This document shows, piece after piece, positions 1 to 64,000 of a stretch of 64,000 nucleotides of DNA (position 1 is the first letter of the stretch; every line of letters begins with the position of its first letter). Made by a program: the position numbers and the translations under genes. The notes beneath the pieces are model-generated. The model was not told where the DNA came from. It worked only from the letters and a program-made list of their open reading frames with translations, and did no database searches. This DNA comes from Candidatus Woesearchaeota archaeon (GTDB taxonomy: Archaea > Nanobdellota > Nanobdellia > Woesearchaeales > DSVV01). The stretch is from contig JACPTB010000001.1 in the NCBI GenBank assembly GCA_016192995.1, positions 191,110 to 255,109 of the forward strand, given 5' to 3'.

Positions 1-135
1 AGTAGTTTTATCAGTGCAGCTATCGCATACTACCATGATTTCGATGTTTTTTATCTTCTGTTGTTTAATTGACTGAAGACATTTACCAATATATTGTTCT
101 TCGTTATGAGCTGGAATGATGATAGAGAGTTTCAT
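1..135 (-). CDS. Glycosyltransferase family 2, N-terminal fragment (runs off window)
   Basis: Reading the minus strand from an ATG at 135 gives an open frame to the window edge that begins MKLSIIIPAHNEEQYIGKCL. This is the classical start of a GT-A fold family 2 glycosyltransferase: the first beta strand, the PAHNEE nucleotide-sugar binding loop, and later VVCDSCTDKT, the D-S-x-D-x-T segment. Such enzymes transfer a sugar from a nucleotide donor to a lipid, glycan or protein acceptor at the inner face of the membrane. Only 45 residues are visible, so the acceptor cannot be guessed. It follows the 149-1459 gene on the same strand after 13 bases and may be co-transcribed with it. Confidence 0.85.
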   Translation of the reverse strand, partial: MKLSIIIPAHNEEQYIGKCLQSIKQQKIKNIEIMVVCDSCTDKTT

Positions 136-148
136 AATTTCACTTTTA

Positions 149-1459
149 TCATTTTTGAATATGTATTTTCCAATATCCGCCTTTTGCAGAACCTTCCCTC
201 TTTAAAACTCCTTTCTTCTTTAAACTCTCAATATTATACTCAACGGTCTTTTTACTTAATTTACCTTTTTCAACTATTTTCGCTTTACTAATAGCTGAGT
301 CTTCCTGTATAATATCTACTATTTTCTGTTCATTTGCAGAGAGTTTTTCTACCCCCTTTTCTACCCCCTTTTCTACCCCCTTCCGTTTGAATATGGTGAT
401 AAAGATACCTGCTACTACCTTAAAATCCGTAGCTGGTTCTTTAGACAGAATTAGACTAATACCACGTCCCCATTTTTCTACAAAATGAATTCGATGAAAC
501 ATAGCAGCAATAAGCTCATTTCTGCGTTTTGAGACCATTTCTGTTTTAATCTTCTTAATAGTTAAACCACCATAAAGCTCGCCAGGATTTCTAATCTCTA
601 AACGATTCTTGAAGATAGCAATGTTTACTGAATCATATTCATAATAGTCGCGATGACAAAATGCATTAATAATTGCTTCTCGAAATGCTGTGCGATCAAT
701 CTCAGGAACATCAATTCGTTGGAGACCTTCCAATTGCATTCCAATATGAATATTCTCTAAAATATATTTTTCTGCTTTTTCAATCAAGGTAAATGTATCT
801 CCTACAAAATCTTGCATATCGATAGTAGTTGCTGTTGTTTCTCCAAATACTGCGCAGCGCAGTTTGGCATTAGGAAAAAATGTTTCAGGATGCTTTCCAA
901 ACAAAAGTATTGCAGTATTCAATAATTTACCCTCTTTCAATAAACCTAACTTTTCCAAAGAACTTTCAACAGAATTATATTCTAAACCTGCTTTTTTGAC
1001 AAATACTATTATCTTTTCCTCGTCAATATCATCTAATTTCGCTTTAATGCAAATTCCAGCATCCCAACGAAGTTTATCTTTGTTTTTTCTCAAGATGAAA
1101 TGTTCCAGTTCCTGAGGACTAATCTTTTTGTCTTCATCTCCAACACGAACATAAGCGCGGCCATAAGCATAATAGGGAATATTTTCTCCAGTAAAATTAA
1201 CATAAACACATTTCTTTCCTTCCAAAGTTATTTCATTGATTTTAGGGAATACCTTTGGCTCAATATTATCAGAAATAGTCTTGGAGATTTCTCTAATTGT
1301 ATTCTCAGTAACTGTTTGTCCAACTACTTCACCATTATTTTTGATTCCAAAATACAGTTCCCCTTTCTGATGTTTGTTGAGAATAGAAACTATCGAGATA
1401 ATTGCTTCTTTCAATTCTGATGTTGATTTCTTCAACTCTAACGTTTCAGATTCTTTCAT
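149..1459 (-). CDS. AlbA_2/Schlafen-type putative transcriptional regulator with HATPase-like and winged-helix domains
   Basis: This is a 436-residue soluble protein of the widespread 'RecG-like' AlbA_2 regulator family. The N-terminus (about residues 4-120) is an AlbA_2 fold, with the ETLELKKS opening and the YFGIKNNGEVVGQ strand-turn. A middle section carries the FREAIINAFCHRDY and EIRNPGEL motifs typical of the HATPase_c_4 part of these proteins. After a (VEKG)n linker at about residues 360-372, a winged helix fills residues 374-436. In the family these proteins are regulators or nucleic-acid binding ATPases often found in accessory regions; the target is unknown. It lies downstream of the recombinase gene on the same strand, 24 bases away. 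The start is the first ATG of the frame. Confidence 0.8.
   Translation of the reverse strand: MKESETLELKKSTSELKEAIISIVSILNKHQKGELYFGIKNNGEVVGQTVTENTIREISKTISDNIEPKVFPKINEITLEGKKCVYVNFTGENIPYYAYGRAYVRVGDEDKKISPQELEHFILRKNKDKLRWDAGICIKAKLDDIDEEKIIVFVKKAGLEYNSVESSLEKLGLLKEGKLLNTAILLFGKHPETFFPNAKLRCAVFGETTATTIDMQDFVGDTFTLIEKAEKYILENIHIGMQLEGLQRIDVPEIDRTAFREAIINAFCHRDYYEYDSVNIAIFKNRLEIRNPGELYGGLTIKKIKTEMVSKRRNELIAAMFHRIHFVEKWGRGISLILSKEPATDFKVVAGIFITIFKRKGVEKGVEKGVEKLSANEQKIVDIIQEDSAISKAKIVEKGKLSKKTVEYNIESLKKKGVLKREGSAKGGYWKIHIQK
349..384 (-). repeat. Three 12-bp tandem repeats inside a coding region
   Basis: Three consecutive copies of a 12-base unit (CTACCCCCTTTT on the plus strand, the last with two changes) encode the VEKG repeats of the AlbA_2 regulator. 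The unit length is a multiple of three, so copy number changes would alter linker length without breaking the frame. The unit also contains runs of five C and four T, so single-base slippage would be disruptive. Confidence 0.9.
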
Positions 1460-1483
1460 TTCAACCTCTTTTCAGTGTATTTT

Positions 1484-2275
1484 TTATAATAATCCTGCTA
1501 ATTTAGTTATATCTTTATTTGCAACATGAGTATAGATCTGTGTTGTTTTTAAGTCTTTATGTCCAAGCAATGCTTGAATATATCTTATGTCTGTTCCTGC
1601 TTCTAATAAATGAGTTGCAAAAGAATGGCGTAATGTATGCGGTGTAACATTCTTATTTATTTTTGCATTTTTAGCATTCTTAGTGACTATTAATTGGATG
1701 CTTCTTTTGTTATATTTATTGCCTTGCTGAGAATTGAAAATTAAGCCTTGCTCTTTAATTCCATATATCTTGATTATTTCCTTAAGCTTATTATGCAAAA
1801 AAATAACTCTTTCTTTGTCTCCTTTTGCAGTTTTCAAATGAATAATTTCACGTTGAAAATCTACATCATTCCATTGGAGATTCCTCACTTCATCAAGACG
1901 TAACCCTGCATAGTATAAAAACATCAAAACAAGCTTATGTTTAAGATTCTTTTCTTGTTCAATCATTTTCTGAACTTCTTGTTTGCTAAGAACAGTAGGT
2001 AATTTCAGTTTATTTTTAGCTAAAGGCAGATTTTCTTTAAAGGTTTCATGAAGAACATTCCGATAAAAGAATTGCAAAGCAAAATAAGCGCTTCTCATGG
2101 TTGATCTACTTTTATCAATTTGAGAAAGAAGAAACTCCCTTGGAGTGTTACCTGATTTTAAATAATTTCCAACAATAATCAAATAAACCTTTGCTGTTTG
2201 AGAAGAATACCCTCTTAATTTAATTTCCTCACTAAGTTTTGCAAGCAATTGTTGTTGTTCAAGTGATACATCCAT
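1484..2275 (-). CDS. xerA: Tyrosine recombinase (XerA/XerD-like integrase)
   Basis: The 263-residue protein has the two-domain layout of small Xer-type recombinases: an N-terminal SAM-like core-binding domain (residues about 1-85) and a catalytic domain. All catalytic positions are visible: R126 in GLRLDEVR, K151 in the beta-hairpin TAKGDKERV, H213 and R216 in HTLRHSFATH, H239 in LLGHKDL, and the nucleophile Y248 in TTQIYTH. The length matches archaeal XerA, which resolves chromosome dimers at dif, but integrases of small mobile elements look the same. It sits outside and right next to the left arm of a long inverted repeat. A 12-8-12 palindrome lies 57 bases upstream of its start, which favours a role in local rearrangement or integration. 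The choice between housekeeping and element function is open. Confidence 0.92.
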   Translation of the reverse strand: MDVSLEQQQLLAKLSEEIKLRGYSSQTAKVYLIIVGNYLKSGNTPREFLLSQIDKSRSTMRSAYFALQFFYRNVLHETFKENLPLAKNKLKLPTVLSKQEVQKMIEQEKNLKHKLVLMFLYYAGLRLDEVRNLQWNDVDFQREIIHLKTAKGDKERVIFLHNKLKEIIKIYGIKEQGLIFNSQQGNKYNKRSIQLIVTKNAKNAKINKNVTPHTLRHSFATHLLEAGTDIRYIQALLGHKDLKTTQIYTHVANKDITKLAGLL

Positions 2276-2331
2276 TACTATTCTACTGTCAAAGGTTATT
2301 TATAAGAATTTCGCTTTATATGCTGATATAT

Positions 2332-2363
2332 CTATTAAGCGTAATTAAAACTACGCTTAATAG
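2332..2363. promoter_or_regulatory. 12-8-12 palindrome, candidate tyrosine-recombinase core site
   Basis: The 12-base arm CTATTAAGCGTA (2332-2343) is followed by an 8-base spacer and by its exact reverse complement (2352-2363). Two inverted arms of 11-13 bases around a 6-8 base spacer are the geometry of tyrosine-recombinase crossover sites such as dif and loxP. The position, upstream of the recombinase gene and two bases before the long inverted repeat, fits. A plain operator or hairpin is the alternative. I found no second copy in the window by eye. Confidence 0.45.
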
Positions 2364-2365
2364 GT

Positions 2366-2551
2366 GAAGAACGAACCAACTTGCCAGCTTTTAGAGTCTA
2401 TAAACCGTAAATTCGATTTTTGTCATGGCAAATCAAGGCAAGTAATATCATAAACGTTGCTTACTTGCCGATATTACGTAATATGTGCTAACTGCTATTT
2501 AAGCTCTTCCATCTTTTGATGAGAATTACTTGCTTTTGAAGAATTGCTGCT
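2366..2551 (+). repeat. Left arm of ~186-bp inverted repeat
   Basis: This stretch matches the reverse complement of 13201-13386 nearly base for base, from GAAGAACGAACCAACTTGCC to GAAGAATTGCTGCT. Differences are scattered substitutions plus one less similar patch near 2472. Inside it are shorter stems: TTGCCA/TGGCAA around 2381-2432 and GGCAAGTAA/TTACTTGCC around 2438-2469. The two copies frame an 11-kb block. It contains no convincing reading frame. It could be an element end, an inversion substrate or a duplicated noncoding RNA. Confidence 0.9.
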
Positions 2552-2662
2552 GTAGAGCAATAAACTGATTGGATTATTGGGTTATCTTCGATCTTATCTC
2601 TATCTTAAATTGTAACTAAATGATTCGAAAAGTATTTAATGATGAACTATTTTACTTAGTGT

Positions 2663-2926
2663 ATGAATTGGAAAGCTACACTTCAAATTACCAAAACAAA
2701 AATAGTTGTTTTTATTATTTTAGAGTTAATTACACAAATTCTTATCTTAACATCATTTTTTTTTGTTTCCAAACCAAGAATCTATTGTATACAAGCACCA
2801 TGCCCTGAGATGTATCAAACACCTATCTGGCAATTATGGCTTATTGAAACATTGTTATCAACTGCCCTAATTATAGTTTTGATATATTTCATTAGTTTTT
2901 TATACAATTTATTTAGGAAAACATGA
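2663..2926 (+). CDS. Small two-helix membrane protein, unknown function
   Basis: The 87-residue product has a first hydrophobic helix at about residues 14-36 (VVFIILELITQILILTSFFF), a short extracytoplasmic loop with CIQAPCPEMYQTP, and a second helix at about 56-80. The two cysteines in the loop could form a disulfide. The AT-rich stretch AAGTATTTAAT lies about 25 bases before the chosen ATG, as expected for a leaderless archaeal transcript. The longer overlapping frame from 2620 has no protein-like features. Family not recognised. Confidence 0.55.
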   Translation: MNWKATLQITKTKIVVFIILELITQILILTSFFFVSKPRIYCIQAPCPEMYQTPIWQLWLIETLLSTALIIVLIYFISFLYNLFRKT

Positions 2927-2941
2927 ATTGTTTATGAATAT

Positions 2942-3349
2942 TCAAAGCAATTTCACGAATTCTTGAGGATGAATTGTCTTAATTCCTTGAAATTCAGCAA
3001 TGCTTAGGATATGTTTCTTATCTTGACTAATAATATATGCTGCATTTCCAGCTAAAGCAGCTTCAAAAAATTTATTGTCTTTAGGATCATTTTTAACAAT
3101 GTCAAGTGTTTCAGTTGGAACTACAATTACAGCATTTTCAATTATCATCTTTTGCCATTCTTGAATCATCTTATCAGACATTTTAATCTTAAAGTCTTTT
3201 AGGGTTTCAACTAATTCTTCAACAATTTCAGTAGAACTCACCATAAGTATTTTACCATTTCTCCATGCATCAATAATTTGAGAAGAATAATTTCCTTCCC
3301 AGAATATTCCAGAAATGAAAATATTAGTATCTAAAACAACTCTTATCAT
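2942..3349 (-). CDS. PIN-domain toxin (VapC-like ribonuclease, COG1569 type)
   Basis: The 135-residue protein is a complete PIN domain. The acidic residues expected to hold Mg2+ are visible: D7 in VVLDTNIFISG, E44 in the TEIVEEL helix, D91 in NDPKDNKF and D110 in ISQDKKH. PIN toxins cut RNA, commonly tRNA or mRNA, and are held inactive by the partner antitoxin. The gene overlaps the AbrB-type antitoxin gene by 4 bases (ATGA), so the two are translationally coupled. The length and the late D-x-K-H motif fit the 'PIN family putative toxin' group rather than classical bacterial VapC. Confidence 0.88.
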   Translation of the reverse strand: MIRVVLDTNIFISGIFWEGNYSSQIIDAWRNGKILMVSSTEIVEELVETLKDFKIKMSDKMIQEWQKMIIENAVIVVPTETLDIVKNDPKDNKFFEAALAGNAAYIISQDKKHILSIAEFQGIKTIHPQEFVKLL

Positions 3350-3606
3350 TTTAAACGAACTCGTTTTATTGCTTCATCTATATCATTTGGTTTGATTTTT
3401 TTCATCTTAGTAAATTCTCTTGTTTTCTTTAATAGTTTATCAAACCCTTTGAATGATGGCATTTCTAATTTTTTCAGCACAATAGTATCATCTTCCCCAA
3501 TAACAATAAATCTTTCTCCTTCATAAAGACTAAGTCTATCTCTGATTCCTTGTGGAATAACAATTTGCCCTCTTGAACTGAGACTTGTAACTTCAAATGT
3601 TCCCAT
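3346..3606 (-). CDS. AbrB/MazE-type antitoxin of the PIN toxin
   Basis: Beginning at the ATG at 3606, the 86-residue product carries a swapped-hairpin AbrB DNA-binding domain (FEVTSLSSRGQIVIPQGIRD, residues about 3-22, then VLKKL). A basic C-terminal tail probably threads into the toxin. An upstream frame extension of 14 residues exists, but the ATG at 3606 is preceded at normal distance by a strong GGAGGT ribosome binding site, so I prefer it. The product should neutralise the adjacent PIN protein and repress its own promoter, where a palindrome (3630-3645) is present. Confidence 0.88.
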   Translation of the reverse strand: MGTFEVTSLSSRGQIVIPQGIRDRLSLYEGERFIVIGEDDTIVLKKLEMPSFKGFDKLLKKTREFTKMKKIKPNDIDEAIKRVRLK

Positions 3607-3629
3607 GATTATAACCTCCATGTAAGTAT

Positions 3630-3645
3630 ATCTTATTGATAAGAT
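3630..3645 (-). promoter_or_regulatory. Palindromic operator of the AbrB/PIN module
   Basis: ATCTTAT and ATAAGAT arms surround a 2-base centre. Two more half-sites follow toward the promoter (CATCTTATTT and GATAAGATTA, up to about 3675), along with a TATA-like TATATAAATA. This is the expected layout for autorepression by the antitoxin. The binding itself is inference. Confidence 0.6.
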
Positions 3646-3649
3646 CATC

Positions 3650-3940
3650 TTATTTATATACTTTTCGATAAGATTATTAAACGCTGACTACTTGCTCTTC
3701 TTAGAAAACTAAAGATTATATTAAAAGTGCCATTAACAAAAGATACGAAAGTGCTACGGATTACGACTCTTGAGAAAGCAAATAAAGTTCGTTTTTTCGG
3801 TGTTAAATGCAATTTTTGAATTACTTAAACGACGAGGGGGATTTTCGACGACGGAATATGGCACACTCTCATTGTGCTACGCACTTTATGTTTTAATAGA
3901 AGGAATCTGGGGCTAAAAACCGAAATATTTAAATATTACA
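3650..3940. other. Gene-free spacer with a degenerate copy of the CGACGAGGGGG repeat family
   Basis: About 290 bases without a gene. The first half is AT-rich promoter sequence for the antitoxin. From about 3829 it contains AACGACGAGGGGG followed by CGACGACGG and, near 3910, CTGGGGCTAA. These resemble pieces of the repeat at 13568-13645 (AACGACGAGGGGGGG, CAGGGGCTAA). I read it as a decayed member of that intergenic repeat family. Confidence 0.45.
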
Positions 3941-3961
3941 TTGTATTACATGCGTAATATC

Positions 3962-4228
3962 ATGGAAACTATCACTTTTAAAATTCAGGAAGATGTAGTA
4001 AAGAAGATAGATGCAGTCTTAAAACCATTGCATTTCAGCAACAGAACAGAGTTTATTAGAGAATCTGTCAGGGAAAAGCTAAACTCAATAGAAAAAGATT
4101 TTGTTCTTCAGCAGTTAGTGGAGTTTAAAGGTGCTGCAAAAAAGAAAGTAAGCGATAAAGAATTGCATAATATTAGGGGCAAAGTTGCTAGTGAATATGC
4201 TAAAAAGTTTGGTGTTAAGCTAAATTAA
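3962..4228 (+). CDS. Ribbon-helix-helix (CopG-like) regulator/antitoxin
   Basis: From the ATG at 3962 the 88-residue protein shows a short beta strand (METITFKIQE) followed by two helices (VVKKIDAVL, then RTEFIRESVREKL) typical of ribbon-helix-helix repressors, then a charged tail. The longer frame start at 3941 is unlikely because a TATA-like AAATATTTAAATATT lies about 25 bases before 3962. The gene converges on the PIN gene at 4220-4633 with a 9-base overlap of their ends. That is not the usual operon arrangement for antitoxin and toxin, so pairing with that PIN protein is only possible. The tail from about residue 60 could bind a partner. Confidence 0.75.
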   Translation: METITFKIQEDVVKKIDAVLKPLHFSNRTEFIRESVREKLNSIEKDFVLQQLVEFKGAAKKKVSDKELHNIRGKVASEYAKKFGVKLN

Positions 4229-4633
4229 GTCCTCTGGTTTTTTGATGGTGATTTTATCTTTTAACTTTCTAAAATGCCGGTCTCTTGTCACCATAATTGA
4301 ATTAGTGTCTCTGGCTAGTATCCCATGAACTGCATCGCCTAAAGGAATATTATGCTGTTTTGACAAATCGGCAGCTTCTTTTAATTGAGTCTTATTGATT
4401 TCAACTTTTTCAAGCAATTCTGATACATTTTTGAAGAGCTCATCAATAGTTTGCTTATCGTAAGCGTGCGATAATTCCTCAACAACAAAATCTGAATAAA
4501 CAATTTTCTCTTTATTGGCTCGTATTTTCTTGAACGATTCAAATGCCAATTCTCCAAGATTTTTGGATTTGTCTTTCCTGTTTTCGTGGAGGTCTCTCCA
4601 GATTGCTGTATCTACATAGTATTTTGATGCCAT
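4220..4633 (-). CDS. PIN-domain nuclease
   Basis: The 137-residue protein is a PIN domain with D8 in YYVDTAIW, E52/E53 in VVEELSHAYD, D100 in IPLGDAVHGILA and D118 in VTRDRHF, the four acidic positions of the active site. The LGDAVHGILARD segment and the VTRDRHF strand are diagnostic. It is probably a ribonuclease toxin. Its only neighbour is the convergent ribbon-helix-helix gene, with which it overlaps tail to tail. It has its own upstream region toward 4713-4735, where a perfect palindrome lies. Confidence 0.85.
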   Translation of the reverse strand: MASKYYVDTAIWRDLHENRKDKSKNLGELAFESFKKIRANKEKIVYSDFVVEELSHAYDKQTIDELFKNVSELLEKVEINKTQLKEAADLSKQHNIPLGDAVHGILARDTNSIMVTRDRHFRKLKDKITIKKPEDLI

Positions 4634-4712
4634 TATTGACTGGCAGTGATTTTAGTATTTATAGTTTGCCTAACATTTCATAATAGGGTGTTTGAAGTAA
4701 TAGTTATTAAAT

Positions 4713-4735
4713 ATAATCTAATAGCATTAGATTAT
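4713..4735. promoter_or_regulatory. 10-bp perfect palindrome in divergent promoter region
   Basis: ATAATCTAAT, a 3-base centre AGC and ATTAGATTAT form a perfect dyad between the divergent genes at 4633 (minus) and 4791 (plus). It looks like a dimeric repressor operator. The ribbon-helix-helix protein nearby is a candidate binder. Confidence 0.5.
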
Positions 4736-4790
4736 GATTAATAGCAAATAATAGGAATATTTAAATATTAGTTATATATTACTGGTTTAT

Positions 4791-5030
4791 ATGGTTAAAG
4801 TTAGAATTGAAAATGAAACTAAGGAGGAAAAATTCAAAAGGCTAGCTGAAGCAAGGGTTAACAAATTACTGGAGCAGTTTGCCATCTTAAGAAATTGCTC
4901 AAATACTCAAGTGTATAGCTATTCTGAACCTCAAATAAACAAGATATTCAAGGCTCTAGAAGAAGAATTAAGAATAACTAAGGCAGCTTTTCAGAGTAAT
5001 AAGAAAGCAAGAAAAGGCATAAAACTTTAA
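4791..5030 (+). CDS. Small conserved basic protein of accessory regions, unknown function
   Basis: The 79-residue protein is soluble, basic and largely helical, opening with VRIENETKEEKFKRLAEARV and containing ILRNCSNTQVYSYSEPQINKIFKALEEEL. I recall proteins of this pattern (R-hAEAR-N-hL..hL-NCSN...Y-Y) as a common uncharacterised small family next to mobile or defence genes; that recollection needs a search. It is immediately followed, with one base between, by the GHKL ATPase gene, so the two form one transcription unit with a TATA-like TATTTAAATATTAG about 25-40 bases before the start. It may be a partner or regulator of the ATPase. Confidence 0.7.
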   Translation: MVKVRIENETKEEKFKRLAEARVNKLLEQFAILRNCSNTQVYSYSEPQINKIFKALEEELRITKAAFQSNKKARKGIKL

Positions 5031-5031
5031 A

Positions 5032-6402
5032 ATGGAATTTGTAAAAAGATTATTTGGAAGTAAAGAAACAGATCAACCTAATGTTGAAGAAACAATATTC
5101 TCCGCTACTTTTGAAAAAGAAAAACAAATAGTTTCTGCTTTGAATATGGTAGGTGCTGGCTTTGAAGCAAGAGGTGGCAGTTCATTAATGTTGACGGAAG
5201 CAGTTGAAAATGGTGTAGATGCAATAATAAAATTCAATGAAAACCAAAAAAAGAAAACGAAAGGTGAAATCAAGGTAATTATTGACAAAGAAAATGAAAG
5301 AATACTGATAATAGATAATGGTACTGGATTCTTGCAAATCAAACATGTCTGCGAGAAACCTTTCGATTCATTAAAAGAGTTTGATAGTAGTCAAACAGGT
5401 CAATTTGCTAGGGGATTGCAAGGATTTAGGGCATTTTGTGAAAATTTATATTTTATTACAAAAAGACTCCCAGAAGATATTCCTACCAATGAAATTACGG
5501 TCATATTTGCTAATGCAATTTTTTCCAGAATAACAGCGAAGCTTGAATTTAATTCAATATCTAGTAAAGTAAAAGTTAAGTATGTGGATGAATCCAAATT
5601 CAGAGAATATTCTGATTCGGAGCATGGTACTATTGCAATATACGAAAAATGGAAACCCGGTCTGTTTGAAAAATTCAATGTAACTATGTTATTCAAAAGA
5701 CTTCAACATCATTTTGGAGAATTAATTAGAAAAGGTGAAGTAAGAATACTTGTAGAACTATACGAAGGAAAAATCGCCGAAATAGGGCCTGAGCAACAAA
5801 AATTTCAGGAAGTAGAGCCCAGAGACTATTCGGAATTTACTACCCTAACCATTGATTCGATTCCTTACGATAAAAATGGGAAAAAAGGAGAGATAAGTTT
5901 CAATTTGTACTTATGTGATAAGGGCAGAAGTGATAGATGGAACCTGCCCTACTTACTTTTTCAGGGAAGACCAGTTGGAAATGGGTTCATCTCAGAAATA
6001 GACGAATTTACAGAACGTCCCATATGGAAACATAGATTCCTCACTGGTTGTATAACATGTGATTTTTGTGAAATTGATGAACTAAGACAGGGATTAAAAA
6101 TCAATGATGAACGTGATTTCTTGTTTAAGGAACTTCTCAAAATTGAGAAATTACTTGAGAATAAAGTAAAAGAACATTCTAAAGGACTGTATGAATTAAA
6201 GTTACAGAGACAAGTTAGCGAACTTGTAAAGAATTTACAATTATTTTTTAAGTCAAAGAACATATTTAACTTTAAGATAGCTAATAGTATGGGATTTCTC
6301 TCAAAAGAGAATAATGAAATTGAAGTTGTAGAACTAGCAAAATCAAGCGGATTAATGACTGTTTTAGAATTCTTTGAGATAGTAATAGATTCGCCGCCGT
6401 AA
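5032..6402 (+). CDS. GHKL-type ATPase (Hsp90/MORC/Topo VI-B-like), C-terminus replaced at a junction
   Basis: The 456-residue protein has the Bergerat ATP fold. The N-box LTEAVENGVDA has E56 and N60, the G1 box IIDNGTGF has D95-x-G97, and the G2 box is TGQFARGLQGF at 123-132. A following sensor-like region and a long helical segment (about 370-415) suggest a dimerising ATPase of the MORC or type II topoisomerase class, as used in several defence systems. The last 20 or so residues are encoded by DNA that on the other strand is real virB4 sequence (up to about 6340), so the authentic C-terminus is probably lost. Downstream effector domains, if any, are missing. Confidence 0.85.
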   Translation: MEFVKRLFGSKETDQPNVEETIFSATFEKEKQIVSALNMVGAGFEARGGSSLMLTEAVENGVDAIIKFNENQKKKTKGEIKVIIDKENERILIIDNGTGFLQIKHVCEKPFDSLKEFDSSQTGQFARGLQGFRAFCENLYFITKRLPEDIPTNEITVIFANAIFSRITAKLEFNSISSKVKVKYVDESKFREYSDSEHGTIAIYEKWKPGLFEKFNVTMLFKRLQHHFGELIRKGEVRILVELYEGKIAEIGPEQQKFQEVEPRDYSEFTTLTIDSIPYDKNGKKGEISFNLYLCDKGRSDRWNLPYLLFQGRPVGNGFISEIDEFTERPIWKHRFLTGCITCDFCEIDELRQGLKINDERDFLFKELLKIEKLLENKVKEHSKGLYELKLQRQVSELVKNLQLFFKSKNIFNFKIANSMGFLSKENNEIEVVELAKSSGLMTVLEFFEIVIDSPP

Positions 6403-8006
6403 TGCTGTGTAATCGCAAGATATTCGCCCTGTGGATCAATAATAATCACATCGCAGCCATTCATATACTGCCGTGAAATAAGCAGTTTAGTGAAATAGGA
6501 TTTACCAGCGCCAGAAGTTGCTAAAATAATTCCGTTTGCATTGGTAAGATTAAAGATATTCTTGATATAGGGAATTTTGTTTTTATTTAATCCTAATAAA
6601 ATACCGTTATCATCTCCATCAAGAAAAGGAGAAGAAAACGGAAAAAATGCTGCTAATCCTTCAGTATGAATATTTCTTTTTATCTTCAGCTTGTTGTTAG
6701 CAAGTGGCAGCATTGAAGCATAGCCTTCCATCATCTGAAACATTGGTACATTGCTTTGTATCATTAATCCATCAAAATCTGCCTTTATTCGTTTCGCCAG
6801 TAAATGCGTTTCTTCTTTTGTACCTTTGCACATTACATATAATGAAACATCAAATAACTTCTGTTTTCCTTTCTGCAAATCTTCTAATACTTTCTTTGTT
6901 GAAGAGAATTTTATTTCCAATGATGGATTTAATATGCCTTTTTTTGAATCAGTATAAAGATCAGCTTGTTGTTTCTGCAAGTCTCTATTTAACTGGACCA
7001 TTGTAAAGTCTAATGGGTAAGGCTCAATATGAATACTGATGTCGTACTTTTCTCCAGAAGAGATTATTTTATCTAAGAAACCCATTTCAACAGAATGAGG
7101 GTAACCAGTTATTGCTAATATTTTGCAAAATAAATTATCAACTTCGAAATAATCAGGATAAAAGCTTATTTTTTCTGGCGCAAACATAAAATGAGCAATT
7201 TCTTTCACTTCCTCTGCTTGCGCTTCTTTTTGTTTGTTGTTTGCTATGTAGGAATAAAATAATTCAATCAACTTTTTCTCCTGCAATTGTTTAACTTTTA
7301 ATCCTAAGCTTGCTAATTTTTCACTGCATACTTTTACCTGCACATCCAAATGATCTTTTTCCTGAATTATTATGTAGAAATTCCTGTTCTGAATTTTATT
7401 CTCTTTGATTGTCTTCTTTACAAACTCGCAATAGGAATTTATCAGACTTTGCAGTAATTCTGCTTTCTTTTCATCTTTCGTTAACTTTATTTTTTCTTTG
7501 ATCTTATTGTCTGTATATCGTAGATGTTCAGAAAGCTGAATTGGTGTGCTCGTGATATGAATTTGAATAGGAAAATCAAGTCCATTGAGAAATTTCTGAA
7601 ATCCTACGATAATTGCATTCTTTTCTTCTTCAGTCTTGAGCATAAAATTGATAGGAGTTATTTCCAGAATTGCTAATTTATTTTTTGCTTGGTACACAGT
7701 TGCTTGTTCTATCTTCTTAATATCAACAATCTGTTTGAGCAGATTGCTTAATACTTCTATTTTTGGATTTCTGAGATAATTGTACCAGTGCTTGATTTTA
7801 TTGAGTCCATCAAAGAACATGAAAAAAGCTGCCATAAAGAGAATAAAAATAGAGAGTGAACCAGAAACGGAAATAGGCAAAGATGTTTTAAGAACGAGTA
7901 GAAATACAAGGAAGAAGGCAGGAAAAGCATACGCTAACTGCGGGAATGTCAAGCCAAAGATGATCTTTTCTTTGTGCTGCAATGGTGGGGGAATGTCGTA
8001 TGCCAT
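5961..8006 (-). pseudogene. virB4: PrgI-VirB4 fusion ATPase, truncated at about 6340
   Basis: Starting at the ATG at 8006 (MAYDIPPPLQHKEKIIFGL, the usual start; the TTG at 8048 is unlikely), the protein begins with a PrgI/VirB3-like two-helix membrane domain (about 10-65) and continues as a conjugation motor ATPase. The Walker A is GIILATSGAGKSYFTK, the Walker B IIIDPQGEY, followed by SKTVINPLDF, the normal VirB4 continuation. Just there, near 6340, homology stops. The frame then runs to 5961 through sequence that is the antisense of the GHKL gene. About 555 authentic residues remain and the C-terminal third of the motor domain is missing. It is the last gene of the minus-strand conjugation-like operon and is probably inactive. 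Confidence 0.85.
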
Positions 8007-8099
8007 TGAATATGAATGGAAATGCTTTATTTTATAGTCAGTTGACAAGATTAGTATTGCAGAACATGGTTAAAAAAGGGATTAACAAGAATTACGGGA

Positions 8100-8846
8100 T
8101 TATTGACTATTTTCCGTAGCATCCCAAAAATTAAGTGGTTCAAAATAAGGAGTTAAAATTAGATTACGTCCTAAAAAACTACTTCCGTAAGATACTAAAT
8201 AGAAAAACATAAATCCTAATGCAGCTGCTTTACCATTTATTACTATAAACTCATCTTTATTCTCCCAATTAACTAATCTTCCTTTTTTTATTAGTACACC
8301 TCTATTCAGAATACAAATTAAATCAAATAAATCATCCCATCTATTCTTATTTATTTCATCCAAGAGGGTTTCCCATTTAGCTCCTTCGTATGCAAAGATA
8401 ATTCTAAGTGGTCTACTGAGAGTAGCACCTGAAGAGATAGAAGCACCAACATTAATTTTTAATTCTTCAACTTTTTTAAGATTATTGCCTGCTTCAAGTA
8501 GTTTATCTCTAGTAAGATTTGATTTTACTTCAATAACTGCAAATGTACCTTCAGCAAAATGTATATTATCAGAACCCACATGCAATATTGGCGAATCCTC
8601 TCTTAAGATAATTATATCTTCTTGACCTGTTTTATTGTTCATTGAATCCCAAATCTCACCAGATTTAACTGATAATTTTGTTGGAAGTACTTTGCTCAAA
8701 AATTCTTTACAAAATAACTCTCTATTTCGTCCTAAATTTGCTGAAGCATTTTGTTCAGCTGAACGTTTATGTTCAGAAAGCAAAACATCTGCTGTGCACT
8801 TAAAGTATCCAAATAACACTGGTCTATTTTTAGGATCTATTTCCAT
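8100..8846 (-). CDS. DUF6602-type protein, probable PD-(D/E)XK nuclease fold
   Basis: The 248-residue protein opens with a helical segment and LGRNRELFCKEFLSKVLP, then KSGEIWD, GQEDIIILRE and FAVIEVKSNLT. The spaced E/D...D...E-x-K pattern (ED in GQEDIII, E-V-K in VIEVKS) is that of a restriction-endonuclease fold. The LGRNRE...GEI-D layout is what I know as DUF6602. The C-terminal third is hydrophobic in part (AAALGFMFFYLVSYGSSF). It sits between virB6-like and virB4 in a conjugation-like operon, 51 bases after the former's stop. That is an unusual place for such a gene and suggests an inserted defence or anti-defence cargo. Cleavage activity is inference. Confidence 0.7.
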   Translation of the reverse strand: MEIDPKNRPVLFGYFKCTADVLLSEHKRSAEQNASANLGRNRELFCKEFLSKVLPTKLSVKSGEIWDSMNNKTGQEDIIILREDSPILHVGSDNIHFAEGTFAVIEVKSNLTRDKLLEAGNNLKKVEELKINVGASISSGATLSRPLRIIFAYEGAKWETLLDEINKNRWDDLFDLICILNRGVLIKKGRLVNWENKDEFIVINGKAAALGFMFFYLVSYGSSFLGRNLILTPYFEPLNFWDATENSQ

Positions 8847-8889
8847 AAGATAAGCATTACTTAATTAGTATATAAAATTGTTCTTTAAT

Positions 8890-10950
8890 TCATCCAGCCA
8901 ACAGCGCAATATACTTCGCTGCTTGCTGAATATCATCTTTGATGGAAACATTGCTTGATTTCCTCATTGCGAATTTAATTGCAAGCCATAAGGTGTAATT
9001 GACAATAGCAAAGCAGGTTATCATTACAAGAATTTTTATATTCTCAAATAATGGAACTTCAATCAGTTTTGAACATGTTAAAATAATCAGTAGATCAATG
9101 AATGTAATGAAAATAAATATACCAAGCAAATTAAGAATAAATTTACCGTAGCCTTTTAGTGGCGGAATAAAATAGAGAAATATTCCTAACGGAAACAACA
9201 CAACACCAAAACTGACAACAAGATAACGTAGTACAAGCATCAGCATAGTAAAAAATAATGTCAATGCATAAACAAATGACATGATAAATTCCAAACCGAT
9301 ATTAACAAGATTATCTGCTGTCAATAAAAAGAATTTTGGATCAACCATAGAGAGAATTGTGCTGTTCATAACATTGCTCAAGCTCAGAATCAAATCATAG
9401 ATATAATACGATCCTTGAATAAGCACAATCATAATAAAAGTATTCGTGAGCATATCTTTTGCATACGATCGTTTAATTGGATTGGCATTTGAGGTAAGAA
9501 AAATAAAGCCAGCATAGAGAAAAAAGAAAATGTAAAAGAAGCTCAGAATATATCTGATAACCGACCATACATGCTGAAAAATAGCAATAGAAACATCAGC
9601 AGTAAGCAATTTCTGAACTGAAATCAACATCGGCAATAAAGGAGCATTAATTATCATAATAATATAATTATACATTTTCTCTGGAATGCAGGAAGCTAAA
9701 TTTGTTAAACCACATTCTTCTTGTTCTGGTTCAGCAGCAACAAAAGGAGTGGCAATCAATAAGAGAAAAATAAAAACAAACGTAAGCTTTTTCCATTGTG
9801 ATGTTAATATTTTGTAGATAATGTAAACAAATAAAATAAAAATAAGAATATAAAGCAGGAAACTTAAATCCACTTTCTTTTCTATTGTTGTTAATTGCTC
9901 AATATTCTCTTGCTTTAAAGTCAGATCACAAGTAGTATTCAACTGATAAAAATGATTATATGCAAACAAATTGCAGCTATCAGTATTTTTTACAAAAAAA
10001 GTATTGTTTGATAAAAAAAGATTGTTTTGTGTAGTAATGGAAGTATTATGTGCTTCTAAGTAAGCAATGTAATACGGTTTCTTATCAAATTTAAGGTCAT
10101 AATAATATTGTTGTTTTGTAATTGAAGAATTTTGAAAGCTGATCTTAAATAAACTATAATCCTGAGCTGAAAATGTGCCTTTTGTTGTATTAAGATAATT
10201 ATTGACAACACTTATTTCTGCAGATGGCTTTTTGGTGTAAAGTTGAACATCTTTACTTTCTGAAATGGTAAGGCTATCCGAATCATAACCTGTATATTTG
10301 TAATTGCAGGTGTAACAATATTGCACACATTTGCCTTTTTTCTTTGCGCAGCAATATTTATCCCATTGGTAATGATCTGCTTTTACCTGTGCTGTGATTG
10401 TTAATTGTGATGTTATCTTTCCATCACTATTGACTGAAATAGGCGCTAATTTTCCCTTTCCTTTATACACGGAGTTGTGAAAATATTCCACCTTTGCAGT
10501 ATTATCTACTAAACTGTATATTGCTTTACATTCCACGTTCTGCTGTTTATTTGAGGAATAATAATCTTGAGGAATCTGGACATTATAGTTATACTCACTC
10601 CAGACCTTAACATTTTGTGGAATAAACAAAATATCTTTTTCAATTACAGAGGGGAAAATAGCAAGAAAAGAAAGCCACGCATTCTGGATATATTTTGAAT
10701 AATAAAACTGCGTATTTTCAGGAGCAGAACTGATTATCTTTCCTAAATTGTAATTTTCTACAAAAACATGATCTGGATAAGAGCTTTTTTCATAGAGCAA
10801 AGAGGAATATAGCATATCTTTTTCAGTTTCATTGAAAGCAGAATTTTCAATTTGATTGCAATAAGCAGGATCGCTTGTTAAATTGCATTGAAATCCTAAA
10901 ACAATAGGAAGCAGCAATAATGCTGCAACCAAAGAAATAATTTTCTTCAT
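8890..10950 (-). CDS. VirB6/TrbL-like polytopic membrane protein with Cys-rich ectodomain
   Basis: The 686-residue protein starts with a signal peptide (MKKIISLVAALLLLPIVLG). It continues with a ~340-residue secreted domain containing a cysteine cluster (CCAKK...CVQYC...C, about residues 199-216), then a membrane helix near 368-388. The C-terminal half has at least six further helices, including the repeated LxLxxR-type region before LFPLGIFLYFIPPLKGYGK. That half resembles the VirB6/TrbL channel component of type IV secretion. The gene overlaps the VirB2-like gene by 4 bases. In an archaeon this should build a DNA-transfer channel with VirB2 and VirB4. The secreted domain fused in front is not part of bacterial VirB6. 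Confidence 0.75.
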   Translation of the reverse strand: MKKIISLVAALLLLPIVLGFQCNLTSDPAYCNQIENSAFNETEKDMLYSSLLYEKSSYPDHVFVENYNLGKIISSAPENTQFYYSKYIQNAWLSFLAIFPSVIEKDILFIPQNVKVWSEYNYNVQIPQDYYSSNKQQNVECKAIYSLVDNTAKVEYFHNSVYKGKGKLAPISVNSDGKITSQLTITAQVKADHYQWDKYCCAKKKGKCVQYCYTCNYKYTGYDSDSLTISESKDVQLYTKKPSAEISVVNNYLNTTKGTFSAQDYSLFKISFQNSSITKQQYYYDLKFDKKPYYIAYLEAHNTSITTQNNLFLSNNTFFVKNTDSCNLFAYNHFYQLNTTCDLTLKQENIEQLTTIEKKVDLSFLLYILIFILFVYIIYKILTSQWKKLTFVFIFLLLIATPFVAAEPEQEECGLTNLASCIPEKMYNYIIMIINAPLLPMLISVQKLLTADVSIAIFQHVWSVIRYILSFFYIFFFLYAGFIFLTSNANPIKRSYAKDMLTNTFIMIVLIQGSYYIYDLILSLSNVMNSTILSMVDPKFFLLTADNLVNIGLEFIMSFVYALTLFFTMLMLVLRYLVVSFGVVLFPLGIFLYFIPPLKGYGKFILNLLGIFIFITFIDLLIILTCSKLIEVPLFENIKILVMITCFAIVNYTLWLAIKFAMRKSSNVSIKDDIQQAAKYIALLAG

Positions 10951-11276
10951 GTGAAGATATACTTGACAACAAGCGGAGCAACCCAGATGACAATAAGTCC
11001 AATCACTACACCTACTGCCATATTTTTCGCTCTCTCTTTTTTGCCAGTATCTCCTCCAGATGTTACAAATGAAATTCCTGAAAACACCAGCATTAGTACA
11101 CCTGCAACAGTTGCAGCATACTTGATGAAGTTGTAAATCTTCATCACTGGAAATAGAATTTCATCAAATTTCTGTTTCTCATCTGCTGTCAAATCTTTGT
11201 CAAAGTCTATGTCTGCCAGTACAACATGTACTGCTACCAGCAGCAATAGAAAAAATATTGGCGCCAATTTTTTCAT
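10947..11276 (-). CDS. VirB2/TrbC-like conjugative pilin
   Basis: The 109-residue protein has a signal peptide (about 1-22, ending VVLA), a short acidic helix, then two hydrophobic helices (about 53-72 and 87-107) separated by the basic turn GGDTGKKERAK. This is the standard plan of TrbC/VirB2 pilins: signal, two transmembrane helices, cytosolic positive loop. It overlaps the genes on both sides by 4 bases, so the operon is tightly coupled. It should be the pilus or channel subunit of the conjugation-like apparatus. Confidence 0.8.
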   Translation of the reverse strand: MKKLAPIFFLLLLVAVHVVLADIDFDKDLTADEKQKFDEILFPVMKIYNFIKYAATVAGVLMLVFSGISFVTSGGDTGKKERAKNMAVGVVIGLIVIWVAPLVVKYIFT

Positions 11277-11518
11277 TGTGCTCTTCCTCCATCTGTTTTA
11301 TTCTCAGAAAACAATTTTCTGAACGCAAACAATTCGTCTGGTTCTTCATCATGTTCAATGAGCGGAATAGGTTTACTTTTCTGTAAATGAATAAACTTTG
11401 TTTGAACAAATCTTACTGCTTTTTTGCGAGGTTCACATAACAAAAAAATAACAATAATAACTGTAATAATCAATAAACCTAACAAAACTCCCATTAATAC
11501 TGCAATTATTTCATCCAT
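11273..11518 (-). CDS. Small single-pass membrane protein of the conjugation operon
   Basis: From the ATG at 11518 the 81-residue product has one N-terminal membrane helix (MDEIIAVLMGVLLGLLIITV onward, about residues 5-30) and a charged cytosolic tail. The frame extends 22 residues further upstream, but those overlap the methyltransferase gene. The 11518 ATG overlaps the methyltransferase stop by a few bases (ATGGATGA), the typical re-initiation arrangement. Function unknown. By position it is a candidate scaffold or pilin accessory protein. Confidence 0.65.
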   Translation of the reverse strand: MDEIIAVLMGVLLGLLIITVIIVIFLLCEPRKKAVRFVQTKFIHLQKSKPIPLIEHDEEPDELFAFRKLFSENKTDGGRAQ

Positions 11519-12434
11519 GGTAGAAAACCTCCTTGATTTTTTCTGCAAGAGAATAAGACAATAATGGCGGAACTGCATTGCCAATCTGTTTAATCATGGA
11601 AGTTCTTGAACCAGTAAATTCAAAATCATCAGGAAATGATTGCAATCGTGCTAGTTCTCTGGGAGTAAGGAATCTATCTTCAGTGGGATGAATATACAAT
11701 GGTTTTGTAACGATTGTTTTTGAGGGTTTATTTGCTTCTAACCTTTGTCTGCAAAAATTGAATTTGTTAGATAATTTCTCTCCCTGCTTTAGATTTTTTA
11801 TTCTTTCAAGTATTACAGGAGTTGTATCTAAAAATTCATGTGCATTACAATCTAATTGAATATTTTGTAATGCTTCTGAGATTGTAACGATTTTATCATA
11901 AGGTTGTGGAAAAATGTTTAGTTTTACAGCAATGATAATTAATCGTTCCCGATCTTGCGGAACATTATAATCAGAAGCTTTGAGAACTTTGTAGCAAACG
12001 GAATAATTAAGCTTGATAAAATCTTCAACGATTTTATGGATGACTAATTCCTCTTTTTGATTCTTCATGCTGAGAATTCCTTTAACATTCTCCATTATCA
12101 CGATCTTTGGTTCAATAACACTGACAAATCTGAGAAATTCTTTGTATAGCTTGTTTCTGTTATCCTTTGGATCACGTTTTCCACAAAGAGAAAATCCTTG
12201 GCATGGCGGACCACCAACAATAATGTCAACTTTCCCCTTGTAAAAAACAATGGTTTCATTAGGCACTTTTGTTATATCAGTACCTATATGAAGTGCGTTT
12301 GGGTGGTTTTTGAGAAATGTTGTTATTGCAGGTTTCCACCATTCAACAAAGCCAAGAACTTCAAAACCAGCTTGTGTAAAGCCATGACTAAAGCCGCCAC
12401 AACCTGCAAAGAGATCGAGAACAGTAGGTTTCAT
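11511..12434 (-). CDS. DNA (cytosine-5) methyltransferase
   Basis: The 307-residue enzyme has the C5-methyltransferase motifs in order. Motif I is DLFAGCGGFSHG (residues 7-18), motif IV GGPPCQGFS with the nucleophile C78, motif VI MENVKG (114-119), motif VIII QDRERL (160-165), motif IX PRELARLQSFPDDF and motif X IGNAVPP. It flips and methylates cytosine in a short DNA target using S-adenosylmethionine. The target domain between VIII and IX is short. No cognate restriction gene is adjacent; the DUF6602 nuclease-like gene three genes on is the only candidate. A solitary methyltransferase at the head of a transfer operon most simply protects the element from host restriction. Confidence 0.95.
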   Translation of the reverse strand: MKPTVLDLFAGCGGFSHGFTQAGFEVLGFVEWWKPAITTFLKNHPNALHIGTDITKVPNETIVFYKGKVDIIVGGPPCQGFSLCGKRDPKDNRNKLYKEFLRFVSVIEPKIVIMENVKGILSMKNQKEELVIHKIVEDFIKLNYSVCYKVLKASDYNVPQDRERLIIIAVKLNIFPQPYDKIVTISEALQNIQLDCNAHEFLDTTPVILERIKNLKQGEKLSNKFNFCRQRLEANKPSKTIVTKPLYIHPTEDRFLTPRELARLQSFPDDFEFTGSRTSMIKQIGNAVPPLLSYSLAEKIKEVFYHG

Positions 12435-12574
12435 TTTCTCAACCTCTTATATTCCTGCTGAACATCATGACGTTGTTGCTTTGAGTAGTTGTATAAGTGA
12501 AACTCAAAACAGGTTTGGCAGAAATCTTTTTGATTTCGCTTTAGTTTCTTACCACAGGTTTTGCACGTTTTCAT
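12431..12574 (-). CDS. 47-residue zinc-ribbon protein
   Basis: A short frame from the ATG at 12574 ends in TGA overlapping the methyltransferase ATG (ATGA). The product begins MKTCKTCGKKLKRNQKDFCQ and continues TCFEFHLYNYSKQQRHD. The two pairs C-x2-C and C-x2-C, 14 residues apart, form a classical zinc ribbon, followed by a basic helix. It is the first gene of the operon, with a TATA-like ATATACATAAAC about 25-30 bases upstream. The tight overlap argues that it is real. It may act as a DNA-binding regulator or adaptor of the methyltransferase. Confidence 0.8.
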   Translation of the reverse strand: MKTCKTCGKKLKRNQKDFCQTCFEFHLYNYSKQQRHDVQQEYKRLRK

Positions 12575-12714
12575 AAAAGAATAAATGTTGTAAGAGGTTT
12601 ATGTATATCCTTAACAAGAACAACGGAAAAGATACGGAAAAAGAGTTATAACTGGAGCTTATAGTGTTTAAGTAGTGGAAATCTTTTTATATATTAATAG
12701 TGAACTGTTTAATT
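12575..12714. promoter_or_regulatory. Divergent promoter region
   Basis: This 140-base region feeds the minus-strand conjugation operon and the plus-strand gene at 12715. The plus-strand TATA is TTTTTATATATT near 12682-12693, about 25 bases before the ATG at 12715. The minus-strand one is ATATACATAAAC near 12595-12606. Confidence 0.55.
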
Positions 12715-13167
12715 ATGTGGATTTTTAGACCAAGTAAATGGAGAGAGAGGAAAGTTGCTAAATCTGAGATAAAACAAGCTGGCAATCTTATAAATAAATG
12801 GGGTGAAGAACTAGCTAAATTAAATCCAGCAGATATTAGAGCAGATAGAATTAAATCTGAGATGAATCGGCTTAGGGGATTATACAATTCAAGAATTATA
12901 AGGTTACAGGAAAATAATATAGAATTGCTTTACTTTCTATTAGGAGTTTTATTCATTGGTATTATTTTTTCATTTTTTGCAAAGCCAAAATTCAATATTA
13001 GTATTACTGTAAGTGCAATTATTGGTTTGTCTATTGCAACAAGTGGAATTATTCTTATGGTACTTCGTCACTTTTTAACTAAAAATGAAAGGGAAGCTAA
13101 AGTAAGGAGAGATAATGAAGAAGCAAATTATTTCAGACATCTAATTAGTGAAGGTAAGAAAGAATAA
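12715..13167 (+). CDS. Two-helix membrane protein with N-terminal coiled region, unknown
   Basis: From the ATG at 12715 the 150-residue protein has a basic, helical cytosolic N-terminal half (about 1-75), two hydrophobic helices (near 78-97 and 106-127, around the turn AKPKFNIS) and a charged C-terminal helix rich in Arg, Glu and Asn. A GTG start five codons earlier is possible but lies too close to the TATA box. Family not recognised. It is the last gene before the right inverted-repeat arm and is divergent from the conjugation operon. Confidence 0.65.
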   Translation: MWIFRPSKWRERKVAKSEIKQAGNLINKWGEELAKLNPADIRADRIKSEMNRLRGLYNSRIIRLQENNIELLYFLLGVLFIGIIFSFFAKPKFNISITVSAIIGLSIATSGIILMVLRHFLTKNEREAKVRRDNEEANYFRHLISEGKKE

Positions 13168-13200
13168 AGTAGTTCAAGATTCTTGCTGTTGCTCTTTGAT

Positions 13201-13386
13201 AGCAGCAATTCTTCAAAAGCAAGTAAATCTCGTCAAAAGATGGAAGAGCTTAAATAGCAGTTAGCACATTATACCTATTATCGGCAAGTAAGCAACGTTT
13301 ATGCTGTTACTTGCCTTGATTTGCCATGACAAAAATCGAATTTATGGTTTATAGACTCTAAAAGCTGGCAAGTTGGTTCGTTCTTC
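13201..13386 (-). repeat. Right arm of ~186-bp inverted repeat
   Basis: This is the reverse complement of 2366-2551 with few substitutions; see that entry. The right arm is followed after one base by a palindromic element (13388-13551), while the left arm is preceded by the 12-8-12 palindrome. The outer ends of both arms therefore abut dyad-symmetric DNA. Confidence 0.9.
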
Positions 13387-13387
13387 A

Positions 13388-13551
13388 AGGGTTAAACGGA
13401 AAAATCGGTCGCTATGCTAATTTTCCAAGAAAATTCCCGATTTTTCCCAAATGCCAATCCATCTCTGAAAATTTTGTCAGGAGTGAAAATTCATGGGTTG
13501 CCGAATTTTCCTCGCCAAAATTTTCGAGGGATTGTCACTTCGTTTAACCCT
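13388..13551. repeat. 164-bp palindromic (MITE-like) element
   Basis: The ends AGGGTTAAACG (13388-13398) and CGTTTAACCCT (13541-13551) are perfect 11-base inverted repeats. Inside are further nested inverted motifs such as GGAAAAATCGG against CCGATTTTTCC, and several AAATTTTC/GAAAATTT pairs. No frame is present. I see no clear target-site duplication. It may be a small non-autonomous element or a structured RNA. Confidence 0.65.
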
Positions 13552-13567
13552 ATAAGTTCTATTCAAT

Positions 13568-13645
13568 AATTTCAGGGGCTAACGAAAGGGGCAATTTTCT
13601 AAAAACTAAACTAAAACGAAACGACGAGGGGGGGAATTCCGTAAC
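13568..13645 (+). repeat. Left copy of intergenic repeat framing the surface-protein locus
   Basis: Blocks AATTTCAGGGGC, GGGGCAATTTTC and CGACGAGGGGGGGAATTCCGT occur here in order, and again in inverted orientation in 19262-19365. The G run is 7 here and 6 in the partner. The two copies enclose the small AbrB-like gene, the giant surface protein and the PRC-barrel gene. Confidence 0.65.
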
Positions 13646-13729
13646 GAACGAAAACAAAAGCTTTAAATAGTATTAGATTATTTAATTAATAGTTTAAGCA
13701 TAATTTAAGAATAGTTAAAGAATATTCCA

Positions 13730-13876
13730 ATGGTAAACATACAAAAAACCAAAAAAGGGCAATATACCATCACTCTTCCTTTAGATATTATCCTGATTAA
13801 AAAATGGAAAAAAGGAACAAAACTTTACCTCTACATAAATGAAAAAGGAGAATTAGTTTTAAAGGAGATAAAATAA
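13730..13876 (+). CDS. 48-residue AbrB-like DNA-binding protein
   Basis: The short frame begins MVNIQKTKKGQYTITLPLDI and ends LYLYINEKGELVLKEIK. The pattern T-K-K-G-Q-Y-T-I-T-L-P with a second beta pair is a minimal swapped-hairpin AbrB/MazE fold, as in many archaeal antitoxin-like regulators. The TATA-like TTTAAGAATAGTTAAAG is close upstream. No toxin gene is adjacent. It precedes the phase-variable-looking start of the giant surface gene and could regulate it. The gene is too short to exclude chance, but the domain pattern is good. Confidence 0.65.
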   Translation: MVNIQKTKKGQYTITLPLDIILIKKWKKGTKLYLYINEKGELVLKEIK

Positions 13877-13918
13877 AATGTTAAAGAAGATTGAATTAAC
13901 CACTCTAGAGTTACACGT

Positions 13919-13930
13919 GGGGGGGGGGGG
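13919..13930 (+). repeat. Run of 12 G at the 5' end of the surface-protein gene
   Basis: A homopolymer of 12 G lies between an upstream ATG (13878; MLKKIELTTLELHV) and the signal peptide of the giant protein. With 12 G the upstream frame stops at 13962-13964. With 13 or 10 G it would fuse in frame through RSERVRNSLLLVVCLLVF, which gives a complete signal peptide with a basic n-region. This is the geometry of a slippage switch. A homopolymer sequencing error would look the same. Confidence 0.7.
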
Positions 13931-13957
13931 CGAAGTGAAAGAGTTAGAAATAGTTTA

Positions 13958-16900
13958 TTGTTAGTAGTTTGCCTGCTCGTCTTTACAACATTAATCTCTC
14001 TTGTTTATGCCGCAGTTTATCAACCAACAGGCTATCAAGGCTCTCCTTATTCTGATGCTAATCCAAATTTTGCTGGAACGGATAATGCAGCAGGTAGTGG
14101 CGGTTCAGCTGTTTCTGTTTCAAATAATGATAGTGACTCTACTGCATTAGAGCAAGCACTATCGCAAGAAAATGTAACTGTAAGGATTTCTGCATCTGAC
14201 TTTGACCCAAATTCAACGCTGTCTGGAAATTATACCATTGGGACATCAACTGGAAGTGAGAAAGGAAATGCGCAGAATGGAACAGAAGTAAACGGAGCAG
14301 GCGGTGCAGGGACATTAGGCAGTGACGGAGATTCTGCTCAGGCCAAAGCAAGCATAGAGAGGGATGGTTATTACGATTTTGGTTCATCAATTAATGGTTC
14401 TGTTTGGATTAAAAAAACTACAAATGGAAATGCAGATGCCAGTACTAATTATTTATTTAATTATACTTATTGTTATTATAATGATTCATGGAATTGCGAC
14501 GCAGAAACGCAAAATACAGCAAGCGGGGTCACTACTAATTATCAAGCATATACAATCACAAACAAAATCATAAATAGTAGCTGGGGTGGAGGAAATGACG
14601 TTACTAATTACTCATTGCGTGTGAGAGTAAGAGGACACGACGAACAAACAGCAGCTTTAAATCCTGGGTTGTGGTCTGGATTAAGTAATGTGACTGCAGC
14701 TGCTAAAAATAAAACAATCCAACACAGATATAAATGGATTTACTCTTATAACAATGGGACTACTTGGAATGATGGAACTTCATTCAGCAACTGGAATTCC
14801 ACTCTTTTGAGGAATGGCACAAGCACTTTTAATGTCGTGAATCATATTACAGAAATATTTAGTAATATAACTCATTACGGCTTGTATGTTGAAGTTAATG
14901 GTTCTGATGCTTTATATGGAAACAGTGATTTATTCAATGCAACAGGAAATGTCACGCAGTCCAATCTAAATCTAACACAAACGGCTTTTACAACTGTCAA
15001 TACAACATATTTCCCGTCAACAGATACAGCAAACACAACTTTATGGTTTTATGGTGAACTTGGATATGCTTACGGTGCAGATGCGAATGATTATGGGGGA
15101 ACAGGGCATCCTGTAAATGTTTCTTTATACAAGCCCACACCTTCCGGTTATTCATTTATTGAATCTAAATTTCCAACATTAAATGCAAATGGCGCTTTCT
15201 CAACTAATTTTACTTTATCTATTAGAGCACAAGGCGGAACATGGCTAATAAAAACAAATTATAATTCATCAACTGACACATTTCCGGAAAACTCAAAAAC
15301 TTTTATTGTCAGAATTATAGCAAATCAAACAAAAACTTATGGCTTTTACGGAGAAAACACCTCTGCGATATATAATTTAGCAAATACTACAAACTTGCAA
15401 GGAGAAATAAGAATAGAGACATTTATTTACAACAATCCAGAAGGCTTTACACCAAACTGTAATGTAACAATTCAAGGCAAATCCACAGAGCAGATGACGT
15501 GGAATAGTACAGGATTATATTGCTACAATAATACCCAAGCACCAACATCAACAGGCGAAAAATCTGTACAAACAAATTTCACAATAAATGGAAGTTCTGG
15601 AGCAACAGAAGATAGCTTTTCTTCTCAAAACGCTCTGCTCAATGTAACAGATATTTTGATTATTAACGCTACCAATTCAATTTTTAATGTTTATAATAAA
15701 GGCGAGAATGTAACGCATTGGGGAAATGTTTACAATATAAGAAGCGAGCCGTTGCAAGGAAAAACGATAATAATAAATTTGATTAATTCTTCTGGAATTG
15801 TACAAAATTCAAACTCTTCTGTTTCGCTTGATGGCAACGGCTTTTTTAACAAAACCATATCAATTGGCTTTACAAACTCTTCGCAAAATAATGCTACTGG
15901 AGAATCATATCGCACCAGAGCATTGTTTAACTCAAACAATGGAAACAGTACGGAAACCACGTTTTCAGTTTCAAGTCTATTAAGTGTCACAAACATCTGG
16001 ACTGATAAACAAGAAGAGGGAACAGATTTTCCAACAGGGAGTGAAGAAACATCATTCTTTATCGGTGCCGATGTACTTTATGTAAGAACTCATGTAACAA
16101 ATGTTAGAGGAGAAAATGTTTCCGATAAAATGGTTTATTCTAATGTTACAAAAACAGATAGAACTTTGGAAGAAACAAGAAATTCATGGAATTCTTCTAC
16201 AAATTCTTATGGCTGGAATCCATTCTACAATATAAATGTCATTGCTCCTGCTAACCAGAGAACTGTAAATAGCCTTGCTAATGACACTAGTGGGAATTCT
16301 GGTTCTTCAACAGAAACTATAACATATTCTCCAAGCTATACTGGCAATCTTAATCTTGATTTATGGATCGCAAAAGAAAGTGGAAATACAGACGGACATA
16401 GTTTTGAACAAGGAGACAATATTACTATTTATGCCTTATTTAACAAAGACGGAACGGCTACAGATGTCGCAAATAACAATAGTCAGATTACACTTTATTA
16501 TGGAAATAGTTCTGTCTATATTTCCCAAACAAGTATGACTTATGTAAGTGCTGGTTTGTATAAATATAATTTTGTAATTGCAAGCGATGCGGTTAAAACG
16601 TCATATTTTACAAGAGTTTATGGTTTGCTAAGTGGAGCTGATCAGTATGGTTCTGTTTGGTATAGAGTTAGTGAGCCACCAACAACCACTTATACAAGTT
16701 TAAATATGCATATAAGCACTGGTTCTACTTATTACACTTCTGATACTTTAACGATTAATGCCTATATGTATAATCAAAATGGGAATGCCGTGACAAATGC
16801 AAGTGTTAATTTAACAATAAATTATCCTAACGGAACAATATTCATTTCAAACACAAATCTGAGCAATGATGGAAATGGAGATTATTCTTATTCAACTAAT

Positions 16901-18790
16901 TTAGGAACAGTAACAGGGAATTATAACCTAAGAATTAATGCAACTCAAGGAAATTTAAATGCAAGTGCCATTGAATCATTTTCTGTCATTTCAGCTTATT
17001 CCTCTATTTTCGTTTCTACAAGTTCAGTCGCAAAAAGACAAGGAGATAATGCTACTATTAGAAGTTATCTAAAATACCAAAACACAACAGCAGTAACAAA
17101 TGCAAATATAACTTATGATATCTATTATCCAAATAGCACAATTTGGTTAAATTCAAGCAACGCTACCGAGGAAGGAAATGGGTTTTACAATTTTTCGTTC
17201 AACATCCCCTCAACAGCTGTTTTAGGAGATTACAAAATTGTAACAACTGCAATAAAAAACCCCACAGATACAGATGTTTCTACATTATCAGTCTTAAAGA
17301 AAGTTTCTGGAACGATGATTGATATAACTAATTATGTTGAGGTTGAAGCAGGAAATAATTATGTGGCAGAGATTTCTGTTAAGGATGAAGAGGGAAATTA
17401 TGTAAACGCGGATTCAACCCCCAAAATAACTCTAATTGATCCCTTGGGAGATGTTTCTGTAGGACCAACAACATCAGGAGTTACAACTATAACAACTGGA
17501 AGATATAATTATACGAAAGCGACCGCTTCTTCTGCAACAGGCGGGCAATGGCAGGTCTTAGCTAATGTTTCAAGAGGAGGAAATTATTATGAAAACAGAG
17601 AATATTTCAAAATTACATCAGGACCTTTTGACGTTAGGGATATTTCTATAATTGATACCTCTGTCCCAACTTTAAGCATTTCGGTTGTTTTGGAAAATAC
17701 AGGAGGAGCAATAAAAGATATGTATGTTGAATGGAACTTAACAAGAACAGATACCGGTGCATTATTAGATTCGGGTGCTGATACTGTTGCAGTTGCAGGA
17801 AGCTCAGCAAAAACTCATACAATAAGCCCTTCAACTTCTTATATTGGAGATGTAAAGATAACCTTTCTTGGATGGTATGGAACAGATTTTACAGAAAGAG
17901 CGGGAGCTTTTAAAACTTTTATGACAACAAGTGCTCCTGTTGGAGAAGGTACCCCTGGTGGAGGAGCTGGTGGTGGAACGGGTGGAGAGTCTAGAGAAGA
18001 GGCAACGCCCTCCTCAACTGAAGAAATTGTAAAAGAATCTTCGGTAGACATAGATTTATCAAAATTGATAAAGGCAGCTTCCGTAAGAGTTGCGAAAGGT
18101 CAAACCATAACATTTCGCCTTGACGAAAAAACAACACATCGCTTAACAGTTGATTCATTATCAGATACATCAGCCCAAATAACTGTGCAATCAGAACCGC
18201 AAACTTTTGTATTAAATGTAGGTGAATATAAGAAATTAAGCCTTGATGGGGGATTAGATAACTTAAAAATAACATTACAAAGTATAAAAGATGGGGTAGC
18301 AGAGATCAGCATTGAAAAAATAGACCAAGAATCTAAAATAGCTCCTGGAGAAGAGAGTGCAAAAGAAACTGAAACAATTCAGGAAAAAGAGAGAAAAGCT
18401 CCGTCAAAGTCAACACAGTCTTACTGGCTCAGTATCTTAGTTCTCATTGTTATGGGATTATTAATCTATATAATAAAGAAAAAAGAGACGATTAAAGAGT
18501 TACTTACAAAAAAACATAAAGCTAAAGAGAAAGTTACCAGATATAACTTCCTAAATGCAAAAAACATCATTATTGTTATTTTAGGAGCGATAGTTTTAGT
18601 TTCTCTCTTGTTGAATATTTCAATTAAAGAAATTCCTTCAAAGATAATTAGTGTTTTAAGTGCTGTAAAACTACCTTCTGTAAGTTTAAACTGGTGGGTC
18701 GTGTTTGGAATTTTAGTTGTTTTGTTATTGTTCGGAATATTAATTATCCTGTTTTACATCTTTAAAGAAATTAAGAAACTTGTAAGATAA
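13958..18790 (+). CDS. Giant secreted surface protein with Ig-like repeats and C-terminal membrane anchors
   Basis: The 1610-residue protein begins with a hydrophobic signal (LVVCLLVFTTLISLVYA). It continues as a very Asn/Ser/Thr/Gly-rich ectodomain with dozens of N-glycosylation sequons and repeated beta-sandwich modules. Two adjacent ones near residues 910-1110 share the pattern Y-xx-D-T-L-T-I-N-A-Y...N-x-T-I-x-Y-P-N-G/S-T-I, like macroglobulin MG2 or Ig-like domains. A Gly-rich linker (near 1330) follows, then an acidic/helical part and three membrane helices at about 1479-1500, 1528-1548 and 1576-1602. It is probably an S-layer-like or adhesive protein. The only in-frame start is TTG at 13958, which would leave the signal without its basic n-region. 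The true start is probably the ATG at 13878 after a shift in the G run. Confidence 0.8.
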   Translation: MLVVCLLVFTTLISLVYAAVYQPTGYQGSPYSDANPNFAGTDNAAGSGGSAVSVSNNDSDSTALEQALSQENVTVRISASDFDPNSTLSGNYTIGTSTGSEKGNAQNGTEVNGAGGAGTLGSDGDSAQAKASIERDGYYDFGSSINGSVWIKKTTNGNADASTNYLFNYTYCYYNDSWNCDAETQNTASGVTTNYQAYTITNKIINSSWGGGNDVTNYSLRVRVRGHDEQTAALNPGLWSGLSNVTAAAKNKTIQHRYKWIYSYNNGTTWNDGTSFSNWNSTLLRNGTSTFNVVNHITEIFSNITHYGLYVEVNGSDALYGNSDLFNATGNVTQSNLNLTQTAFTTVNTTYFPSTDTANTTLWFYGELGYAYGADANDYGGTGHPVNVSLYKPTPSGYSFIESKFPTLNANGAFSTNFTLSIRAQGGTWLIKTNYNSSTDTFPENSKTFIVRIIANQTKTYGFYGENTSAIYNLANTTNLQGEIRIETFIYNNPEGFTPNCNVTIQGKSTEQMTWNSTGLYCYNNTQAPTSTGEKSVQTNFTINGSSGATEDSFSSQNALLNVTDILIINATNSIFNVYNKGENVTHWGNVYNIRSEPLQGKTIIINLINSSGIVQNSNSSVSLDGNGFFNKTISIGFTNSSQNNATGESYRTRALFNSNNGNSTETTFSVSSLLSVTNIWTDKQEEGTDFPTGSEETSFFIGADVLYVRTHVTNVRGENVSDKMVYSNVTKTDRTLEETRNSWNSSTNSYGWNPFYNINVIAPANQRTVNSLANDTSGNSGSSTETITYSPSYTGNLNLDLWIAKESGNTDGHSFEQGDNITIYALFNKDGTATDVANNNSQITLYYGNSSVYISQTSMTYVSAGLYKYNFVIASDAVKTSYFTRVYGLLSGADQYGSVWYRVSEPPTTTYTSLNMHISTGSTYYTSDTLTINAYMYNQNGNAVTNASVNLTINYPNGTIFISNTNLSNDGNGDYSYSTNLGTVTGNYNLRINATQGNLNASAIESFSVISAYSSIFVSTSSVAKRQGDNATIRSYLKYQNTTAVTNANITYDIYYPNSTIWLNSSNATEEGNGFYNFSFNIPSTAVLGDYKIVTTAIKNPTDTDVSTLSVLKKVSGTMIDITNYVEVEAGNNYVAEISVKDEEGNYVNADSTPKITLIDPLGDVSVGPTTSGVTTITTGRYNYTKATASSATGGQWQVLANVSRGGNYYENREYFKITSGPFDVRDISIIDTSVPTLSISVVLENTGGAIKDMYVEWNLTRTDTGALLDSGADTVAVAGSSAKTHTISPSTSYIGDVKITFLGWYGTDFTERAGAFKTFMTTSAPVGEGTPGGGAGGGTGGESREEATPSSTEEIVKESSVDIDLSKLIKAASVRVAKGQTITFRLDEKTTHRLTVDSLSDTSAQITVQSEPQTFVLNVGEYKKLSLDGGLDNLKITLQSIKDGVAEISIEKIDQESKIAPGEESAKETETIQEKERKAPSKSTQSYWLSILVLIVMGLLIYIIKKKETIKELLTKKHKAKEKVTRYNFLNAKNIIIVILGAIVLVSLLLNISIKEIPSKIISVLSAVKLPSVSLNWWVVFGILVVLLLFGILIILFYIFKEIKKLVR

Positions 18791-18835
18791 AATTCAACAA
18801 ACTATAGGTTTAGCCAATCTACCAAAAAAAACATT

Positions 18836-19204
18836 GTGCCAGAAAAATTCCCGGAGAAAAGTAGAGGAAAAAATGCTGTATCTTATGAAAATCCAGTTCC
18901 AAAACCAATAATAAAAAAAGCAGTAGGGAATACAATTAACAACTCGGTTGCTTCTATAAATTCAACTATAGGAAAAGAAGTTTATAGCGATGAAGGGAAT
19001 TATATCGGAAGTATTGTTGATTTTATTATTGGTGCAAACAGAATAGACTCAATCAAAATCGATATTAAAAATGAGAAATATAAATCGGGCAAAATAAAAG
19101 GTTGCATTATCAATTTTAAGAATATTAAGAGTTTTGGAGAGGTTATTATTATAGATAAAGCAATAGTATCAGATTTAATAGAAAAACTAAAAATTAATCT
19201 TTAA
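18836..19204 (+). CDS. PRC-barrel domain protein
   Basis: After a Lys/Pro-rich leader of about 45 residues, the protein has a single PRC-barrel domain: IGKEVYSDEGNYIGSIVDF, then strands ending GCIINFKNIKSFGEVIII. Archaeal PRC-barrel proteins are small beta-barrels often near cell-division or RNA-processing genes; the exact role is unknown. The frame begins with GTG at 18836, 45 bases after the surface-protein stop, so the two may be one transcript. No ATG precedes the domain in a sensible place, and the start is therefore uncertain. Confidence 0.75.
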   Translation: MPEKFPEKSRGKNAVSYENPVPKPIIKKAVGNTINNSVASINSTIGKEVYSDEGNYIGSIVDFIIGANRIDSIKIDIKNEKYKSGKIKGCIINFKNIKSFGEVIIIDKAIVSDLIEKLKINL

Positions 19205-19261
19205 GCAAATTTTCACAATCAATTCGTCCACTCTTCTTTTTGTAAAAAGAAGCAAAAACAA

Positions 19262-19365
19262 ACGGAATTCCCCCCACGACGGACTGAAAATTGCCCCTTG
19301 ATACTTATTCTTGATGGCTCACCGTGTTCGCTTGATTGAATACGCCCCTGAAATTACTTTGATTT
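19262..19365 (-). repeat. Right copy of intergenic repeat framing the surface-protein locus
   Basis: Read on the minus strand this has AATTTCAGGGGC, GGGGCAATTTTC and CGTGGGGGGAATTCCGTT in the same order as 13568-13645. The part 19293-19352 (GCCCCTT...GCTCACCGTGTTCGCT...GCCCCTGAAAT) also matches 20530-20590 in direct orientation, on the other side of the Fic gene. The rest of the spacer to 19460 shows no gene. Confidence 0.65.
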
Positions 19366-19461
19366 TTTGCCTACGGCATCGTTGCACTAAAAATCAATCC
19401 CTCCAAGTATTCGGGAGAATAGAACACCGAAAAGGCGAATAGGATGCGCCAATTTCAAAAG

Positions 19462-19476
19462 TTGTATGTGCACAAT
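19462..19476 (+). repeat. Left 15-bp inverted repeat of Fic cassette
   Basis: TTGTATGTGCACAAT is the exact reverse complement of 20465-20479. The similarity extends loosely outward (AAAAG here, CTTTT on the other side). It lies just before the TATA box of the Fic gene. Confidence 0.7.
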
Positions 19477-19517
19477 AAACCGAAAGTTTTATATAGTATG
19501 TGCTCTTACAATATTAT

Positions 19518-20456
19518 ATGGCTTACATTGAAACCATAAAACGGAACAAAAAGGAATATTACTACCTCACAAAAAATGTAAGGCTCAGCTTAAACAAATG
19601 GAAGAAGATAAGGGTTTTCTTAGGAGATAAAAAGCCTTCACAAGAAGAACTAAAAAAATATGCTCAAGAAATAGAGGATAAATCAAAACCGTTTTCAAAA
19701 ATCTCAAATTATACCTATCTTTCAGAGCATGATGCAGAAACCTTGCAGGATCTAAAAGAAAGTTATAGCACATGGCTTAAACAAATTCCAAAAAGTGCCA
19801 AGGAAAAGCTGAATGAGGATTTTGTTATAAGATTTACATATCATTCCAACGCAATTGAAGGTAATAGGCTGACATTAAGGCAAACTGCTCTAATTCTTAA
19901 AGATAAAGTAATACCTTCTGGAGTAAGAGCAGAGGATTATAACGAAGCCATAAATGGAAAAGAATGCTTAGATTATATTAAATTGTATGAAGGCGAATTA
20001 AACACCAAACTGCTCGAAAAAATAAATGGGATTCTTACTAAAAATACAGGAGTAGTTTATGGAGGAAGAATACGTTTTTTTAATGTACAAATACAAGGCT
20101 CAACTCATGTTCCTCCACCCCATACAGAAGTTAAAAAGCATATGCTAAATTTTTTAAAGTGGTATAGTGCAAACAAAAATAAACTGCATCCGTTTGAATT
20201 AGCAGCTTTGATTCATGCAAAATTAACATGGATACATCCTTTTGAAGATGGAAATGGCAGAACTGCAAGAACCGTTATGAATTTTATCCTAATGAAAAAG
20301 GGTTTCCCTATGTTTTTTATTCCATTTGAGAAAAGAGAAGAATATTACCAATCATTAGATGTTGCTGATAAAGGCAATTATAAGGAATATATTTCTAGAA
20401 TGTTGCAATTGATTATAGATCAAATAAGAAGTTACGGGCACAATAAGAAAGAATAA
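19518..20456 (+). CDS. Fic-family AMP-transferase
   Basis: From the ATG at 19518 the 312-residue protein has an N-terminal helical region, then TYHSNAIEGNRLTL, the inhibitory-helix motif S-x-A-I-E-G-N whose Glu blocks ATP (class II Fic), and the catalytic HPFEDGNGRTAR (H-P-F-x-D/E-G-N-G-R). The flap GSTHVPPP precedes it. Fic enzymes transfer AMP or another nucleotide moiety to a hydroxyl on a target protein and are kept silent until the Glu moves. A GTG at 19500 would add six residues. A TATA box (GTTTTATATAGT, about 19487-19498) ends 19 bases before 19518, fitting a leaderless message. The gene is alone between 15-base inverted repeats, a cassette-like setting. Confidence 0.92.
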   Translation: MAYIETIKRNKKEYYYLTKNVRLSLNKWKKIRVFLGDKKPSQEELKKYAQEIEDKSKPFSKISNYTYLSEHDAETLQDLKESYSTWLKQIPKSAKEKLNEDFVIRFTYHSNAIEGNRLTLRQTALILKDKVIPSGVRAEDYNEAINGKECLDYIKLYEGELNTKLLEKINGILTKNTGVVYGGRIRFFNVQIQGSTHVPPPHTEVKKHMLNFLKWYSANKNKLHPFELAALIHAKLTWIHPFEDGNGRTARTVMNFILMKKGFPMFFIPFEKREEYYQSLDVADKGNYKEYISRMLQLIIDQIRSYGHNKKE

Positions 20457-20464
20457 TTCTTTGG

Positions 20465-20479
20465 ATTGTGCACATACAA
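20465..20479 (-). repeat. Right 15-bp inverted repeat of Fic cassette
   Basis: ATTGTGCACATACAA lies 8 bases after the Fic stop codon and mirrors 19462-19476 exactly. Together they bound a 1.0-kb single-gene unit. Confidence 0.7.
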
Positions 20480-20708
20480 TTACTTTTAACTATAACACCA
20501 CCGATCCTTACTACTATTTTTGTGAGTGTGCCCCTAAACGTAGTTCTTTATTGCTCACGGTGTTCGCTAGATAGAAACGAGCCCCCGAAAAAACTTGCTT
20601 CGCACCCCGCTGCGCTTTCCCTACGCAGGCGCGTTATTTGATAAGATAATGTTACTCTCACCCGCTTCGCTCAGGTCACTTAACAGCAACTGCATACGTT
20701 AAGAAGCA
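20480..20708. other. Gene-free spacer with direct repeat and GC-rich tract
   Basis: The part 20530-20590 repeats 19293-19352 (GCTCACGGTGTTCGCT core). It is followed by a more GC-rich tract (CTTCGCACCCCGCTGCGC and ACCCGCTTCGCTCAGG) unlike the surrounding AT-rich DNA. No frame of note. It separates the Fic cassette from the convergent pdxT gene. Confidence 0.5.
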
Positions 20709-21275
20709 TTATTTTCGAAACTCTTTCACCATTCCTAGAAAATATTCATGCACTTTTGTTTCTCCAACAAGTTCAGGATGAAAACAGGCAGCTAAATATT
20801 GGTTTTGTTGCACAACAACTGGTGTTTTTTCATCCAGTGTTCCAAGCACTTGAATAGTACTTCCAACAGTTTCTATCTTTGGCGCCCGGATAAATGCACC
20901 ACTTATTTTCTTATTCAAAAATAATACTGGTTTAACAAAGCTGTCAAGCTGACTTCCATAATAATTTCTTGAAAGCGTTATATCCATTAATCCCAATGAA
21001 TGTTTTTCCTTGCTCGTCAAATCTTTTGCCAACAAAATAGCTCCGGCACAGGTTCCAAAAATAGGCAATTTTGTTTTTTGCAATTCATTATCAATCCCTT
21101 CCTGCTTGAGCAATTTGCTTATGGTTGTAGATTCTCCACCGGGAATAATTAATCCATCACAGTCAGTAAGATCTTTTTTTGTTCTTACTTGTTTAATAAA
21201 CACGGGAAACTTACTAAGAATGGCAATATGTTCCCGAAAATCTCCCTGTACCGCAAGAACTCCAATCGTCAGCAT
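20709..21275 (-). CDS. pdxT: Pyridoxal 5'-phosphate synthase glutaminase subunit
   Basis: The 188-residue class I glutamine amidotransferase releases ammonia from glutamine and passes it to PdxS for PLP synthesis. Visible signatures are the N-terminal IGVLAVQGDFREH, the oxyanion strip PGGESTT, the nucleophile C76 in FGTCAGAILLA, and the His-Glu pair in CFHPELVGE near the C-terminus. I start at the ATG at 21275 because MLTIGVLAVQG matches the family; the ATG at 21284 would add three residues. It follows pdxS by 9 bases, so the pair is an operon in the order pdxS-pdxT. Confidence 0.95.
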   Translation of the reverse strand: MLTIGVLAVQGDFREHIAILSKFPVFIKQVRTKKDLTDCDGLIIPGGESTTISKLLKQEGIDNELQKTKLPIFGTCAGAILLAKDLTSKEKHSLGLMDITLSRNYYGSQLDSFVKPVLFLNKKISGAFIRAPKIETVGSTIQVLGTLDEKTPVVVQQNQYLAACFHPELVGETKVHEYFLGMVKEFRK

Positions 21276-21284
21276 ACTGATCAA

Positions 21285-22181
21285 CTATCTTCGCTGGGAA
21301 AATTTGACTTCTAAACTTTCTATTTCTCTGCCTGGCATGCTTTTTCCAAGACCTGCAGAAATAGCTGCCAATCGTTTGCTGTCTTTGTAATGAGTTACTG
21401 CTTCAACAATTGCTTTTGCCATTTTTTTTGGATTTTGTGATTTGAATATTCCTGAACCGACAAAAACGCCGTCAACTCCCAATTCCATGCATAATGCTGC
21501 ATCTGCTGGTGTTGCTATGCCGCCTGCTGCAAAATTCACTACAGGCAATCTTCTTAATTTTAATGTTTTTATTAACAATGGAAAAGGAACGCGCATTTTT
21601 TTTGCTGCTCTTTTCCGTTGTTCTTGCGTTGCTCTCTGCAAATATTTTATTTGGTCATTAATAGTTCTAATATGTTTAATAGCTTCAACAATATTTCCCG
21701 TGCCAGCTTCGCCTTTTGTTCTGATCATTGCAGCGCCTTCATTAATCCTTCTCAATGCTTGCCCCAGATCAATTGCTCCGCAGACAAAAGGAACTTTGAA
21801 TAGCCGCTTGTTAATATGATGCGTTTGATCGGCAGGTGTCAGCACTTCGCTTTCATCAATAAAATCTGCTGCCAAAGCCTGAAGAATTCTTGCTTCAGCT
21901 GAATGACCAATTCTGCATTTTGCCATAACTGGAATGGTAACTGCTTTTTTTATTTTGATTACAATATTAGGATCTGCCATTCTTGCAACGCCACCTTCTT
22001 TTCTAATATCAGAAGGAACTCGTTCAAGAGCCATGACTGCGACAGCTCCAGCTTCTTCAGCAATTCTTGCTTGTTCATGGTTAGTAACATCCATGATAAC
22101 GCCGCCTTTAAACATTTCAGCAAAACCTCTGTTAAGAAGTACTTGAGCTGGCATTTTCTTTATCTTTTGAGTGTTTTTCAT
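21285..22181 (-). CDS. pdxS: Pyridoxal 5'-phosphate synthase lyase subunit
   Basis: This TIM-barrel enzyme condenses ribose 5-phosphate, glyceraldehyde 3-phosphate and ammonia to PLP. From the ATG at 22181 it has 298 residues, the family length. It shows D31 in GGVIMDVTN, the first lysine K88 in VMAKCRIGH, the second K156 in [11 protein letters not shown], and the phosphate loop [25 protein letters not shown] in pieces. The frame is open to 22280, but the extra 33 residues are Ser/Lys-rich and outside the family. A TATA-like CATTTAAAAATC lies about 30 bases before 22181. Transketolase, further on, could supply the pentose and triose substrates. Confidence 0.96.
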
Positions 22182-22337
22182 AGAAGAAAGGGAATTAAGA
22201 TTGATTTTTAAATGTTTATCTTCAGTTGAACACACGCATATTCTTGATTTTATAGAGTTTGATGATCTTTTCTTTGCCATCTATGGTTAGTTATTCCATA
22301 TAACGAGGGAGAAATATACTCTATGAATACGATTACC

Positions 22338-23588
22338 CTATTCTAATAAAAATTTCCATGCAGGAATTAATTTTATTGTTCCTTCTTCAAATTTAATTTC
22401 TTTTTCTTCTTTATTTGTGATTAAAATCCCTTGTTTTTGATTAAATTTTCTCATGAATTCTTTCATTGGCTTAAAATCTTCAGAATTTATATTTTCTTGA
22501 TATTTGACTTCTATTGGTGATTTATCATAAATTATATCTATTTCTGTTCCATTTTTCCAGAAAGAATTTGCTCTGAGTTTATTTACGATTATTGTTTCAA
22601 CCATTCTTCCAAAAAAAGACTCATCTATTTTTGGCTTGTAGAGGTAAGATAAAGCAGTATCGGTCGGATACGCTCTTTTTTTCTTCCTTAATGTAGTTAT
22701 GCTTCCCTTTCTGTAATTTCCTAAAATTGTTATTAAAAAGCTGTCTTTAAGATATGAAATATAATCTTTTATTACTCTTCTGTCTTTTTCAAATTGTTTG
22801 CTTAATGATTGGTAATCAACATACATTCCTGGATTTGTAGAAATCAATTCCAAAAGAATCTTTAAAAATTCAGGGTCTTCTATTCCAAACATTTGAGGGA
22901 TATCTTTATACACTATTTTATCAACAATTAATGCACGGATATATTCCTTAAAGTCTTTGTCTGTTTCAAAGGAAAATGTTTCTGGAAATCCTCCTTTTTC
23001 AACAAATTTCAAGAAAAGCGGGTTTACAGCAGTTTCATACTTAAACTTTTCTTCTTTTAGGTTATTGAATCTTAGATATTCTCTAAATGTAAATGGAGTT
23101 AGAGTGAATTCGAAAATTCTGCCTGCCAGAGTTTCTTTTGTTTTCTTTCTTATGAAAAGAGATTCAGAGCCGCTTATGAAAAATTTTAATTTAGGATATA
23201 AATCATAATATTTTTTTAATTCATTCTCCCAATTTTTGTACTTTTGAATTTCATCAAGAAAAATGTATATTTTGCCCTCTCTGAAATCTTTTGAGTTCAT
23301 TTCTTTGTATGTGCTCAAAACTTCACTTAAATTTACGGACATTTCATCAAAAGAGAAAAAGAGGATATTTGTTTGCTCGACTTTTTCTTGCATTAATTTA
23401 TGTATCAATTGGTACATAAGTGTCGTTTTTCCAATCCTTCTAAGACCAGTTAGCGCGACAATAAATCTTTTGCTGATATGATTTTCTATTTCAGTAAAAA
23501 CATTTCTCTTGAAAGGCAAAGCTAGTTCTGCATCTACTTTTCCACTTATCCACCACGGGTTAAATTCTTCTAATTTTGCTCTTTCCAT
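22338..23588 (-). CDS. AAA_14/DUF4143 family ATPase
   Basis: The 416-residue protein is an AAA-type ATPase with Walker A GLRRIGKTTL (K54), Walker B IYIFLDEIQ (about 107-115) and sensor FFISGSES. A DUF4143-type C-terminal half follows with a winged-helix-like middle and EIDIIYDKSPIEVKYQ, a restriction-fold-like motif (D...E-x-K). Proteins of this family are very abundant in archaea. They behave as mobile or accessory genes, and the function is not established. It is the first of three members in this window (also 31425 and 57574). Its TATA box (TTTATAAA) lies between two 8-base inverted half-sites at 23609-23649. Confidence 0.85.
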   Translation of the reverse strand: MERAKLEEFNPWWISGKVDAELALPFKRNVFTEIENHISKRFIVALTGLRRIGKTTLMYQLIHKLMQEKVEQTNILFFSFDEMSVNLSEVLSTYKEMNSKDFREGKIYIFLDEIQKYKNWENELKKYYDLYPKLKFFISGSESLFIRKKTKETLAGRIFEFTLTPFTFREYLRFNNLKEEKFKYETAVNPLFLKFVEKGGFPETFSFETDKDFKEYIRALIVDKIVYKDIPQMFGIEDPEFLKILLELISTNPGMYVDYQSLSKQFEKDRRVIKDYISYLKDSFLITILGNYRKGSITTLRKKKRAYPTDTALSYLYKPKIDESFFGRMVETIIVNKLRANSFWKNGTEIDIIYDKSPIEVKYQENINSEDFKPMKEFMRKFNQKQGILITNKEEKEIKFEEGTIKLIPAWKFLLE

Positions 23589-23608
23589 TTTAAAATAAGT
23601 ACATTATA

Positions 23609-23649
23609 ATGGACATATTTATAAACTTTGTGATCATTAGGATGTCCAT
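23609..23649 (-). promoter_or_regulatory. Inverted half-sites around the TATA box of the ATPase gene
   Basis: ATGGACAT (23609-23616) and ATGTCCAT (23642-23649) are exact inverted copies surrounding TTTATAAA, the likely TATA element of the minus-strand gene at 23588. The rest of the spacer to 23790 shows no gene. Confidence 0.45.
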
Positions 23650-23795
23650 ATGACTGAGACATCGCACATTGTCAAACCATTATTCGTACGACCGAATCAA
23701 ATGAGTGTTGTACTTGCTTTGTTTTCCTTGTGCTTATTTAACGCCATTAACACCAACGATTTGGTCACCATATCGCTATTACCTCTGGCGTAACT

Positions 23796-23838
23796 GTACG
23801 TGGAAAGCTTAGAGCGCTCCTCTAAGCTTTCCACGTAC
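23796..23838. terminator. Perfect 19-bp hairpin followed by T-rich tract
   Basis: The 19-base arm GTACGTGGAAAGCTTAGAG, a 5-base loop and its exact complement are followed by TTTTTAC. The form is that of a transcription terminator, but no plus-strand gene ends here. A small mobile palindrome or an operator for the gene at 23883 is equally possible. Confidence 0.5.
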
Positions 23839-23882
23839 TTTTTACAAAAACTTTTATATACTTCAACTCAACATAAATTCCC

Positions 23883-24161
23883 ATGGACCCTATATTATTT
23901 GTCGGCTTATCAGGCATGTCATTAATATTACTTGCCTTTATTATGAACCAATTCCATAAATGGCATGATGATGACTTAATATATGATATAGTCAATGTCT
24001 TAGGTTCAGGATTATTGTTTATGTATGCTTATTTATTAAATTCAATGCCGTTTATGGTGTTAAATGCTGTCTGGTTTTTGATTTCATTAAGGGATATTTT
24101 CCTGGATGTTAAAGTTATGCAACGGAATAAGTTGACGCTGCATAAAAAGGTCAAAATATAA
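23883..24161 (+). CDS. CBU_0592-like small membrane protein
   Basis: The 92-residue protein has three hydrophobic helices (about 5-23, 38-56 and 60-76). It shows the pattern of the CBU_0592 domain: a G-x-x-G-x-x-L-L-L-A-F start, then L-I-Y-D-I-V-N-V-L-G, then Y-A-Y-L-L-N-S-x-P-F-x-x-L-N-x-V-W. The function of this family is unknown. A TATA-like CTTTTATATACTTC lies about 25 bases before the ATG. Confidence 0.75.
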   Translation: MDPILFVGLSGMSLILLAFIMNQFHKWHDDDLIYDIVNVLGSGLLFMYAYLLNSMPFMVLNAVWFLISLRDIFLDVKVMQRNKLTLHKKVKI

Positions 24162-24352
24162 TTGATCAACGGCTGCGTAGAAATCCTATTAATTCGTGCG
24201 CATAGCATCTTCAAAATTCTGGTTGAATTTTTTTGAAGGAGCTACGTTCCCGAATGGAGCAACCCCTCGTAACGCTCAGGTTTCAGAAAAATGATTGAAT
24301 TTTGACCTGAGGATGCTATGCGCACCACAGGATTTCTACGCAGCCGATCAAC
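24161..24352. repeat. ~190-bp nested palindrome
   Basis: Three perfectly paired stems nest in order: GGCTGCGTAGAAATCCT (24171-24187) with 24329-24345, GTGCGCATAGCATC (24196-24209) with 24312-24325, and TCAAAATTC (24211-24219) with 24297-24305. The ends carry ATTGATCAAC and GATCAAC. The loop (about 24220-24296) is not self-complementary. It sits right after the membrane-protein stop and before the mntA promoter. It could be a MITE or a structured RNA. Confidence 0.8.
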
Positions 24353-24388
24353 ACAAACTATATATACTTCTTTTCTTTGTAGATAGTT

Positions 24389-24712
24389 ATGGTTAAAAAA
24401 CAGTTGAAACATTCAAAGGAACCAAAACAATCTCTTACAAGCTTAAAAAAACAGATTATACCTGTATTAAAAAGATATCATGTGAAAAAAGCAGGTATTT
24501 TTGGCAGTTATGCAAGGGGAGAACAGAAAAAGAATAGTGATGTGGACATATTAATAGAAGTTAAAACGGTTAAATTTAGTCTTCTTGATATGGTTAGATT
24601 AGAGCGTGAAATAGAAGAAACTATCGGTAAAAAAGTAGATCTTCTAACGTATAGATCTATAAATCCATTATTAAAAGATTACATCTTAAGAGATGAGGTT
24701 AGGATTATATGA
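24389..24712 (+). CDS. mntA: MntA-like minimal nucleotidyltransferase (antitoxin)
   Basis: The 107-residue protein is a minimal nucleotidyltransferase with G39-S40 in AGIFGSYARGE and the metal-binding pair D51-x-D53 in NSDVDILIE, then a third strand KKVDLLTY. In MntA/HepT modules this enzyme adds AMP residues to a tyrosine of the HEPN toxin and thereby silences it. It overlaps the hepT gene by 4 bases. The TATA-like ACTATATATACTTC is about 25 bases upstream of the ATG. Confidence 0.92.
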   Translation: MVKKQLKHSKEPKQSLTSLKKQIIPVLKRYHVKKAGIFGSYARGEQKKNSDVDILIEVKTVKFSLLDMVRLEREIEETIGKKVDLLTYRSINPLLKDYILRDEVRII

Positions 24713-25050
24713 AAAAAGACGATCTTGTTTTTCTTGGACATATGTTAGAATTAATTGACAAAGTTGAATCTTTTTCAGAAGGCTTATCAAGACAAGATTT
24801 TGATAAAGATGAATTGAGGCAGTATGCAATTGTAAGAGCTATTGAAATTATAGGTGAAGCAGCTAAAAATCTTTCTTCTTCTTTTACTTCTCAGCATTCT
24901 TCAATTCCTTGGAAAGATATTATAGGTATGAGGGACAAACTGATTCACCATTATTTTGGTGTTGATCTTAAGGCTGTATGGGATACTATGAATAATGACC
25001 TTCCAGATTTAAAAAAGAAATTACTTGCTATTAAAAAAGATCTCAAATAA
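24709..25050 (+). CDS. hepT: HepT-like HEPN-domain ribonuclease toxin
   Basis: The 113-residue four-helix protein has the catalytic R-x4-H-x-Y motif as R75, H80 and Y82 in GMRDKLIHHYFG. The tyrosine is the residue that partner MntA enzymes modify. HepT toxins cut RNA as dimers. It is coupled to mntA and ends only 19 bases before the transketolase start, so read-through into transketolase is likely. Confidence 0.92.
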   Translation: MKKDDLVFLGHMLELIDKVESFSEGLSRQDFDKDELRQYAIVRAIEIIGEAAKNLSSSFTSQHSSIPWKDIIGMRDKLIHHYFGVDLKAVWDTMNNDLPDLKKKLLAIKKDLK

Positions 25051-25069
25051 AAAAGAGGATAATTCAGTA

Positions 25070-25957
25070 ATGAAAAACCTAACCTCCACCAAACAATTGG
25101 AACTTAAAGCAGTAACTATACGTGAAGATATGATTAAAATGTTAGAACATGCTGGTTCTGGTCATTCTGGCGGTCCTTTAGGCATGGCTGACATATTTAC
25201 GGCTTTATACTTTAACATTCTTAATCATAATCCTAAAAAACCATGGAATAATGATCGAGATCGTGTCATTCTTTCCAACGGCCATATTTGTCCTATTTGG
25301 TACACTACTTTAGCTCATGCTGGTTATTTTCCTATTAAAGAATTAATGACCTTGCGAAAATTAAATACGCGATTGCAAGGTCATCCTCATATCCATTCTG
25401 CTCCAGGTATAGAAAATACAGCCGGTCCTTTAGGCCAAGGAAGTTCATTTGCTGTAGGCATAGCATTGGCTGCAAAAATGGACAGGAAAAAACACCGTGT
25501 TTATTGTCTCCAAAGCGATGGAGAACTGGAAGAAGGTCAGTCTTGGGAAGCATATATGTTTGCTGCTGCAAAAAAATTGGATAATCTAACGTTTATAATA
25601 GATCGAAACAATATTCAGATTGACGGCAATACTGAAGATATCATGCCTTTAGAGCCGTTGCATAAAAAACTGGAGTCATTTAATCTGCATGTTATTGAAA
25701 TAGATGGTCATAACTTTAAAGAAATAATTAGTGCTTGCAATAAAGCGAAAAAAATCAAAAAACCATCGGTGATTTTAGCCAATACTGTTCCTGGCAAAGG
25801 AGTTTCATTTATGGAGCATGATTATCATTGGCATGGCAAACCTCCAAATAAAGAAGAAGCAGTCAAGGCACTGCAGGATTTGCATAAGATTAAGAGGTCA
25901 ATATTAAATAACTACAAAATAATAAACAACAAAAATGAAACAAAAAAAAGTGGTTAA
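25070..25957 (+). CDS. Transketolase, N-terminal subunit
   Basis: This is the thiamine-diphosphate binding half of a split transketolase, as is usual in archaea. Visible are the HAGSGHSGGPLGMADIF start, the AGPLGQGSSFAVG strand and the metal-binding SDGELEEGQSWEA...IIDRNN (with Ser where GDGE is common). It moves two-carbon units between pentose, hexose and triose phosphates. I start at the ATG at 25070; the frame opens at 25025 inside hepT, but the first 15 residues are not family-like. It overlaps the C-terminal subunit gene by 23 bases. Confidence 0.93.
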   Translation: MKNLTSTKQLELKAVTIREDMIKMLEHAGSGHSGGPLGMADIFTALYFNILNHNPKKPWNNDRDRVILSNGHICPIWYTTLAHAGYFPIKELMTLRKLNTRLQGHPHIHSAPGIENTAGPLGQGSSFAVGIALAAKMDRKKHRVYCLQSDGELEEGQSWEAYMFAAAKKLDNLTFIIDRNNIQIDGNTEDIMPLEPLHKKLESFNLHVIEIDGHNFKEIISACNKAKKIKKPSVILANTVPGKGVSFMEHDYHWHGKPPNKEEAVKALQDLHKIKRSILNNYKIINNKNETKKSG

Positions 25958-26957
25958 GGACAAATATCTTGTTAACGCGATGCATCTCAATCCACATATG
26001 CATACTGAAGTTGACTATGCTCGTTCAGGATATGGTGATGGTGTTGTTGAAGCAGGAAAAAAGAACAAAAATGTAGTTGTTCTTTGCTGTGATTTAACTG
26101 ACAGCACAAAATCTGCGGATTTTAAAAAACAGTTTCCTCAGCGTTTTGTAGAAGTTGGTGTAGCAGAACAAAACATGGCAGGTATTGGAGCAGGCATGGC
26201 AGTTGAAGGCAAGATTCCTTTTATCTCAAGCTATGCAGTTTTTAATCCAGGAAGAAATTGGGATCAAATTCGCGTCAGCATTTGTTATACTAATGCTAAT
26301 GTCAAAATCATTGGCGCGCATGCTGGCATTTCAGTTGGACCAGATGGTGCAACCCATCAGGCGCTTGAAGATATTGCAATGATGCGGGTGCTGCCTAACA
26401 TGACCGTGCTTTGCGGAGCTGACTACGATCAAACAAAAAAATTAATCATTAAGGCAGCAAAATACAAAGGACCTGTTTATATCAGATTTGGCAGAGAAAA
26501 GGTTCCTAAGGTTACAACCGCAAAAACTCCCTGCACCATTGGGAAGGCAGATGTTTATCGGCAAGGAAAAGATGTTGCTGTTATTGCTTCCGGACCTATG
26601 GTTTATGAAGCATTGGCTGCTGCTGTTGAATTGCAAGAACAAAAAAAACATAAAAAAATAAGCTGTATGGTGATTAACGGTCATACCATTAAGCCGCTGG
26701 ATAAAAAAACTATTATTGCTGCAGCTAAAAAATGCAAAGCAGTAGTTACTGCAGAAGAACATCAATGGCATGGCGGATTAGGCGGAGCTGTTGCTGAATT
26801 GTTAGCAAGCGAATATCCAGTTCCTGTTAAACGAGTTGGTATTCAAGATACCTTTGGTGAATCAGGAAATCCTGATGAGTTAATGGTTAAATACAAGATT
26901 AAAAAGAAGGATATTATTACTGCGGTAAAGGCTGTTTTGAGGATGAAGAAGAAATAA
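25935..26957 (+). CDS. Transketolase, C-terminal subunit
   Basis: The pyrimidine-binding and C-terminal domains of transketolase are present: GYGDGVVEAG, CCDLTDSTKSADF, FVEVGVAEQNMAGIGAGMA with the ThDP-activating Glu, and FISSYAVF. The GVQDTFG-type tail appears as GIQDTFGESGNPDELM. Start 25935 overlaps the partner gene; an ATG at 25980 (MHLNPHMHTEV) also fits the family length. The end of this gene (26907-26951) is found again, decayed, at 28330-28374, on the far side of the two-gene cassette that follows. Confidence 0.93.
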   Translation: MKQKKVVKDKYLVNAMHLNPHMHTEVDYARSGYGDGVVEAGKKNKNVVVLCCDLTDSTKSADFKKQFPQRFVEVGVAEQNMAGIGAGMAVEGKIPFISSYAVFNPGRNWDQIRVSICYTNANVKIIGAHAGISVGPDGATHQALEDIAMMRVLPNMTVLCGADYDQTKKLIIKAAKYKGPVYIRFGREKVPKVTTAKTPCTIGKADVYRQGKDVAVIASGPMVYEALAAAVELQEQKKHKKISCMVINGHTIKPLDKKTIIAAAKKCKAVVTAEEHQWHGGLGGAVAELLASEYPVPVKRVGIQDTFGESGNPDELMVKYKIKKKDIITAVKAVLRMKKK

Positions 26958-26984
26958 ATACCTATTTACTTGTCAAACAGAATA

Positions 26985-27629
26985 TTACTTGTCCACCTTT
27001 GACACTTTCTTTTGTATTACCGTGTCTGCAAAATCACCAATAAGTTTTATAGCTCTCAACCGTTTTTTTATTGTTTTAAAGTAATAATCATATTCTATTT
27101 TGGTCAATAAAACACCTTCAATTATTTTTTTAATAATTTCTATCTGTTTTGGTTTGAATAATATGTGAAGTGCATATTGGATATCATATTCTTTAGCATT
27201 ACTGATTTTTTGAGCTAATCCTATTTGCTGTTCAGTTTCGTAACGTTTTTTTTGTCCAATAAAATCATCTTTATATTCTTCGAATGAGAAAATAAATCTT
27301 TTCACTGTTTTATTTTCAATTTTTTCCAGTTTTGGTATAAGGATATTATCCGATTCTATTTGTTTAAGTATTTGTGCAGTGAGAGATAAAATTGCTTTTA
27401 GTTCCTTCCATAGGTTTTTTTCTTTAGCTTTCTTAATTAAGATATCAAGATCAAGATGTAGAGATGACTCTTTTGTACTAAGATATATAATAAAAGGAAT
27501 TGCTTTAATAAACCTTTTTTCTTTAATTGAGAGTATTTTGATTATAATCTCTTCGATGACTATCGTTTTTTCTACTTTGAAATAAGCATATCCTATCTTT
27601 TCCAATAATGATGTTATGTCTTCTGCCAT
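26985..27629 (-). CDS. Helical partner protein of AbiEii-like nucleotidyltransferase, unknown
   Basis: The 214-residue, Lys- and Ile-rich protein is predicted all-helical with no recognisable motif. It overlaps the nucleotidyltransferase gene upstream by 16 bases and is thus its operon partner. In nucleotidyltransferase toxin-antitoxin systems the partner is commonly an antitoxin with a winged helix; I do not see one here. Role by position only: antitoxin or second subunit. Confidence 0.6.
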   Translation of the reverse strand: MAEDITSLLEKIGYAYFKVEKTIVIEEIIIKILSIKEKRFIKAIPFIIYLSTKESSLHLDLDILIKKAKEKNLWKELKAILSLTAQILKQIESDNILIPKLEKIENKTVKRFIFSFEEYKDDFIGQKKRYETEQQIGLAQKISNAKEYDIQYALHILFKPKQIEIIKKIIEGVLLTKIEYDYYFKTIKKRLRAIKLIGDFADTVIQKKVSKVDK

Positions 27630-28228
27630 TGTTGTATCTTCTCCGCATCTTCTGCTGTAATTTTATATCCAAGAGACTTAATAAATTTGATAAATTCAAG
27701 AAGTTTGAACTTTGGATTTTCTGATTCTGAAATATCCATAGTTAAAATAAATTTTCTGATTAAAAGGGAAATCTTTGTATCGGTCTTTTCAAGAATATGT
27801 TTAATGTCTTCAAAATCTCTTGCATCACCTCTATCTATTTTTGTTATGCAAATATCGTAGAAATTTAAGGCACGCAGTGTAATCTGATCAAACTCCCTTA
27901 GAATAACTGATGCATCTTTTGATGGTTTTACCAATTGTACATTGACAATGTAATCATCAAGATAGATATCGATAATTAAACCATCAGTTGTCAACCATCG
28001 CTTTTCAGCTATTTCTTTGAAGCCTAATGATTTGAATAGTGGTAATAGCAGCCGGTAACTTTTAGATGAAATAATGAAATCAAGGTCTCGTGTTGATGAT
28101 TTAAGATCTAATAGGGTTAATGCTGTTCCGCCAAGTGCAACAATAGTTAGCGGTTCATCTATAAACAAATCAAGTTTTTGGATAAATGCAATAAGATCTT
28201 GCTTGGTTGTTTCTTTGGCGTTTTTCAT
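27614..28228 (-). CDS. AbiEii-like nucleotidyltransferase (putative toxin)
   Basis: The 204-residue protein has the nucleotidyltransferase core VALGGTALTLLDLKSSTRDLDFI (GG start, D-x-D as DLD), IIDIYLDDY as the third acidic strand, and KIDRGDARDFEDI, the K...R-x-x-D-x-x-D-I motif of the AbiEii/DUF6036 group. Members transfer nucleotides to RNA such as tRNA acceptor ends and act as toxins of type IV-like systems. A perfect 15-bp stem (28272-28309) lies upstream and could be its operator. The pair occupies a cassette between the real and the decayed end of the transketolase gene. Confidence 0.8.
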   Translation of the reverse strand: MKNAKETTKQDLIAFIQKLDLFIDEPLTIVALGGTALTLLDLKSSTRDLDFIISSKSYRLLLPLFKSLGFKEIAEKRWLTTDGLIIDIYLDDYIVNVQLVKPSKDASVILREFDQITLRALNFYDICITKIDRGDARDFEDIKHILEKTDTKISLLIRKFILTMDISESENPKFKLLEFIKFIKSLGYKITAEDAEKIQQWQKT

Positions 28229-28271
28229 GAGTAATGGGAAGCATAACTGCTATTTATATTTTTCTATTTTT

Positions 28272-28309
28272 ATCAAGTTTACTTTACTTATTTATAAAGT
28301 AAACTTGAT
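28272..28309. promoter_or_regulatory. 15-bp perfect inverted repeat upstream of the AbiEii-like operon
   Basis: ATCAAGTTTACTTTA, an 8-base AT-rich centre and the exact complement. It lies about 45 bases before the nucleotidyltransferase start and next to TATA-like sequence, as expected for an autorepression site. It also lies 20 bases from the decayed transketolase end, so it may instead mark the cassette boundary. Confidence 0.55.
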
Positions 28310-28329
28310 GTTTATTTATAAATAAGGTT

Positions 28330-28383
28330 AAGGATATTATTACTCCAGTGAAAGCTGTGTTGAGGATGAAGAAAATGAAGTAA
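28330..28383 (+). pseudogene. Decayed second copy of the transketolase 3' end
   Basis: The sequence from AAGGATATTATTACT to TTGAGGATGAAGAA matches 26907-26951 with about six differences in 45 bases. In the same frame it still encodes KDIITPVKAVLRMKK followed by a stop, against KDIITAVKAVLRMKKK in the intact gene. No upstream part of the gene is present. The copy lies 1.4 kb downstream in direct orientation, with the AbiEii-like cassette between. Confidence 0.9.
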
Positions 28384-28404
28384 ATTGACTCTTATTCTTT
28401 ATTT

Positions 28405-29091
28405 TTATTTATTCTTTATATCATTATCATTCTTCTTGTTCTTTTCCTGAACAGCATCATACAATTGCTTTAAATATTTTTGTTCAACAAAAACATATTT
28501 CTGCAGTTCTTTAATAGTTTCTTCCAAATCATAGATTATCCAAGTGTCTCCATGCTGATACTGCCAGATTGCTTCATCAATAAGATATTGCCAATTGAAA
28601 TATTTGTCTTTTTGGATAATTGTTAAGATATCCTCAAAATCCTTGTCACGGTCAGTTACTGATTTAAGCATTACGATATGTTCAGTACGGAGAGCATTTA
28701 TGGTTAATGTGTATTTGCCTTTGAACTGATGGGCAGCAAATTTATCTTCCTTCATTTTTTCACTTATTTCTGTTCTGAAAATCTTTTTTACAAACAGATC
28801 AAATCTCATGTCATCATCACGTTTAAACATTAAAGGCCTATATTTATCTCTTAATTTTTCTTCAATGTAAATTTTAAGAGGGCTTGTCTCTTTAAAGCCA
28901 AGTAATTGTATAACACGCATGAATTCAGTTCTTTCTTTTTCTTGTTCAAACAATAGGTCAATATCTTTTGTATCGTTTTTATAACCATAAAACATCATTG
29001 CAGTTCCCCCAAATGCATAGCAAACAATATCACTATTAATCTGCTGGGCAATGACATTAAATAATTTCATTTGATCTTCGTGTGTTATCAT
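28405..29091 (-). CDS. DUF6036-type nucleotidyltransferase
   Basis: The 228-residue protein has the core AFGGTAMMFYGYKNDTKDIDLLF (GG..., D-x-D as DID), a later DMRFDLFVKKIF acidic strand and KSVTDRDKDFEDI, the K...R-D-x-D-F-x-D motif. It is the same superfamily as the 27614 gene but only distantly similar. Its start overlaps the preceding winged-helix gene's stop by 4 bases. The pair is probably a toxin-antitoxin or regulatory module acting on RNA. Confidence 0.8.
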   Translation of the reverse strand: MITHEDQMKLFNVIAQQINSDIVCYAFGGTAMMFYGYKNDTKDIDLLFEQEKERTEFMRVIQLLGFKETSPLKIYIEEKLRDKYRPLMFKRDDDMRFDLFVKKIFRTEISEKMKEDKFAAHQFKGKYTLTINALRTEHIVMLKSVTDRDKDFEDILTIIQKDKYFNWQYLIDEAIWQYQHGDTWIIYDLEETIKELQKYVFVEQKYLKQLYDAVQEKNKKNDNDIKNK

Positions 29092-29708
29092 AAATTCTCC
29101 GTTATATCATTAATATTGAATGGTATATAAACTTTCCATATATTTCCTATCTCAGGAAAATTCTTTTTAAACAGTTGTGTTAATTGAATCCATGAAAAAA
29201 ATGAACTAATCTTTCTGTACTTCTCCGGCATTTTCCTTACTTTCATAAACATTCGCGCAACATCATGCAATGCTCCTACTTTCTGCCAATTGCTTTTTTG
29301 CTTTGCAAGCTGATATAATTTAGGCCAGTTTTTAATATATTTAAACAAATGCAAACTTGCAAGTATAACACGAAAACTCTTTGTTTCAATGGCATCAATT
29401 AATGCATCTTCAACAGTATACACGCCATGCACCTGGTGGTCATACCAAGGATTGATTTTCATATGCGGCGAATATTTATTGATAATATCAAACATGCCAG
29501 GATCGCGTTTTCGCTGCTTTCGCATCGTTATATTATAGAGTCTTTTTGTTCTGCCTCTACCTTGAACAGTAACGTATTCTTGTTTTTTTAATTTTGTGAG
29601 CAGGTTTAATGCTGATTGTTTATTGATCTTAAGAGCTTCTGCTACGGTTTCAACGGTATGCAGTCCTTCTAGTTTTCGTAATAATTCATCTAATCTGTCT
29701 TGTCTCAT
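29088..29708 (-). CDS. Winged-helix regulator, partner of nucleotidyltransferase
   Basis: The 206-residue protein starts with a winged helix (about residues 1-65): VETVAEALKINKQSALNLLTKL as the helix-turn-helix and VTVQGRGRTKRLYNITM as the wing. A C-terminal helical domain of about 140 residues follows, with HQVHGVYTVEDALIDAIET. Antitoxins of nucleotidyltransferase systems commonly have this plan, binding DNA with the N-terminus and toxin with the C-terminus. First gene of a two-gene operon. Confidence 0.75.
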   Translation of the reverse strand: MRQDRLDELLRKLEGLHTVETVAEALKINKQSALNLLTKLKKQEYVTVQGRGRTKRLYNITMRKQRKRDPGMFDIINKYSPHMKINPWYDHQVHGVYTVEDALIDAIETKSFRVILASLHLFKYIKNWPKLYQLAKQKSNWQKVGALHDVARMFMKVRKMPEKYRKISSFFSWIQLTQLFKKNFPEIGNIWKVYIPFNINDITENL

Positions 29709-29840
29709 AATATGTTATGTTAATATAACTTATATATAAACTTTATCTTTTTTAGAGTATGTTAAATGCGTATTGTTGTGTATATAAAGACAGTTTATGA
29801 TGAAATAATGTTTATAAATTAAAACACATTTCCTTAGAAC

Positions 29841-31238
29841 ATGGTTGATAGAGTATTACAGGGAAGACTAAGTGTCACTTTAGATGACTATTTAGCAGGA
29901 TATGAAGAACGAAAGCTTATTTTTGGTCAGTTTCCAAAATATAATATTCCTTTAATTTTTGATTTATGGGATCAATATCTTGCATTCTTAACGGCAAATA
30001 CTAAACAAGAAGCTGAAGCACGAAGAATATTTGAAGAATATCATCCTCCAAGGAAAGGTCTTAAAGGCATAAGATTAACTGGTGGCTTTGATGATCTTAT
30101 CAAGGGAGTTACTGATCCTGTTTGGAAAGGATTTAATCAAAAATTAAAGGATATATTTCCTCATGAGGGCAATGATGAAATTATAACATTAACCAGACAA
30201 GCACTTAATGATCCCAATCTCTACAAATTTTTTGTCCATGATCTCAATCATTTAATTGGAGATTTAAACAGGCAGTGGTGGTGCTTGTCAGAAATTCAAT
30301 GGGATTATTCAATCGAAAGAATGCGTGACTATCGAGATGAGATAAGAGGATTGCTTGAACTTTTTAATGCAGATCCTGAATATATGTATGGCACTTATAT
30401 CCAACCATTTAAAATGCTGGATTTCATAGTTTGTGATAAACTTGGAAGAAGGCAGAGAACCGAGATTTTTAGTCCAGCTGATTTAGCGCGAAAAACATGG
30501 ATGATTTTGCAGGCAAGATGTCCCCAGTTTAAATTTGGTTTAACAACAAAGTTAACTGATGAACCAAGAAATGAACTTGCCATTGATGTTGAAAATGTTG
30601 CAATGTATGGTAATTCTGGTGTTGTATTCTCAATTATTTACAATTTAGTAAAAAATGCCTATAAAAAATTAGTGAGTGATTTAAGTGATGAAGAACGCAT
30701 TGGTTATGATCCAAGCAAAGGGTTTGGAAAGATTTATGTCCAAGTCTATGAAGCTCCTCTTGAATCAGTGGTAATAACAGTTGGTGATACAGGCAAACCA
30801 ATTGATTTAGACAAAATGAAGAACAAAATTAGAACCTTAATTCACGAACAAGGCATTGAAAGTGTGGTATTTCTAAGTCAAGGAGCTAAAAAAAGATACG
30901 AAAATTGGCAAGCATCAGCATATAAGGTTGGTGAATTGAGCATGAAAGACATTACTGATGTTGCTTTTATGGCTCGCATGAGCGGTTTTGATAATAATGA
31001 AGAAATGTCGTCAGGTATGGGATTGTATGGTTTGCAGTATTTTGTAAAGCGAATGGGCGGTTTTATACTCTATGGAGAAAACTTCGAAACTGGTTCGCCA
31101 ATTTTCACTTGTGTTTTGCCTAAAAATATGTCAACAGGCAAATTCCAGCGAGTCTTGAATTTAGTTTCAACAGGATATACTGCTGCGCGATTGTATGAAT
31201 TTGGGCATGATAAAGAAATAATAAGAAAAGTAGCTTGA
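29841..31238 (+). CDS. Soluble histidine-kinase-like protein (HATPase)
   Basis: The 465-residue protein has no membrane helix and no recognised sensor. A possible phosphoacceptor is H133 in FFVHDLNHLIGDL. The ATPase part has an N-box IIYNLVKNAYKK (N268, N272), a G1 box TVGDTGKP (D316, G318; the second Gly position is Lys) and a G2 box SSGMGLYGLQYF (about 391-401). No response regulator is nearby, so it is an orphan kinase-like protein and may regulate by another route. The TATA-like GTTTATAAATTAAAA lies about 25 bases before the ATG. Confidence 0.75.
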   Translation: MVDRVLQGRLSVTLDDYLAGYEERKLIFGQFPKYNIPLIFDLWDQYLAFLTANTKQEAEARRIFEEYHPPRKGLKGIRLTGGFDDLIKGVTDPVWKGFNQKLKDIFPHEGNDEIITLTRQALNDPNLYKFFVHDLNHLIGDLNRQWWCLSEIQWDYSIERMRDYRDEIRGLLELFNADPEYMYGTYIQPFKMLDFIVCDKLGRRQRTEIFSPADLARKTWMILQARCPQFKFGLTTKLTDEPRNELAIDVENVAMYGNSGVVFSIIYNLVKNAYKKLVSDLSDEERIGYDPSKGFGKIYVQVYEAPLESVVITVGDTGKPIDLDKMKNKIRTLIHEQGIESVVFLSQGAKKRYENWQASAYKVGELSMKDITDVAFMARMSGFDNNEEMSSGMGLYGLQYFVKRMGGFILYGENFETGSPIFTCVLPKNMSTGKFQRVLNLVSTGYTAARLYEFGHDKEIIRKVA

Positions 31239-31274
31239 TTTTTATGATAAATAAATTAGATCTATTATTTATTC

Positions 31275-31328
31275 ACATTATCCATGATACACTCGTGATT
31301 CTGCAGTTCTTCCATGGTTTATTTAAAT
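31275..31328 (-). pseudogene. Decayed second copy of the NTF2-like gene's 3' end
   Basis: Plus-strand 31275-31325 aligns without gaps to 32775-32825, exactly 1500 bases apart, at roughly 75% identity. In the same frame on the minus strand it would encode HGRTAESRVYHG followed by a stop, against HGKIVESRVYLG and stop in the intact gene. Only the tail of the gene is present. The ATPase gene 31425-32735 lies between the two copies. Confidence 0.85.
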
Positions 31329-31424
31329 TGGAGTATGTTAATCATCATAATCACCGTAAATGTATTATATTTCCCCCTCAAAACGAAAGATTTAAATAGT
31401 ACAATAATGTACTAAAATTGTACT

Positions 31425-32735
31425 ATGGATAAGACAATAAAAACGATACTGGTGGAATGGAAAAGCAAAAAGATTCCCGAGGTAATTCCCAGAGAAATCA
31501 ATCTTCAGGAGTATCTCCATCTAAAGGTTAACAAGATAATAGTATTAAACGGATTTAGGAGAGTTGGAAAAACTTATATCCTATACGGTTTGGCCAATGA
31601 GCTTCTTAAATCAAATTCTCGTGAAGAGGTGGTGCATATTAATTTTGAAGACGAAAGAATACCTCTTAGGACAGAATTTTTAAGCAATCTGATTCCTGCT
31701 GCAGACGAGTTATTCAGCAAAAAAATTAAATACCTGTTTTTGGATGAGGTGCATAATATCCCTGGATGGAGCAAATGGCTCAGGAGGATATACGACAATC
31801 AGGATATGCATATTTTTGTTTCAGGCTCTTCTTCAAGAATGTCTGAAGAGGAAATACCAACAGAATTAAGAGGGAGGTTTCTTGAAATTAAAATATTCCC
31901 TTTATCCTTTAAAGAGTTCTTAAATTTTAAGGAACTTAGTTTTGATTTTAAGCTGTTAGACTATTCAGAAAAGGAGAGGCCTCTTATCCTAAAAGCGCTT
32001 GCCGAATATCTCATTTTCGGAGGGCTGCCTGAAATAACCCTGATAGACGAAAATAAAAAATTTGAATTGGCGCAGTCTTATTATGCTACTCTTATCAAAA
32101 GGGATATTGTTGAAAGATATAATATAAAGAATGAAGTATCCCTAAAAGCACTATTAAAACTGCTTCTCGATTCAAGAGAATATTCTATAAGTAAGAGCTA
32201 CAATAATCTTAAAAGTTTAGGCTATGAAATCGGTAAATCCACACTCCAGAAATATATATCGTATATTGAAAACTCATATTTTGCATTTAGCGTGCCTATT
32301 TTTTCTTATAAAATAAAAGACCAAATGCAGTACCCAAAAAAGATTTATTTTATAGATAACGCATTTATCAGCTCAATTTCAACGAAGTTCTCAAATAATT
32401 TTGGAAGACTTTACGAGAACATTGTTGCCGTTGAACTGAAAAGGAGAAAAAAAGAGTGTTATTACTGGAAGAATGCCGAAAAAGAGGAAGTGGATTTTGT
32501 CTTAAAAAATGATTCCAAGGTTAATCAGCTGATACAGGTTTGTTATGATTTTTCTGACCCCGACACAAAAAAGAGAGAGATCAAAGTCTTACTAAAAGCC
32601 AGTAAAGATTTAAAATGCAAAAATTTATTGCTGATTAACCAAGATTATTTTGGTGAAGAAGAATCCGAGTGGTTTGGGATAAAAAGAAAGGTTAAATTTA
32701 TTCCCCTTTGGAAATGGATTTTGGGAAAAGTTTAA
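31425..32735 (+). CDS. AAA_14/DUF4143 family ATPase
   Basis: The 436-residue ATPase has Walker A NGFRRVGKTYIL (K49), Walker B YLFLDEVHN followed by PGWSKWLRRIYD, and sensor FVSGSSSRMS. A DUF4143-type C-terminal domain ends with EKEEVDFVLKND and a winged-helix region around KSLGYEIGKSTLQKYI. It is an accessory family member like 22338 and 57574 but not a recent duplicate. The TATA-like GATTTAAATAGTAC is about 25 bases before the ATG. It is the only gene of a 1.45-kb segment bounded by the real and the decayed tail of the NTF2-like gene. Confidence 0.87.
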   Translation: MDKTIKTILVEWKSKKIPEVIPREINLQEYLHLKVNKIIVLNGFRRVGKTYILYGLANELLKSNSREEVVHINFEDERIPLRTEFLSNLIPAADELFSKKIKYLFLDEVHNIPGWSKWLRRIYDNQDMHIFVSGSSSRMSEEEIPTELRGRFLEIKIFPLSFKEFLNFKELSFDFKLLDYSEKERPLILKALAEYLIFGGLPEITLIDENKKFELAQSYYATLIKRDIVERYNIKNEVSLKALLKLLLDSREYSISKSYNNLKSLGYEIGKSTLQKYISYIENSYFAFSVPIFSYKIKDQMQYPKKIYFIDNAFISSISTKFSNNFGRLYENIVAVELKRRKKECYYWKNAEKEEVDFVLKNDSKVNQLIQVCYDFSDPDTKKREIKVLLKASKDLKCKNLLLINQDYFGEEESEWFGIKRKVKFIPLWKWILGKV

Positions 32736-32777
32736 ACGAAAGTATAAAAAAAATAAAAAATCATTTAATTCTGGTGA

Positions 32778-33245
32778 TTATCCAAGATAAACCCGTGATT
32801 CAACTATTTTTCCATGCTTTACTTTAAACTCTTCAGCTACATACGTATCAGGTTGTCCAGAAACTGTTCGTTTATATTTAATAAAAATAGTTCCTTTAAT
32901 CTCTACATCTTTTTTAACATCAACAAGATACGCATCTTTTTTCCACGGAGTTTCTCTGACATTCTCAAATCCAGATTCAACACCATCTACGGAAATAGCT
33001 TCAAGATTATATTGTAACGTAGGAAAACATAGAAATGAATTTCCCCACCATCTACGTAGTTCAGATTTTCCCACTATTTTACCTTCAGGATTATCATCTC
33101 TACGTAATCGTGGACTATAGTGGGTAGCATTATCATCGTAAAGATCTAATAGTTCATCAAGATCTCTTGTATTAAAATAAGTGACCCACTTTGTCCCAAT
33201 ACCTCTTAGTTGTTGCTTGACAACATCTAATTCATCCAGCGTCAT
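32778..33245 (-). CDS. NTF2-like/SnoaL-like domain protein
   Basis: The 155-residue protein has the cone-shaped NTF2-like fold pattern: helices with WVTYFNTRDLDELLDLYDDN, ATHYSPRL, a loop KSELRRWW, then long strands ending EEFKVKHGKIVESRVYLG. Such proteins bind small molecules or act as polyketide-cyclase-like or unknown enzymes. No active site can be assigned. Its promoter faces the palindromic element at 33338-33588. Confidence 0.8.
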   Translation of the reverse strand: MTLDELDVVKQQLRGIGTKWVTYFNTRDLDELLDLYDDNATHYSPRLRRDDNPEGKIVGKSELRRWWGNSFLCFPTLQYNLEAISVDGVESGFENVRETPWKKDAYLVDVKKDVEIKGTIFIKYKRTVSGQPDTYVAEEFKVKHGKIVESRVYLG

Positions 33246-33337
33246 AGATGAGGGTGAAATAGTTGATTATTTAAATCTGCTCATTTAAAATAATTGATTT
33301 CATTACTACCTAATAATACATTATCTCATTTCATTTA

Positions 33338-33588
33338 GGCAGTGTAGAAAATCTCGGCATAGCCTCGGTTTTGGCATCAGTTCGGCTTGTTAAGGGTTTA
33401 TTTGGTTGGATTTTTCTCTCTATAAATATAATCCCGACTCCCTCAATAATATAAATCAAGGATTCATAAGTTGGCTTGCGTCTGGGATTATAAGACTTGC
33501 CTATCGGCAAGGAACTCCGAAAAATCCCCATACTTAAACTTGAAGAGCCTCACAAAAAGATGCCAAAAACTACATTTTCTACACTGCC
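33338..33588. mobile_element. 251-bp MITE-like palindromic element with 9-bp target duplication
   Basis: Perfect 15-base terminal inverted repeats (GGCAGTGTAGAAAAT at 33338-33352, complement at 33574-33588) are flanked on both sides by the direct repeat TTTCATTTA (33329-33337 and 33589-33597). Inside are stems 33369-33378/33559-33568 and 33408-33416/33519-33527. An extra hairpin (33427-33435/33484-33492) is absent from the related element at 36923. There is no coding capacity. The duplication shows insertion by a transposase acting in trans. Confidence 0.88.
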
Positions 33589-33633
33589 TTTCATTTAGTA
33601 ATACTTAAATAACAGTTCTTATTTGCTGTTATT

Positions 33634-36600
33634 ATGGTTGCAAAAGTCATTCAAACAACACAAAAAAGAGAGCAAAGAATACAAGAACTTGGCAAGCAAA
33701 TTCTTACTGAAGCACAGCAGCATATTCCTGCATTGCATACTGAAGGCGGGCGGAGAAATGCGTTGTTTGATTTATGCATGCAGGATCAGCAGGCTGCAAC
33801 GCAAATATTTCGTTTTATGGATGTTTTTCCCAGCCTGAAAAATGATGCTATTGTTCCTCATCTCAAAGAATATCTTATTGATACTCACGTTAATCTCGGT
33901 GTGTTAAGTCCGTTAGTCAAGGCAACTAATATTGCGCCGATGGTTGCCATTAAAACAATCAAGCATTTTTCTGAAAACATGGCAAAAAGTTTTATTGCAG
34001 GCAACACCATTGAAGAAGGCGTTGACGCAGTTGCTTCTTTTCCTGTAGGCAGATCATGCACCTTTGACATTGTCGGAGAAATCACGACCAGCAAAGTTGA
34101 TGCTGAAAAATACCTCCATGCCTATTTGCATGCTTTAGATGTTCTTGAAAAAGTCTATGGAAAAAATGCAGTTGATGCATTTGGCAAGCCTAAAATAAAT
34201 CTATCCGTCAAATTATCAGCACTTTACGAACATTTTGATCCTGTTGATCCTGAAGGTACCTCTGAGCATGTTCGAAAGCGTTTGCGTCCTATTTTCAGAA
34301 AAGCACGGTCAATCAGCGCGTTTATTAACTTGGACATGGAACATTTTCAATACAATCGGTTAACTAATAAAATATTCATGGAATTATTAGAAGAGGATGA
34401 ATTCAAGGATTTTGCTCATGCAGGCTGTGTTGTCCAGGCATATCTTACTTCGTCGTCTGATATTTTGGACATGTTGATTGCTTTTGCCAAAAAACGCGGC
34501 ATCCCAATTACGGTCCGTTTAGTCAAAGGCGCTTATTGGGATCATGAAGTTATGCTGGCTTGCCAAAATGGCTGGGAAATACCTGTGTATACTAAGAAAA
34601 AAGATACTGATGCAAATTATGAGCATTTAGCTGAAAAACTTGCTCAGAATAACCACTATGTACGAGGAGCATTTGCAACGCATAATGCGCGGAGTGTTGC
34701 TGTGGTTTTAGCGCTTGTTGAAGAATATAATCTTGATAAAAAATATTGGGAAATACAAAAATTGTATGGTGTTGCTCAGGAGATTGGAACATCGCTGGAA
34801 AAAATGAATGTCCCTGTAAGAGATTATGTTCCCTGCGGAGCATTAGTTCCTGCAATGGGATATTTTGTCAGAAGATTATTGGAAAATTCATCCAATGAAG
34901 CGTTTGTTAGAGGATTGAAAAAGGATTTAGATATTAATGCGTTACTCAAAAATCCAGCCGATACCTCAATTGCATCGTCTCCTCAACATACAGCGCAAAC
35001 TACTTCATCATCATTATCATCATCGTCTTCTAACAATGGTTTTCTCAGCAAAATTAAATCATATTTTTCTTCAGAAGTCTCATCTCACGTAAATAATGTA
35101 AATAATAATCATGTCAATACTACTAAAAAAAGCGAACAAACATCTTCATTCAAAAATTATCCTGCTCCTAATTTTGCTGACCCTGCCTTTTATCAGGAAT
35201 ATACAACAGCATTATCAAAATTCAATCGTAAGAAAGGGATTATTTCACATCGTCTCAAAATTGGCAAGCATTGGGTGGATACTGGCGCTTTTCTACCATC
35301 ATATAATCCTTCATACAAAACAGAGGTTCTTGGAAAAGTAACAAAAGGATCTCGGAAAGAGATTGAATTAGCGCTGCAAGCTGCTGCAGAAGCATTTCAA
35401 ACTTGGAAAAAACTTTCCGCAGAAGAGCGGGCAAACTACCTTTTCAAAACAGCAGATATAATGAGTGAAAAATTACATGAATTAAGCATTTTAATTATGT
35501 ATGAATCAGGTAAAACAGCACGTGAAGCCTATGCTGATGTTGTTGAAGCAATAGATTTTCTTAACTATTATGGCGATCAAATGATAGCACTTGATAAAGA
35601 AGTATTTACCCAATCTATTCCTGGAGAAGACAATACAGCTTTTTGGCAGCCTTGCGGTGTAGCAGCAGTTATTTCACCATGGAATTTTCCTCTTGCAATT
35701 TTAACAGGCATGGTAAGTGCAGCATTGGTTGCCGGCAATACAGTTGTTATGAAACCAGCGTCTGCAACGCCCTTGATTGCAGGAGAATTAATGAGGTTAT
35801 TTGAACAGGCAGGATTACCTGGAGGCGTTTTAAATTTTGTTGTTTGCGACAGCAAAGATGCTGAAGTATTAATTACGTCACCATTAGTTCATTTGATTGC
35901 TTTTACTGGTTCTGAAGATGTCGGCAAATTTATTTATGAAAAAGCATCCCTTGTGAATAAAGATCAAAAACAATTCAAGAATGTGATTATTGAAACCGGC
36001 GGGAAAAATGCGATTATTGTTGATGAGAGCGCAGATCTTGAACAGGCAGTTGTCGGTGTTTTGAAATCAGCATTTGGGTATTCCGGGCAAAAATGTTCCG
36101 CAGCTTCTCGTGTCATAGTGTTCGAAGCAGTCTATGATATTTTTGTTGAAAAATTAAAAAATGCGATTTTAAGCTTGCGCCTTGCAGATTCATGCTTGCC
36201 CGAAGCTGATCTTGGTCCGGTGATTAATGAAGCAGCCTTTTCCCGTATTCTTAGTTTGATCAAACAGGCAGAACAGCAGGGAGGCAAGATTTTAGCTGGC
36301 GGCAAAGCAGATAATTCAAAAGGATATTTTATTCAACCAACGCTTATTGCCATTGAACCAAACAATATTATTGCCCAGGAAGAAATCTTTGGTCCAGTCT
36401 TGGCAGTGCTTAAAGCAAAAAACTTTAATCAAGCATTGGAACTTGCGAATAATACTCGTTATGCATTGACTGGCGGATTATATTCAAGAACACCATCACA
36501 TATTCTACGCGCTAAACATGAGTTTGAAGTAGGCAATCTTTATGTCAACAGGACGATTACTGGCGCTGTTGTTGGCAGGCAGTATTTTGGCGGGTTTAAA

Positions 36601-36726
36601 TTATCCGGTTTAGGATCAAAAGCAGGCGGTCCGGAGTATCTGCCAAGATTCATGCATAGAGTTGTAAGGACTATTAACCAAGACAGATCAGGGCATATTC
36701 CTAATATATTGGAATATGTGAAATAA
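33634..36726 (+). CDS. putA: Bifunctional proline dehydrogenase / delta-1-pyrroline-5-carboxylate dehydrogenase
   Basis: The 1030-residue fusion oxidises proline to glutamate. The N-terminal part (to about 440) is the FAD-dependent proline dehydrogenase barrel: INLDMEHFQY, TVRLVKGAYWD, FATHNARS, and YVPCGALVPAMGYFVRRL ahead of RLLENSSNEAF. A low-complexity Ser/Asn linker (about 447-510) leads to the aldehyde dehydrogenase: FTGSEDVGK, the general base E787 in ETGGKNA, the nucleophile C821 in GQKCSAASR, and EEIFGPVLAV. PutA fusions are mainly bacterial, so acquisition by transfer is likely. The gene lies between the two palindromic elements. Confidence 0.95.
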   Translation: MVAKVIQTTQKREQRIQELGKQILTEAQQHIPALHTEGGRRNALFDLCMQDQQAATQIFRFMDVFPSLKNDAIVPHLKEYLIDTHVNLGVLSPLVKATNIAPMVAIKTIKHFSENMAKSFIAGNTIEEGVDAVASFPVGRSCTFDIVGEITTSKVDAEKYLHAYLHALDVLEKVYGKNAVDAFGKPKINLSVKLSALYEHFDPVDPEGTSEHVRKRLRPIFRKARSISAFINLDMEHFQYNRLTNKIFMELLEEDEFKDFAHAGCVVQAYLTSSSDILDMLIAFAKKRGIPITVRLVKGAYWDHEVMLACQNGWEIPVYTKKKDTDANYEHLAEKLAQNNHYVRGAFATHNARSVAVVLALVEEYNLDKKYWEIQKLYGVAQEIGTSLEKMNVPVRDYVPCGALVPAMGYFVRRLLENSSNEAFVRGLKKDLDINALLKNPADTSIASSPQHTAQTTSSSLSSSSSNNGFLSKIKSYFSSEVSSHVNNVNNNHVNTTKKSEQTSSFKNYPAPNFADPAFYQEYTTALSKFNRKKGIISHRLKIGKHWVDTGAFLPSYNPSYKTEVLGKVTKGSRKEIELALQAAAEAFQTWKKLSAEERANYLFKTADIMSEKLHELSILIMYESGKTAREAYADVVEAIDFLNYYGDQMIALDKEVFTQSIPGEDNTAFWQPCGVAAVISPWNFPLAILTGMVSAALVAGNTVVMKPASATPLIAGELMRLFEQAGLPGGVLNFVVCDSKDAEVLITSPLVHLIAFTGSEDVGKFIYEKASLVNKDQKQFKNVIIETGGKNAIIVDESADLEQAVVGVLKSAFGYSGQKCSAASRVIVFEAVYDIFVEKLKNAILSLRLADSCLPEADLGPVINEAAFSRILSLIKQAEQQGGKILAGGKADNSKGYFIQPTLIAIEPNNIIAQEEIFGPVLAVLKAKNFNQALELANNTRYALTGGLYSRTPSHILRAKHEFEVGNLYVNRTITGAVVGRQYFGGFKLSGLGSKAGGPEYLPRFMHRVVRTINQDRSGHIPNILEYVK

Positions 36727-36765
36727 ACTCAATTGCAAATTATCTTATTTTACTGATTATTCTTT

Positions 36766-36867
36766 TCATAAGGCAGTGTCAATCTCATCAATCCAGTTTT
36801 TTCCAAAATCATATCTTTTTTTAGATTTTTCCAATAATTTCATCGTTTTTTCTTTAGTATTATCCAT
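36766..36867 (-). CDS. 33-residue ORF, possibly a truncated gene
   Basis: A short frame encodes MDNTKEKTMKLLEKSKKRYD and a few more residues, with a good amphipathic, protein-like composition. A perfect dyad AAGTAGTT-TT-AACTACTT lies upstream near 36888-36907. It stops in sequence containing CACTGCC, the same 7 bases as the end of the element at 33588. It may be the N-terminus of a gene cut by an element, or chance. Confidence 0.3.
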   Translation of the reverse strand: MDNTKEKTMKLLEKSKKRYDFGKNWIDEIDTAL

Positions 36868-36922
36868 TTTAACCACTAAAATACAAGTAGTTAAAACTAC
36901 TTTTAAATGTTTTGTTAATCTA

Positions 36923-37080
36923 ATGGGATCTGGTGAAAATCTTTCAGGTTTTAGCGCCAGTTCAGCTTTTGAAGTTTACATCGATTGGATTTTTCTCTCT
37001 GGCACTCCGAAAAATCCTCGATATTCCCTAAGAAGAGCTTCACAATAAGGCGCTAAAACTACATTTTCACCAGAGCCCAT
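36923..37080. repeat. 158-bp palindromic element related to 33338-33588
   Basis: Outer stem 36923-36940/37063-37080 pairs at 17 of 18 positions. The second stem 36948-36958/37049-37059 is perfect. The inner stem GGATTTTTC/GAAAAATCC (36987-36995/37009-37017) is identical in both elements. The stems differ in sequence from the 33338 copy but stay paired. No target duplication is visible. Confidence 0.8.
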
Positions 37081-37124
37081 CACCAATCACAAACTATATA
37101 AACATTTTAATCTAGAATTTCATC

Positions 37125-38078
37125 ATGCTTGATATTATTTCAATAGGCGATGCAACTGAAGATGTGTTCTTGGAATTAGAAGAGGCAAGTCTTCATTGCA
37201 ATAAAGGAACCAAAACCTGCCAAATATGTATGGATTTTGCAACGAAAATACCGGTGAAATCTCTACATAAATTAGTTGGTGGCAATGCAGCGAATCTAGC
37301 TATTGGCGCAAGGCGTTTAGGATTGAAAAGCAGTATGTATCTTGAGCTTGGAAAAGATGAGCAGGGTGAAAAAATACTGCGATCTTTGAAAAAAGATCAT
37401 GTTGATACAACGTATGTTTACCTTAAAAAGAATTATGTGACTAATTATTCAGTTGTTCTTAATAAAGGCGCTGAAAGGACTATTTTAATTTATCATGGTA
37501 AAAGAAAATACAAATTACCTGCCTTGAGCAAAGCGCCATGGGTTTACTTAACGAGTATGGGAAAAGATTGTGAAGCAGTGTATAAGCCGCTGCTGAAGTA
37601 TGTGGAAAAAACAAAAGCAAAGCTAGGATTTAATCCAGGAACACATCAGTTGCGTACAGGACTAAGAAAATTAAAACCATTGCTCAAAGCAAGCACGGTT
37701 GTTTTGCTCAATGTAGAAGAAACCCAATTTCTTTTCAAAGAAAAATCCCGTGATATTAAGAAATTGCTGAAACTTTTGAAATCAACAGGCTGCGGCATAG
37801 CAGTGATCACCGATGGGCCAGCAGGAAGCTATGCTTATGATGGCAGACAAATGTATTATCAAAACATTTATGATGTTCCTGTTGTTGAAAGAACAGGTTG
37901 CGGAGATAGTTACTCAACTGGTTTTATTGCTGCATTGTTTTATGGACATGATATTAAAGAAGCTATGAAATGGGGGACAGTAAATGCAGCTGGAGTTATT
38001 CAACACATTGGGCCTCAGGAAGGATTGTTAACAAAAATACAGCTTCAAACAATGCTGAAGAAAAAACCAAGGTTTTGA
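37125..38078 (+). CDS. PfkB-family carbohydrate kinase
   Basis: The 317-residue sugar kinase has the ribokinase-fold signatures: the N-terminal DIISIGDATEDV strand, GGNAANLAIGARRLG, and the PfkB signature RTGCGDSYSTGFIAA with the catalytic base D261. An N-terminal insertion (about residues 23-40) carries C-x5/6-C-x2-C (CNKGTKTCQIC), an unusual metal-site-like feature in the lid region. The substrate cannot be named; related archaeal enzymes phosphorylate sugars or nucleosides. A TATA-like ACTATATAAAC lies about 30 bases upstream of the ATG. Confidence 0.87.
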   Translation: MLDIISIGDATEDVFLELEEASLHCNKGTKTCQICMDFATKIPVKSLHKLVGGNAANLAIGARRLGLKSSMYLELGKDEQGEKILRSLKKDHVDTTYVYLKKNYVTNYSVVLNKGAERTILIYHGKRKYKLPALSKAPWVYLTSMGKDCEAVYKPLLKYVEKTKAKLGFNPGTHQLRTGLRKLKPLLKASTVVLLNVEETQFLFKEKSRDIKKLLKLLKSTGCGIAVITDGPAGSYAYDGRQMYYQNIYDVPVVERTGCGDSYSTGFIAALFYGHDIKEAMKWGTVNAAGVIQHIGPQEGLLTKIQLQTMLKKKPRF

Positions 38079-38196
38079 CTGTAAAGTAGTTAATCAATAA
38101 CAAAAATTATAATCAACAGTTTCTTTTCTCTGTTTTGAAACGCAAAGTATATAAAGTATTAAGAGCAGTTATTTATAAATATTAAAAAAGAGGGGT

Positions 38197-40488
38197 ATGG
38201 TGACAGCTTTACAGCGATTAGTTGGTAAAGGTATTAAGCTAAATTCTAATCTAAAGGTACATCTCTCTAAAAAAGGACAGATTACTACTTTTATTATTGT
38301 AGGATTGGTAGTTCTTTTTATTGTTTTGCTCGTATTGTATTTAAGTTCAAAATTCAATGTAACTGAAAAACTTTCTTTTGAAAAAAAAGATCAAGTAAGC
38401 GTCTTTGTTGAAAATTGTGTCAGCCAGGTAACTGATGATGCATTAGAAAAACTAGGACAGCAAGCTGGACATCTTTATCTTGACAAATTTGAAATTTATA
38501 CTGCCCAATATGATCCTTTTAATGCTAATGTTTTAAGTTTGGATAATGGCAATAGTTTCTTGCCCTATTGGCTTTATCAACGAAGGAATGGCGTTGATAA
38601 AAGTGAAATGCCTCAATTGTATAAACAGTATAAAGGCGATGATTCCATCCAGGACCAGCTTGAACGATATATTCGAGATGGTGTTGAACAATGCGTCAAT
38701 AATTTTGTCAGCTTTAATAGCAAAGGTATTTTAGTTAATCCAAAAGGAGAGCTTTCTATTGCGGTATTATTTGGTGAAGAAGATGTCCAAGTAAAAGCGG
38801 AATATCCTTTAGAAGTTACTACGCAGAACAACGTTGAAAACGTGAACAGTTTTTCAACAACGAAACAAGTTCGTCTTAAACAAGTTTATGCATTAGCAAG
38901 GAATATTTTGCAGTATGAAACGAATACGGTCTTTTTAGAAGATAATGTTATTGCTCTTGCATCATTATATGGGAGAAATCATGATGCATCGTTTCCTGCA
39001 ATGTATGGCGGGATAGAAGTAAAAGATTGCACTGAAATGGATTTCTGGCTTGTTGAAGATGTCAAAACAAAATTCAAATCAATGCTCCAGCAAAATGTGC
39101 CTTTCTTTAGAGTAGAAAATGCCAAGCCAAATCCTGTTGAAATTTCTATTGTAGAAGAGTCAAATGCAGGCACGAGACAAGTACGGCAGGGAACTTTTAA
39201 AATAGTTTCAGATAAAATCTCCAATAAACAATACCAAGACATTAATGTATGGTTTAATTATGATGAAAGTTACCCTTTCTATCTTTATCTTGGTTCAGGA
39301 GGTGCTGTATTTCCTCAACGATTGCCGGTTGATGCCCTGCTCCTTAACTTTTGCATTTATGAATACAAATTTGTGTATGATCTTACGTTTCCTATGGTTA
39401 TAAGCTTGCAAGATAAAGAATCCTTACTCAAACAAAAACCTTATTATTTTCAATTCCCTGTTCAAACTATTATTAAAGAAAACTATCCGAGAGTAAGGAT
39501 TCTTGATTTGCTCAATCCTGATGCGCAAACACAACCATTAACCTCAGAATGCAGCAGTGGAGGGCAAAGCAATGACCAAACTATTAAAGTGATTGATACA
39601 AAAACAAAAAAACCGATTGAAAAAGCATTAGTCTATTTCCAATGCGGACCTGAATATTTGATGACGTACAAAGAAGATAATTCTGTGGATCAAGCAGTTA
39701 AATTTGCAGACCGATGTTTTATGGGAAATACGAATGCAGAGGGAATTTACCAAGGAAAATTACCATTATGCGGCGGAGGGGCAATGGTAACTATTGATAA
39801 ACAAGACTACGCAACAACAACACAACTTGTTGGAAATGTTCTTGAGGATGCTGAAGTTTCTACACAAATATCGTTGCTTCCTTTGAAAACGTTTACTGTT
39901 GATGTACAGAAATTTTTTGCTGCGCCGCCTTTGACAAAAGGAGAAACTTCAACCTATCAGGGTGTTGTACTTGATGATAATAACAAGGTAGTTGCTTGCA
40001 ATCTCAATCCAAAAATCTCACCTGTTCAAACTAATGAACAAGTCTACATTACTTTAGAACACATAAACACCCTTGGTGGAAGTATTGGAAGAACTGAAGG
40101 GATTTCTTTTGTTCCAGGGCAAGAAACTGCCTTAAAACTTGGCTCGGGACGATATCATGCCGAACTTATGATGCTTCGCCATGAACGTTATCCTGGTGAA
40201 ATGACTTTTAAAAAACATAGCCAGTCCATTAAAATACCAAGTACGATTGCAACAAAGGCAAAGACTATTTATTATCCTGAAGAAGATGTTTTACTGCCTT
40301 CAACAGTTTCTGGCGGCTCAGAATTTACCTTTGAAATTGGAATCTCAGATTTAGACAAAGATAAAATCACGTTTTATGTTATTGACGAAGGCCAGCCAAA
40401 GTATCTTGAACAAATAGGTATAGCTAGCCAACACACTCAAGCATGTTATCAGCTCAATCAAGCTATTATGAAACCACGTATTGGATAA
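38197..40488 (+). CDS. Large secreted/membrane-anchored protein with KGQIT pilin-like N-terminus (paralogue 1)
   Basis: The 763-residue protein has a basic 27-residue leader followed by KKGQITTFIIVGLVVLFIVL, a hydrophobic segment like archaeal type IV pilin (class III) signals. A long ectodomain follows. It is a paralogue of the 47095 gene: both have a Cys shortly after the membrane segment, Q-x-G-x-Y/I-x-L, P-Y/F-W-L/F-Y and Q/S-C-V/I-N-N-F. A carboxypeptidase-regulatory-like or Ig-like module (IKVIDTKTKKPIEKALVYF, about 465-485) is followed by more beta domains. An AGAGGGG ribosome site lies 4 bases before the ATG. First gene of the 17-kb surface operon. Confidence 0.75.
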   Translation: MVTALQRLVGKGIKLNSNLKVHLSKKGQITTFIIVGLVVLFIVLLVLYLSSKFNVTEKLSFEKKDQVSVFVENCVSQVTDDALEKLGQQAGHLYLDKFEIYTAQYDPFNANVLSLDNGNSFLPYWLYQRRNGVDKSEMPQLYKQYKGDDSIQDQLERYIRDGVEQCVNNFVSFNSKGILVNPKGELSIAVLFGEEDVQVKAEYPLEVTTQNNVENVNSFSTTKQVRLKQVYALARNILQYETNTVFLEDNVIALASLYGRNHDASFPAMYGGIEVKDCTEMDFWLVEDVKTKFKSMLQQNVPFFRVENAKPNPVEISIVEESNAGTRQVRQGTFKIVSDKISNKQYQDINVWFNYDESYPFYLYLGSGGAVFPQRLPVDALLLNFCIYEYKFVYDLTFPMVISLQDKESLLKQKPYYFQFPVQTIIKENYPRVRILDLLNPDAQTQPLTSECSSGGQSNDQTIKVIDTKTKKPIEKALVYFQCGPEYLMTYKEDNSVDQAVKFADRCFMGNTNAEGIYQGKLPLCGGGAMVTIDKQDYATTTQLVGNVLEDAEVSTQISLLPLKTFTVDVQKFFAAPPLTKGETSTYQGVVLDDNNKVVACNLNPKISPVQTNEQVYITLEHINTLGGSIGRTEGISFVPGQETALKLGSGRYHAELMMLRHERYPGEMTFKKHSQSIKIPSTIATKAKTIYYPEEDVLLPSTVSGGSEFTFEIGISDLDKDKITFYVIDEGQPKYLEQIGIASQHTQACYQLNQAIMKPRIG

Positions 40489-40500
40489 AAGGATAGAACC

Positions 40501-43500
40501 ATGAATAAAAACTTACATCAAAAATGCGCGTTGTTTATGATTTTGTTAGTGCTTACTATTCCTTATCTTTCAGCAATAACGTATGCTGCTACCGGCTCTT
40601 TGACTAATCTTAATGTAACTGGCAAAGATGGTTTTAGGAATGTTATACGACAAGAGCAGGATAGTGTTCAGGTCGTGGTTGATGCAACTATTCTTAATGT
40701 TGATGGAGTTCCTCTTGAAGTAAAAAAAGAAAATGTTTTTGTTAATTTCAACAAAATTCAAGAGAATGCCAATGATTGTGTATTAGGTGAAGAAAGTATC
40801 TATACTTGTATATATGCTTCTCAGCCTGCTGATTATAAAGCAGCTGTTTTACCTTTAGTCGTCACCTTATTTGATAAGAGTTTCCAGCTTCTTGACAAAA
40901 AAACAGAGCAAATAGTTGTTGATAGCGAGCCGCCATCAGGAAGCGTTTCTGTTAAAGGGAAAATTACTTTGGAAACTGATTTTGAGCTTGCGTATACTGT
41001 TGAAGATACTGCTTGCGACGATCCTGAATGCAAAAGCAAATGTTCAGGTATCGATGTTGTTGAATTGTATGCTGGCAAAGATAAAGATACTCTTCAACTC
41101 GTGCTTACCGAACAAGTTGCTGAAACACAGCAATGCTCTGCTACAAAATCCATTACTACTAACGTTCAGCAACTTGGTTTGCAGACTGGTGATGTCCAGT
41201 TCTGCCTCAAAGCAAGCGATAAATTTGGGAATGTTATGGATGAGCCATCTTGTGTTGTGCAGCCTGTTGATTATCAGGCACCCTCAATTATCAAAGAAAC
41301 ATTTCGTGTTTATGATCCAGCAACAAACGGAATTTTAACCCATAAAAAAAATGTAGCTACTACGGTTGACCTTAAAATCAATATTACTGATGATGTTAGT
41401 AAAATAACTGCAGATAAAGTTACTGCAAATTTTGCAGCGTTTAATCCAGCGCAATCTTTTGTTCAAAAATATAAATCAATTGCTCCAGATACTTGTTTAG
41501 CGCATATTGAAGCTTTATCTGAGTTTGCAATCTACGAATGCACCTGGAAAAACATTGTTATTGCAGCTAGTGATCAGGATACTTATGAAATTAGTATAAC
41601 TGCAAAAGATGATGCAGATAATAAAGCTGAGGAGAAATTTAGTGTAACTATTCCTACTGACAATCAAGGCCCAGCAGTTACTCAATTACAAGCGCAGTAT
41701 GATGGATTTTTGAATCCAACCAATAATACGTTTCTTTTGACGATTGATGAAACCGGTGTTGGCTTGTTTCAGAAAAAAGTTTTTATGGATATTGGCACTA
41801 AAAAAGCGCAAGCATCTGCTTGCGCAAGAGAAGGTAGTTTGTGGAAATGCCTTTTCGATGCAATTCCTCTTTCTGAATCAAGCTTTGTTCACGGCACTCG
41901 CTACCTGGTTCAAGCAGCTGTTGATGACTCGTTTGATGATCTAGGTAATAAATTCATCGGCAATAAATTTAGCAGAGAGTTTCTTTTTGATAATTTAGCT
42001 CCAGACGTAGAAAATGCTACTATTAAACCATTAGGGTCTGATAGAACAGTGCTTGTAGGAACTGGTCAGGATGTAGCATTGCTTACTGCATTTATTGTTG
42101 AGAAAGGCGGCGGAGAAGAAGGAGAAGCAGCTGGCATAGTTGCAGAACGTGCTTTTGCAGATTTCAGCGCTTTTGATTTTACTCAAGGCTTAACACCAGC
42201 AACTGATTGCGTTGAACTTCCAGAACATTTTGCAGCTACTTTTGATAGCAGCAAGGAGCATTTGTACAAATGTACTTGGGAATATGCAGGTCCAATCTCA
42301 GAAAAAAAAGTGAAAGTAAGATTCTTAATTGTTGATAATGCTGGTAATTCAAAATCTCTTGAAGAACAAAAACCTTCAGATGCAATTATTGTTGTAGATT
42401 TTAAAGAAGTAAAACGTGATGTTTGGGAAGATGAGCTGAAAGGAGTATTTCCTTCTGGTAAAACCTATAGTTTAAACAGAAATTTTTTATGGATGTCACA
42501 GCAAGGAACTCCCCTTAGAGCTACTATTGATTTAGGGCAAACTAAAAGCGGGTTTAATAGCCATGTACATGAAATTCTTATTAGTTCTTGTCGAGGCGCA
42601 CCTGGAAGAATTACTAAAGATGAAGGTATGAAAGAATTTGCTGTGCAGGCATTAAACTATCCTGTTGAAAGTGGAAGTTCTTTTGGCAATTCCAAAAGAA
42701 ATATTCTGATTACTATTCCAGTGTTTGATAAAACCATGGTAAAAGATAAAAAAGAATTAACTATTGTTTGTGATGGAACTATCGTCCAAGGAACTTCTAA
42801 AACCTCAGCAATTTTTACACCTAATGAACCATTTAAAGCAACCTTTATCGTAGATTTAGTTGATGATTTATTTTCCCGTCCAGACAATGCTGCCCTTGAC
42901 AGTTTAATCGAAAACAAAAACCATATTGAAAATCTCGAAAGCACGTTAGAAGTGTTTGAGTGGATGACAAAATGGTTGGGTGGAATGTGCACTATTTATG
43001 CTAAAATTATGGCAATTCTCAATAATACCTGTGTTGTAGTGAATGGTTTTACCATGGCATTTGGCAATATTTATCCGCCCTTGTACAGTTCTGATTCACA
43101 ATGTAAATTACAATCTGACTTTTTGAATGATTTATGGTATGGGCATAAAGGAGATCCTAAATTTAAAGGTTTTGGGATGTTTAAAACTGATAAAAAATTA
43201 GCAAGTGTTGGATTCTGGTGTGATGCTTTTATGTGCACACAATGCGATAGAGCATGGAAAGAAATGATTGCTCCTGTTCAAAAGAGCAATGCGCCAGGAT
43301 TTTCTCTTGGATTAAGTAAAATTCCCGGAATGAGCTATGATCCTGAAAAAGTTGGAACAGTTGATGTTCGTGATTTAACCAAAGATCCGTTTGCTGAAAA
43401 ATATGATTTAGCACCGCAAATTACTTTTGATCCTCAGCAAAATCTGATATTTGCAACATTGTGCGCACCTCCGTGTCTGCCAACAATACAAAAATTCCTT

Positions 43501-44007
43501 GCATCAATAACTATTTTGTTAAAAACAGAAAATAAATGCAGATTAACAGCAGTTGCCTCTGGTGAGAACCCTGCAATCTGTGATAATTATTACAGCTACC
43601 AAGTGTGTGATTTACTGAGCACTAATCTTATACCATGGTATATGGTAACAGACATGGTCAAGGGTCTTTTTACTCAATTTATACCTTCATTGATACAGAT
43701 GGGATTAGAACAAGGGATATGCGATGGCAACTTTGTAAGCAAAAATGGTATATGTGCATTATATCGTGTAGAAGCATTTTTAGGTGCAGGTTTTGCACTG
43801 AGTGATATTATTACCGATATAGGAGATATTGTTAATCAGTTTAAATCATGGGGTGGTGGAGATGAAGAAAGTTCACCAAGCGCTGGTGCAGCAGATACTA
43901 GCTCTGATGCTGGAACAACAACATCTTCATCATCTGGAACAACTGCTACTCCAACCAGCGAGCCTTCAGCAGAAGAAAAGGCATTAGGAGTGATACCTAC
44001 AAAATGA
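40501..44007 (+). CDS. Giant secreted Ig-like protein with Cys-rich C-terminal domain
   Basis: The 1168-residue protein has a signal peptide (about 1-31, ending TYAA) and four or more bacterial-Ig/cadherin-like modules marked by D-x-x-G-N and D-N-x-x-P. From residue about 820 a cysteine-rich part follows: GMCTIYAK, SQCKLQSDFLNDLW, GFWCDAFMCTQCDRAW, CAPPCLP and YQVCDLLS, with amphipathic helices, then a Ser/Thr tail. The WCDAFMC, CLP and VCDL blocks recur in the same order in the 49131 gene. It starts 12 bases after the previous stop, with AAGGAT as ribosome site. Location should be extracellular. Confidence 0.75.
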   Translation: MNKNLHQKCALFMILLVLTIPYLSAITYAATGSLTNLNVTGKDGFRNVIRQEQDSVQVVVDATILNVDGVPLEVKKENVFVNFNKIQENANDCVLGEESIYTCIYASQPADYKAAVLPLVVTLFDKSFQLLDKKTEQIVVDSEPPSGSVSVKGKITLETDFELAYTVEDTACDDPECKSKCSGIDVVELYAGKDKDTLQLVLTEQVAETQQCSATKSITTNVQQLGLQTGDVQFCLKASDKFGNVMDEPSCVVQPVDYQAPSIIKETFRVYDPATNGILTHKKNVATTVDLKINITDDVSKITADKVTANFAAFNPAQSFVQKYKSIAPDTCLAHIEALSEFAIYECTWKNIVIAASDQDTYEISITAKDDADNKAEEKFSVTIPTDNQGPAVTQLQAQYDGFLNPTNNTFLLTIDETGVGLFQKKVFMDIGTKKAQASACAREGSLWKCLFDAIPLSESSFVHGTRYLVQAAVDDSFDDLGNKFIGNKFSREFLFDNLAPDVENATIKPLGSDRTVLVGTGQDVALLTAFIVEKGGGEEGEAAGIVAERAFADFSAFDFTQGLTPATDCVELPEHFAATFDSSKEHLYKCTWEYAGPISEKKVKVRFLIVDNAGNSKSLEEQKPSDAIIVVDFKEVKRDVWEDELKGVFPSGKTYSLNRNFLWMSQQGTPLRATIDLGQTKSGFNSHVHEILISSCRGAPGRITKDEGMKEFAVQALNYPVESGSSFGNSKRNILITIPVFDKTMVKDKKELTIVCDGTIVQGTSKTSAIFTPNEPFKATFIVDLVDDLFSRPDNAALDSLIENKNHIENLESTLEVFEWMTKWLGGMCTIYAKIMAILNNTCVVVNGFTMAFGNIYPPLYSSDSQCKLQSDFLNDLWYGHKGDPKFKGFGMFKTDKKLASVGFWCDAFMCTQCDRAWKEMIAPVQKSNAPGFSLGLSKIPGMSYDPEKVGTVDVRDLTKDPFAEKYDLAPQITFDPQQNLIFATLCAPPCLPTIQKFLASITILLKTENKCRLTAVASGENPAICDNYYSYQVCDLLSTNLIPWYMVTDMVKGLFTQFIPSLIQMGLEQGICDGNFVSKNGICALYRVEAFLGAGFALSDIITDIGDIVNQFKSWGGGDEESSPSAGAADTSSDAGTTTSSSSGTTATPTSEPSAEEKALGVIPTK

Positions 44008-44021
44008 ATTAATTAAAAATA

Positions 44022-46304
44022 ATGGAAACAATGGCAATGAAATTACTCGAAAAAAAACAGGGAAAATATGTTCAAGCAACCTTTATGATAATGGTAATTA
44101 TGGTTGTAATAGGCTATGCTTTATTTACTGCACCCTCAAATAAACAAGCAAATGAAGAAGAGTTTTTAACTGGTTTTAGTGTTGTAGAAGATGTTCAAGT
44201 TAATGTAGATTCTTCATTAAAAGAATCTACGAAGACAACAGAAGAAATACTGGTTGAAGTTAATAAAGACAATCCTGTTGATAAGAATGTGTATGAGTTT
44301 GATAATGCAGACGTAGATACGAGAAATGATATTGTCGGCGATGCTGGATTAGGATCTGTTACTGGGTTTGCAGTAAAGAAAACTTCTTGTAAAGGAACTC
44401 TAACAAAAGGTTATTTATCTGGGGGGAATAAAGATCCACAAAAAGTATGTGTTGAGTGGAAAGATAAAGATCACGTACAATCAATAATTTATTATCAACC
44501 AGATCTTTCAAAGGGATGGGTGATTGTACCAGAGGGCTATGTAATCGCAACTAAAGCGGATGAAACACTAACACTCAATGTAATCCGTAAAGATGGTTTA
44601 TTAGTGGCTGCATTGCCAACAGAATATGCTCCTGCAAAAGCTACATTTGCTGTTGATATTCAAAATAGTTTCCCGCAGTTATTTACATCAGGAACTCCAG
44701 CACCATCACCTTCAGGGGTTGCTTCTGAACCAGCTAAACCAGTAGTTTCACCCAAAAAATCATCAGTAGGTGTTGTTGTTGAAGGAACTGGTGGATTAAG
44801 ATTATTAAAATTGGCTCAAGATAAACAAGGTACAACAGAAAATACTGAAGCAATTACTGGAGATCAATTAAATAATAATCAATATCGTACTATGACCAGC
44901 CCTAAAGGTCCTGATGGCAAATCTATTAACATTCGTCAACATAAATCAACTACTGGTGAAATTTATTATACTGATAAAAATAATTTCCTTCTTCCAGATG
45001 GTTTAGTTGTTGAAATGGAGACTACTGGCGATAAAAAAATATATAGAAAATACAACAGCGCTGGAGCAACATTTGAAAATGTTGATGTAGGTTCATATAA
45101 TCTTCAAAAAGACAATTCAGAATATGTTTCTAAATACCATAATTATCAAAAATCAGTTCAATTTGCGCTTGTTAAAAACTCTCTTGATCCAACTGGTCAA
45201 TTTCCTGGGCATTATGTTGTTACTGATTCTGGTAACAAAGGTAAATTTGCATTTGTTGATGATCAGATATGGAGTGAAGGCACTATTTATGAGTTAAAAT
45301 ATAATCCAAACGAAGGAACCTATGAACAAGTAAAATGTGAAACCTGTGATGTTGAAGAGGAAGATGGTCAATATTATGTTGTAAAAGGTAAAGAGAAATT
45401 CAAAGTTGGCGATAAAGATCCCTTTGATTTAGCTGAAACTGCGCTTGACGGTTGTGTGGAAAAAATAGCAGATGACACAAAGAATAATGAAGGCGAAGAA
45501 TGTGGATTTGTTAAAGATCAGTTAAAAGCTGGTTATAGAATTTATTCTGAAAAGTTTAGAAGTGAAGTTGGGAAATTATTTGGTTTTGCAGTCGAACAAG
45601 CAGACTGGTATCAAAAAGCAAAGCGTGTACCTACATTAATGTGCGCTGCAGGATATAATATAAGGACACAAGATGGTATACCTGTTACGACACAATGGGT
45701 AGACAATCCACCTTCATATTGGGGAATGGATGTAAAGGCAATAACTGATTTCAATGTGCTCCGTGATGCTGATCCTTTTAGTAATATTTATGTGTATAAA
45801 CTCTTTGCTGGTAAAAGAGAGGAAGTAACGCCAACCTTATACCGGTATTCATTTTCGATGAGTTTAGCTGGGGCAATGGTATATGAAGTGTATTTAATTA
45901 ATAGTTGTACTCGTGATAGATCAGATGATATTCAAGGAGGTTTTATTTATCAAGGTTCATTAGGAGCAAATGGTGTTGATAGGCAGCATTTTGCAACAGA
46001 TCAATTAATCTTTGACTGCAATAAAGGAGCATGCAGGTTTAATTATGCCTGTGTTGATATGTTTTTAAGCCAGGACAGTACTGATCCAGACGGAAGATTA
46101 TGCATGCCTTTAGATGGCGGTTTGCATGGTAGCAAGTTTGAAACAGCAACTGAAGAAGATTCTAACGGTGGAAGCAATGCTGGAACATTATCTGCAACAG
46201 ATTGCAGTGATACTGAAGAAATACAAAATAAAGCTTTGCCTGTGCATACTATTTGCGATATTTATGATGATCCGCGTTCAAAGGGATTACAAGGGTGTCA
46301 ATGA
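44022..46304 (+). CDS. Membrane-anchored secreted protein of the surface operon, unknown
   Basis: The 760-residue protein has one N-terminal membrane segment (about 19-38, QATFMIMVIMVVIGYALF) and then an extracellular part with the short motifs LTGFSV and VTGFAV, common in DPANN secreted proteins. A Pro/Ser linker (about 225-250) and a soluble domain containing several Cys pairs (CETCDVEEEDG, CNKGACRFNYAC) follow. No family recognised. It lies 14 bases after the previous gene and overlaps the next by an ATGA, so it belongs to the same operon. Confidence 0.7.
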   Translation: METMAMKLLEKKQGKYVQATFMIMVIMVVIGYALFTAPSNKQANEEEFLTGFSVVEDVQVNVDSSLKESTKTTEEILVEVNKDNPVDKNVYEFDNADVDTRNDIVGDAGLGSVTGFAVKKTSCKGTLTKGYLSGGNKDPQKVCVEWKDKDHVQSIIYYQPDLSKGWVIVPEGYVIATKADETLTLNVIRKDGLLVAALPTEYAPAKATFAVDIQNSFPQLFTSGTPAPSPSGVASEPAKPVVSPKKSSVGVVVEGTGGLRLLKLAQDKQGTTENTEAITGDQLNNNQYRTMTSPKGPDGKSINIRQHKSTTGEIYYTDKNNFLLPDGLVVEMETTGDKKIYRKYNSAGATFENVDVGSYNLQKDNSEYVSKYHNYQKSVQFALVKNSLDPTGQFPGHYVVTDSGNKGKFAFVDDQIWSEGTIYELKYNPNEGTYEQVKCETCDVEEEDGQYYVVKGKEKFKVGDKDPFDLAETALDGCVEKIADDTKNNEGEECGFVKDQLKAGYRIYSEKFRSEVGKLFGFAVEQADWYQKAKRVPTLMCAAGYNIRTQDGIPVTTQWVDNPPSYWGMDVKAITDFNVLRDADPFSNIYVYKLFAGKREEVTPTLYRYSFSMSLAGAMVYEVYLINSCTRDRSDDIQGGFIYQGSLGANGVDRQHFATDQLIFDCNKGACRFNYACVDMFLSQDSTDPDGRLCMPLDGGLHGSKFETATEEDSNGGSNAGTLSATDCSDTEEIQNKALPVHTICDIYDDPRSKGLQGCQ

Positions 46305-47098
46305 TTATGAAACCTATCAAAAAGCACGAAAAGATATCTTTTAAAGAAAAACTTACTGCAGAATTTAAAATATTCTTTGCTAATTTTCGCCTTGAAAAAA
46401 CGTTTCTAAAGATTTGCGCTTATGATTTCTTGTTTTATATCTTATTATTTGCCATAATCATGGTGTTCTATAAGCTTATTGGCACTAAATATGTTGAAAT
46501 GCAGCAGTTATTAAGTATAGCTCAACAAGGACCTAGCCAAATGCAAGCTTATGCCAGTCAAATAAAATCATTGCTATATTCAGCATTTTTTATGTTAGGG
46601 GTATTATTCTTAGCATTACTCGCGCACTATAGCTTCTTTAAAGGATTAATTTGGGCAGAAGTTTATAATGTTCCCTTGACGCAAAGAATATTTTGGCGAT
46701 TTAGTATTATTAATCTATTTCTAACAGTATTCATCGTGCTGTTAATTTTCTTATTTAGCTTGTTTAAAACCCAGTATTTAGTAACTGTTTTACTCTCACT
46801 AATTATACCATTTGTTACTATCTATTTTTTCGTTATTTTCCATCCTTTAGCAATCATAAAACCAACTATTACAGTAGTGTTTAAAAAAGGATTTACTTTT
46901 GTTTTTACTAAACTTCATTATTATCTCCTTCCGTTACTATTACTTGGTCTTGTTGGGATTATAATTAATATGTTTTTAAATTCATTAGTGTTTTTAAAAG
47001 GGATTCCTTCAACCATAGTTTATCTTATAGTTTATGTCTGTTTTTTTACGTTTGCAAAATTATATCTTTCAAAAATACTAACACTTGTCGAACAATGA
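46301..47098 (+). CDS. Polytopic membrane protein of the surface operon
   Basis: The 265-residue protein has six hydrophobic helices (roughly 32-52, 80-102, 120-143, 145-168, 192-215 and 225-250) and short loops. It is the only multi-spanning protein of the operon and so is the likely membrane platform or export component. The start is taken at the ATG at 46301, which overlaps the upstream TGA; GTG 46295 and ATG 46307 are alternatives. It overlaps the next gene by ATGA. No homologue is recognised by eye. Confidence 0.75.
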   Translation: MIMKPIKKHEKISFKEKLTAEFKIFFANFRLEKTFLKICAYDFLFYILLFAIIMVFYKLIGTKYVEMQQLLSIAQQGPSQMQAYASQIKSLLYSAFFMLGVLFLALLAHYSFFKGLIWAEVYNVPLTQRIFWRFSIINLFLTVFIVLLIFLFSLFKTQYLVTVLLSLIIPFVTIYFFVIFHPLAIIKPTITVVFKKGFTFVFTKLHYYLLPLLLLGLVGIIINMFLNSLVFLKGIPSTIVYLIVYVCFFTFAKLYLSKILTLVEQ

Positions 47099-49131
47099 AA
47101 ACTATTGAGAAAAAAAAGGGTGATGTTCCTCGAGATTTTAATAGTTTGCAGGCTGTTTGTCCTTCTCATGGAGGATATAACGGATATAAGCAAGGGCAAA
47201 TAACTATCTTTATTATTATTGGGTTGGTTTTAATCATTATACTAGGATTAACTGCTTATTTTTCTCAAACCATGTATGTGAAAAAACTCTTTTTGGATAA
47301 AGATCTTGCCACAGTCGTTACGTTTACTGAACAATGCATCAAAGATGCAGCTGACCAAGGTGTGTTTCTTCTTGCTATGCAAGGCGGTTATATCACCCTG
47401 CCAGAAGTTTTGGATAAAGATCCTTTTGCGTCAATCAACAATGGTTTTAAAGTCCCTTTTTGGTTTTATCGCTCTCGTGATTATATGCCCTCTACCAGTC
47501 AAGTTGAATATCAATTAGTTACTTTTGTTAATGATCAGGTTGCAAGCTGCATTAATAATTTTAATGCATTCAGAACAACCTATGATCTTAGTGAAATTAA
47601 AGGAATACAAACCAGTGTTGTCTTGCTTGACAAAAAAGTAACTATTACTACTGAAATTCCTACAACCTTAAAGTTAAAAGCTGCAACAACTTTTAAAAAA
47701 ATGCCTCCTGTTGTAGTTGATGTTAAAACGTCTATGGGAAGTATGTTTAATTTAGGCCGTTCAATAATGGCTGCTGAAAATGAACAAGCATTTCTTGAAG
47801 AATTAACTGATGATATGATTGCTGTTTCTCCTTCAGTTCCGTATACAGGAATGGAATTAACCTGTGAACCTCGTTCTTGGACTGTTGATCAGCTTGAAGA
47901 ACATATTAAAAATTTAATTTTGTATAATATGCGGTATCTTCATTTTGAAGGAACGCAATATGTTAAGACTGGCATCCCTTATTATGAAAAGCAATACAAT
48001 TACAAAGTTACGCAAAAGACATCAAAATATAACGATCTTCTCGTCAATGTTATTTATGATCCAGCATGGAATTTTGAACTCGAAGTCTCACCGAGCAAAA
48101 ATGGCATGGTTAAACCAATAGAATACACCGCTTCAGAGCTTCTTTTTACCTGCTTTAAAATGTATAATCATCATTATACCTATACTTATCCTATCATGTT
48201 TCAGATTATTAATACTAAGAATCCTGAAGAAAACTTTTATTTCGCAACACCAGTTGTGGTGAAAAGAAATTTACCTAACAGGTATAATGAAGTCTCTGTT
48301 TGGTCAAGTGAATTGCAGGGAGAAACAAATGCTGCTTATTGTGATCAAGGCACCGAAGAGATAACGCAATATTCAGTAGATAGCCAAGGCAATATTCAGA
48401 CTAAGCCTTCGAATATTTCTTTGCGAAAAAATCAATTATCAGTGTTTGTCTATGATACTGCAGCAATAAGTGAAAAGAATCTCCTTCAAGGAGTTAATCT
48501 TTCATATCAATGCGTTAATTTTAGATGTCCTATGGGAAGTACTGATTATCCTCGTGTTGGCGGCAAGCTTACTGGCGCTGAACCAATGTTAACAACATTA
48601 TTCCCTGATTGCGAAAATGGATTGATTATTGCTGAAAAAGAAGGTTATCTAACAACCTATCAACAGCAAAGCGTGAATCCTCAGACTAATAATTTTAATG
48701 TGGTTATGAATATGAAACGTGTGAAACCATTTAATATCAAAGTGAAAGTTATAGAAGATAAAAATGGATTTATTCAAGAACGTGATTTAAAACAAGATGA
48801 GCATGTTTTTATTCGTGTTGAAAACAAAGAACTTTCTTATGAACAGCAATTTGTCCATCCTTCAGAGTTAACATCTACTGTTCCTCTAGCTTTAGACGTT
48901 GTAAACTATGATTTGGATATCAAATTATTTAATGAGGAAAGATTATTAGGCGGAGCAGAATTGTCCTGGATACCTGATCTTGAGCAGCTTCAGTATAGAG
49001 GAGGCGTTATGTTTTATGTTTATCTTAAGGATGTTCCTGTTTATGAACATGATGTTAAAAAACAAAAACAAGCATTTGAATTTGCGATTGAAGAATCAAA
49101 GAAATATGCACCGCGATTAACATTAAGCTAA
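47095..49131 (+). CDS. Large membrane-anchored protein with KGQIT-like N-terminus (paralogue 2)
   Basis: The 678-residue protein has a 34-residue leader, then KQGQITIFIIIGLVLIIILG, the same pilin-like signal as the 38197 protein. Shared positions continue: EQCIKDAADQG, QGGYITLPEVL, PFWFYRSRDY and ASCINNFNAF. The ectodomain ends with beta modules. Two paralogues flanking the other operon genes suggest a heteromeric fibre or two anchoring subunits. The stop overlaps the next start (TAATG). Confidence 0.75.
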   Translation: MKTIEKKKGDVPRDFNSLQAVCPSHGGYNGYKQGQITIFIIIGLVLIIILGLTAYFSQTMYVKKLFLDKDLATVVTFTEQCIKDAADQGVFLLAMQGGYITLPEVLDKDPFASINNGFKVPFWFYRSRDYMPSTSQVEYQLVTFVNDQVASCINNFNAFRTTYDLSEIKGIQTSVVLLDKKVTITTEIPTTLKLKAATTFKKMPPVVVDVKTSMGSMFNLGRSIMAAENEQAFLEELTDDMIAVSPSVPYTGMELTCEPRSWTVDQLEEHIKNLILYNMRYLHFEGTQYVKTGIPYYEKQYNYKVTQKTSKYNDLLVNVIYDPAWNFELEVSPSKNGMVKPIEYTASELLFTCFKMYNHHYTYTYPIMFQIINTKNPEENFYFATPVVVKRNLPNRYNEVSVWSSELQGETNAAYCDQGTEEITQYSVDSQGNIQTKPSNISLRKNQLSVFVYDTAAISEKNLLQGVNLSYQCVNFRCPMGSTDYPRVGGKLTGAEPMLTTLFPDCENGLIIAEKEGYLTTYQQQSVNPQTNNFNVVMNMKRVKPFNIKVKVIEDKNGFIQERDLKQDEHVFIRVENKELSYEQQFVHPSELTSTVPLALDVVNYDLDIKLFNEERLLGGAELSWIPDLEQLQYRGGVMFYVYLKDVPVYEHDVKKQKQAFEFAIEESKKYAPRLTLS

Positions 49132-52100
49132 TGAACATGTTAAAAAACAAAAATAGTAAACAGATCGAGAAAGCAGGCATTATCGTACTTATGGTACTTT
49201 TAGGCGTATCGATTGTTTATGGTCTAGAAATCACCCCTGGTTCAGTTATTGTTACACCAACAAGTAATTCTGCTGAAATCAACTGGACTACTAATCAATT
49301 GGCAGATGGAAAGGTCAAATATGGGTTTGATATTGAATCAGTTAAAACTATTCCTGAAACTGGCGGCCATAAAATAAAACATTCTGTGGTGCTAACAGGC
49401 TTGCAGCCTGCAACTAAATATTTTTTTAAAATAGAATCAACTGACGGCGTAAATCTTGCAACGCAGGCAACTTGGGATTCTTTTACTACTTTTTTAATTA
49501 AACCTAATAAACCGCAAGCGAAAAGTGTTGAATACAATAATATAACTCTTGAATGGACTGTTGTGCCTCAAGCTGTTAAATACAATCTTTATGTTAATAA
49601 TGGTTTAAACAATGCTTTGTTTACAACAATTACTGATCCTACTATCACCACCTTCAGTTTCTTAGCAACACCAAAAACAACCTATGTTTTTACGCTGACT
49701 GCTGTTGATGCATTGAATCGTGAAACAGGATTTTCAGATCCATTATCAGTAACAACACCAGAAAAATTAACCATTATTTCTTTTGTTCAGGCATTGAAAG
49801 TCACTCAAAACAGCGCAGAAGTTAATTGGCAGACTGATGATCAAAGCAATGGTTCAGTACAATATGGTTTAGGAAAATCAAGCTTAACTGAATTTAAGAT
49901 TGATAAAAATTTACCTGATCTTAAAACAATCCATGCCATTAAACTAGAAGAGCTTGAATCTGGGAAAACTTATTATTACAAAGTTTCTTCTAACAATGCT
50001 GCAAGTGATATCTACTCTTTTACTACTGCAGTCAATGAAACAACAACGCTGCAGATAACACAGGTTGAAGCAACAAGCATTACCAAAGACTCAGCAGTGA
50101 TAAAATGGCGAACTAATCTTGATGCTAAAGGAATAGTTCATTATGGTTTAGGAGATGCCTTTAATCTGAAGACTCCTGAAAAAGATATTCCTTCTACAAT
50201 CCATGCAGTTCAACTGCAGGGATTACTATCAGGAACAACCTATCATTTCAAAATAGAGCATATTGGCGGTTTTGCCGGTATGTCTAGTGAATCGTCTTCG
50301 TTTACTACCTTAGCGCAAAAAGGTGTGTTTCTTGATGTTGATCCGTTGCCTGAACTTGTTGCTGGCTTGCGTGTTAACATCACCGGTTCAACAAAACCAG
50401 GCGCTAAATTATTTATCTTTATCAATGAAGATCCTAATCCGCAAGTGCAGAAAATTATTAATCAGTCAAGTTTTCGAGAAGAAATTCTGCTGAATCCCCT
50501 TGTTTCTCATGATGGAGTAACAGGCAAGAATCTTATTCGTGTTGTATCCTGGGATCAACAAGGTAAAAAAGATGAAATTGTTCTTAGTACGGTCATTGAT
50601 AATGCTCCGCCTTCTTTGGAAGTTCAGCCTTTGCCGGATGTTACTAATCAAGCTGAAATTGAAGTCAAAGGCTTAACTGACCCTGATGCTGAAGTTACCG
50701 TGTTTATTGGCGGATCATTAAAAGCAAAAGCAGGAGTGATTGGGGCTGATCCAAGCAATCAAAGTACTTTAGGTGATGCTGGATTATTTGCAGTAAATAT
50801 TAGTTTAAGCAATAATAACAATACTCTTCGCGTTATCGCAACTGATAAAGCAGGGAATCAGCATATTTTTGAAAAACTTATTGTCAAAGATATTACTAAA
50901 CCAAAACTTGAGTTTATTACAGAATTTAAGCAAAAAACACATTTTAAACTTATTACCATCGAAGGAAAAACTGATCCAGGCGCTAAAGTATATGCAGCTA
51001 ACTTTGGCGAATTTAATGGCTGCGATGATCTTGAGTTTACGAAGAACTTTGGCAATTGCCGATTAAGCATTGGAAAAACTTATTCATTACCGGGAACGCT
51101 CATCTCAGAAAATGTAGATCTTCTCGGAGCTGTTCTTGGGTCTACTTCTACAGCAACAGCTGATGCTGAGGGAAAATTCACTATTCGTGTTCCTTTATTT
51201 ATGGGCGTCCAAAAATTACAAGGAAGAAATAAAATTGTATTTATGGCAGAAGATCCTGCAGGTAATGTCGCGGAAACTTCTAAAATAATTACCTATGAAC
51301 CAGGTTGTCCAGATTGGCGTGTATCATACGCAGATATGCGTGTGTATCCAAGCCTTATTTATTCTCGGGAAATAACTGATAGTGTTGTGCTAGGATCAGT
51401 GTTTATTCCTCTCGAATATCTTGGACCAGGAATTCCTGAAGTGCAAGTTACTGGCACTAATGTTGATAGAAACAGCATGCATGATCCTTTTATTCCTGAT
51501 CTTCTTAAGGCTGAAATTGAAGCATTGCCTCAATCATTAGGCGGTGGAAAAGTTAAAAATGGGAATGATATGATTTCTTTGAAAACTTTTAAGTACAGCA
51601 AATATGATCTTCAAACCAATCGTGTTTATCTTTATGTGCCATTGCAGGTAAATAAATATACTGGCAAGATAGCAGACTTACCTGCATTGATTGATGTCTA
51701 CCTAGAAACTAAACTTAAATACAGCGTTAACGGCAATTTACAGCCATTGTGCCAGGTATATCCTACCTTTGCTTATAAAATTGAAAAACCACTTGACTAT
51801 ACATTTTTCTTAACCCCTGAAATGATCAATAGCACTATTGAAGTTCTCGATAAGCTTATAAGCAGTGGAGAAAAAATCTCAGAATACACTAAAAAAGCTT
51901 CAATGTATACTTTAGTTGGTTGCGGCGGCTTGATTGCATGGAATTATCTTAAATCAGGTTTTGGCGGGGGAGCCGCAGAATCATCATCTTCTGGGCAATG
52001 CAGTCAAGCTGAGCAGGATTTAGAAACAGTTTACTGGGTCTGCGATCGCGTGATGTGTCCTGCAGTGCCGCCAAAATGCGATGGTTTTAAACATAGCGGA

Positions 52101-55100
52101 TTTACTGTTGATGGCAAACAAGTAAGTGATAACACTGCAGTCTTAAATACCGCAGCTCAAAATAAAGAATATTATAATGCATACTATGCTCGTAAAACTG
52201 ATAAAAATATGCCGATGGATTCCTGGCTTAAAAAACATGCTGGTGAAATTAAAGCTGAAAAGAATCTTGGGCAGGCGTATGTTCCTATGGAAACCCCTGA
52301 TATCTTCCAAAATCAAATTTCTGACAACAAACGTTATACCGTTGAATATTTTGATATAGAAAGAAGAAAAGTTGCGGCTGGCGGCAGAGAAATAAGCATA
52401 ACTTCTGATCAAGACAATAAGGTTGTCTATGTAAGTGATATTGATTCTGCTATCAGGCAGAAATGCGGCAGCGGCGATAGAACTCTTATTAAATATACCC
52501 TTGAAGAGCAAGGAAAGGATTCTTTCTTGCGCGGTAAAACAACATGGAGTGATAAAGAAGTTAAATATGAATGCAGCGGGAAAACAAGTCCTGAATTAGG
52601 GATTCCAAAAGCTGGTGATTTTATTGGATGTTACAGTGCAGAGTGTCCAGCATTTGATAATACCAAATGCCTTGCAGATCTTGATGATGTTAATCCAGCA
52701 AAAGGAATATTGACCAGTGCTGCTTGCGGATGCTTGCCTGGAGTAAAAGGCCATGTTGATAATTATGTCCGCATTATGAAAGGAGCTCAGCAATGTTTGC
52801 GCCAGGCATCTCTTGGCGAGGTTAAGGGAGGTTTTTGCGAACGATTGCTTGCGCAGTTTGTCTGCGATTTAATGAGTGATGTTGTGTTTAAATCATTATT
52901 TGGAACATCTGAGGGAAGTTCTGGTTTGCTTGGTGGCTTGTTTGGCAGAGAAGGTGTCAGTAATTACAAAAATAGCGCAGGAGCAATTACTCAGCAGCTT
53001 TCGAATCGTTACAAAGGCATTGTTGATTCACGTCTTGGATTAAGCTCAGATCAGCTCAATAATAAAATTTGCATGTTTGCAGTATTGCAAGATTGGTCAT
53101 ATCTTGAAGGATTGCTTGGTCAAGTTGTTGACGCTATTACTGTTGAACCTATCATTACGGTTGATGCTGAATCAAGGCCTTATGGTTTTGATCCTTTTAC
53201 TGGCAGAATGATGATTGGTTATTATATTGGTATCGGTGTCTGGCCAGGCGGACCTATGTCGGTTAGCATGAGATATGAGTGTGATCCAAATAAGCCAAAT
53301 GGTAATTTTTGTCCTCGAACAAGTTTGCCGCCACGTTATGTTCCTGGATATACTCTTAAATCATTGCAACGCCAGGATTCAATTAATGAAAACATAAATG
53401 ATGTTCATGATAATTCGTTGTACTGGTACAATGTGCTTGTTGTTGAGTACAAATATGAACTCGGCGGGAAAAGCATCACTAAACCACTGTATGTTGATAT
53501 CAAACGCAAAGGCGATCTCGCCTATGGCTGCACGTTTGAAGTTGTCGGCGGCATCCAGTGCAAAGGCCCTGACTTTTTAGAAGACAAATTCGGTATAGTG
53601 CAGTTGTATAAAATGGGTGAAGGAACGCGATTAAGTCCAGGAAACGTGCCGCAGTATTATCCCGATAATAAAGTTAATGCTCTTGTTAAATTATCCAATA
53701 GATATCAAGATCCTTATTTTTACTTGCGGGTGATTCCAGAAAATGGAAGAAGTGTTGAATATCAAATACCGGTTATTTCAACAGGAGAAGCAAGCGCGTC
53801 AGGTGCTCCAGACTATGGCGGAGAAAGAATGTATAATCTCTGGATTGATACGCCGCCAGCTTTAACGACAAGCCAAGGATATAAAACATATTCTATTGAA
53901 ATTCCTGTTATTGATGGGATCTTTAAAGTTCTTGCTGACCGATATGTTGGGGCAGAATGCGACGACATAAAAGAAAAAATTGGCGAAGGTACCAAAAATG
54001 TTCAGGATGTTTTAACACAACTAAAACAATATGATAACTGCAAAGAAGATAAAGGCCAAAAATGGGATGCTGCTCAGATCAGGCTTTTTGCTATGAGCAG
54101 ACAGGGCACTGAAGTTGAAATTGATTGCAACACACTTTCTACAGATGCTGATATTCGAGATCCTTTTGGTTTTATAACGTGCATTGATCCTAAAAAAGAA
54201 TATGGTTCTGAAAAAGATACTTCTCAAAAAATATATGGTAAAAGCATTTCTCATATACGGGAAATAAGATTCCTTAATGTCCAGCCATCTAAAGATTATG
54301 CTGATCTTAAAGATTTTGCTTTTAGGTTTAAAAGAGGAGAAAAAGAATCTCCTGAAAATATGCAAGAAATGTATCAGAAAATTCATAAGCAGCATTCAAT
54401 TAAAGATGCATGGCAGGTATTTGATGGAATGTTTACCACGTACAAAGAAGTTCATGGCAGCGCTGGCAGTTCAACAATAAAAATAGATATTCTTGCAGAC
54501 AGCAATGAAAATGGCCAGGGAGATACGCCTATTTGGTATGATGGAAAGCCTCAAACATTATCCTTCAGCTATAAACGCGGAGACATTGCAACAGGATTGG
54601 AAAAACCATTAATTGATTTCATTGAACCAATCGGAGATTACTTTAATAATAATGATGTTCCAGATGCAGGAGGCAGACCGCATGTTCCTTTAGGCTTTAA
54701 TATATGGGATGATAATAATGATATTAAAAAAATAACTATTGAAATTCAAAGCGCAGGCAGATCAACTGCTTATAATTGCGCTGCTGAATTTATTATTGAC
54801 AACAAATGGTTTAAAGGATTTTCTCAAAATCCCTCTTTCCAAGATGGCGTCAACACCTGCGGTATTGTGCCAAATCCACAGCGATCTACCTTTAACAAGC
54901 AACATGCTCCGTCATTTTATGCATTCTGGTGGTATCCTGAAGCAAAAGCAACGCGTGATATTGAAACCATGTATCAAATTACGGTAACTGCTGCTGATGG
55001 CATGGTAAAGAAAGGCGAGAGTGTAGGCCAAATCTCTACTCAGTCACGCCAGGGATTTAGATTTCATCAGGATAAAACTGACAAACAGCTTCGAGAATCT

Positions 55101-55235
55101 GATATTATGGTATGTCTTGGCGGAGGAAACTGTGATATCTGGGAAGAAGCAAGGCAGGCAACAGAAACTATTTCTCTTGATAAACCTGCATCAGCAACAA
55201 ATGTTGTTGAAGGACAGTCAACTACTGTAGAATAG
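49131..55235 (+). CDS. 2034-residue secreted protein with FN3 and Ig-like repeats and Cys-rich domain
   Basis: After a signal peptide (about 10-33, ending VYG) come three fibronectin type III modules of the N-EVNWxTxxxSxGxVxYG type (residues about 35-125, 215-305 and 310-400) and one more divergent module between. Bacterial-Ig-like repeats (TDPDAEV, DKAGN, EDPAGN) follow to about 720. The C-terminal half has a helix (about 945), WVCDRVMCPAVPPKC, CGCLPGVKGHVDN, QQCLRQASL and FVCDLMSDVV, blocks matching those of the 40501 protein, and further beta domains to the end. It is the largest protein of the window and should be extracellular, reaching far from the cell. Its end overlaps the convergent 55218 gene by 18 bases. 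Confidence 0.8.
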   Translation: MNMLKNKNSKQIEKAGIIVLMVLLGVSIVYGLEITPGSVIVTPTSNSAEINWTTNQLADGKVKYGFDIESVKTIPETGGHKIKHSVVLTGLQPATKYFFKIESTDGVNLATQATWDSFTTFLIKPNKPQAKSVEYNNITLEWTVVPQAVKYNLYVNNGLNNALFTTITDPTITTFSFLATPKTTYVFTLTAVDALNRETGFSDPLSVTTPEKLTIISFVQALKVTQNSAEVNWQTDDQSNGSVQYGLGKSSLTEFKIDKNLPDLKTIHAIKLEELESGKTYYYKVSSNNAASDIYSFTTAVNETTTLQITQVEATSITKDSAVIKWRTNLDAKGIVHYGLGDAFNLKTPEKDIPSTIHAVQLQGLLSGTTYHFKIEHIGGFAGMSSESSSFTTLAQKGVFLDVDPLPELVAGLRVNITGSTKPGAKLFIFINEDPNPQVQKIINQSSFREEILLNPLVSHDGVTGKNLIRVVSWDQQGKKDEIVLSTVIDNAPPSLEVQPLPDVTNQAEIEVKGLTDPDAEVTVFIGGSLKAKAGVIGADPSNQSTLGDAGLFAVNISLSNNNNTLRVIATDKAGNQHIFEKLIVKDITKPKLEFITEFKQKTHFKLITIEGKTDPGAKVYAANFGEFNGCDDLEFTKNFGNCRLSIGKTYSLPGTLISENVDLLGAVLGSTSTATADAEGKFTIRVPLFMGVQKLQGRNKIVFMAEDPAGNVAETSKIITYEPGCPDWRVSYADMRVYPSLIYSREITDSVVLGSVFIPLEYLGPGIPEVQVTGTNVDRNSMHDPFIPDLLKAEIEALPQSLGGGKVKNGNDMISLKTFKYSKYDLQTNRVYLYVPLQVNKYTGKIADLPALIDVYLETKLKYSVNGNLQPLCQVYPTFAYKIEKPLDYTFFLTPEMINSTIEVLDKLISSGEKISEYTKKASMYTLVGCGGLIAWNYLKSGFGGGAAESSSSGQCSQAEQDLETVYWVCDRVMCPAVPPKCDGFKHSGFTVDGKQVSDNTAVLNTAAQNKEYYNAYYARKTDKNMPMDSWLKKHAGEIKAEKNLGQAYVPMETPDIFQNQISDNKRYTVEYFDIERRKVAAGGREISITSDQDNKVVYVSDIDSAIRQKCGSGDRTLIKYTLEEQGKDSFLRGKTTWSDKEVKYECSGKTSPELGIPKAGDFIGCYSAECPAFDNTKCLADLDDVNPAKGILTSAACGCLPGVKGHVDNYVRIMKGAQQCLRQASLGEVKGGFCERLLAQFVCDLMSDVVFKSLFGTSEGSSGLLGGLFGREGVSNYKNSAGAITQQLSNRYKGIVDSRLGLSSDQLNNKICMFAVLQDWSYLEGLLGQVVDAITVEPIITVDAESRPYGFDPFTGRMMIGYYIGIGVWPGGPMSVSMRYECDPNKPNGNFCPRTSLPPRYVPGYTLKSLQRQDSINENINDVHDNSLYWYNVLVVEYKYELGGKSITKPLYVDIKRKGDLAYGCTFEVVGGIQCKGPDFLEDKFGIVQLYKMGEGTRLSPGNVPQYYPDNKVNALVKLSNRYQDPYFYLRVIPENGRSVEYQIPVISTGEASASGAPDYGGERMYNLWIDTPPALTTSQGYKTYSIEIPVIDGIFKVLADRYVGAECDDIKEKIGEGTKNVQDVLTQLKQYDNCKEDKGQKWDAAQIRLFAMSRQGTEVEIDCNTLSTDADIRDPFGFITCIDPKKEYGSEKDTSQKIYGKSISHIREIRFLNVQPSKDYADLKDFAFRFKRGEKESPENMQEMYQKIHKQHSIKDAWQVFDGMFTTYKEVHGSAGSSTIKIDILADSNENGQGDTPIWYDGKPQTLSFSYKRGDIATGLEKPLIDFIEPIGDYFNNNDVPDAGGRPHVPLGFNIWDDNNDIKKITIEIQSAGRSTAYNCAAEFIIDNKWFKGFSQNPSFQDGVNTCGIVPNPQRSTFNKQHAPSFYAFWWYPEAKATRDIETMYQITVTAADGMVKKGESVGQISTQSRQGFRFHQDKTDKQLRESDIMVCLGGGNCDIWEEARQATETISLDKPASATNVVEGQSTTVE

Positions 55236-55880
55236 TACGTAATAAGTTTTCTTTAACTTTTCTAATATTATTTCTTTTTTTATCTTAAATTGCCGCGGAT
55301 TTAAATTAACATAATTATATTCTTTAAAATTCTTGACTAAGCTCTTAAGATGTTCATAATATTCTGGATGATTATATTTTTTCAGCAGGGTGAAGTATTT
55401 ATTAAAGTCAATGCCAACGTATAACAGTAAGGTCATAATATCAATTTGATCTTTTATTCCTTTAACTGAAGCATGCCTATTAATTTCAGCGGCTTGTTTT
55501 AATATGATTAATATCTCAGGTTTTGGCACTTTTATGTTTTCTATGTTCGTGATATGTACGTTAAGATCTTCGATAGGAATACTCAGATCAGAATAGTAAG
55601 GCACATAAATGTCAACATCAATTTCTTCAAACGAGATTTCATATTTTTTTAATCGATCATTTTTTTTCAGGTTATAATGTTGTTTTAAGTAATCCAATGT
55701 TTTAATATTGGTAAGCGCAATGTCAACATCCATGCTTTTATGCTGTTTTGTCCATAAATATATTGCCCAGCCGCCGATAACTATGAAATCAAATTCCTTA
55801 TTTTTTTCTTTAGTTTGTTCTGTTAATTCTAATAATATCTGCCAGCTTTTCTCAGTTAACAAACTATTCCAATATTCCAT
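55218..55880 (-). CDS. Nucleotidyltransferase (AbiEii/DUF6036-like)
   Basis: From the ATG at 55880 the 220-residue protein has VIGGWAIYLWTKQHKSMDVDIAL (GG and D-x-D as DVD), EEIDVDIYVPYYSDL as third acidic strand, and KPEILIILKQAAE. This is a nucleotidyltransferase core of the toxin-like group. An ATG at 55895 is also possible; both overlap the upstream winged-helix gene's end. The two-gene order, regulator then transferase, is the same as at 28405-29708, but sequences differ strongly. Confidence 0.75.
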   Translation of the reverse strand: MEYWNSLLTEKSWQILLELTEQTKEKNKEFDFIVIGGWAIYLWTKQHKSMDVDIALTNIKTLDYLKQHYNLKKNDRLKKYEISFEEIDVDIYVPYYSDLSIPIEDLNVHITNIENIKVPKPEILIILKQAAEINRHASVKGIKDQIDIMTLLLYVGIDFNKYFTLLKKYNHPEYYEHLKSLVKNFKEYNYVNLNPRQFKIKKEIILEKLKKTYYVLFYSS

Positions 55881-56460
55881 GATACTTTTCCTCAAATGCG
55901 TTTACAAATTCTTTTGCGTACCAGCTTTTAATATTCCATAAGTCAACAAAAATGTTTCCTAAGGGGATCGATTTTCCATAATTATCCATGATAGTATCTT
56001 TTTTTAGCACAAATAGATTTGGCGGCATATTATTTTTAGGAAAACGTTTCTCAAGCTCTTTAATATTTTGTTCATCTTCATAAACATAAACTTCTGAATA
56101 ATCTGCAGGCACTTGATGAAAATAAAGTTTATATCCGGAATAACCAGTAAACCTAATAGAATCAGGCATGCTTTTTTCAATATCCTTTACCGGGAGTTCA
56201 ACTCTTGTTGTATAAATAATATCTTTTTCAAAGTTTCTTGCTGAAGCCCAATAATACAGTATTTTTTTTATGTCAGTTATTATGAACGAACGCTGCTGAA
56301 TAGAAAGAGCATTCATCTGACTTAATAGGCGGATAGTATTATTTACCATGCTTAATGAAATATTTAATTCTCTGGATAAGTAAGCCTGGGTTAATGTTTT
56401 GTTATTCTTCTCTATTGCTTGGAATAGAATCTCTCTTACGATCAGTTCTTTCTGCTTCAT
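55864..56460 (-). CDS. Winged-helix regulator, partner of nucleotidyltransferase
   Basis: The 198-residue protein has an N-terminal helix-turn-helix (TQAYLSRELNISLSMVNNTI, about 24-43) with a wing ending IQQRSFIITD. A C-terminal domain with YYWASARNFEKDIIYTTRVEL and a conserved-looking GKSIPLGNIFVDLWNI follows. The latter part is typical of antitoxin-type regulators of nucleotidyltransferase modules. First gene of the operon; the TATA-like ATTTATAAATACC lies about 25 bases upstream. Confidence 0.75.
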   Translation of the reverse strand: MKQKELIVREILFQAIEKNNKTLTQAYLSRELNISLSMVNNTIRLLSQMNALSIQQRSFIITDIKKILYYWASARNFEKDIIYTTRVELPVKDIEKSMPDSIRFTGYSGYKLYFHQVPADYSEVYVYEDEQNIKELEKRFPKNNMPPNLFVLKKDTIMDNYGKSIPLGNIFVDLWNIKSWYAKEFVNAFEEKYHGILE

Positions 56461-56543
56461 GTTTCACTTATAATTGTATGGTATTTATAAATGTTTCTAT
56501 TTTTTATGAAAGTTATTTAAATGTTAATTGATTATATAAAAAT

Positions 56544-56608
56544 GTGAATATTCTCAACGTGATTGATCAACCTCAAACCACTCGTCAAAGACAAGTTGGA
56601 ATATTCAC
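56544..56608. ncRNA. Candidate 65-nt hairpin element
   Basis: GTGAATATTC (56544-56553) pairs perfectly with 56599-56608. The stem continues as CAAC/GTTG with one bulge, closing a 36-base loop containing TTGATCAA. It lies between a divergent promoter and the convergent 3' end of the His-tailed gene. It may be a small RNA, a terminator or an element remnant; no family recognised. Confidence 0.35.
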
Positions 56609-56641
56609 CTTTAAGAAAAAGACTAAATGATTGCCAAATAC

Positions 56642-57505
56642 TTAATGACTGCCATGACCATGTCTACCATGGCCTTCTTCGTTTGGTTCATCTTTCATGT
56701 ATCTTAATGAATGTTTGTAAATCTCAGCTGCTCTGTCTGAAACAAGTTGAGGCACTTCTTCTTGAATATCGTTAGCAGATACCTGCTTTTTTTTCTTTTT
56801 TAGATGTTCTGGTAATAATGCTTGATAACCTTTTAAAAATTCCTCAGCCAATTCGATTCTTCGTTGCACTTTCTCATGTCCTTCATATTTATTGATTTGA
56901 TGATGAAGGACATGATTTCTGTAACGGTCTTCAACAATATCTTTTTTTGCCTCAACATAAGCTTCGACTAATTTTTTAAAGCCACCAGCAGCTTTTACTG
57001 CGCTTAATAAAGCTTTAATGGCATCTGCTCTCTGTGCACCTCGCAAATTACGATAATTTTGATGATGTGAAAGAACCTCTAAAAAGTCAGTAATGTAGTT
57101 ATCCCGGTCACCTCCTTTATATTTTGTTCCATTTGTTTTATCATGATGATGTTCTGTATATTTTAAAATCTCACTTTCTAGTTCATTAGCAGTACTTATC
57201 TTTTTTCTTCCAATTTTATTTTGACTGAGAAAATCATCGAGTGCATCATCATGTTCTACAGTTCTTTTCTCCATTTGTTCTGGCATTAGTAAATAAGCAA
57301 TTTCAGCTAAGCCTAATTTCACATTTCCTAATTTATCTGTTCCAGCTATGGTATCTAAATCAAGATCTTTAGCAGGTTTACCGTTCTTAGCATGTCCTGC
57401 ATCTCCTTGTTTATTCTTTGCCAACCACAATAAGTTTGAGAAAAGAGATTTACCTATACCTTTGGTAGCTTCAATGGTTTGAAATAGCAACATACGTAAA
57501 TCCAT
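56642..57505 (-). CDS. Soluble helical protein with His-rich tail, unknown
   Basis: From the ATG at 57505, preceded by AAGGTG as ribosome site, the 287-residue protein is hydrophilic and helical. It has His/Asp/Lys-rich middle sections (TEHHHDKTNGTKYKGGDRDN, then LSHHQNYRNLRGAQRADAIK) and a C-terminal tail EEGHGRHGHGSH that could bind metal. The opening segment RMLLFQTIEATKGIGKSLFSN has a weak G-x-x-x-x-G-K-S-like string, but no Walker B is evident. No family recognised. It is preceded by the DUF4143-type ATPase gene on the same strand 60 bases away. Confidence 0.65.
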   Translation of the reverse strand: MDLRMLLFQTIEATKGIGKSLFSNLLWLAKNKQGDAGHAKNGKPAKDLDLDTIAGTDKLGNVKLGLAEIAYLLMPEQMEKRTVEHDDALDDFLSQNKIGRKKISTANELESEILKYTEHHHDKTNGTKYKGGDRDNYITDFLEVLSHHQNYRNLRGAQRADAIKALLSAVKAAGGFKKLVEAYVEAKKDIVEDRYRNHVLHHQINKYEGHEKVQRRIELAEEFLKGYQALLPEHLKKKKKQVSANDIQEEVPQLVSDRAAEIYKHSLRYMKDEPNEEGHGRHGHGSH

Positions 57506-57573
57506 ATAATACACCTTTATATATTTATGTTACTACTGTGACAGTATAATGTTATATAAAGTTTTCCCTAAAT

Positions 57574-58851
57574 CTATGACTTTACGGTCTCGTTTTCCAA
57601 TAACCATTTCCAAATAGGCTTAACTATAATCTTTCTATCTCCTTTGATGATTATTTCTTCAGTTTCCAAGGTAAGTAACAATCCTTCTGATAGTTTATAC
57701 TTAATCATGGCATCAAGAAGACCTTCAAGTTCTCTTTTTTTAGTTTCAGGTGTAGCTAAATGCACAGCAACTTGTATGGCTTGAACAATTTTTAAACCAT
57801 CTCTGATCACTATATCACATTCTTTCTTTTCTGTATGATAATATATTTCTTTATCTCGTCTTTTCAATTCAATAAATATTAAATTTTCTAATCTTCTTCC
57901 TAAATTTTCAGTAAAATTAAATGCTACCGTCTTTAAAAAACTGTTATCTAGCGCATATATCTTTGAAGAAGATACTTTCTGTTTTTTTATTGAGTAATCA
58001 AAACGCTGTACTGAAGATAACAAAAACACATTTTGAAAATAATCAATATAATTTTTTATCGTACTTAAGCTTTTAATTCCAGTTACCTGCTTTAAAGTGG
58101 AATAAGAATACTGAGAACTAACATGTGAAAATAAAAACAAAATTAAATCTTTGAGTTCTTTTACTTCTCGTATTTTATATCTATTTATAACATCTTTATT
58201 TAGTATATCATCAAAATACTGCTTTGATAACTCTAAATCGTTATTTTTAATTATGAGCGGAAACCCACCCATAACAAAATATTCTAAAAATAAAGCATAT
58301 ATTTTTCCTTTTTCTTCAGTTGTTAATTTTGTTACGTCTAAGTTTTGATAATCCTTCAGCTTCAAAAATTCCTTGAACGAAAAGGGGAATAATTTGACTA
58401 CTTTATTTCTTCCTGTTAAAAAAGTGCTTATTTCTGAACTGAGCAACGTTGCATTTGAACCAGTAACAAAAACTTTGTTACCCTGAGCATAGAGATTGTT
58501 CACCCACTTTTCCCAGTATTGAATATTTTGAACTTCATCTAAAAAGTAATATTTTTTCTGACTAACCCCATATATTTCAGCAATTAATTCCTGAATATCT
58601 TGGAAATTATGGTGATCAAAATCAACAAATCGCACATCATCGAAATCAATAAATATCTTTATACCTTCAACTTTTTTAGCTAATAATCTCAAAAAAGTAC
58701 TTTTACCGCATCTTCGTATGCCCGATATTATTATTATTTCATTTCCCTTGAAAATATAATGGGTGTTTAACTCCCGTTCTACAATATTTTCTTCTCTTCT
58801 AAACTGATTCTGATGATCGCTCAATATTTGCCTAAGTATATTCTTATCCAT
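57574..58851 (-). CDS. AAA_14/DUF4143 family ATPase
   Basis: The 425-residue ATPase has Walker A SGIRRCGKSTFL (K50), Walker B YYFLDEVQNI followed by YWEKWVNNLY, and sensor FVTGSNATLLS. The DUF4143-type C-terminal half has a winged-helix region (VTGIKSLSTIKNYIDYF) and KKECDIVIRDG, a nuclease-fold-like strand. It is closer in layout to the 31425 gene than to 22338. The TATA-like ACTGATTTATATAGC is about 25-30 bases upstream of the ATG. Confidence 0.87.
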   Translation of the reverse strand: MDKNILRQILSDHQNQFRREENIVERELNTHYIFKGNEIIIISGIRRCGKSTFLRLLAKKVEGIKIFIDFDDVRFVDFDHHNFQDIQELIAEIYGVSQKKYYFLDEVQNIQYWEKWVNNLYAQGNKVFVTGSNATLLSSEISTFLTGRNKVVKLFPFSFKEFLKLKDYQNLDVTKLTTEEKGKIYALFLEYFVMGGFPLIIKNNDLELSKQYFDDILNKDVINRYKIREVKELKDLILFLFSHVSSQYSYSTLKQVTGIKSLSTIKNYIDYFQNVFLLSSVQRFDYSIKKQKVSSSKIYALDNSFLKTVAFNFTENLGRRLENLIFIELKRRDKEIYYHTEKKECDIVIRDGLKIVQAIQVAVHLATPETKKRELEGLLDAMIKYKLSEGLLLTLETEEIIIKGDRKIIVKPIWKWLLENETVKS

Positions 58852-59056
58852 ACCTGTTTACTAAACGATACTGATTTATATAGCTTTCGTTATTATATAA
58901 CATACATTTATAAATAATAGTAAAATAGTAACTTACATATTTAAGAATATGATATTAATGTCGCTATTTTTTATTATATATGACATAATAATTTATAAGT
59001 AAGTACATTAAAAAAGTATATATATATTATAATGGTGATACAGCTGGTGATAATGC

Positions 59057-60934
59057 ATGAATAAGAAGACTGATCAAGAACAAGATCAAGAACAACCACT
59101 TCCTCAACAAGAAAATTCTTTATCCCAAGGTTTACCACCGGGGCAGCTTGGTCTTCCCGATATTAATCAACTTCCTAAAGAAACCCAGGAAAAATTAAAG
59201 AAAATCAAAGACAAACTCGATATATTCCAGAAAAAAGTTCTTGAAAAATTTGATAAATATATTTCTGCTATTGCCTTGCTGCCTCCTGAAAAACCAGCAG
59301 AAGGCAAAAAAGCAAATCCTGATCTTGTTAATGTGCTGGTGCTTGTGGATGATTCTGACAGCCAGAAGATGCCGAAAGGCGAGCTTAAAGACAAGCTAAC
59401 TGCAATTATCATGAATATTGGCAAAGAAACTGATAAGAATTTAATTCCTCAAGTGGTTATTCTTTCAGAATTATGGTATAGCTGCTATGATGCAAAATAT
59501 GATCTTCTTGAGCTTATTAAATTAGGCGCGCCCTTGTATGATAAAGGAATGTTGGCTGCAATTAAAATTGCAGAAGTGCATAAAACCATGGTTCTTAAGA
59601 AATTTGAAAAATATATTGTAAGCTATGTGCTTTCTGGAAGCCTTGTCCGCGGTCAGGCAACAGAATTAAGCGATATTGATGTTATGATTATTATTGACGA
59701 CACTGATGTCAAAAAAATGACGCGGGCAGAATTAAAAGATAAATTACGCGCCATTATTATCGGCATGGGTATTGAAGCTGGAGAAATTACGGGGATTAAA
59801 AACAAATTGAATATCCAAGTTTATATTTTAACAGACTTTTGGGACTCATTACGGGAAGCAAATCCTGTTATTTTTACGCTGCTGCGAGATGGTGTTCCTT
59901 TCTATGATCGCGGCATATTTATGCCCTGGAAGCAGCTCCTTAAAATGGGTAAAATTAAGCCTTCTTCAGAAGCCATTGATATGTTTATGAATTCCGGCGA
60001 ACAAATGATCAGCCGCGTCCAGTGGAAAATGCGCGAAATTGGCATGGAAGACACGTATTATGCTATTTTAACGCCGTCGCAGGCAGCATTGATGCTTTTT
60101 GGCGTTCCGCCGCCAGCTCCTCGGGAAACAGCAGAATTAATGCGGGAGTTATTTGTTAAGAAAGAAAAATTGTTAGAGGCATCCTATGTTGATATCCTTG
60201 AAAAGAATATTCAGGTAAGGAAGGAACTCGAGCATGGCACCAAAAAAGATCTTACTGGCAAAGAAGTTGATGAATTAATGCATGATGCAGATAAATATTT
60301 GAAACGCATTAAAAAATTGTTTACCCAGATTGAAGCAATAAAAGAAAAAGAGTCTGTTGTTCATATCTATGACACTATTGTGACTATTATCCGCGATATT
60401 CTTCGCCTTGAAGGTGTTGAAAAGGTTAAAGATACTGAGATGGTTGATATCTTTGAAGTAGAAATAGTCCACAAAGGATTAATTCCTGAAAAATATCTTC
60501 GCGACTTAAAGGAAATAGAAAAAGCAAAAAAGGATTATGATGCGGGAAAGTTATTGAAAACAGAAGTTGAAGAAGTACGCCGTAAATCCGGCGAATTTAT
60601 CAAATTTTTGGTTGAATACATGCAGCGCAAGCGCGGGCGTGAATTAGAGCGCACGAAAATCCGTGTTAAACATGGAAACAGATACGGTGAAGTTATTTTA
60701 CTGGATAAAACAGCATTTATCATCCATGACATTGATCATGAAGATAAAGAAATCTCCAAAGCGCCTCTTAAACCAGATGGTAGTCTTGGAACAACAGAAC
60801 CAAGCAATCTTGAAGAATTGGAAAAAGCGTTGACTAAAGTTGAAATTCCTTCAAAAGTCTTTATCAAAGAACCAATATTTGAGAACTTGAAAAGTATCTT
60901 CGGCAAAGATGTCGAGATATTGCTGAATTATTGA
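59057..60934 (+). CDS. Double nucleotidyltransferase-HEPN-type protein
   Basis: The 625-residue protein starts with a Gln/Pro-rich disordered segment (1-45). A first nucleotidyltransferase-like domain (about 60-175) follows in which the GS motif is absent, although VLVLVDDSD remains. A second, intact one (about 180-300) has G194-S195 in SGSLVRG and D206-x-D208 in SDIDVMIII. A helical region (about 305-500) resembles a HEPN or PAP-associated domain, and a beta-rich tail ends the protein. The first domain repeats the second (KGELKDKLTAIIMNIG against RAELKDKLRAIIIGMG), so it arose by internal duplication and lost catalysis. I know such long archaeal nucleotidyltransferases only as uncharacterised. 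Codon use is more GC-rich than its neighbours. Confidence 0.8.
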   Translation: MNKKTDQEQDQEQPLPQQENSLSQGLPPGQLGLPDINQLPKETQEKLKKIKDKLDIFQKKVLEKFDKYISAIALLPPEKPAEGKKANPDLVNVLVLVDDSDSQKMPKGELKDKLTAIIMNIGKETDKNLIPQVVILSELWYSCYDAKYDLLELIKLGAPLYDKGMLAAIKIAEVHKTMVLKKFEKYIVSYVLSGSLVRGQATELSDIDVMIIIDDTDVKKMTRAELKDKLRAIIIGMGIEAGEITGIKNKLNIQVYILTDFWDSLREANPVIFTLLRDGVPFYDRGIFMPWKQLLKMGKIKPSSEAIDMFMNSGEQMISRVQWKMREIGMEDTYYAILTPSQAALMLFGVPPPAPRETAELMRELFVKKEKLLEASYVDILEKNIQVRKELEHGTKKDLTGKEVDELMHDADKYLKRIKKLFTQIEAIKEKESVVHIYDTIVTIIRDILRLEGVEKVKDTEMVDIFEVEIVHKGLIPEKYLRDLKEIEKAKKDYDAGKLLKTEVEEVRRKSGEFIKFLVEYMQRKRGRELERTKIRVKHGNRYGEVILLDKTAFIIHDIDHEDKEISKAPLKPDGSLGTTEPSNLEELEKALTKVEIPSKVFIKEPIFENLKSIFGKDVEILLNY

Positions 60935-60937
60935 TTT

Positions 60938-61282
60938 TTATACTTTAATCTCTTTCAAAATATCTTCAATTTGTTTTTTTAGGGGTTCTAAATCTTCTTT
61001 TATTATGTTCCAAAGCACTTCTTTATCAATTTTCCAATATGCGTGAATGACAACATTTCTGAAATCAGCAATATTTTGCCAAGGAACTTTTGAGTATTTC
61101 TCTTTAACTCCTTTTGGCATTTGTGTTGCAGCTTCTCCAATAATTTCAAGATTTCTCACGCATGCGTCTACATGTAATTTACTTTCACTAAATGTTTCTA
61201 ATGAATGTTCCTCGGTAAATTCCTCTACTGAATTAATAGCATCAACAATATCTTTTAAATATAAATCATAACTTCGCGACAA
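60938..61282 (-). CDS. hepT: HepT-like HEPN ribonuclease toxin
   Basis: The 114-residue HEPN protein has R75, H80 and Y82 in DFRNVVIHAYW, the R-x4-H-x-Y active site with the modifiable tyrosine, at exactly the same residue numbers as the 24709 HepT. The overall pattern (EIIGEAA at 47-52 before the active site) is also shared. It overlaps the upstream mntA-type gene by 17 bases. It should cut RNA unless nucleotidylated by its partner. Confidence 0.92.
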   Translation of the reverse strand: MSRSYDLYLKDIVDAINSVEEFTEEHSLETFSESKLHVDACVRNLEIIGEAATQMPKGVKEKYSKVPWQNIADFRNVVIHAYWKIDKEVLWNIIKEDLEPLKKQIEDILKEIKV

Positions 61283-61715
61283 TTTTTTTGCCTCCTAAAA
61301 TAGATTCCTTCAGTTCTTCTCTAATTAAGTGTGGTTTTACAAGATCTATTTTTTTACCAAATAAATCCTCTAATAAATGCAATAGCTCTACATAATCATG
61401 AAACAATCCTCTTCCTGTTTCAAACTCAACCAGAAAATCAATATCACTTGATGAAGTTGCATTTCCTGATGCATAAGAACCAAAGAGCGTTAGCTTTTTT
61501 ACACCAAATGATTTTATCTTTTCTTTATGTTTTTCAATTCTTTCCATTATTTGTTCTTTAGTCAGTATGATGCTATTTTTCTTGCTCTCTGCATAATTTT
61601 CTATTGCTTTATTAATCCCTTCACCTAATGTTAAACCCCCTCTTACTACTTCAGCCTTAAATTCTCTAAACAATTTTTGGTCTACATTCTTTACACATAA
61701 CTGCATTTTATTCAC
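61266..61715 (-). CDS. mntA: RHH-MntA fusion: DNA-binding domain joined to nucleotidyltransferase antitoxin
   Basis: The 149-residue protein joins an N-terminal ribbon-helix-helix-like segment (about 1-48: MQLCVKNVDQKLFREFKAEV then LTLGEGINKAIENY) to a minimal nucleotidyltransferase (about 50-149) with G79-S80 in LFGSYASGN and D91-x-D93 in SSSDIDFLVEF. One protein can therefore both repress the operon and modify HepT. In the 24389 module the transferase is alone. A near-palindromic operator (61722-61750) lies between the TATA box and the start. Confidence 0.88.
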   Translation of the reverse strand: MNKMQLCVKNVDQKLFREFKAEVVRGGLTLGEGINKAIENYAESKKNSIILTKEQIMERIEKHKEKIKSFGVKKLTLFGSYASGNATSSSDIDFLVEFETGRGLFHDYVELLHLLEDLFGKKIDLVKPHLIREELKESILGGKKIVAKL

Positions 61716-61721
61716 CTACAT

Positions 61722-61750
61722 AAGTATTACTAGTATTACTAGTAGTACTT
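61722..61750 (-). promoter_or_regulatory. Operator of the RHH-MntA/HepT operon
   Basis: A 29-base near-palindrome starts AAGTATTACTAGT and ends ACTAGTAGTACTT, with only the centre and one position per arm off symmetry. It contains two ACTAGT hexamers 11 bases apart, matching the way ribbon-helix-helix dimers bind side by side. The TATA-like CTTTAAATATAAG follows at about 61749-61760. Confidence 0.7.
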
Positions 61751-61835
61751 ATATTTAAAGTTTTACCTTTAAGATAATCACTTAGCAGTACTAATTATAT
61801 AATACTTTATATACAAAGGAAATGTTCTTAGGAAA

Positions 61836-63026
61836 ATGGCGTCTACTCTTAGAACAAAGAAAGATCCAGCTCAATTACGTACTGAAGTAACTACTTTAGA
61901 TCAACAAGTATTGCGAATTTTAGCTCGCGCAGATTGGAGGAGCAGAACAGAGGTGCGTTTTGGCTATGCTTTAGCTTTACCGAGACAAGCACAGATTGGT
62001 TTTGATGATCTACTCGACGCTGTTTTTAGACTTAATGAATTCGCCTCATTATCTGTTGATTCATACAAGCTGCTTCAAGATGAAATTAAGCAAAAAGTCA
62101 GAGGTCATTCACTTATTGCCCGTAGCTATGTTTTAGGAAACATGTTGAGACCATTTTATGATAAAGGAAATTTTTCTTCGTTATTAGAGAAAATAGATTT
62201 TCATGTTCGTTTATCTAGTTACCCTGAAGGAAGCACGTTTGTTGGACCTCAAATCCTTGTTGCTCCCTATGGTATTTTTGTTGGTGTTGATTATAAATTT
62301 TATATTAAAGAAATCTGTGAAGAAATGTATCAAGACACTCTACCTCCTCATCGAGATTTGTTAGCTCGCTTTCCATCAAGGAGAATTAAGCGAGGAAATT
62401 ATGATCTGATTAAAAATCATGGTATTGTCGTCTCTCGAGGTTTTGGGGGAGAGCTATTACCAAGTACAACGCAATTAATAGCTGCTCTTTATTTTTATCC
62501 CCACAAACATTATACTGCTCCAACTGTTTCATCTGAAGGAAATACCGGTGATTGCGTTAAAAAAGCATGGGATGTAGTTCTTTCAGCTGAGCAGGATTTG
62601 TTAAGAATTATCACTGCGTATGTTATGGCAGGCCAGGAATTCAATGATAAAAGCATTTTGAAACATTTACCTCTTCCGCAACCTGATAATTTAGATGATT
62701 ATCTAAAAACATTGCTTCCAACTTTTTTAGCATCAGCTAAGTATGATATGGCTCATGGAAACTATGAGACTGATCCATCAATCATGCGTGCTAAAACATA
62801 TGTTGGAGAAATGCGTGTTAAACTCAGGAGCTTGATTAAGGCTATTGATCATTGTAAAGAACGTTATTTACCCAAAGAGAAAGGTATGGTATTGTATGAT
62901 TTTAGAACACTGAGGGAAGCAGGCATTCATTTTGAACCTGTACTCAATAAAGTACATGGTTATCTTGAACAACCAAGATTTGGACATATTGTTGATGACC
63001 TTCGCAAGCCAAATTTTATTTTTTAA
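61836..63026 (+). CDS. Uncharacterised soluble protein, tandem paralogue 1
   Basis: The 396-residue protein has no signal or membrane helix and no motif I recognise. It begins with a helix LDQQVLRILARADWRSR. It has a beta-rich middle (VGPQILVAPYGIFVGVDYKF) and a helix ITAYVMAGQEFNDKSILKHL. The opening and the AYVM helix recur in the next gene, so the two are tandem paralogues. The TATA-like ACTTTATATACAAAGG is about 25 bases before the ATG. Confidence 0.7.
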   Translation: MASTLRTKKDPAQLRTEVTTLDQQVLRILARADWRSRTEVRFGYALALPRQAQIGFDDLLDAVFRLNEFASLSVDSYKLLQDEIKQKVRGHSLIARSYVLGNMLRPFYDKGNFSSLLEKIDFHVRLSSYPEGSTFVGPQILVAPYGIFVGVDYKFYIKEICEEMYQDTLPPHRDLLARFPSRRIKRGNYDLIKNHGIVVSRGFGGELLPSTTQLIAALYFYPHKHYTAPTVSSEGNTGDCVKKAWDVVLSAEQDLLRIITAYVMAGQEFNDKSILKHLPLPQPDNLDDYLKTLLPTFLASAKYDMAHGNYETDPSIMRAKTYVGEMRVKLRSLIKAIDHCKERYLPKEKGMVLYDFRTLREAGIHFEPVLNKVHGYLEQPRFGHIVDDLRKPNFIF

Positions 63027-63084
63027 TCCACTAATTAGTAGTTAAATTAAAAATATTTATAAATCAACCTCAGTTTTTTAGAGT

Positions 63085-64000
63085 ATGCAGGTAGAAGAAT
63101 TACAATCAAGTTTAGATCATGATGTATTACGAATATTAGCGCGAGCTGCCTATAGAGTTGCAGTTCATGAAAGATTTTATGCTCAGCTTTATCCTTATGA
63201 AGAATGGTCAGAAGTACCTGATAGTGGTGCTTTAGATCATGTTCTTGCTCAATCGCCATTTCGAGATTTATCACCTTCAAGAGCATTAAGAAGAAAATTC
63301 TTGTCATCTGAATTAAATCCTTTTATTGATTATCCCCCCATCGAAGATAGGGTAAACGATATTCTTACTGTTTTGCATGGTTATTTAGATTTAGATCGTC
63401 ATTCATCTACCATGGCTCGAACTACTGAACGAAATATTATTTTGTTTGACGATTTTCTTAAGTATGCAACTTTGCTTGATGCTGAGTTCCCTGGAATGTT
63501 TCCTTTAGTTCGTGATCCATTCCCAACTTCTCACGGCATTTTTATTCCAGCTTTACCCTCAGTTTTTAATGCGTTTGTTAAGCGTTATGATTTGGTTTAC
63601 AAACCAAAATTTCTCCAACCTGCTCAGCCTATTGTACCCTTGCCTTTAGAACTTTATAAAGATAATCATGTAGGTGATGCTTCTTGTGGACTTTGTTACC
63701 TTGTACAAGATAAAGGTGATGATGATAAAGATGGTTTAGAATCAGGTCAATCTACTGGAGTGTCAGATCATCAGGAAGGTTCAACTGCTTTTTTTAAACG
63801 TGTTCAACGTGGTGTAGGTTTAACTTTTCAGCGTATGCCTAAGATACCTATCCCTCGTGGTTATCGCACTGATCTTTCTTATCATGATAAAGTATTATGG
63901 CGTTGTGTATTACAAGCAGAAAGAAAATTATATCAAAATCTTGTCGCGTATGTTATGGTTGATGGTAAATACTCTGTTAAGAAACTAATGCGCGATAATA
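63085..64000 (+). CDS. Uncharacterised soluble protein, tandem paralogue 2 (runs off window)
   Basis: An uninterrupted frame from the ATG at 63085 continues past the window edge (305 residues visible). It opens LDHDVLRILARAAYR and near the edge has LVAYVMVDGKYSVKKLM, matching the preceding protein at the same relative places. An acidic insertion (DKGDDDKDG) and a C-x2-C (SCGLCY) lie between. The TATA-like AAATATTTATAAATC is about 25 bases before the start. Confidence 0.85.
   Translation, partial: MQVEELQSSLDHDVLRILARAAYRVAVHERFYAQLYPYEEWSEVPDSGALDHVLAQSPFRDLSPSRALRRKFLSSELNPFIDYPPIEDRVNDILTVLHGYLDLDRHSSTMARTTERNIILFDDFLKYATLLDAEFPGMFPLVRDPFPTSHGIFIPALPSVFNAFVKRYDLVYKPKFLQPAQPIVPLPLELYKDNHVGDASCGLCYLVQDKGDDDKDGLESGQSTGVSDHQEGSTAFFKRVQRGVGLTFQRMPKIPIPRGYRTDLSYHDKVLWRCVLQAERKLYQNLVAYVMVDGKYSVKKLMRDN

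Follow-up and report, generated by a model that had tools for sequence, protein, structure and literature searches.

A run of 12 consecutive G residues lies at positions 13919 to 13930 (+ strand) of the window, inside the start of a large gene for a putative surface protein. By the window we mean the whole stretch of DNA analyzed here, 64,000 nucleotides from a Candidatus Woesearchaeota archaeon (contig JACPTB010000001.1, positions 191,110 to 255,109). From the sequence, we think it rather probable that this G12 tract serves as a translational contingency switch that works by slipped-strand mispairing. During replication, the tract would gain or lose G residues through slipped-strand mispairing. 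In cells with 10 or 13 G, translation from the ATG at 13878 would read through the tract and on through a signal peptide, placing a glycoprotein-like protein of 1610 amino acids on the cell surface. Cells with 11, 12, or 14 G would make a peptide of 19 to 28 residues without the surface protein, so that the consensus sequence, with 12 G, would have captured the OFF state. Such switching could help cells to evade viruses or to vary how they contact a host cell. Slippage, its reversibility, expression, and benefit are all predictions of this model.

The G12 tract and the gene at whose start it lies

The tract, its rarity, the reading frames around it, the ribosome-binding site, and the secretion features can be read directly from the DNA. 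The longest other homopolymers in the window are G7, C6, A8, and T9. On both strands of the whole genome (1,617,290 bases, 16 contigs), the run reported in the initial annotation is the only one of at least 9 G; a single run of exactly 8 G and four of exactly 7 G are also present. Runs of at least 12 G are expected 0.001 times per genome by decay from the four G7 runs and 0.003 times from the dinucleotides of the window; the DNA has a GC content of 34%. The length of the tract thus far exceeds the chance expectation, as is characteristic of contingency loci, and this supports a switch. One of the four G7 runs (13628 to 13634, + strand), exceeded in length within the window only by the G12 run, was noticed post hoc 284 bases 5′ of the G12 tract; it is possibly a contracted tract. 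RNA structure around the G12 tract was not stronger than that of shuffled sequences (z = -0.39), a scan of the window for bacterial promoters and terminators gave nothing exceeding chance, and an Rfam search of the window gave no matches. The flanked tract had no matches in genome_contigs and viral_contigs, which may lack records very close to the window.

A TATA-like box of the archaeal type (TTTAAATA, 13662 to 13669, + strand), 27 nt 3′ of the G7 run, is the probable promoter of a two-gene unit. The first gene of this putative unit is a 48-amino-acid open reading frame (ORF) at 13730 to 13876 (+ strand) that resembles AbrB/MazE (PF04014; E value of 0.022, below the cut-off) and has no relative at an E value of 0.01 in the other 10 genomes of the family. 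Its stop codon sits 1 nt ahead of the ATG at 13878. The relevant span starts upstream of the 13878-to-13980 interval originally delimited, either with the upstream ORF at 13730 or with the TATA-like box at 13662. A Shine-Dalgarno sequence, AAAGGAG (13861 to 13867, + strand), lies 10 nt 5′ of this ATG. Its predicted pairing energy is -7.1 kcal/mol; only 5% of random sites reach -6.8 or lower. All 7 bases of AAAGGAG match the tail of the 16S rRNA of this genome, which ends ...GGATCACCTCCTTTT and carries the anti-Shine-Dalgarno sequence CACCTCCTTTT at its 3′ end. Both the 16S and 23S rRNAs score best with archaeal models, which bears out the archaeal origin proposed earlier; placement within DPANN, as also proposed, would be compatible with this.

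As sequenced, with 12 G, the frame from the ATG is closed by a stop after 28 codons (13878 to 13964, + strand), in agreement with the earlier statement that it ends at once. We tried tract lengths from 7 to 17 G in silico. The frame opened into the 1610-amino-acid ORF not only at 10 and 13 G, as previously noted, but also at 7 and 16 G. Hence, with respect to reading frame, a change of a single G toggles the gene, as in known contingency loci. The sequence directly 3′ of the tract (13931 to 14011, + strand) encodes a basic n-region (RSERVRNS) and a hydrophobic signal-peptide core ending in VYA, the cleavage site being judged by eye. This signal peptide is separated from the ATG by nothing but frame and is joined to it only at 7, 10, 13, or 16 G. 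With 13 G, the product reads ...GGGG-RSERVRNS-LLLVVCLLVFTTLISLVYA and continues through the 1610-amino-acid frame. The frame logic, the strong Shine-Dalgarno sequence, and the position of the ATG 1 nt past the upstream stop all support the switch. The length of the n-region in the ON form, 26 residues, is long for a signal peptide and counts against it.

The 1610-amino-acid ORF (13958 to 18790, + strand) encodes a probable surface protein. It has 66 N-glycosylation sequons, compared with 36 expected from composition, and several hydrophobic stretches at its C terminus that are predicted membrane helices. In Pfam, only an Ig-like MG2 domain (residues 1027 to 1098; 17036 to 17251, + strand; PF01835; E value of 2.9e-20) exceeded the cut-off, a YtkA-like match falling slightly below it; NCBIfam gave nothing at all. 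These features, together with the signal-peptide-like N terminus, would fit exposure at the cell surface, and from the sequence the product is best described as a putative surface protein that is anchored in the membrane, Ig-like, and probably glycosylated. The description of the protein as S-layer-like is not supported: no S-layer family was matched in Pfam or NCBIfam. The on/off switch itself stands as the best-supported reading, on the basis of run length, the Shine-Dalgarno sequence, the signal peptide severed by frame, and precedents elsewhere in the order.

A comparison of the same run between homologues, as suggested in the initial annotation, found no close homologue among 352 genomes of the order. 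Partial matches at an E value of 1e-8 or better were present in 8 other genomes, none of them in the same family. That neither a close homologue nor a second copy of the flanked tract turned up in these searches counts against the switch. The partial homologues with a readable start (L154, L156, and L162) have basic residues ahead of the signal core; the window protein has such residues only in the ON frames.

Long G tracts across the order

We searched the 352 genomes for runs of at least 10 G and examined all 84 places found, in 60 genomes. A crude gene caller placed 55 of these runs, at loci of no more than 48% GC and at least 200 nt from locus ends: 24 were in gene bodies, 16 preceded a start by no more than 150 nt, 4 were in the first 90 nt of a gene, and 11 were elsewhere. 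For 10,041 random places in the same loci, the proportion within 150 nt before a start was 8.0% (binomial P = 4e-6). Tracts near the starts of proteins with hydrophobic N termini were likewise overrepresented (10 of 55, compared with 3.5% of random places; P = 2e-5), including when the window, which is one of the 10, was excluded (9 of 54; P = 1e-4). As a rough control, from fewer and partly different genomes, we treated runs of exactly 7 G alike; of 48 such runs, 6 preceded a start and 1 was near a hydrophobic start. The differences from the long tracts gave P = 0.03 and P = 0.008, respectively (Fisher's exact test), and P = 0.013 for hydrophobic starts with the window excluded. All these P values are too small, because related genes were counted as independent.

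One of the tracts, at L044, is in a distant relative and has the same architecture: the ATG is followed by three codons, G10, and a signal peptide (ATG-K-L-R-GGG, then the signal peptide). There, the frame is open across the tract for at least 663 codons. L044 is a closer likeness to the window tract than are the promoter and reverse-transcriptase settings described below. The L044 architecture, the excess at hydrophobic starts, and the length differences between homologous tracts indirectly support the switch. All the supporting tracts are in other genes and in genera other than that of the window, which counts against it.

Length differences were found in a group of promoter tracts. The pattern GGGGGG-TAACGCA occurs at 10 places in 7 of the 352 genomes, all of one family, compared with a single occurrence of the reversed pattern. 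Nine of the 10 places precede genes whose products have lipoprotein-like starts (MKK...C). The tracts comprise 8 to 12 G, lie mostly 50 to 70 nt 5′ of the start, and have a TATA-like box a short way 3′. Two tracts in one genome, L146 (G9) and L153 (G12), share 17 of the 20 bases upstream and 80 of the 90 bases downstream. Between genera, L148 (G10) and L152 (G11) are alike at 85 of 90 downstream and 11 of 20 upstream bases, and L148 and L149 (8 G) precede orthologous-looking lipoproteins. The tract lengths of homologous lipoprotein promoters thus differ, both within one genome (9 and 12 G) and across genera (8, 10, and 11 G). The L144 to L153 series includes promoters that are nearly identical in sequence and lie before different lipoproteins, in two genera. 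Separately, G tracts of 9 to 10 residues were seen in the promoter regions of genes for pilin-like or short membrane proteins (VAIVAVVAIV) at L005, L006, L008, L009, and L038, four of which belong to the window's own family.

The other recurrent setting, besides promoters, is the gene for a reverse transcriptase related to that at L060, relatives of which were found in 93 of the 352 genomes. Among 31 loci selected for looking split or bearing a tract, 11 had a run of 7 to 27 G at one site, directly 5′ of the sequence encoding the GMPLGNLTSQ motif. These 11 loci (L042, L059, L060, L061, L062, L090, L091, L095, L124, L128, and L132) represent 11 genera; among high-scoring reverse-transcriptase loci, 3 of 29 had the tract, all of them already among the 11. 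Three of the 11 genes are in frame, 7 are broken at the tract, and 1 is at a contig end, so that the same conserved tract occurs in the order in both broken and intact forms. The G27 of L061 stands in place of conserved codons and may well be an artifact. All seven loci tested have a near repeat (70 to 93 bases); most mismatches between its copies fall on A in one of them, or on T when the other strand is read, which is the hallmark of a diversity-generating retroelement (DGR). C tracts of 10 to 14 residues were also seen at the 5′ or 3′ end of other relatives of the reverse transcriptase (L007, L015, L028, L113, and L115). In the matched text of the literature on DGRs, phase variation, and archaea, none of the matches listed reported the reverse-transcriptase tract.

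The three settings raise the possibility that poly-G contingency loci for the cell surface occur throughout the order, in the coding starts of surface-protein genes (the window and L044), beside the TATA-like box in lipoprotein and pilin-like promoters, and at one fixed site in DGR reverse-transcriptase genes. We regard this broader proposal as plausible, if a little short of probable. As a part of it, slippage would also switch the DGR reverse transcriptase, itself an engine of protein diversification.

Alternatives to the proposed translational switch

A contingency switch is the likeliest explanation of the G12 tract. The next, which we consider unlikely but worth taking seriously, is an error of consensus or assembly: in reality the tract would have a constant 13 (or 10) G, leaving the gene permanently on. 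Homopolymers of 12 G are generally hard for sequencers, and the remainder of the 1610-amino-acid frame is intact. Moreover, of 86 long tracts in the order, 9 lie no more than 60 nt from a locus end that coincides with a contig end. Such positions fit base-calling artifacts, as they would fit true length variation, which breaks assemblies too. Against an error, a tract as long as 12 G should be unstable anyway, and its length is far from chance in a genome of 34% GC. Similar homologous tracts in the order also vary in length, those lengths themselves coming from assemblies; the many contigs per genome indicate that these are probably metagenome assemblies.

Translation could instead begin at a TTG at 13958, with the tract merely a leader sequence. 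This TTG is the sole start of the 1610-amino-acid ORF as sequenced, and a distant homologue, L154, seemingly uses TTG, as judged by eye. However, the TTG lacks a ribosome-binding site (-2.4, compared with a median of -2.1 for random sites), consistent with the initial annotation, in which the protein was left without a proper start at 12 G, and the ATG with the strong site is 80 nt upstream. Furthermore, a protein started at the TTG would have no basic residue before the hydrophobic core, unlike L154, L156, and L162. We conclude that a TTG start is improbable.

We consider it somewhat less probable again that RNA polymerase or the ribosome slips on the tract in a programmed manner, yielding a fixed share of full-length product from unchanged DNA. 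Known cases of programmed slippage favor A/T runs, and a conserved tract length would be expected, whereas homologous tracts of the order vary. The argument for slippage of this kind is that long homopolymers may be slippery for polymerases and ribosomes, as described for poly-A/T in the matched text of one study (PMC3711429).

Two further explanations are very improbable. In the first, the tract would be of the promoter type found at the lipoprotein genes, with its length setting transcription. Such tracts recur in the order, but around the G12 tract there is neither a TATA-like box nor a start codon of the frame at the distances seen there, the sole TATA-like box found being 250 nt upstream, and we rejected this reading. 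In the second, the gene would be a fixed, decaying pseudogene; its frame is closed as sequenced, but the 1610 codons are otherwise intact.

Relation to known systems and other features of the window

Phase-variable surface genes with poly-G or poly-C tracts are known in bacteria such as Neisseria, Campylobacter, and Helicobacter. As in these genes, the window has a long run of G close to where a surface-protein gene begins, and one base toggles the frame. It differs in that the gene is archaeal, with an archaeal-type TATA-like box and a small AbrB-like ORF adjoining, and in being known here from one assembled tract length. Homopolymer tracts of bacteria can also be located in the promoter, as in the Neisseria porA type. 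In this type and in the lipoprotein promoters of the order, as in the window, a surface gene has a long G tract at its start, but the window tract is within the coding start rather than beside a TATA box. To our knowledge, homopolymer switches, a textbook theme in bacteria, have hardly been described in archaea. Many small-genome archaea are thought to live attached to other cells. If the G12 tract is a switch, small-genome archaea would vary their surface with an inexpensive mechanism that bacterial pathogens also use, and this idea can be tested directly on existing reads at the loci listed above.

Homopolymeric tracts near the 5′ ends of prokaryotic genes have been described as inactivation sites in a set that included 18 archaeal genomes (PMC2831843); in the matched text of that study, the tracts are poly-A/T of up to about 9 residues, in contrast to the poly-G of 12 in the window. 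The matched text of a 2025 review names archaea merely as a future place to look for phase variation (PMC11868660). Among the matches listed in our search of the phase-variation literature, from which subscription papers were mostly outside scope, the matched text described no archaeal poly-G switch, and we found no literature on phase variation in Woesearchaeota. For DPANN, one match concerned archaeal restriction-modification, with no archaeal switch in the matched text (PMC10609329), and the matched text of another concerned a bacterial porin-like protein.

The window has several other features. Directly 3′ of the surface-protein gene are genes for a PRC-barrel protein and a Fic-domain protein (18836 to 20456). 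A series of large ORFs on one strand, most of them of 678 to 2034 amino acids, occupies 38197 to 55235; four have no Pfam match at an E value of 0.001, and the 2034-amino-acid ORF has a weak adhesin-repeat match below the cut-off. Three AAA_14/DUF4143 ATPases are encoded at 22338 to 23588, 31425 to 32735, and 57574 to 58851. Lastly, a perfect tandem repeat of a 12-base unit (TTTTCTACCCCC, 3.2 copies) lies at 345 to 382.

Follow-up and report, generated by a model that had tools for sequence, protein, structure and literature searches.

An ATPase gene bracketed by working and decayed copies of an NTF2-like gene end in a Woesearchaeales archaeon: probable insertion with long target duplication

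The window, a stretch of 64,000 nucleotides from contig JACPTB010000001.1 of a Candidatus Woesearchaeota archaeon, carried an intact NTF2-like gene whose 3' end recurred on the far side of a neighbouring ATPase gene. The locus comprised the following features:

31277..31327, minus strand: distal repeat, a decayed NTF2-like gene end with 80.8% identity to the proximal copy
31328..32776: putative insert between the repeats, 1449 bp (1500 bp including one repeat)
31425..32735, plus strand: cargo gene for an AAA_14-DUF4143 ATPase of 436 aa (Pfam; PADLOC PDC-S01)
32777..32828, minus strand: proximal repeat, the working 3' end of the NTF2-like gene, stopping 1 base beyond the stop codon
32778..33245, minus strand: intact NTF2-like (SnoaL_2) target gene (Pfam PF12680, E 1.8e-9)

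Self-BLAST of the window aligned 31277-31327 with 32777-32828 as a direct repeat, 80.8% identical over 52 columns with one 1-base gap, and a weaker extension (31243-31327 / 32743-32828) matched at 71%. The original prediction had the tail of the NTF2-like gene recurring in the same orientation at roughly 75% identity without gaps; the recurrence was borne out and the identity came near the measured values, but the alignment is not gap-free. The repeat scored 34 against a shuffle maximum of 23, and as 0 of 2000 dinucleotide shuffles of the 186-base gap reached the observed score, a chance origin is excluded. Read on the minus strand, the NTF2-like gene terminates in KVKHGKIVESRVYLG and the distal copy in INHGRTAESRVYHG, the latter being dead because of a 1-base deletion and an upstream stop. 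The closest database relatives of the NTF2-like gene were two bacterial ones (GTDB contigs) with the ends ASRVYHG and ASRVYHS; their RVYHG and RVYHS resemble the decayed copy, whereas the working gene has RVYLG; this one residue hints at an older state retained in the decayed copy. The NTF2-like gene was absent from 98 relatives, so that no empty site for this locus was available among them.

As predicted, the only gene inside the repeats was of the DUF4143 type (31425-32735; AAA_14 and DUF4143 by Pfam). It was also the only open reading frame there, and no transposase or integrase was found in the insert. Made up of 97 bp upstream of the ATPase gene, the gene itself and 41 bp, the insert was in the same size class as other bracketed ATPases. 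The protein matched PADLOC PDC-S01 models over residues 19-434 (E 2.3e-103) and is, judged by its sequence, a candidate defence gene product; PDC-S01 has been described as a fusion of an ATPase with a PD-(D/E)XK domain, and as the fourth most common (candidate) defence system in prokaryotes, enriched in archaea (PMC12988326). Its AlphaFold2 model (pLDDT 89) consisted of a predicted AAA+ domain and, after it, helical and mixed alpha/beta regions, and the nearest solved structure was a Walker-type ATPase of Pyrococcus abyssi (2qen), with ORC/Cdc6 and clamp loaders next. In the C-terminus, E331, E355 and D357 were invariant and PD-(D/E)XK nuclease-like. An intact D...E-x-K catalytic set was absent from the C-terminus of the window protein, which reads EVDF...IQVCY, with QVC at the catalytic E-x-K position where other family members have IEVK. 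Since QVC replaces E-x-K, the window ATPase may lack nuclease activity. Viral contigs were searched for close relatives of this ATPase, and none turned up.

Three bracketed cassettes lay inside 14 kb of the window: the one at the NTF2-like gene, one at a transketolase gene and one with a Fic-like gene. The transketolase case had been put forward as the same arrangement with another target and cargo, which proved correct, its repeats (26907-26959 vs 28330-28385) being 84% identical with two genes between them. The features of these two further cassettes were:

26907..26959, plus strand: proximal repeat, 3' end of the transketolase gene (0 of 2000 shuffles)
26985..28228, minus strand: transketolase cassette cargo, an unknown gene (26985-27629) and a DUF6036 nucleotidyltransferase gene (27614-28228)
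28330..28385, plus strand: distal copy of the transketolase 3' end, which keeps the frame at its end (KVKDIITPVKAVLRMKKMK*)
19292..19359: left repeat of the Fic-like cassette, 77% identical over 71 columns to 20529-20596
19500..20456, plus strand: Fic-like gene inside the repeats, named by eye without an HMM
20529..20596: right repeat of the Fic-like cassette

The repeat of the Fic-like cassette had only two copies in the sequence searched. AbiE, SoFic and several PDCs have been reported as compact candidates enriched in DPANN archaea (PMC12988326), and the three cassettes of the window match that list in kind. Other repeats and modules were seen in the same window. A second two-gene cassette (28405-29708; nucleotidyltransferase-like and winged-helix) adjoined the transketolase cassette, with no flanking repeat detected. 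The repeats flanking a PutA-like gene (33367-33579 and 36947-37068) belonged to a dispersed family with dozens of copies in the genome, several of them arranged as paired inverted units. A 199-bp inverted pair (2365-2560 / 13387-13189; 93%) lay beside a tyrosine-recombinase-like gene (1484-2275, named by eye).

We aligned the left flank of DUF4143 ATPase genes to the right flank with a cut-off score of 28, using reversed flanks and swapped flanks as controls. Direct repeats were found at 11 of 68 ATPase loci in a first set (this genome and its relatives). A second, independent set, drawn from further genomes of the same order, gave 16 of 51, with 0 reversed and 0 swapped in either set; pooled, 27 of 119 loci passed against 0 of 119 with reversed or swapped flanks. 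The flank search suggested by the original prediction was thus strongly positive. Among non-ATPase genes of similar size, 6 of 180 passed, two of these being dispersed repeats and three tandem paralogs. Curation, which removed six doubtful loci from the 27 (L271, L266, L252, L233, C10 and L093), left 21 of 119 ATPase loci vs 1 of 180 other genes (p about 2e-8), in genomes that were mostly multi-contig, with mechanical ORF calls and with loci of one genus not fully independent of each other. At about three quarters of the ATPase loci no repeats were seen. A third set, mostly from other orders, gave 15 of 40, but also 5 inverted and 2 swapped passes; it was less clean because tandem ATPases have common 3' ends. 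Two of the removed loci, L266 and L252, were weak matches of 61%. In L271 (3201-4763) the ATPase gene lay between tRNA-Gly gcc and ccc genes, 97% identical over 74 bp, and a duplicated tRNA gene was rejected there, as these are different isoacceptors. A DUF4143 ATPase gene broken into two pieces, with an in-frame stop, was seen at about 8350-8900 of L023 (C13), with direct repeats (7389-7433 / 8247-8291) near its start.

The flanking repeats were variable in length, mostly 39-132 bp, and the bracketed unit was mostly 1.25-1.55 kb, comprising one ATPase gene preceded by about 20-160 bp and followed by about -20 to 135 bp. At most ATPase loci the repeats were found only at their own locus, and they therefore represent duplicated target sequence rather than pieces of an element. 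An all-against-all comparison of the repeats gave only short chance matches between ATPase loci and no common core, and related inserts (71-73% protein identity) in different targets had no exact ends in common. A repeat family that happens to overlap gene ends was rejected for most loci on account of these locus-specific repeats; the PutA-flanking repeats and several control hits did represent a dispersed family. In about half of the ATPase cases the target was promoter or intergenic DNA, roughly as frequent as gene ends, and gene-end duplication is therefore one outcome of long target duplication. Accordingly, the predicted cassette, flanked by one functional gene end and one decayed duplicate of it, stands, while gene 3' ends as its defining feature do not, and gene-end specificity was rejected as the essence of the phenomenon.

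We also scanned gene ends directly, comparing the last 75 bases of every open reading frame in the sequence covered (549 kb from this genome, 389 kb from relatives) with the sequence 0.25-6 kb downstream, alongside three control directions. Matches were concentrated in the downstream direct orientation, some of them paralogs or dispersed repeats. Four further targets emerged, with names given by eye where there was no HMM call. A SIMPL-domain-like gene (L142) was duplicated at 98% over 82 bp, 100% over the last ~75 bp, the repeat ending at the stop codon, with HATPase and DUF4325 genes as cargo. A translin-like gene (L020) had 32 bp duplicated, the far copy being the end of an ATPase gene. The end of an RNase P p30-like gene (L083) was duplicated around an HTH-nucleotidyltransferase and a HEPN-like protein, and that of an asparaginase-like gene (L183) around a nucleotidyltransferase and HepT. 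The asparaginase-like target (14850-15374) has an in-frame stop near its start, yet both copies of its 3' end preserve the reading frame. Matches at L138, L109, L106 (start), L188, L195 and L186 were set aside as dispersed repeats, internal protein repeats or tandem paralogs. In a low-copy direct-repeat scan of 1.65 Mb, the cargo was mostly ATPases and toxin-antitoxin (TA)-like pairs, in proportions that are not unbiased, since the sequence was partly picked around ATPases. TA-like cassettes devoid of any ATPase left the same long-repeat footprint, and in three arrays (L255, L259 and L270) three copies of one target end bracketed successive cassettes.

Tandem ATPase genes formed arrays of another kind. 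In L326, L327 and L329, from other orders of the class, and in L093, from this family, neighbouring ATPases were 46-69% identical over the first 1.1 kb and 81-98% over the last 120-240 bp. Five tandem DUF4143 ATPase genes stood in L327 (3585-10527; G324, one contig), nearly identical over the last ~240 bp and about 65% over the remainder, and three in L326 (3725-8078), where the common 3' ends reached ~40 bp beyond the stop codon. Shared tails of this kind would fit insertion into, and duplication of, the 3' end of a resident ATPase gene; alternatively, the ends may have undergone gene conversion.

Comparison of congeneric genomes provided empty sites. The congener G006 carried the p30-like gene without a cassette and as a lone gene, with nothing left to suggest a second. 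Its gene end and flank aligned at 85% over 91 bp with the G001 far copy and the sequence downstream of it. The far copy is therefore continuous with the native flank, the cassette splitting the gene from its native downstream sequence. The repeat was single-copy in both congeners at L110, where no ATPase was seen next to the gene. Insertions distinguishing G001 from G006 were accompanied by a duplication of 54 bp, of about 13 bp, or of none, the last group consisting of an AAA ATPase gene (L090 4605-5972) and a PIN-domain-like pair. Two-gene modules of a ~80-aa protein and a YgiT-like zinc-finger protein (by eye) differed between the two genomes (L179 15263-15955 and L195 3944-4523), the L195 module with a ~13-bp target duplication. 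An offset that varies through zero fits template switching or host repair better than a recombinase.

We consider it likely that the NTF2 locus is explained by insertion with long target duplication, a process recurrent in this archaeal order. Direct observations are the repeats and their statistics, the size of the unit, the absence of both an integrase and common termini, and, at one empty site, a far copy that runs on into the native flank; we infer that the NTF2 locus itself arose by such a cassette insertion. A segment of ~1.45 kb, holding the PDC-S01-type ATPase gene and its own upstream region, would have landed next to the NTF2-like 3' end and, in doing so, duplicated 51 bp or more of target sequence. 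Of the two copies, the one adjoining the gene body would keep the NTF2-like gene intact and under selection, while the other, on the native flank, would be left to decay. The same process would insert PDC-S01 ATPases as well as MNT/HEPN and nucleotidyltransferase pairs without a mobility gene of their own. As to the molecular route, we tentatively propose template switching during host replication or repair, which we hold possible but would not lean on: a nascent strand would quit the target, copy the incoming ATPase DNA and rejoin the target slightly behind its exit point, thereby duplicating a stretch of it.

Several findings count against insertion with target duplication as the explanation. 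Gene-end repeats tend to finish no more than about 10 bp from the stop codon (SIMPL 0, NTF2 +1, transketolase +2, L239 0, L080 0, L278 -4), which is tighter than random duplication predicts; about three quarters of the ATPase loci lack repeats, six of the 27 high-scoring loci are doubtful, and the 98 relatives offer no NTF2-like gene as an empty site. The proximity to stop codons speaks for site-specific integration, in which mini-elements carry an attP that mimics a gene end, a tyrosine recombinase acts in trans (for instance a resident Xer/SSV-type integrase) and the repeats are attL and attR. Archaeal integrative elements occupy the 3'-distal ends of protein genes and leave direct repeats (29-69 bp in crenarchaea; PMC6563490), the arrays at L255, L259 and L270 re-use one site, and the window has the tyrosine-recombinase-like gene mentioned above. 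However, the cassettes examined had no integrase, different loci had no core in common, and a separate gene-specific att site would be required for every cassette. Duplications down to about 13 or 0 bp, and promoter and intergenic targets as common as gene ends, also speak against integration of this kind, and we regard it as unlikely.

Similarly unlikely, in our estimate, are mini-circles, by which cassettes would loop out with one target copy and re-enter the same gene of relatives by homologous recombination. Such circles would account for the missing integrase, for both cargo orientations, for the single-site arrays and for tandem ATPases alike only over their last 120-240 bp (L326, L327 and L329), but they leave the first capture of a new target unexplained and would have homology of only 40-130 bp to work with, and no circles were seen. 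They could also account for the two transketolase copies, in which 6 of 7 differences fall at third codon positions; the transketolase ends of relatives were all too distant to tell which copy is older. Pooled over loci, the excess at third positions does not stand out convincingly from plain decay, and codon positions in decayed copies were consistent with neutrality of the far copy and constraint on the near one. We dropped the argument that a third-position bias proves a foreign donor, because duplication and decay also predict about half of the changes there.

Far less probable is tandem duplication and loss, by which a full second NTF2-like gene at 31277 was mostly deleted upon arrival of the ATPase. 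A remnant of 51-52 bp is too short to reveal a longer ancestor, and tandem paralogs do occur in these genomes. In the fresh cases (L278 and SIMPL; 98-100% identity), though, the copy stops abruptly after just 53-82 bp, repeats also lie in promoters and intergenic DNA, and the empty p30 site holds one gene. The least probable reading, to which we give hardly any weight, is that the ATPase is a self-mobilising nuclease-ATPase making staggered breaks 40-130 bp apart, as its invariant E331, E355 and D357 and the fusion of ATPase and PD-(D/E)XK domain in PDC-S01 (PMC12988326) might invite, since many bracketed ATPases, that of the window included, have QVC instead of E-x-K and TA-like cassettes without an ATPase have the same footprint.

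Under insertion with long target duplication, the cassettes suggest that compact defence genes spread bare, with no recognisable mobility enzyme. More broadly, although we rate the chance at somewhat under even, small-genome archaea may possess a general recombinase-free route for defence cassettes of one or two genes (PDC-S01 ATPases, MNT/HEPN, AbiE-like and perhaps Fic), leaving duplications of 40-130 bp at gene edges and building arrays, including those of ATPases with variable heads and constant 3' ends.

For an insertion sequence or transposon, shared terminal repeats and a fixed target duplication of about 2-15 bp would be expected, whereas related inserts here end at different places and their repeats are variable and mostly 39-132 bp. 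Integron gene cassettes are likewise small single-gene units in arrays, but here there is neither an integron integrase nor a recombination site common to the repeats. Integrase-mediated integrated mobile genetic elements (iMGEs) of Thaumarchaeota lie in the 3' ends of archaeal genes and, like the cassettes here, have direct repeats over the 3' end of a protein gene that is left intact (PMC6563490); they are larger and encode an integrase or casposase, whereas the cassettes here have one or two genes, no recombinase and, in some insertions, repeats down to zero. By description only, the PDC-S01 cargo can be likened to arCOG03166-like AAA+-HTH-nuclease proteins (PMC4158269). In the literature searched, in which few subscription papers were covered, we found no report on the insertion mode of DUF4143/PDC-S01 genes. 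The closest counterpart is the insertion of restriction-modification (RM) units with long target duplication (Nobusato et al. 2000 and Furuta et al. 2010, as cited in PMC3874152; example in PMC1643837). As presented in those sources, it likewise involves defence or addiction genes, no known mobile element, long variable repeats of ~100 bp and an empty site with a single copy. The cargo there is RM, whereas here it is one AAA+ ATPase or an MNT/HEPN-type pair; the hosts there are bacterial, whereas here they are archaea with small genomes, with frequent targeting of gene 3' ends and promoters and with single-site arrays. Measured against these accounts, the process seen in the window works like RM long target duplication but lies outside the RM cases they describe, and is new in its cargo, its host and its arrays. 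The long-repeat footprint is a searchable mark of recent insertions that reveals which genes travel in this way, and it ties PDC-S01 ATPases to the little-studied RM 'insertion with long target duplication', by which link the mechanism becomes testable through comparison of congeneric genomes.
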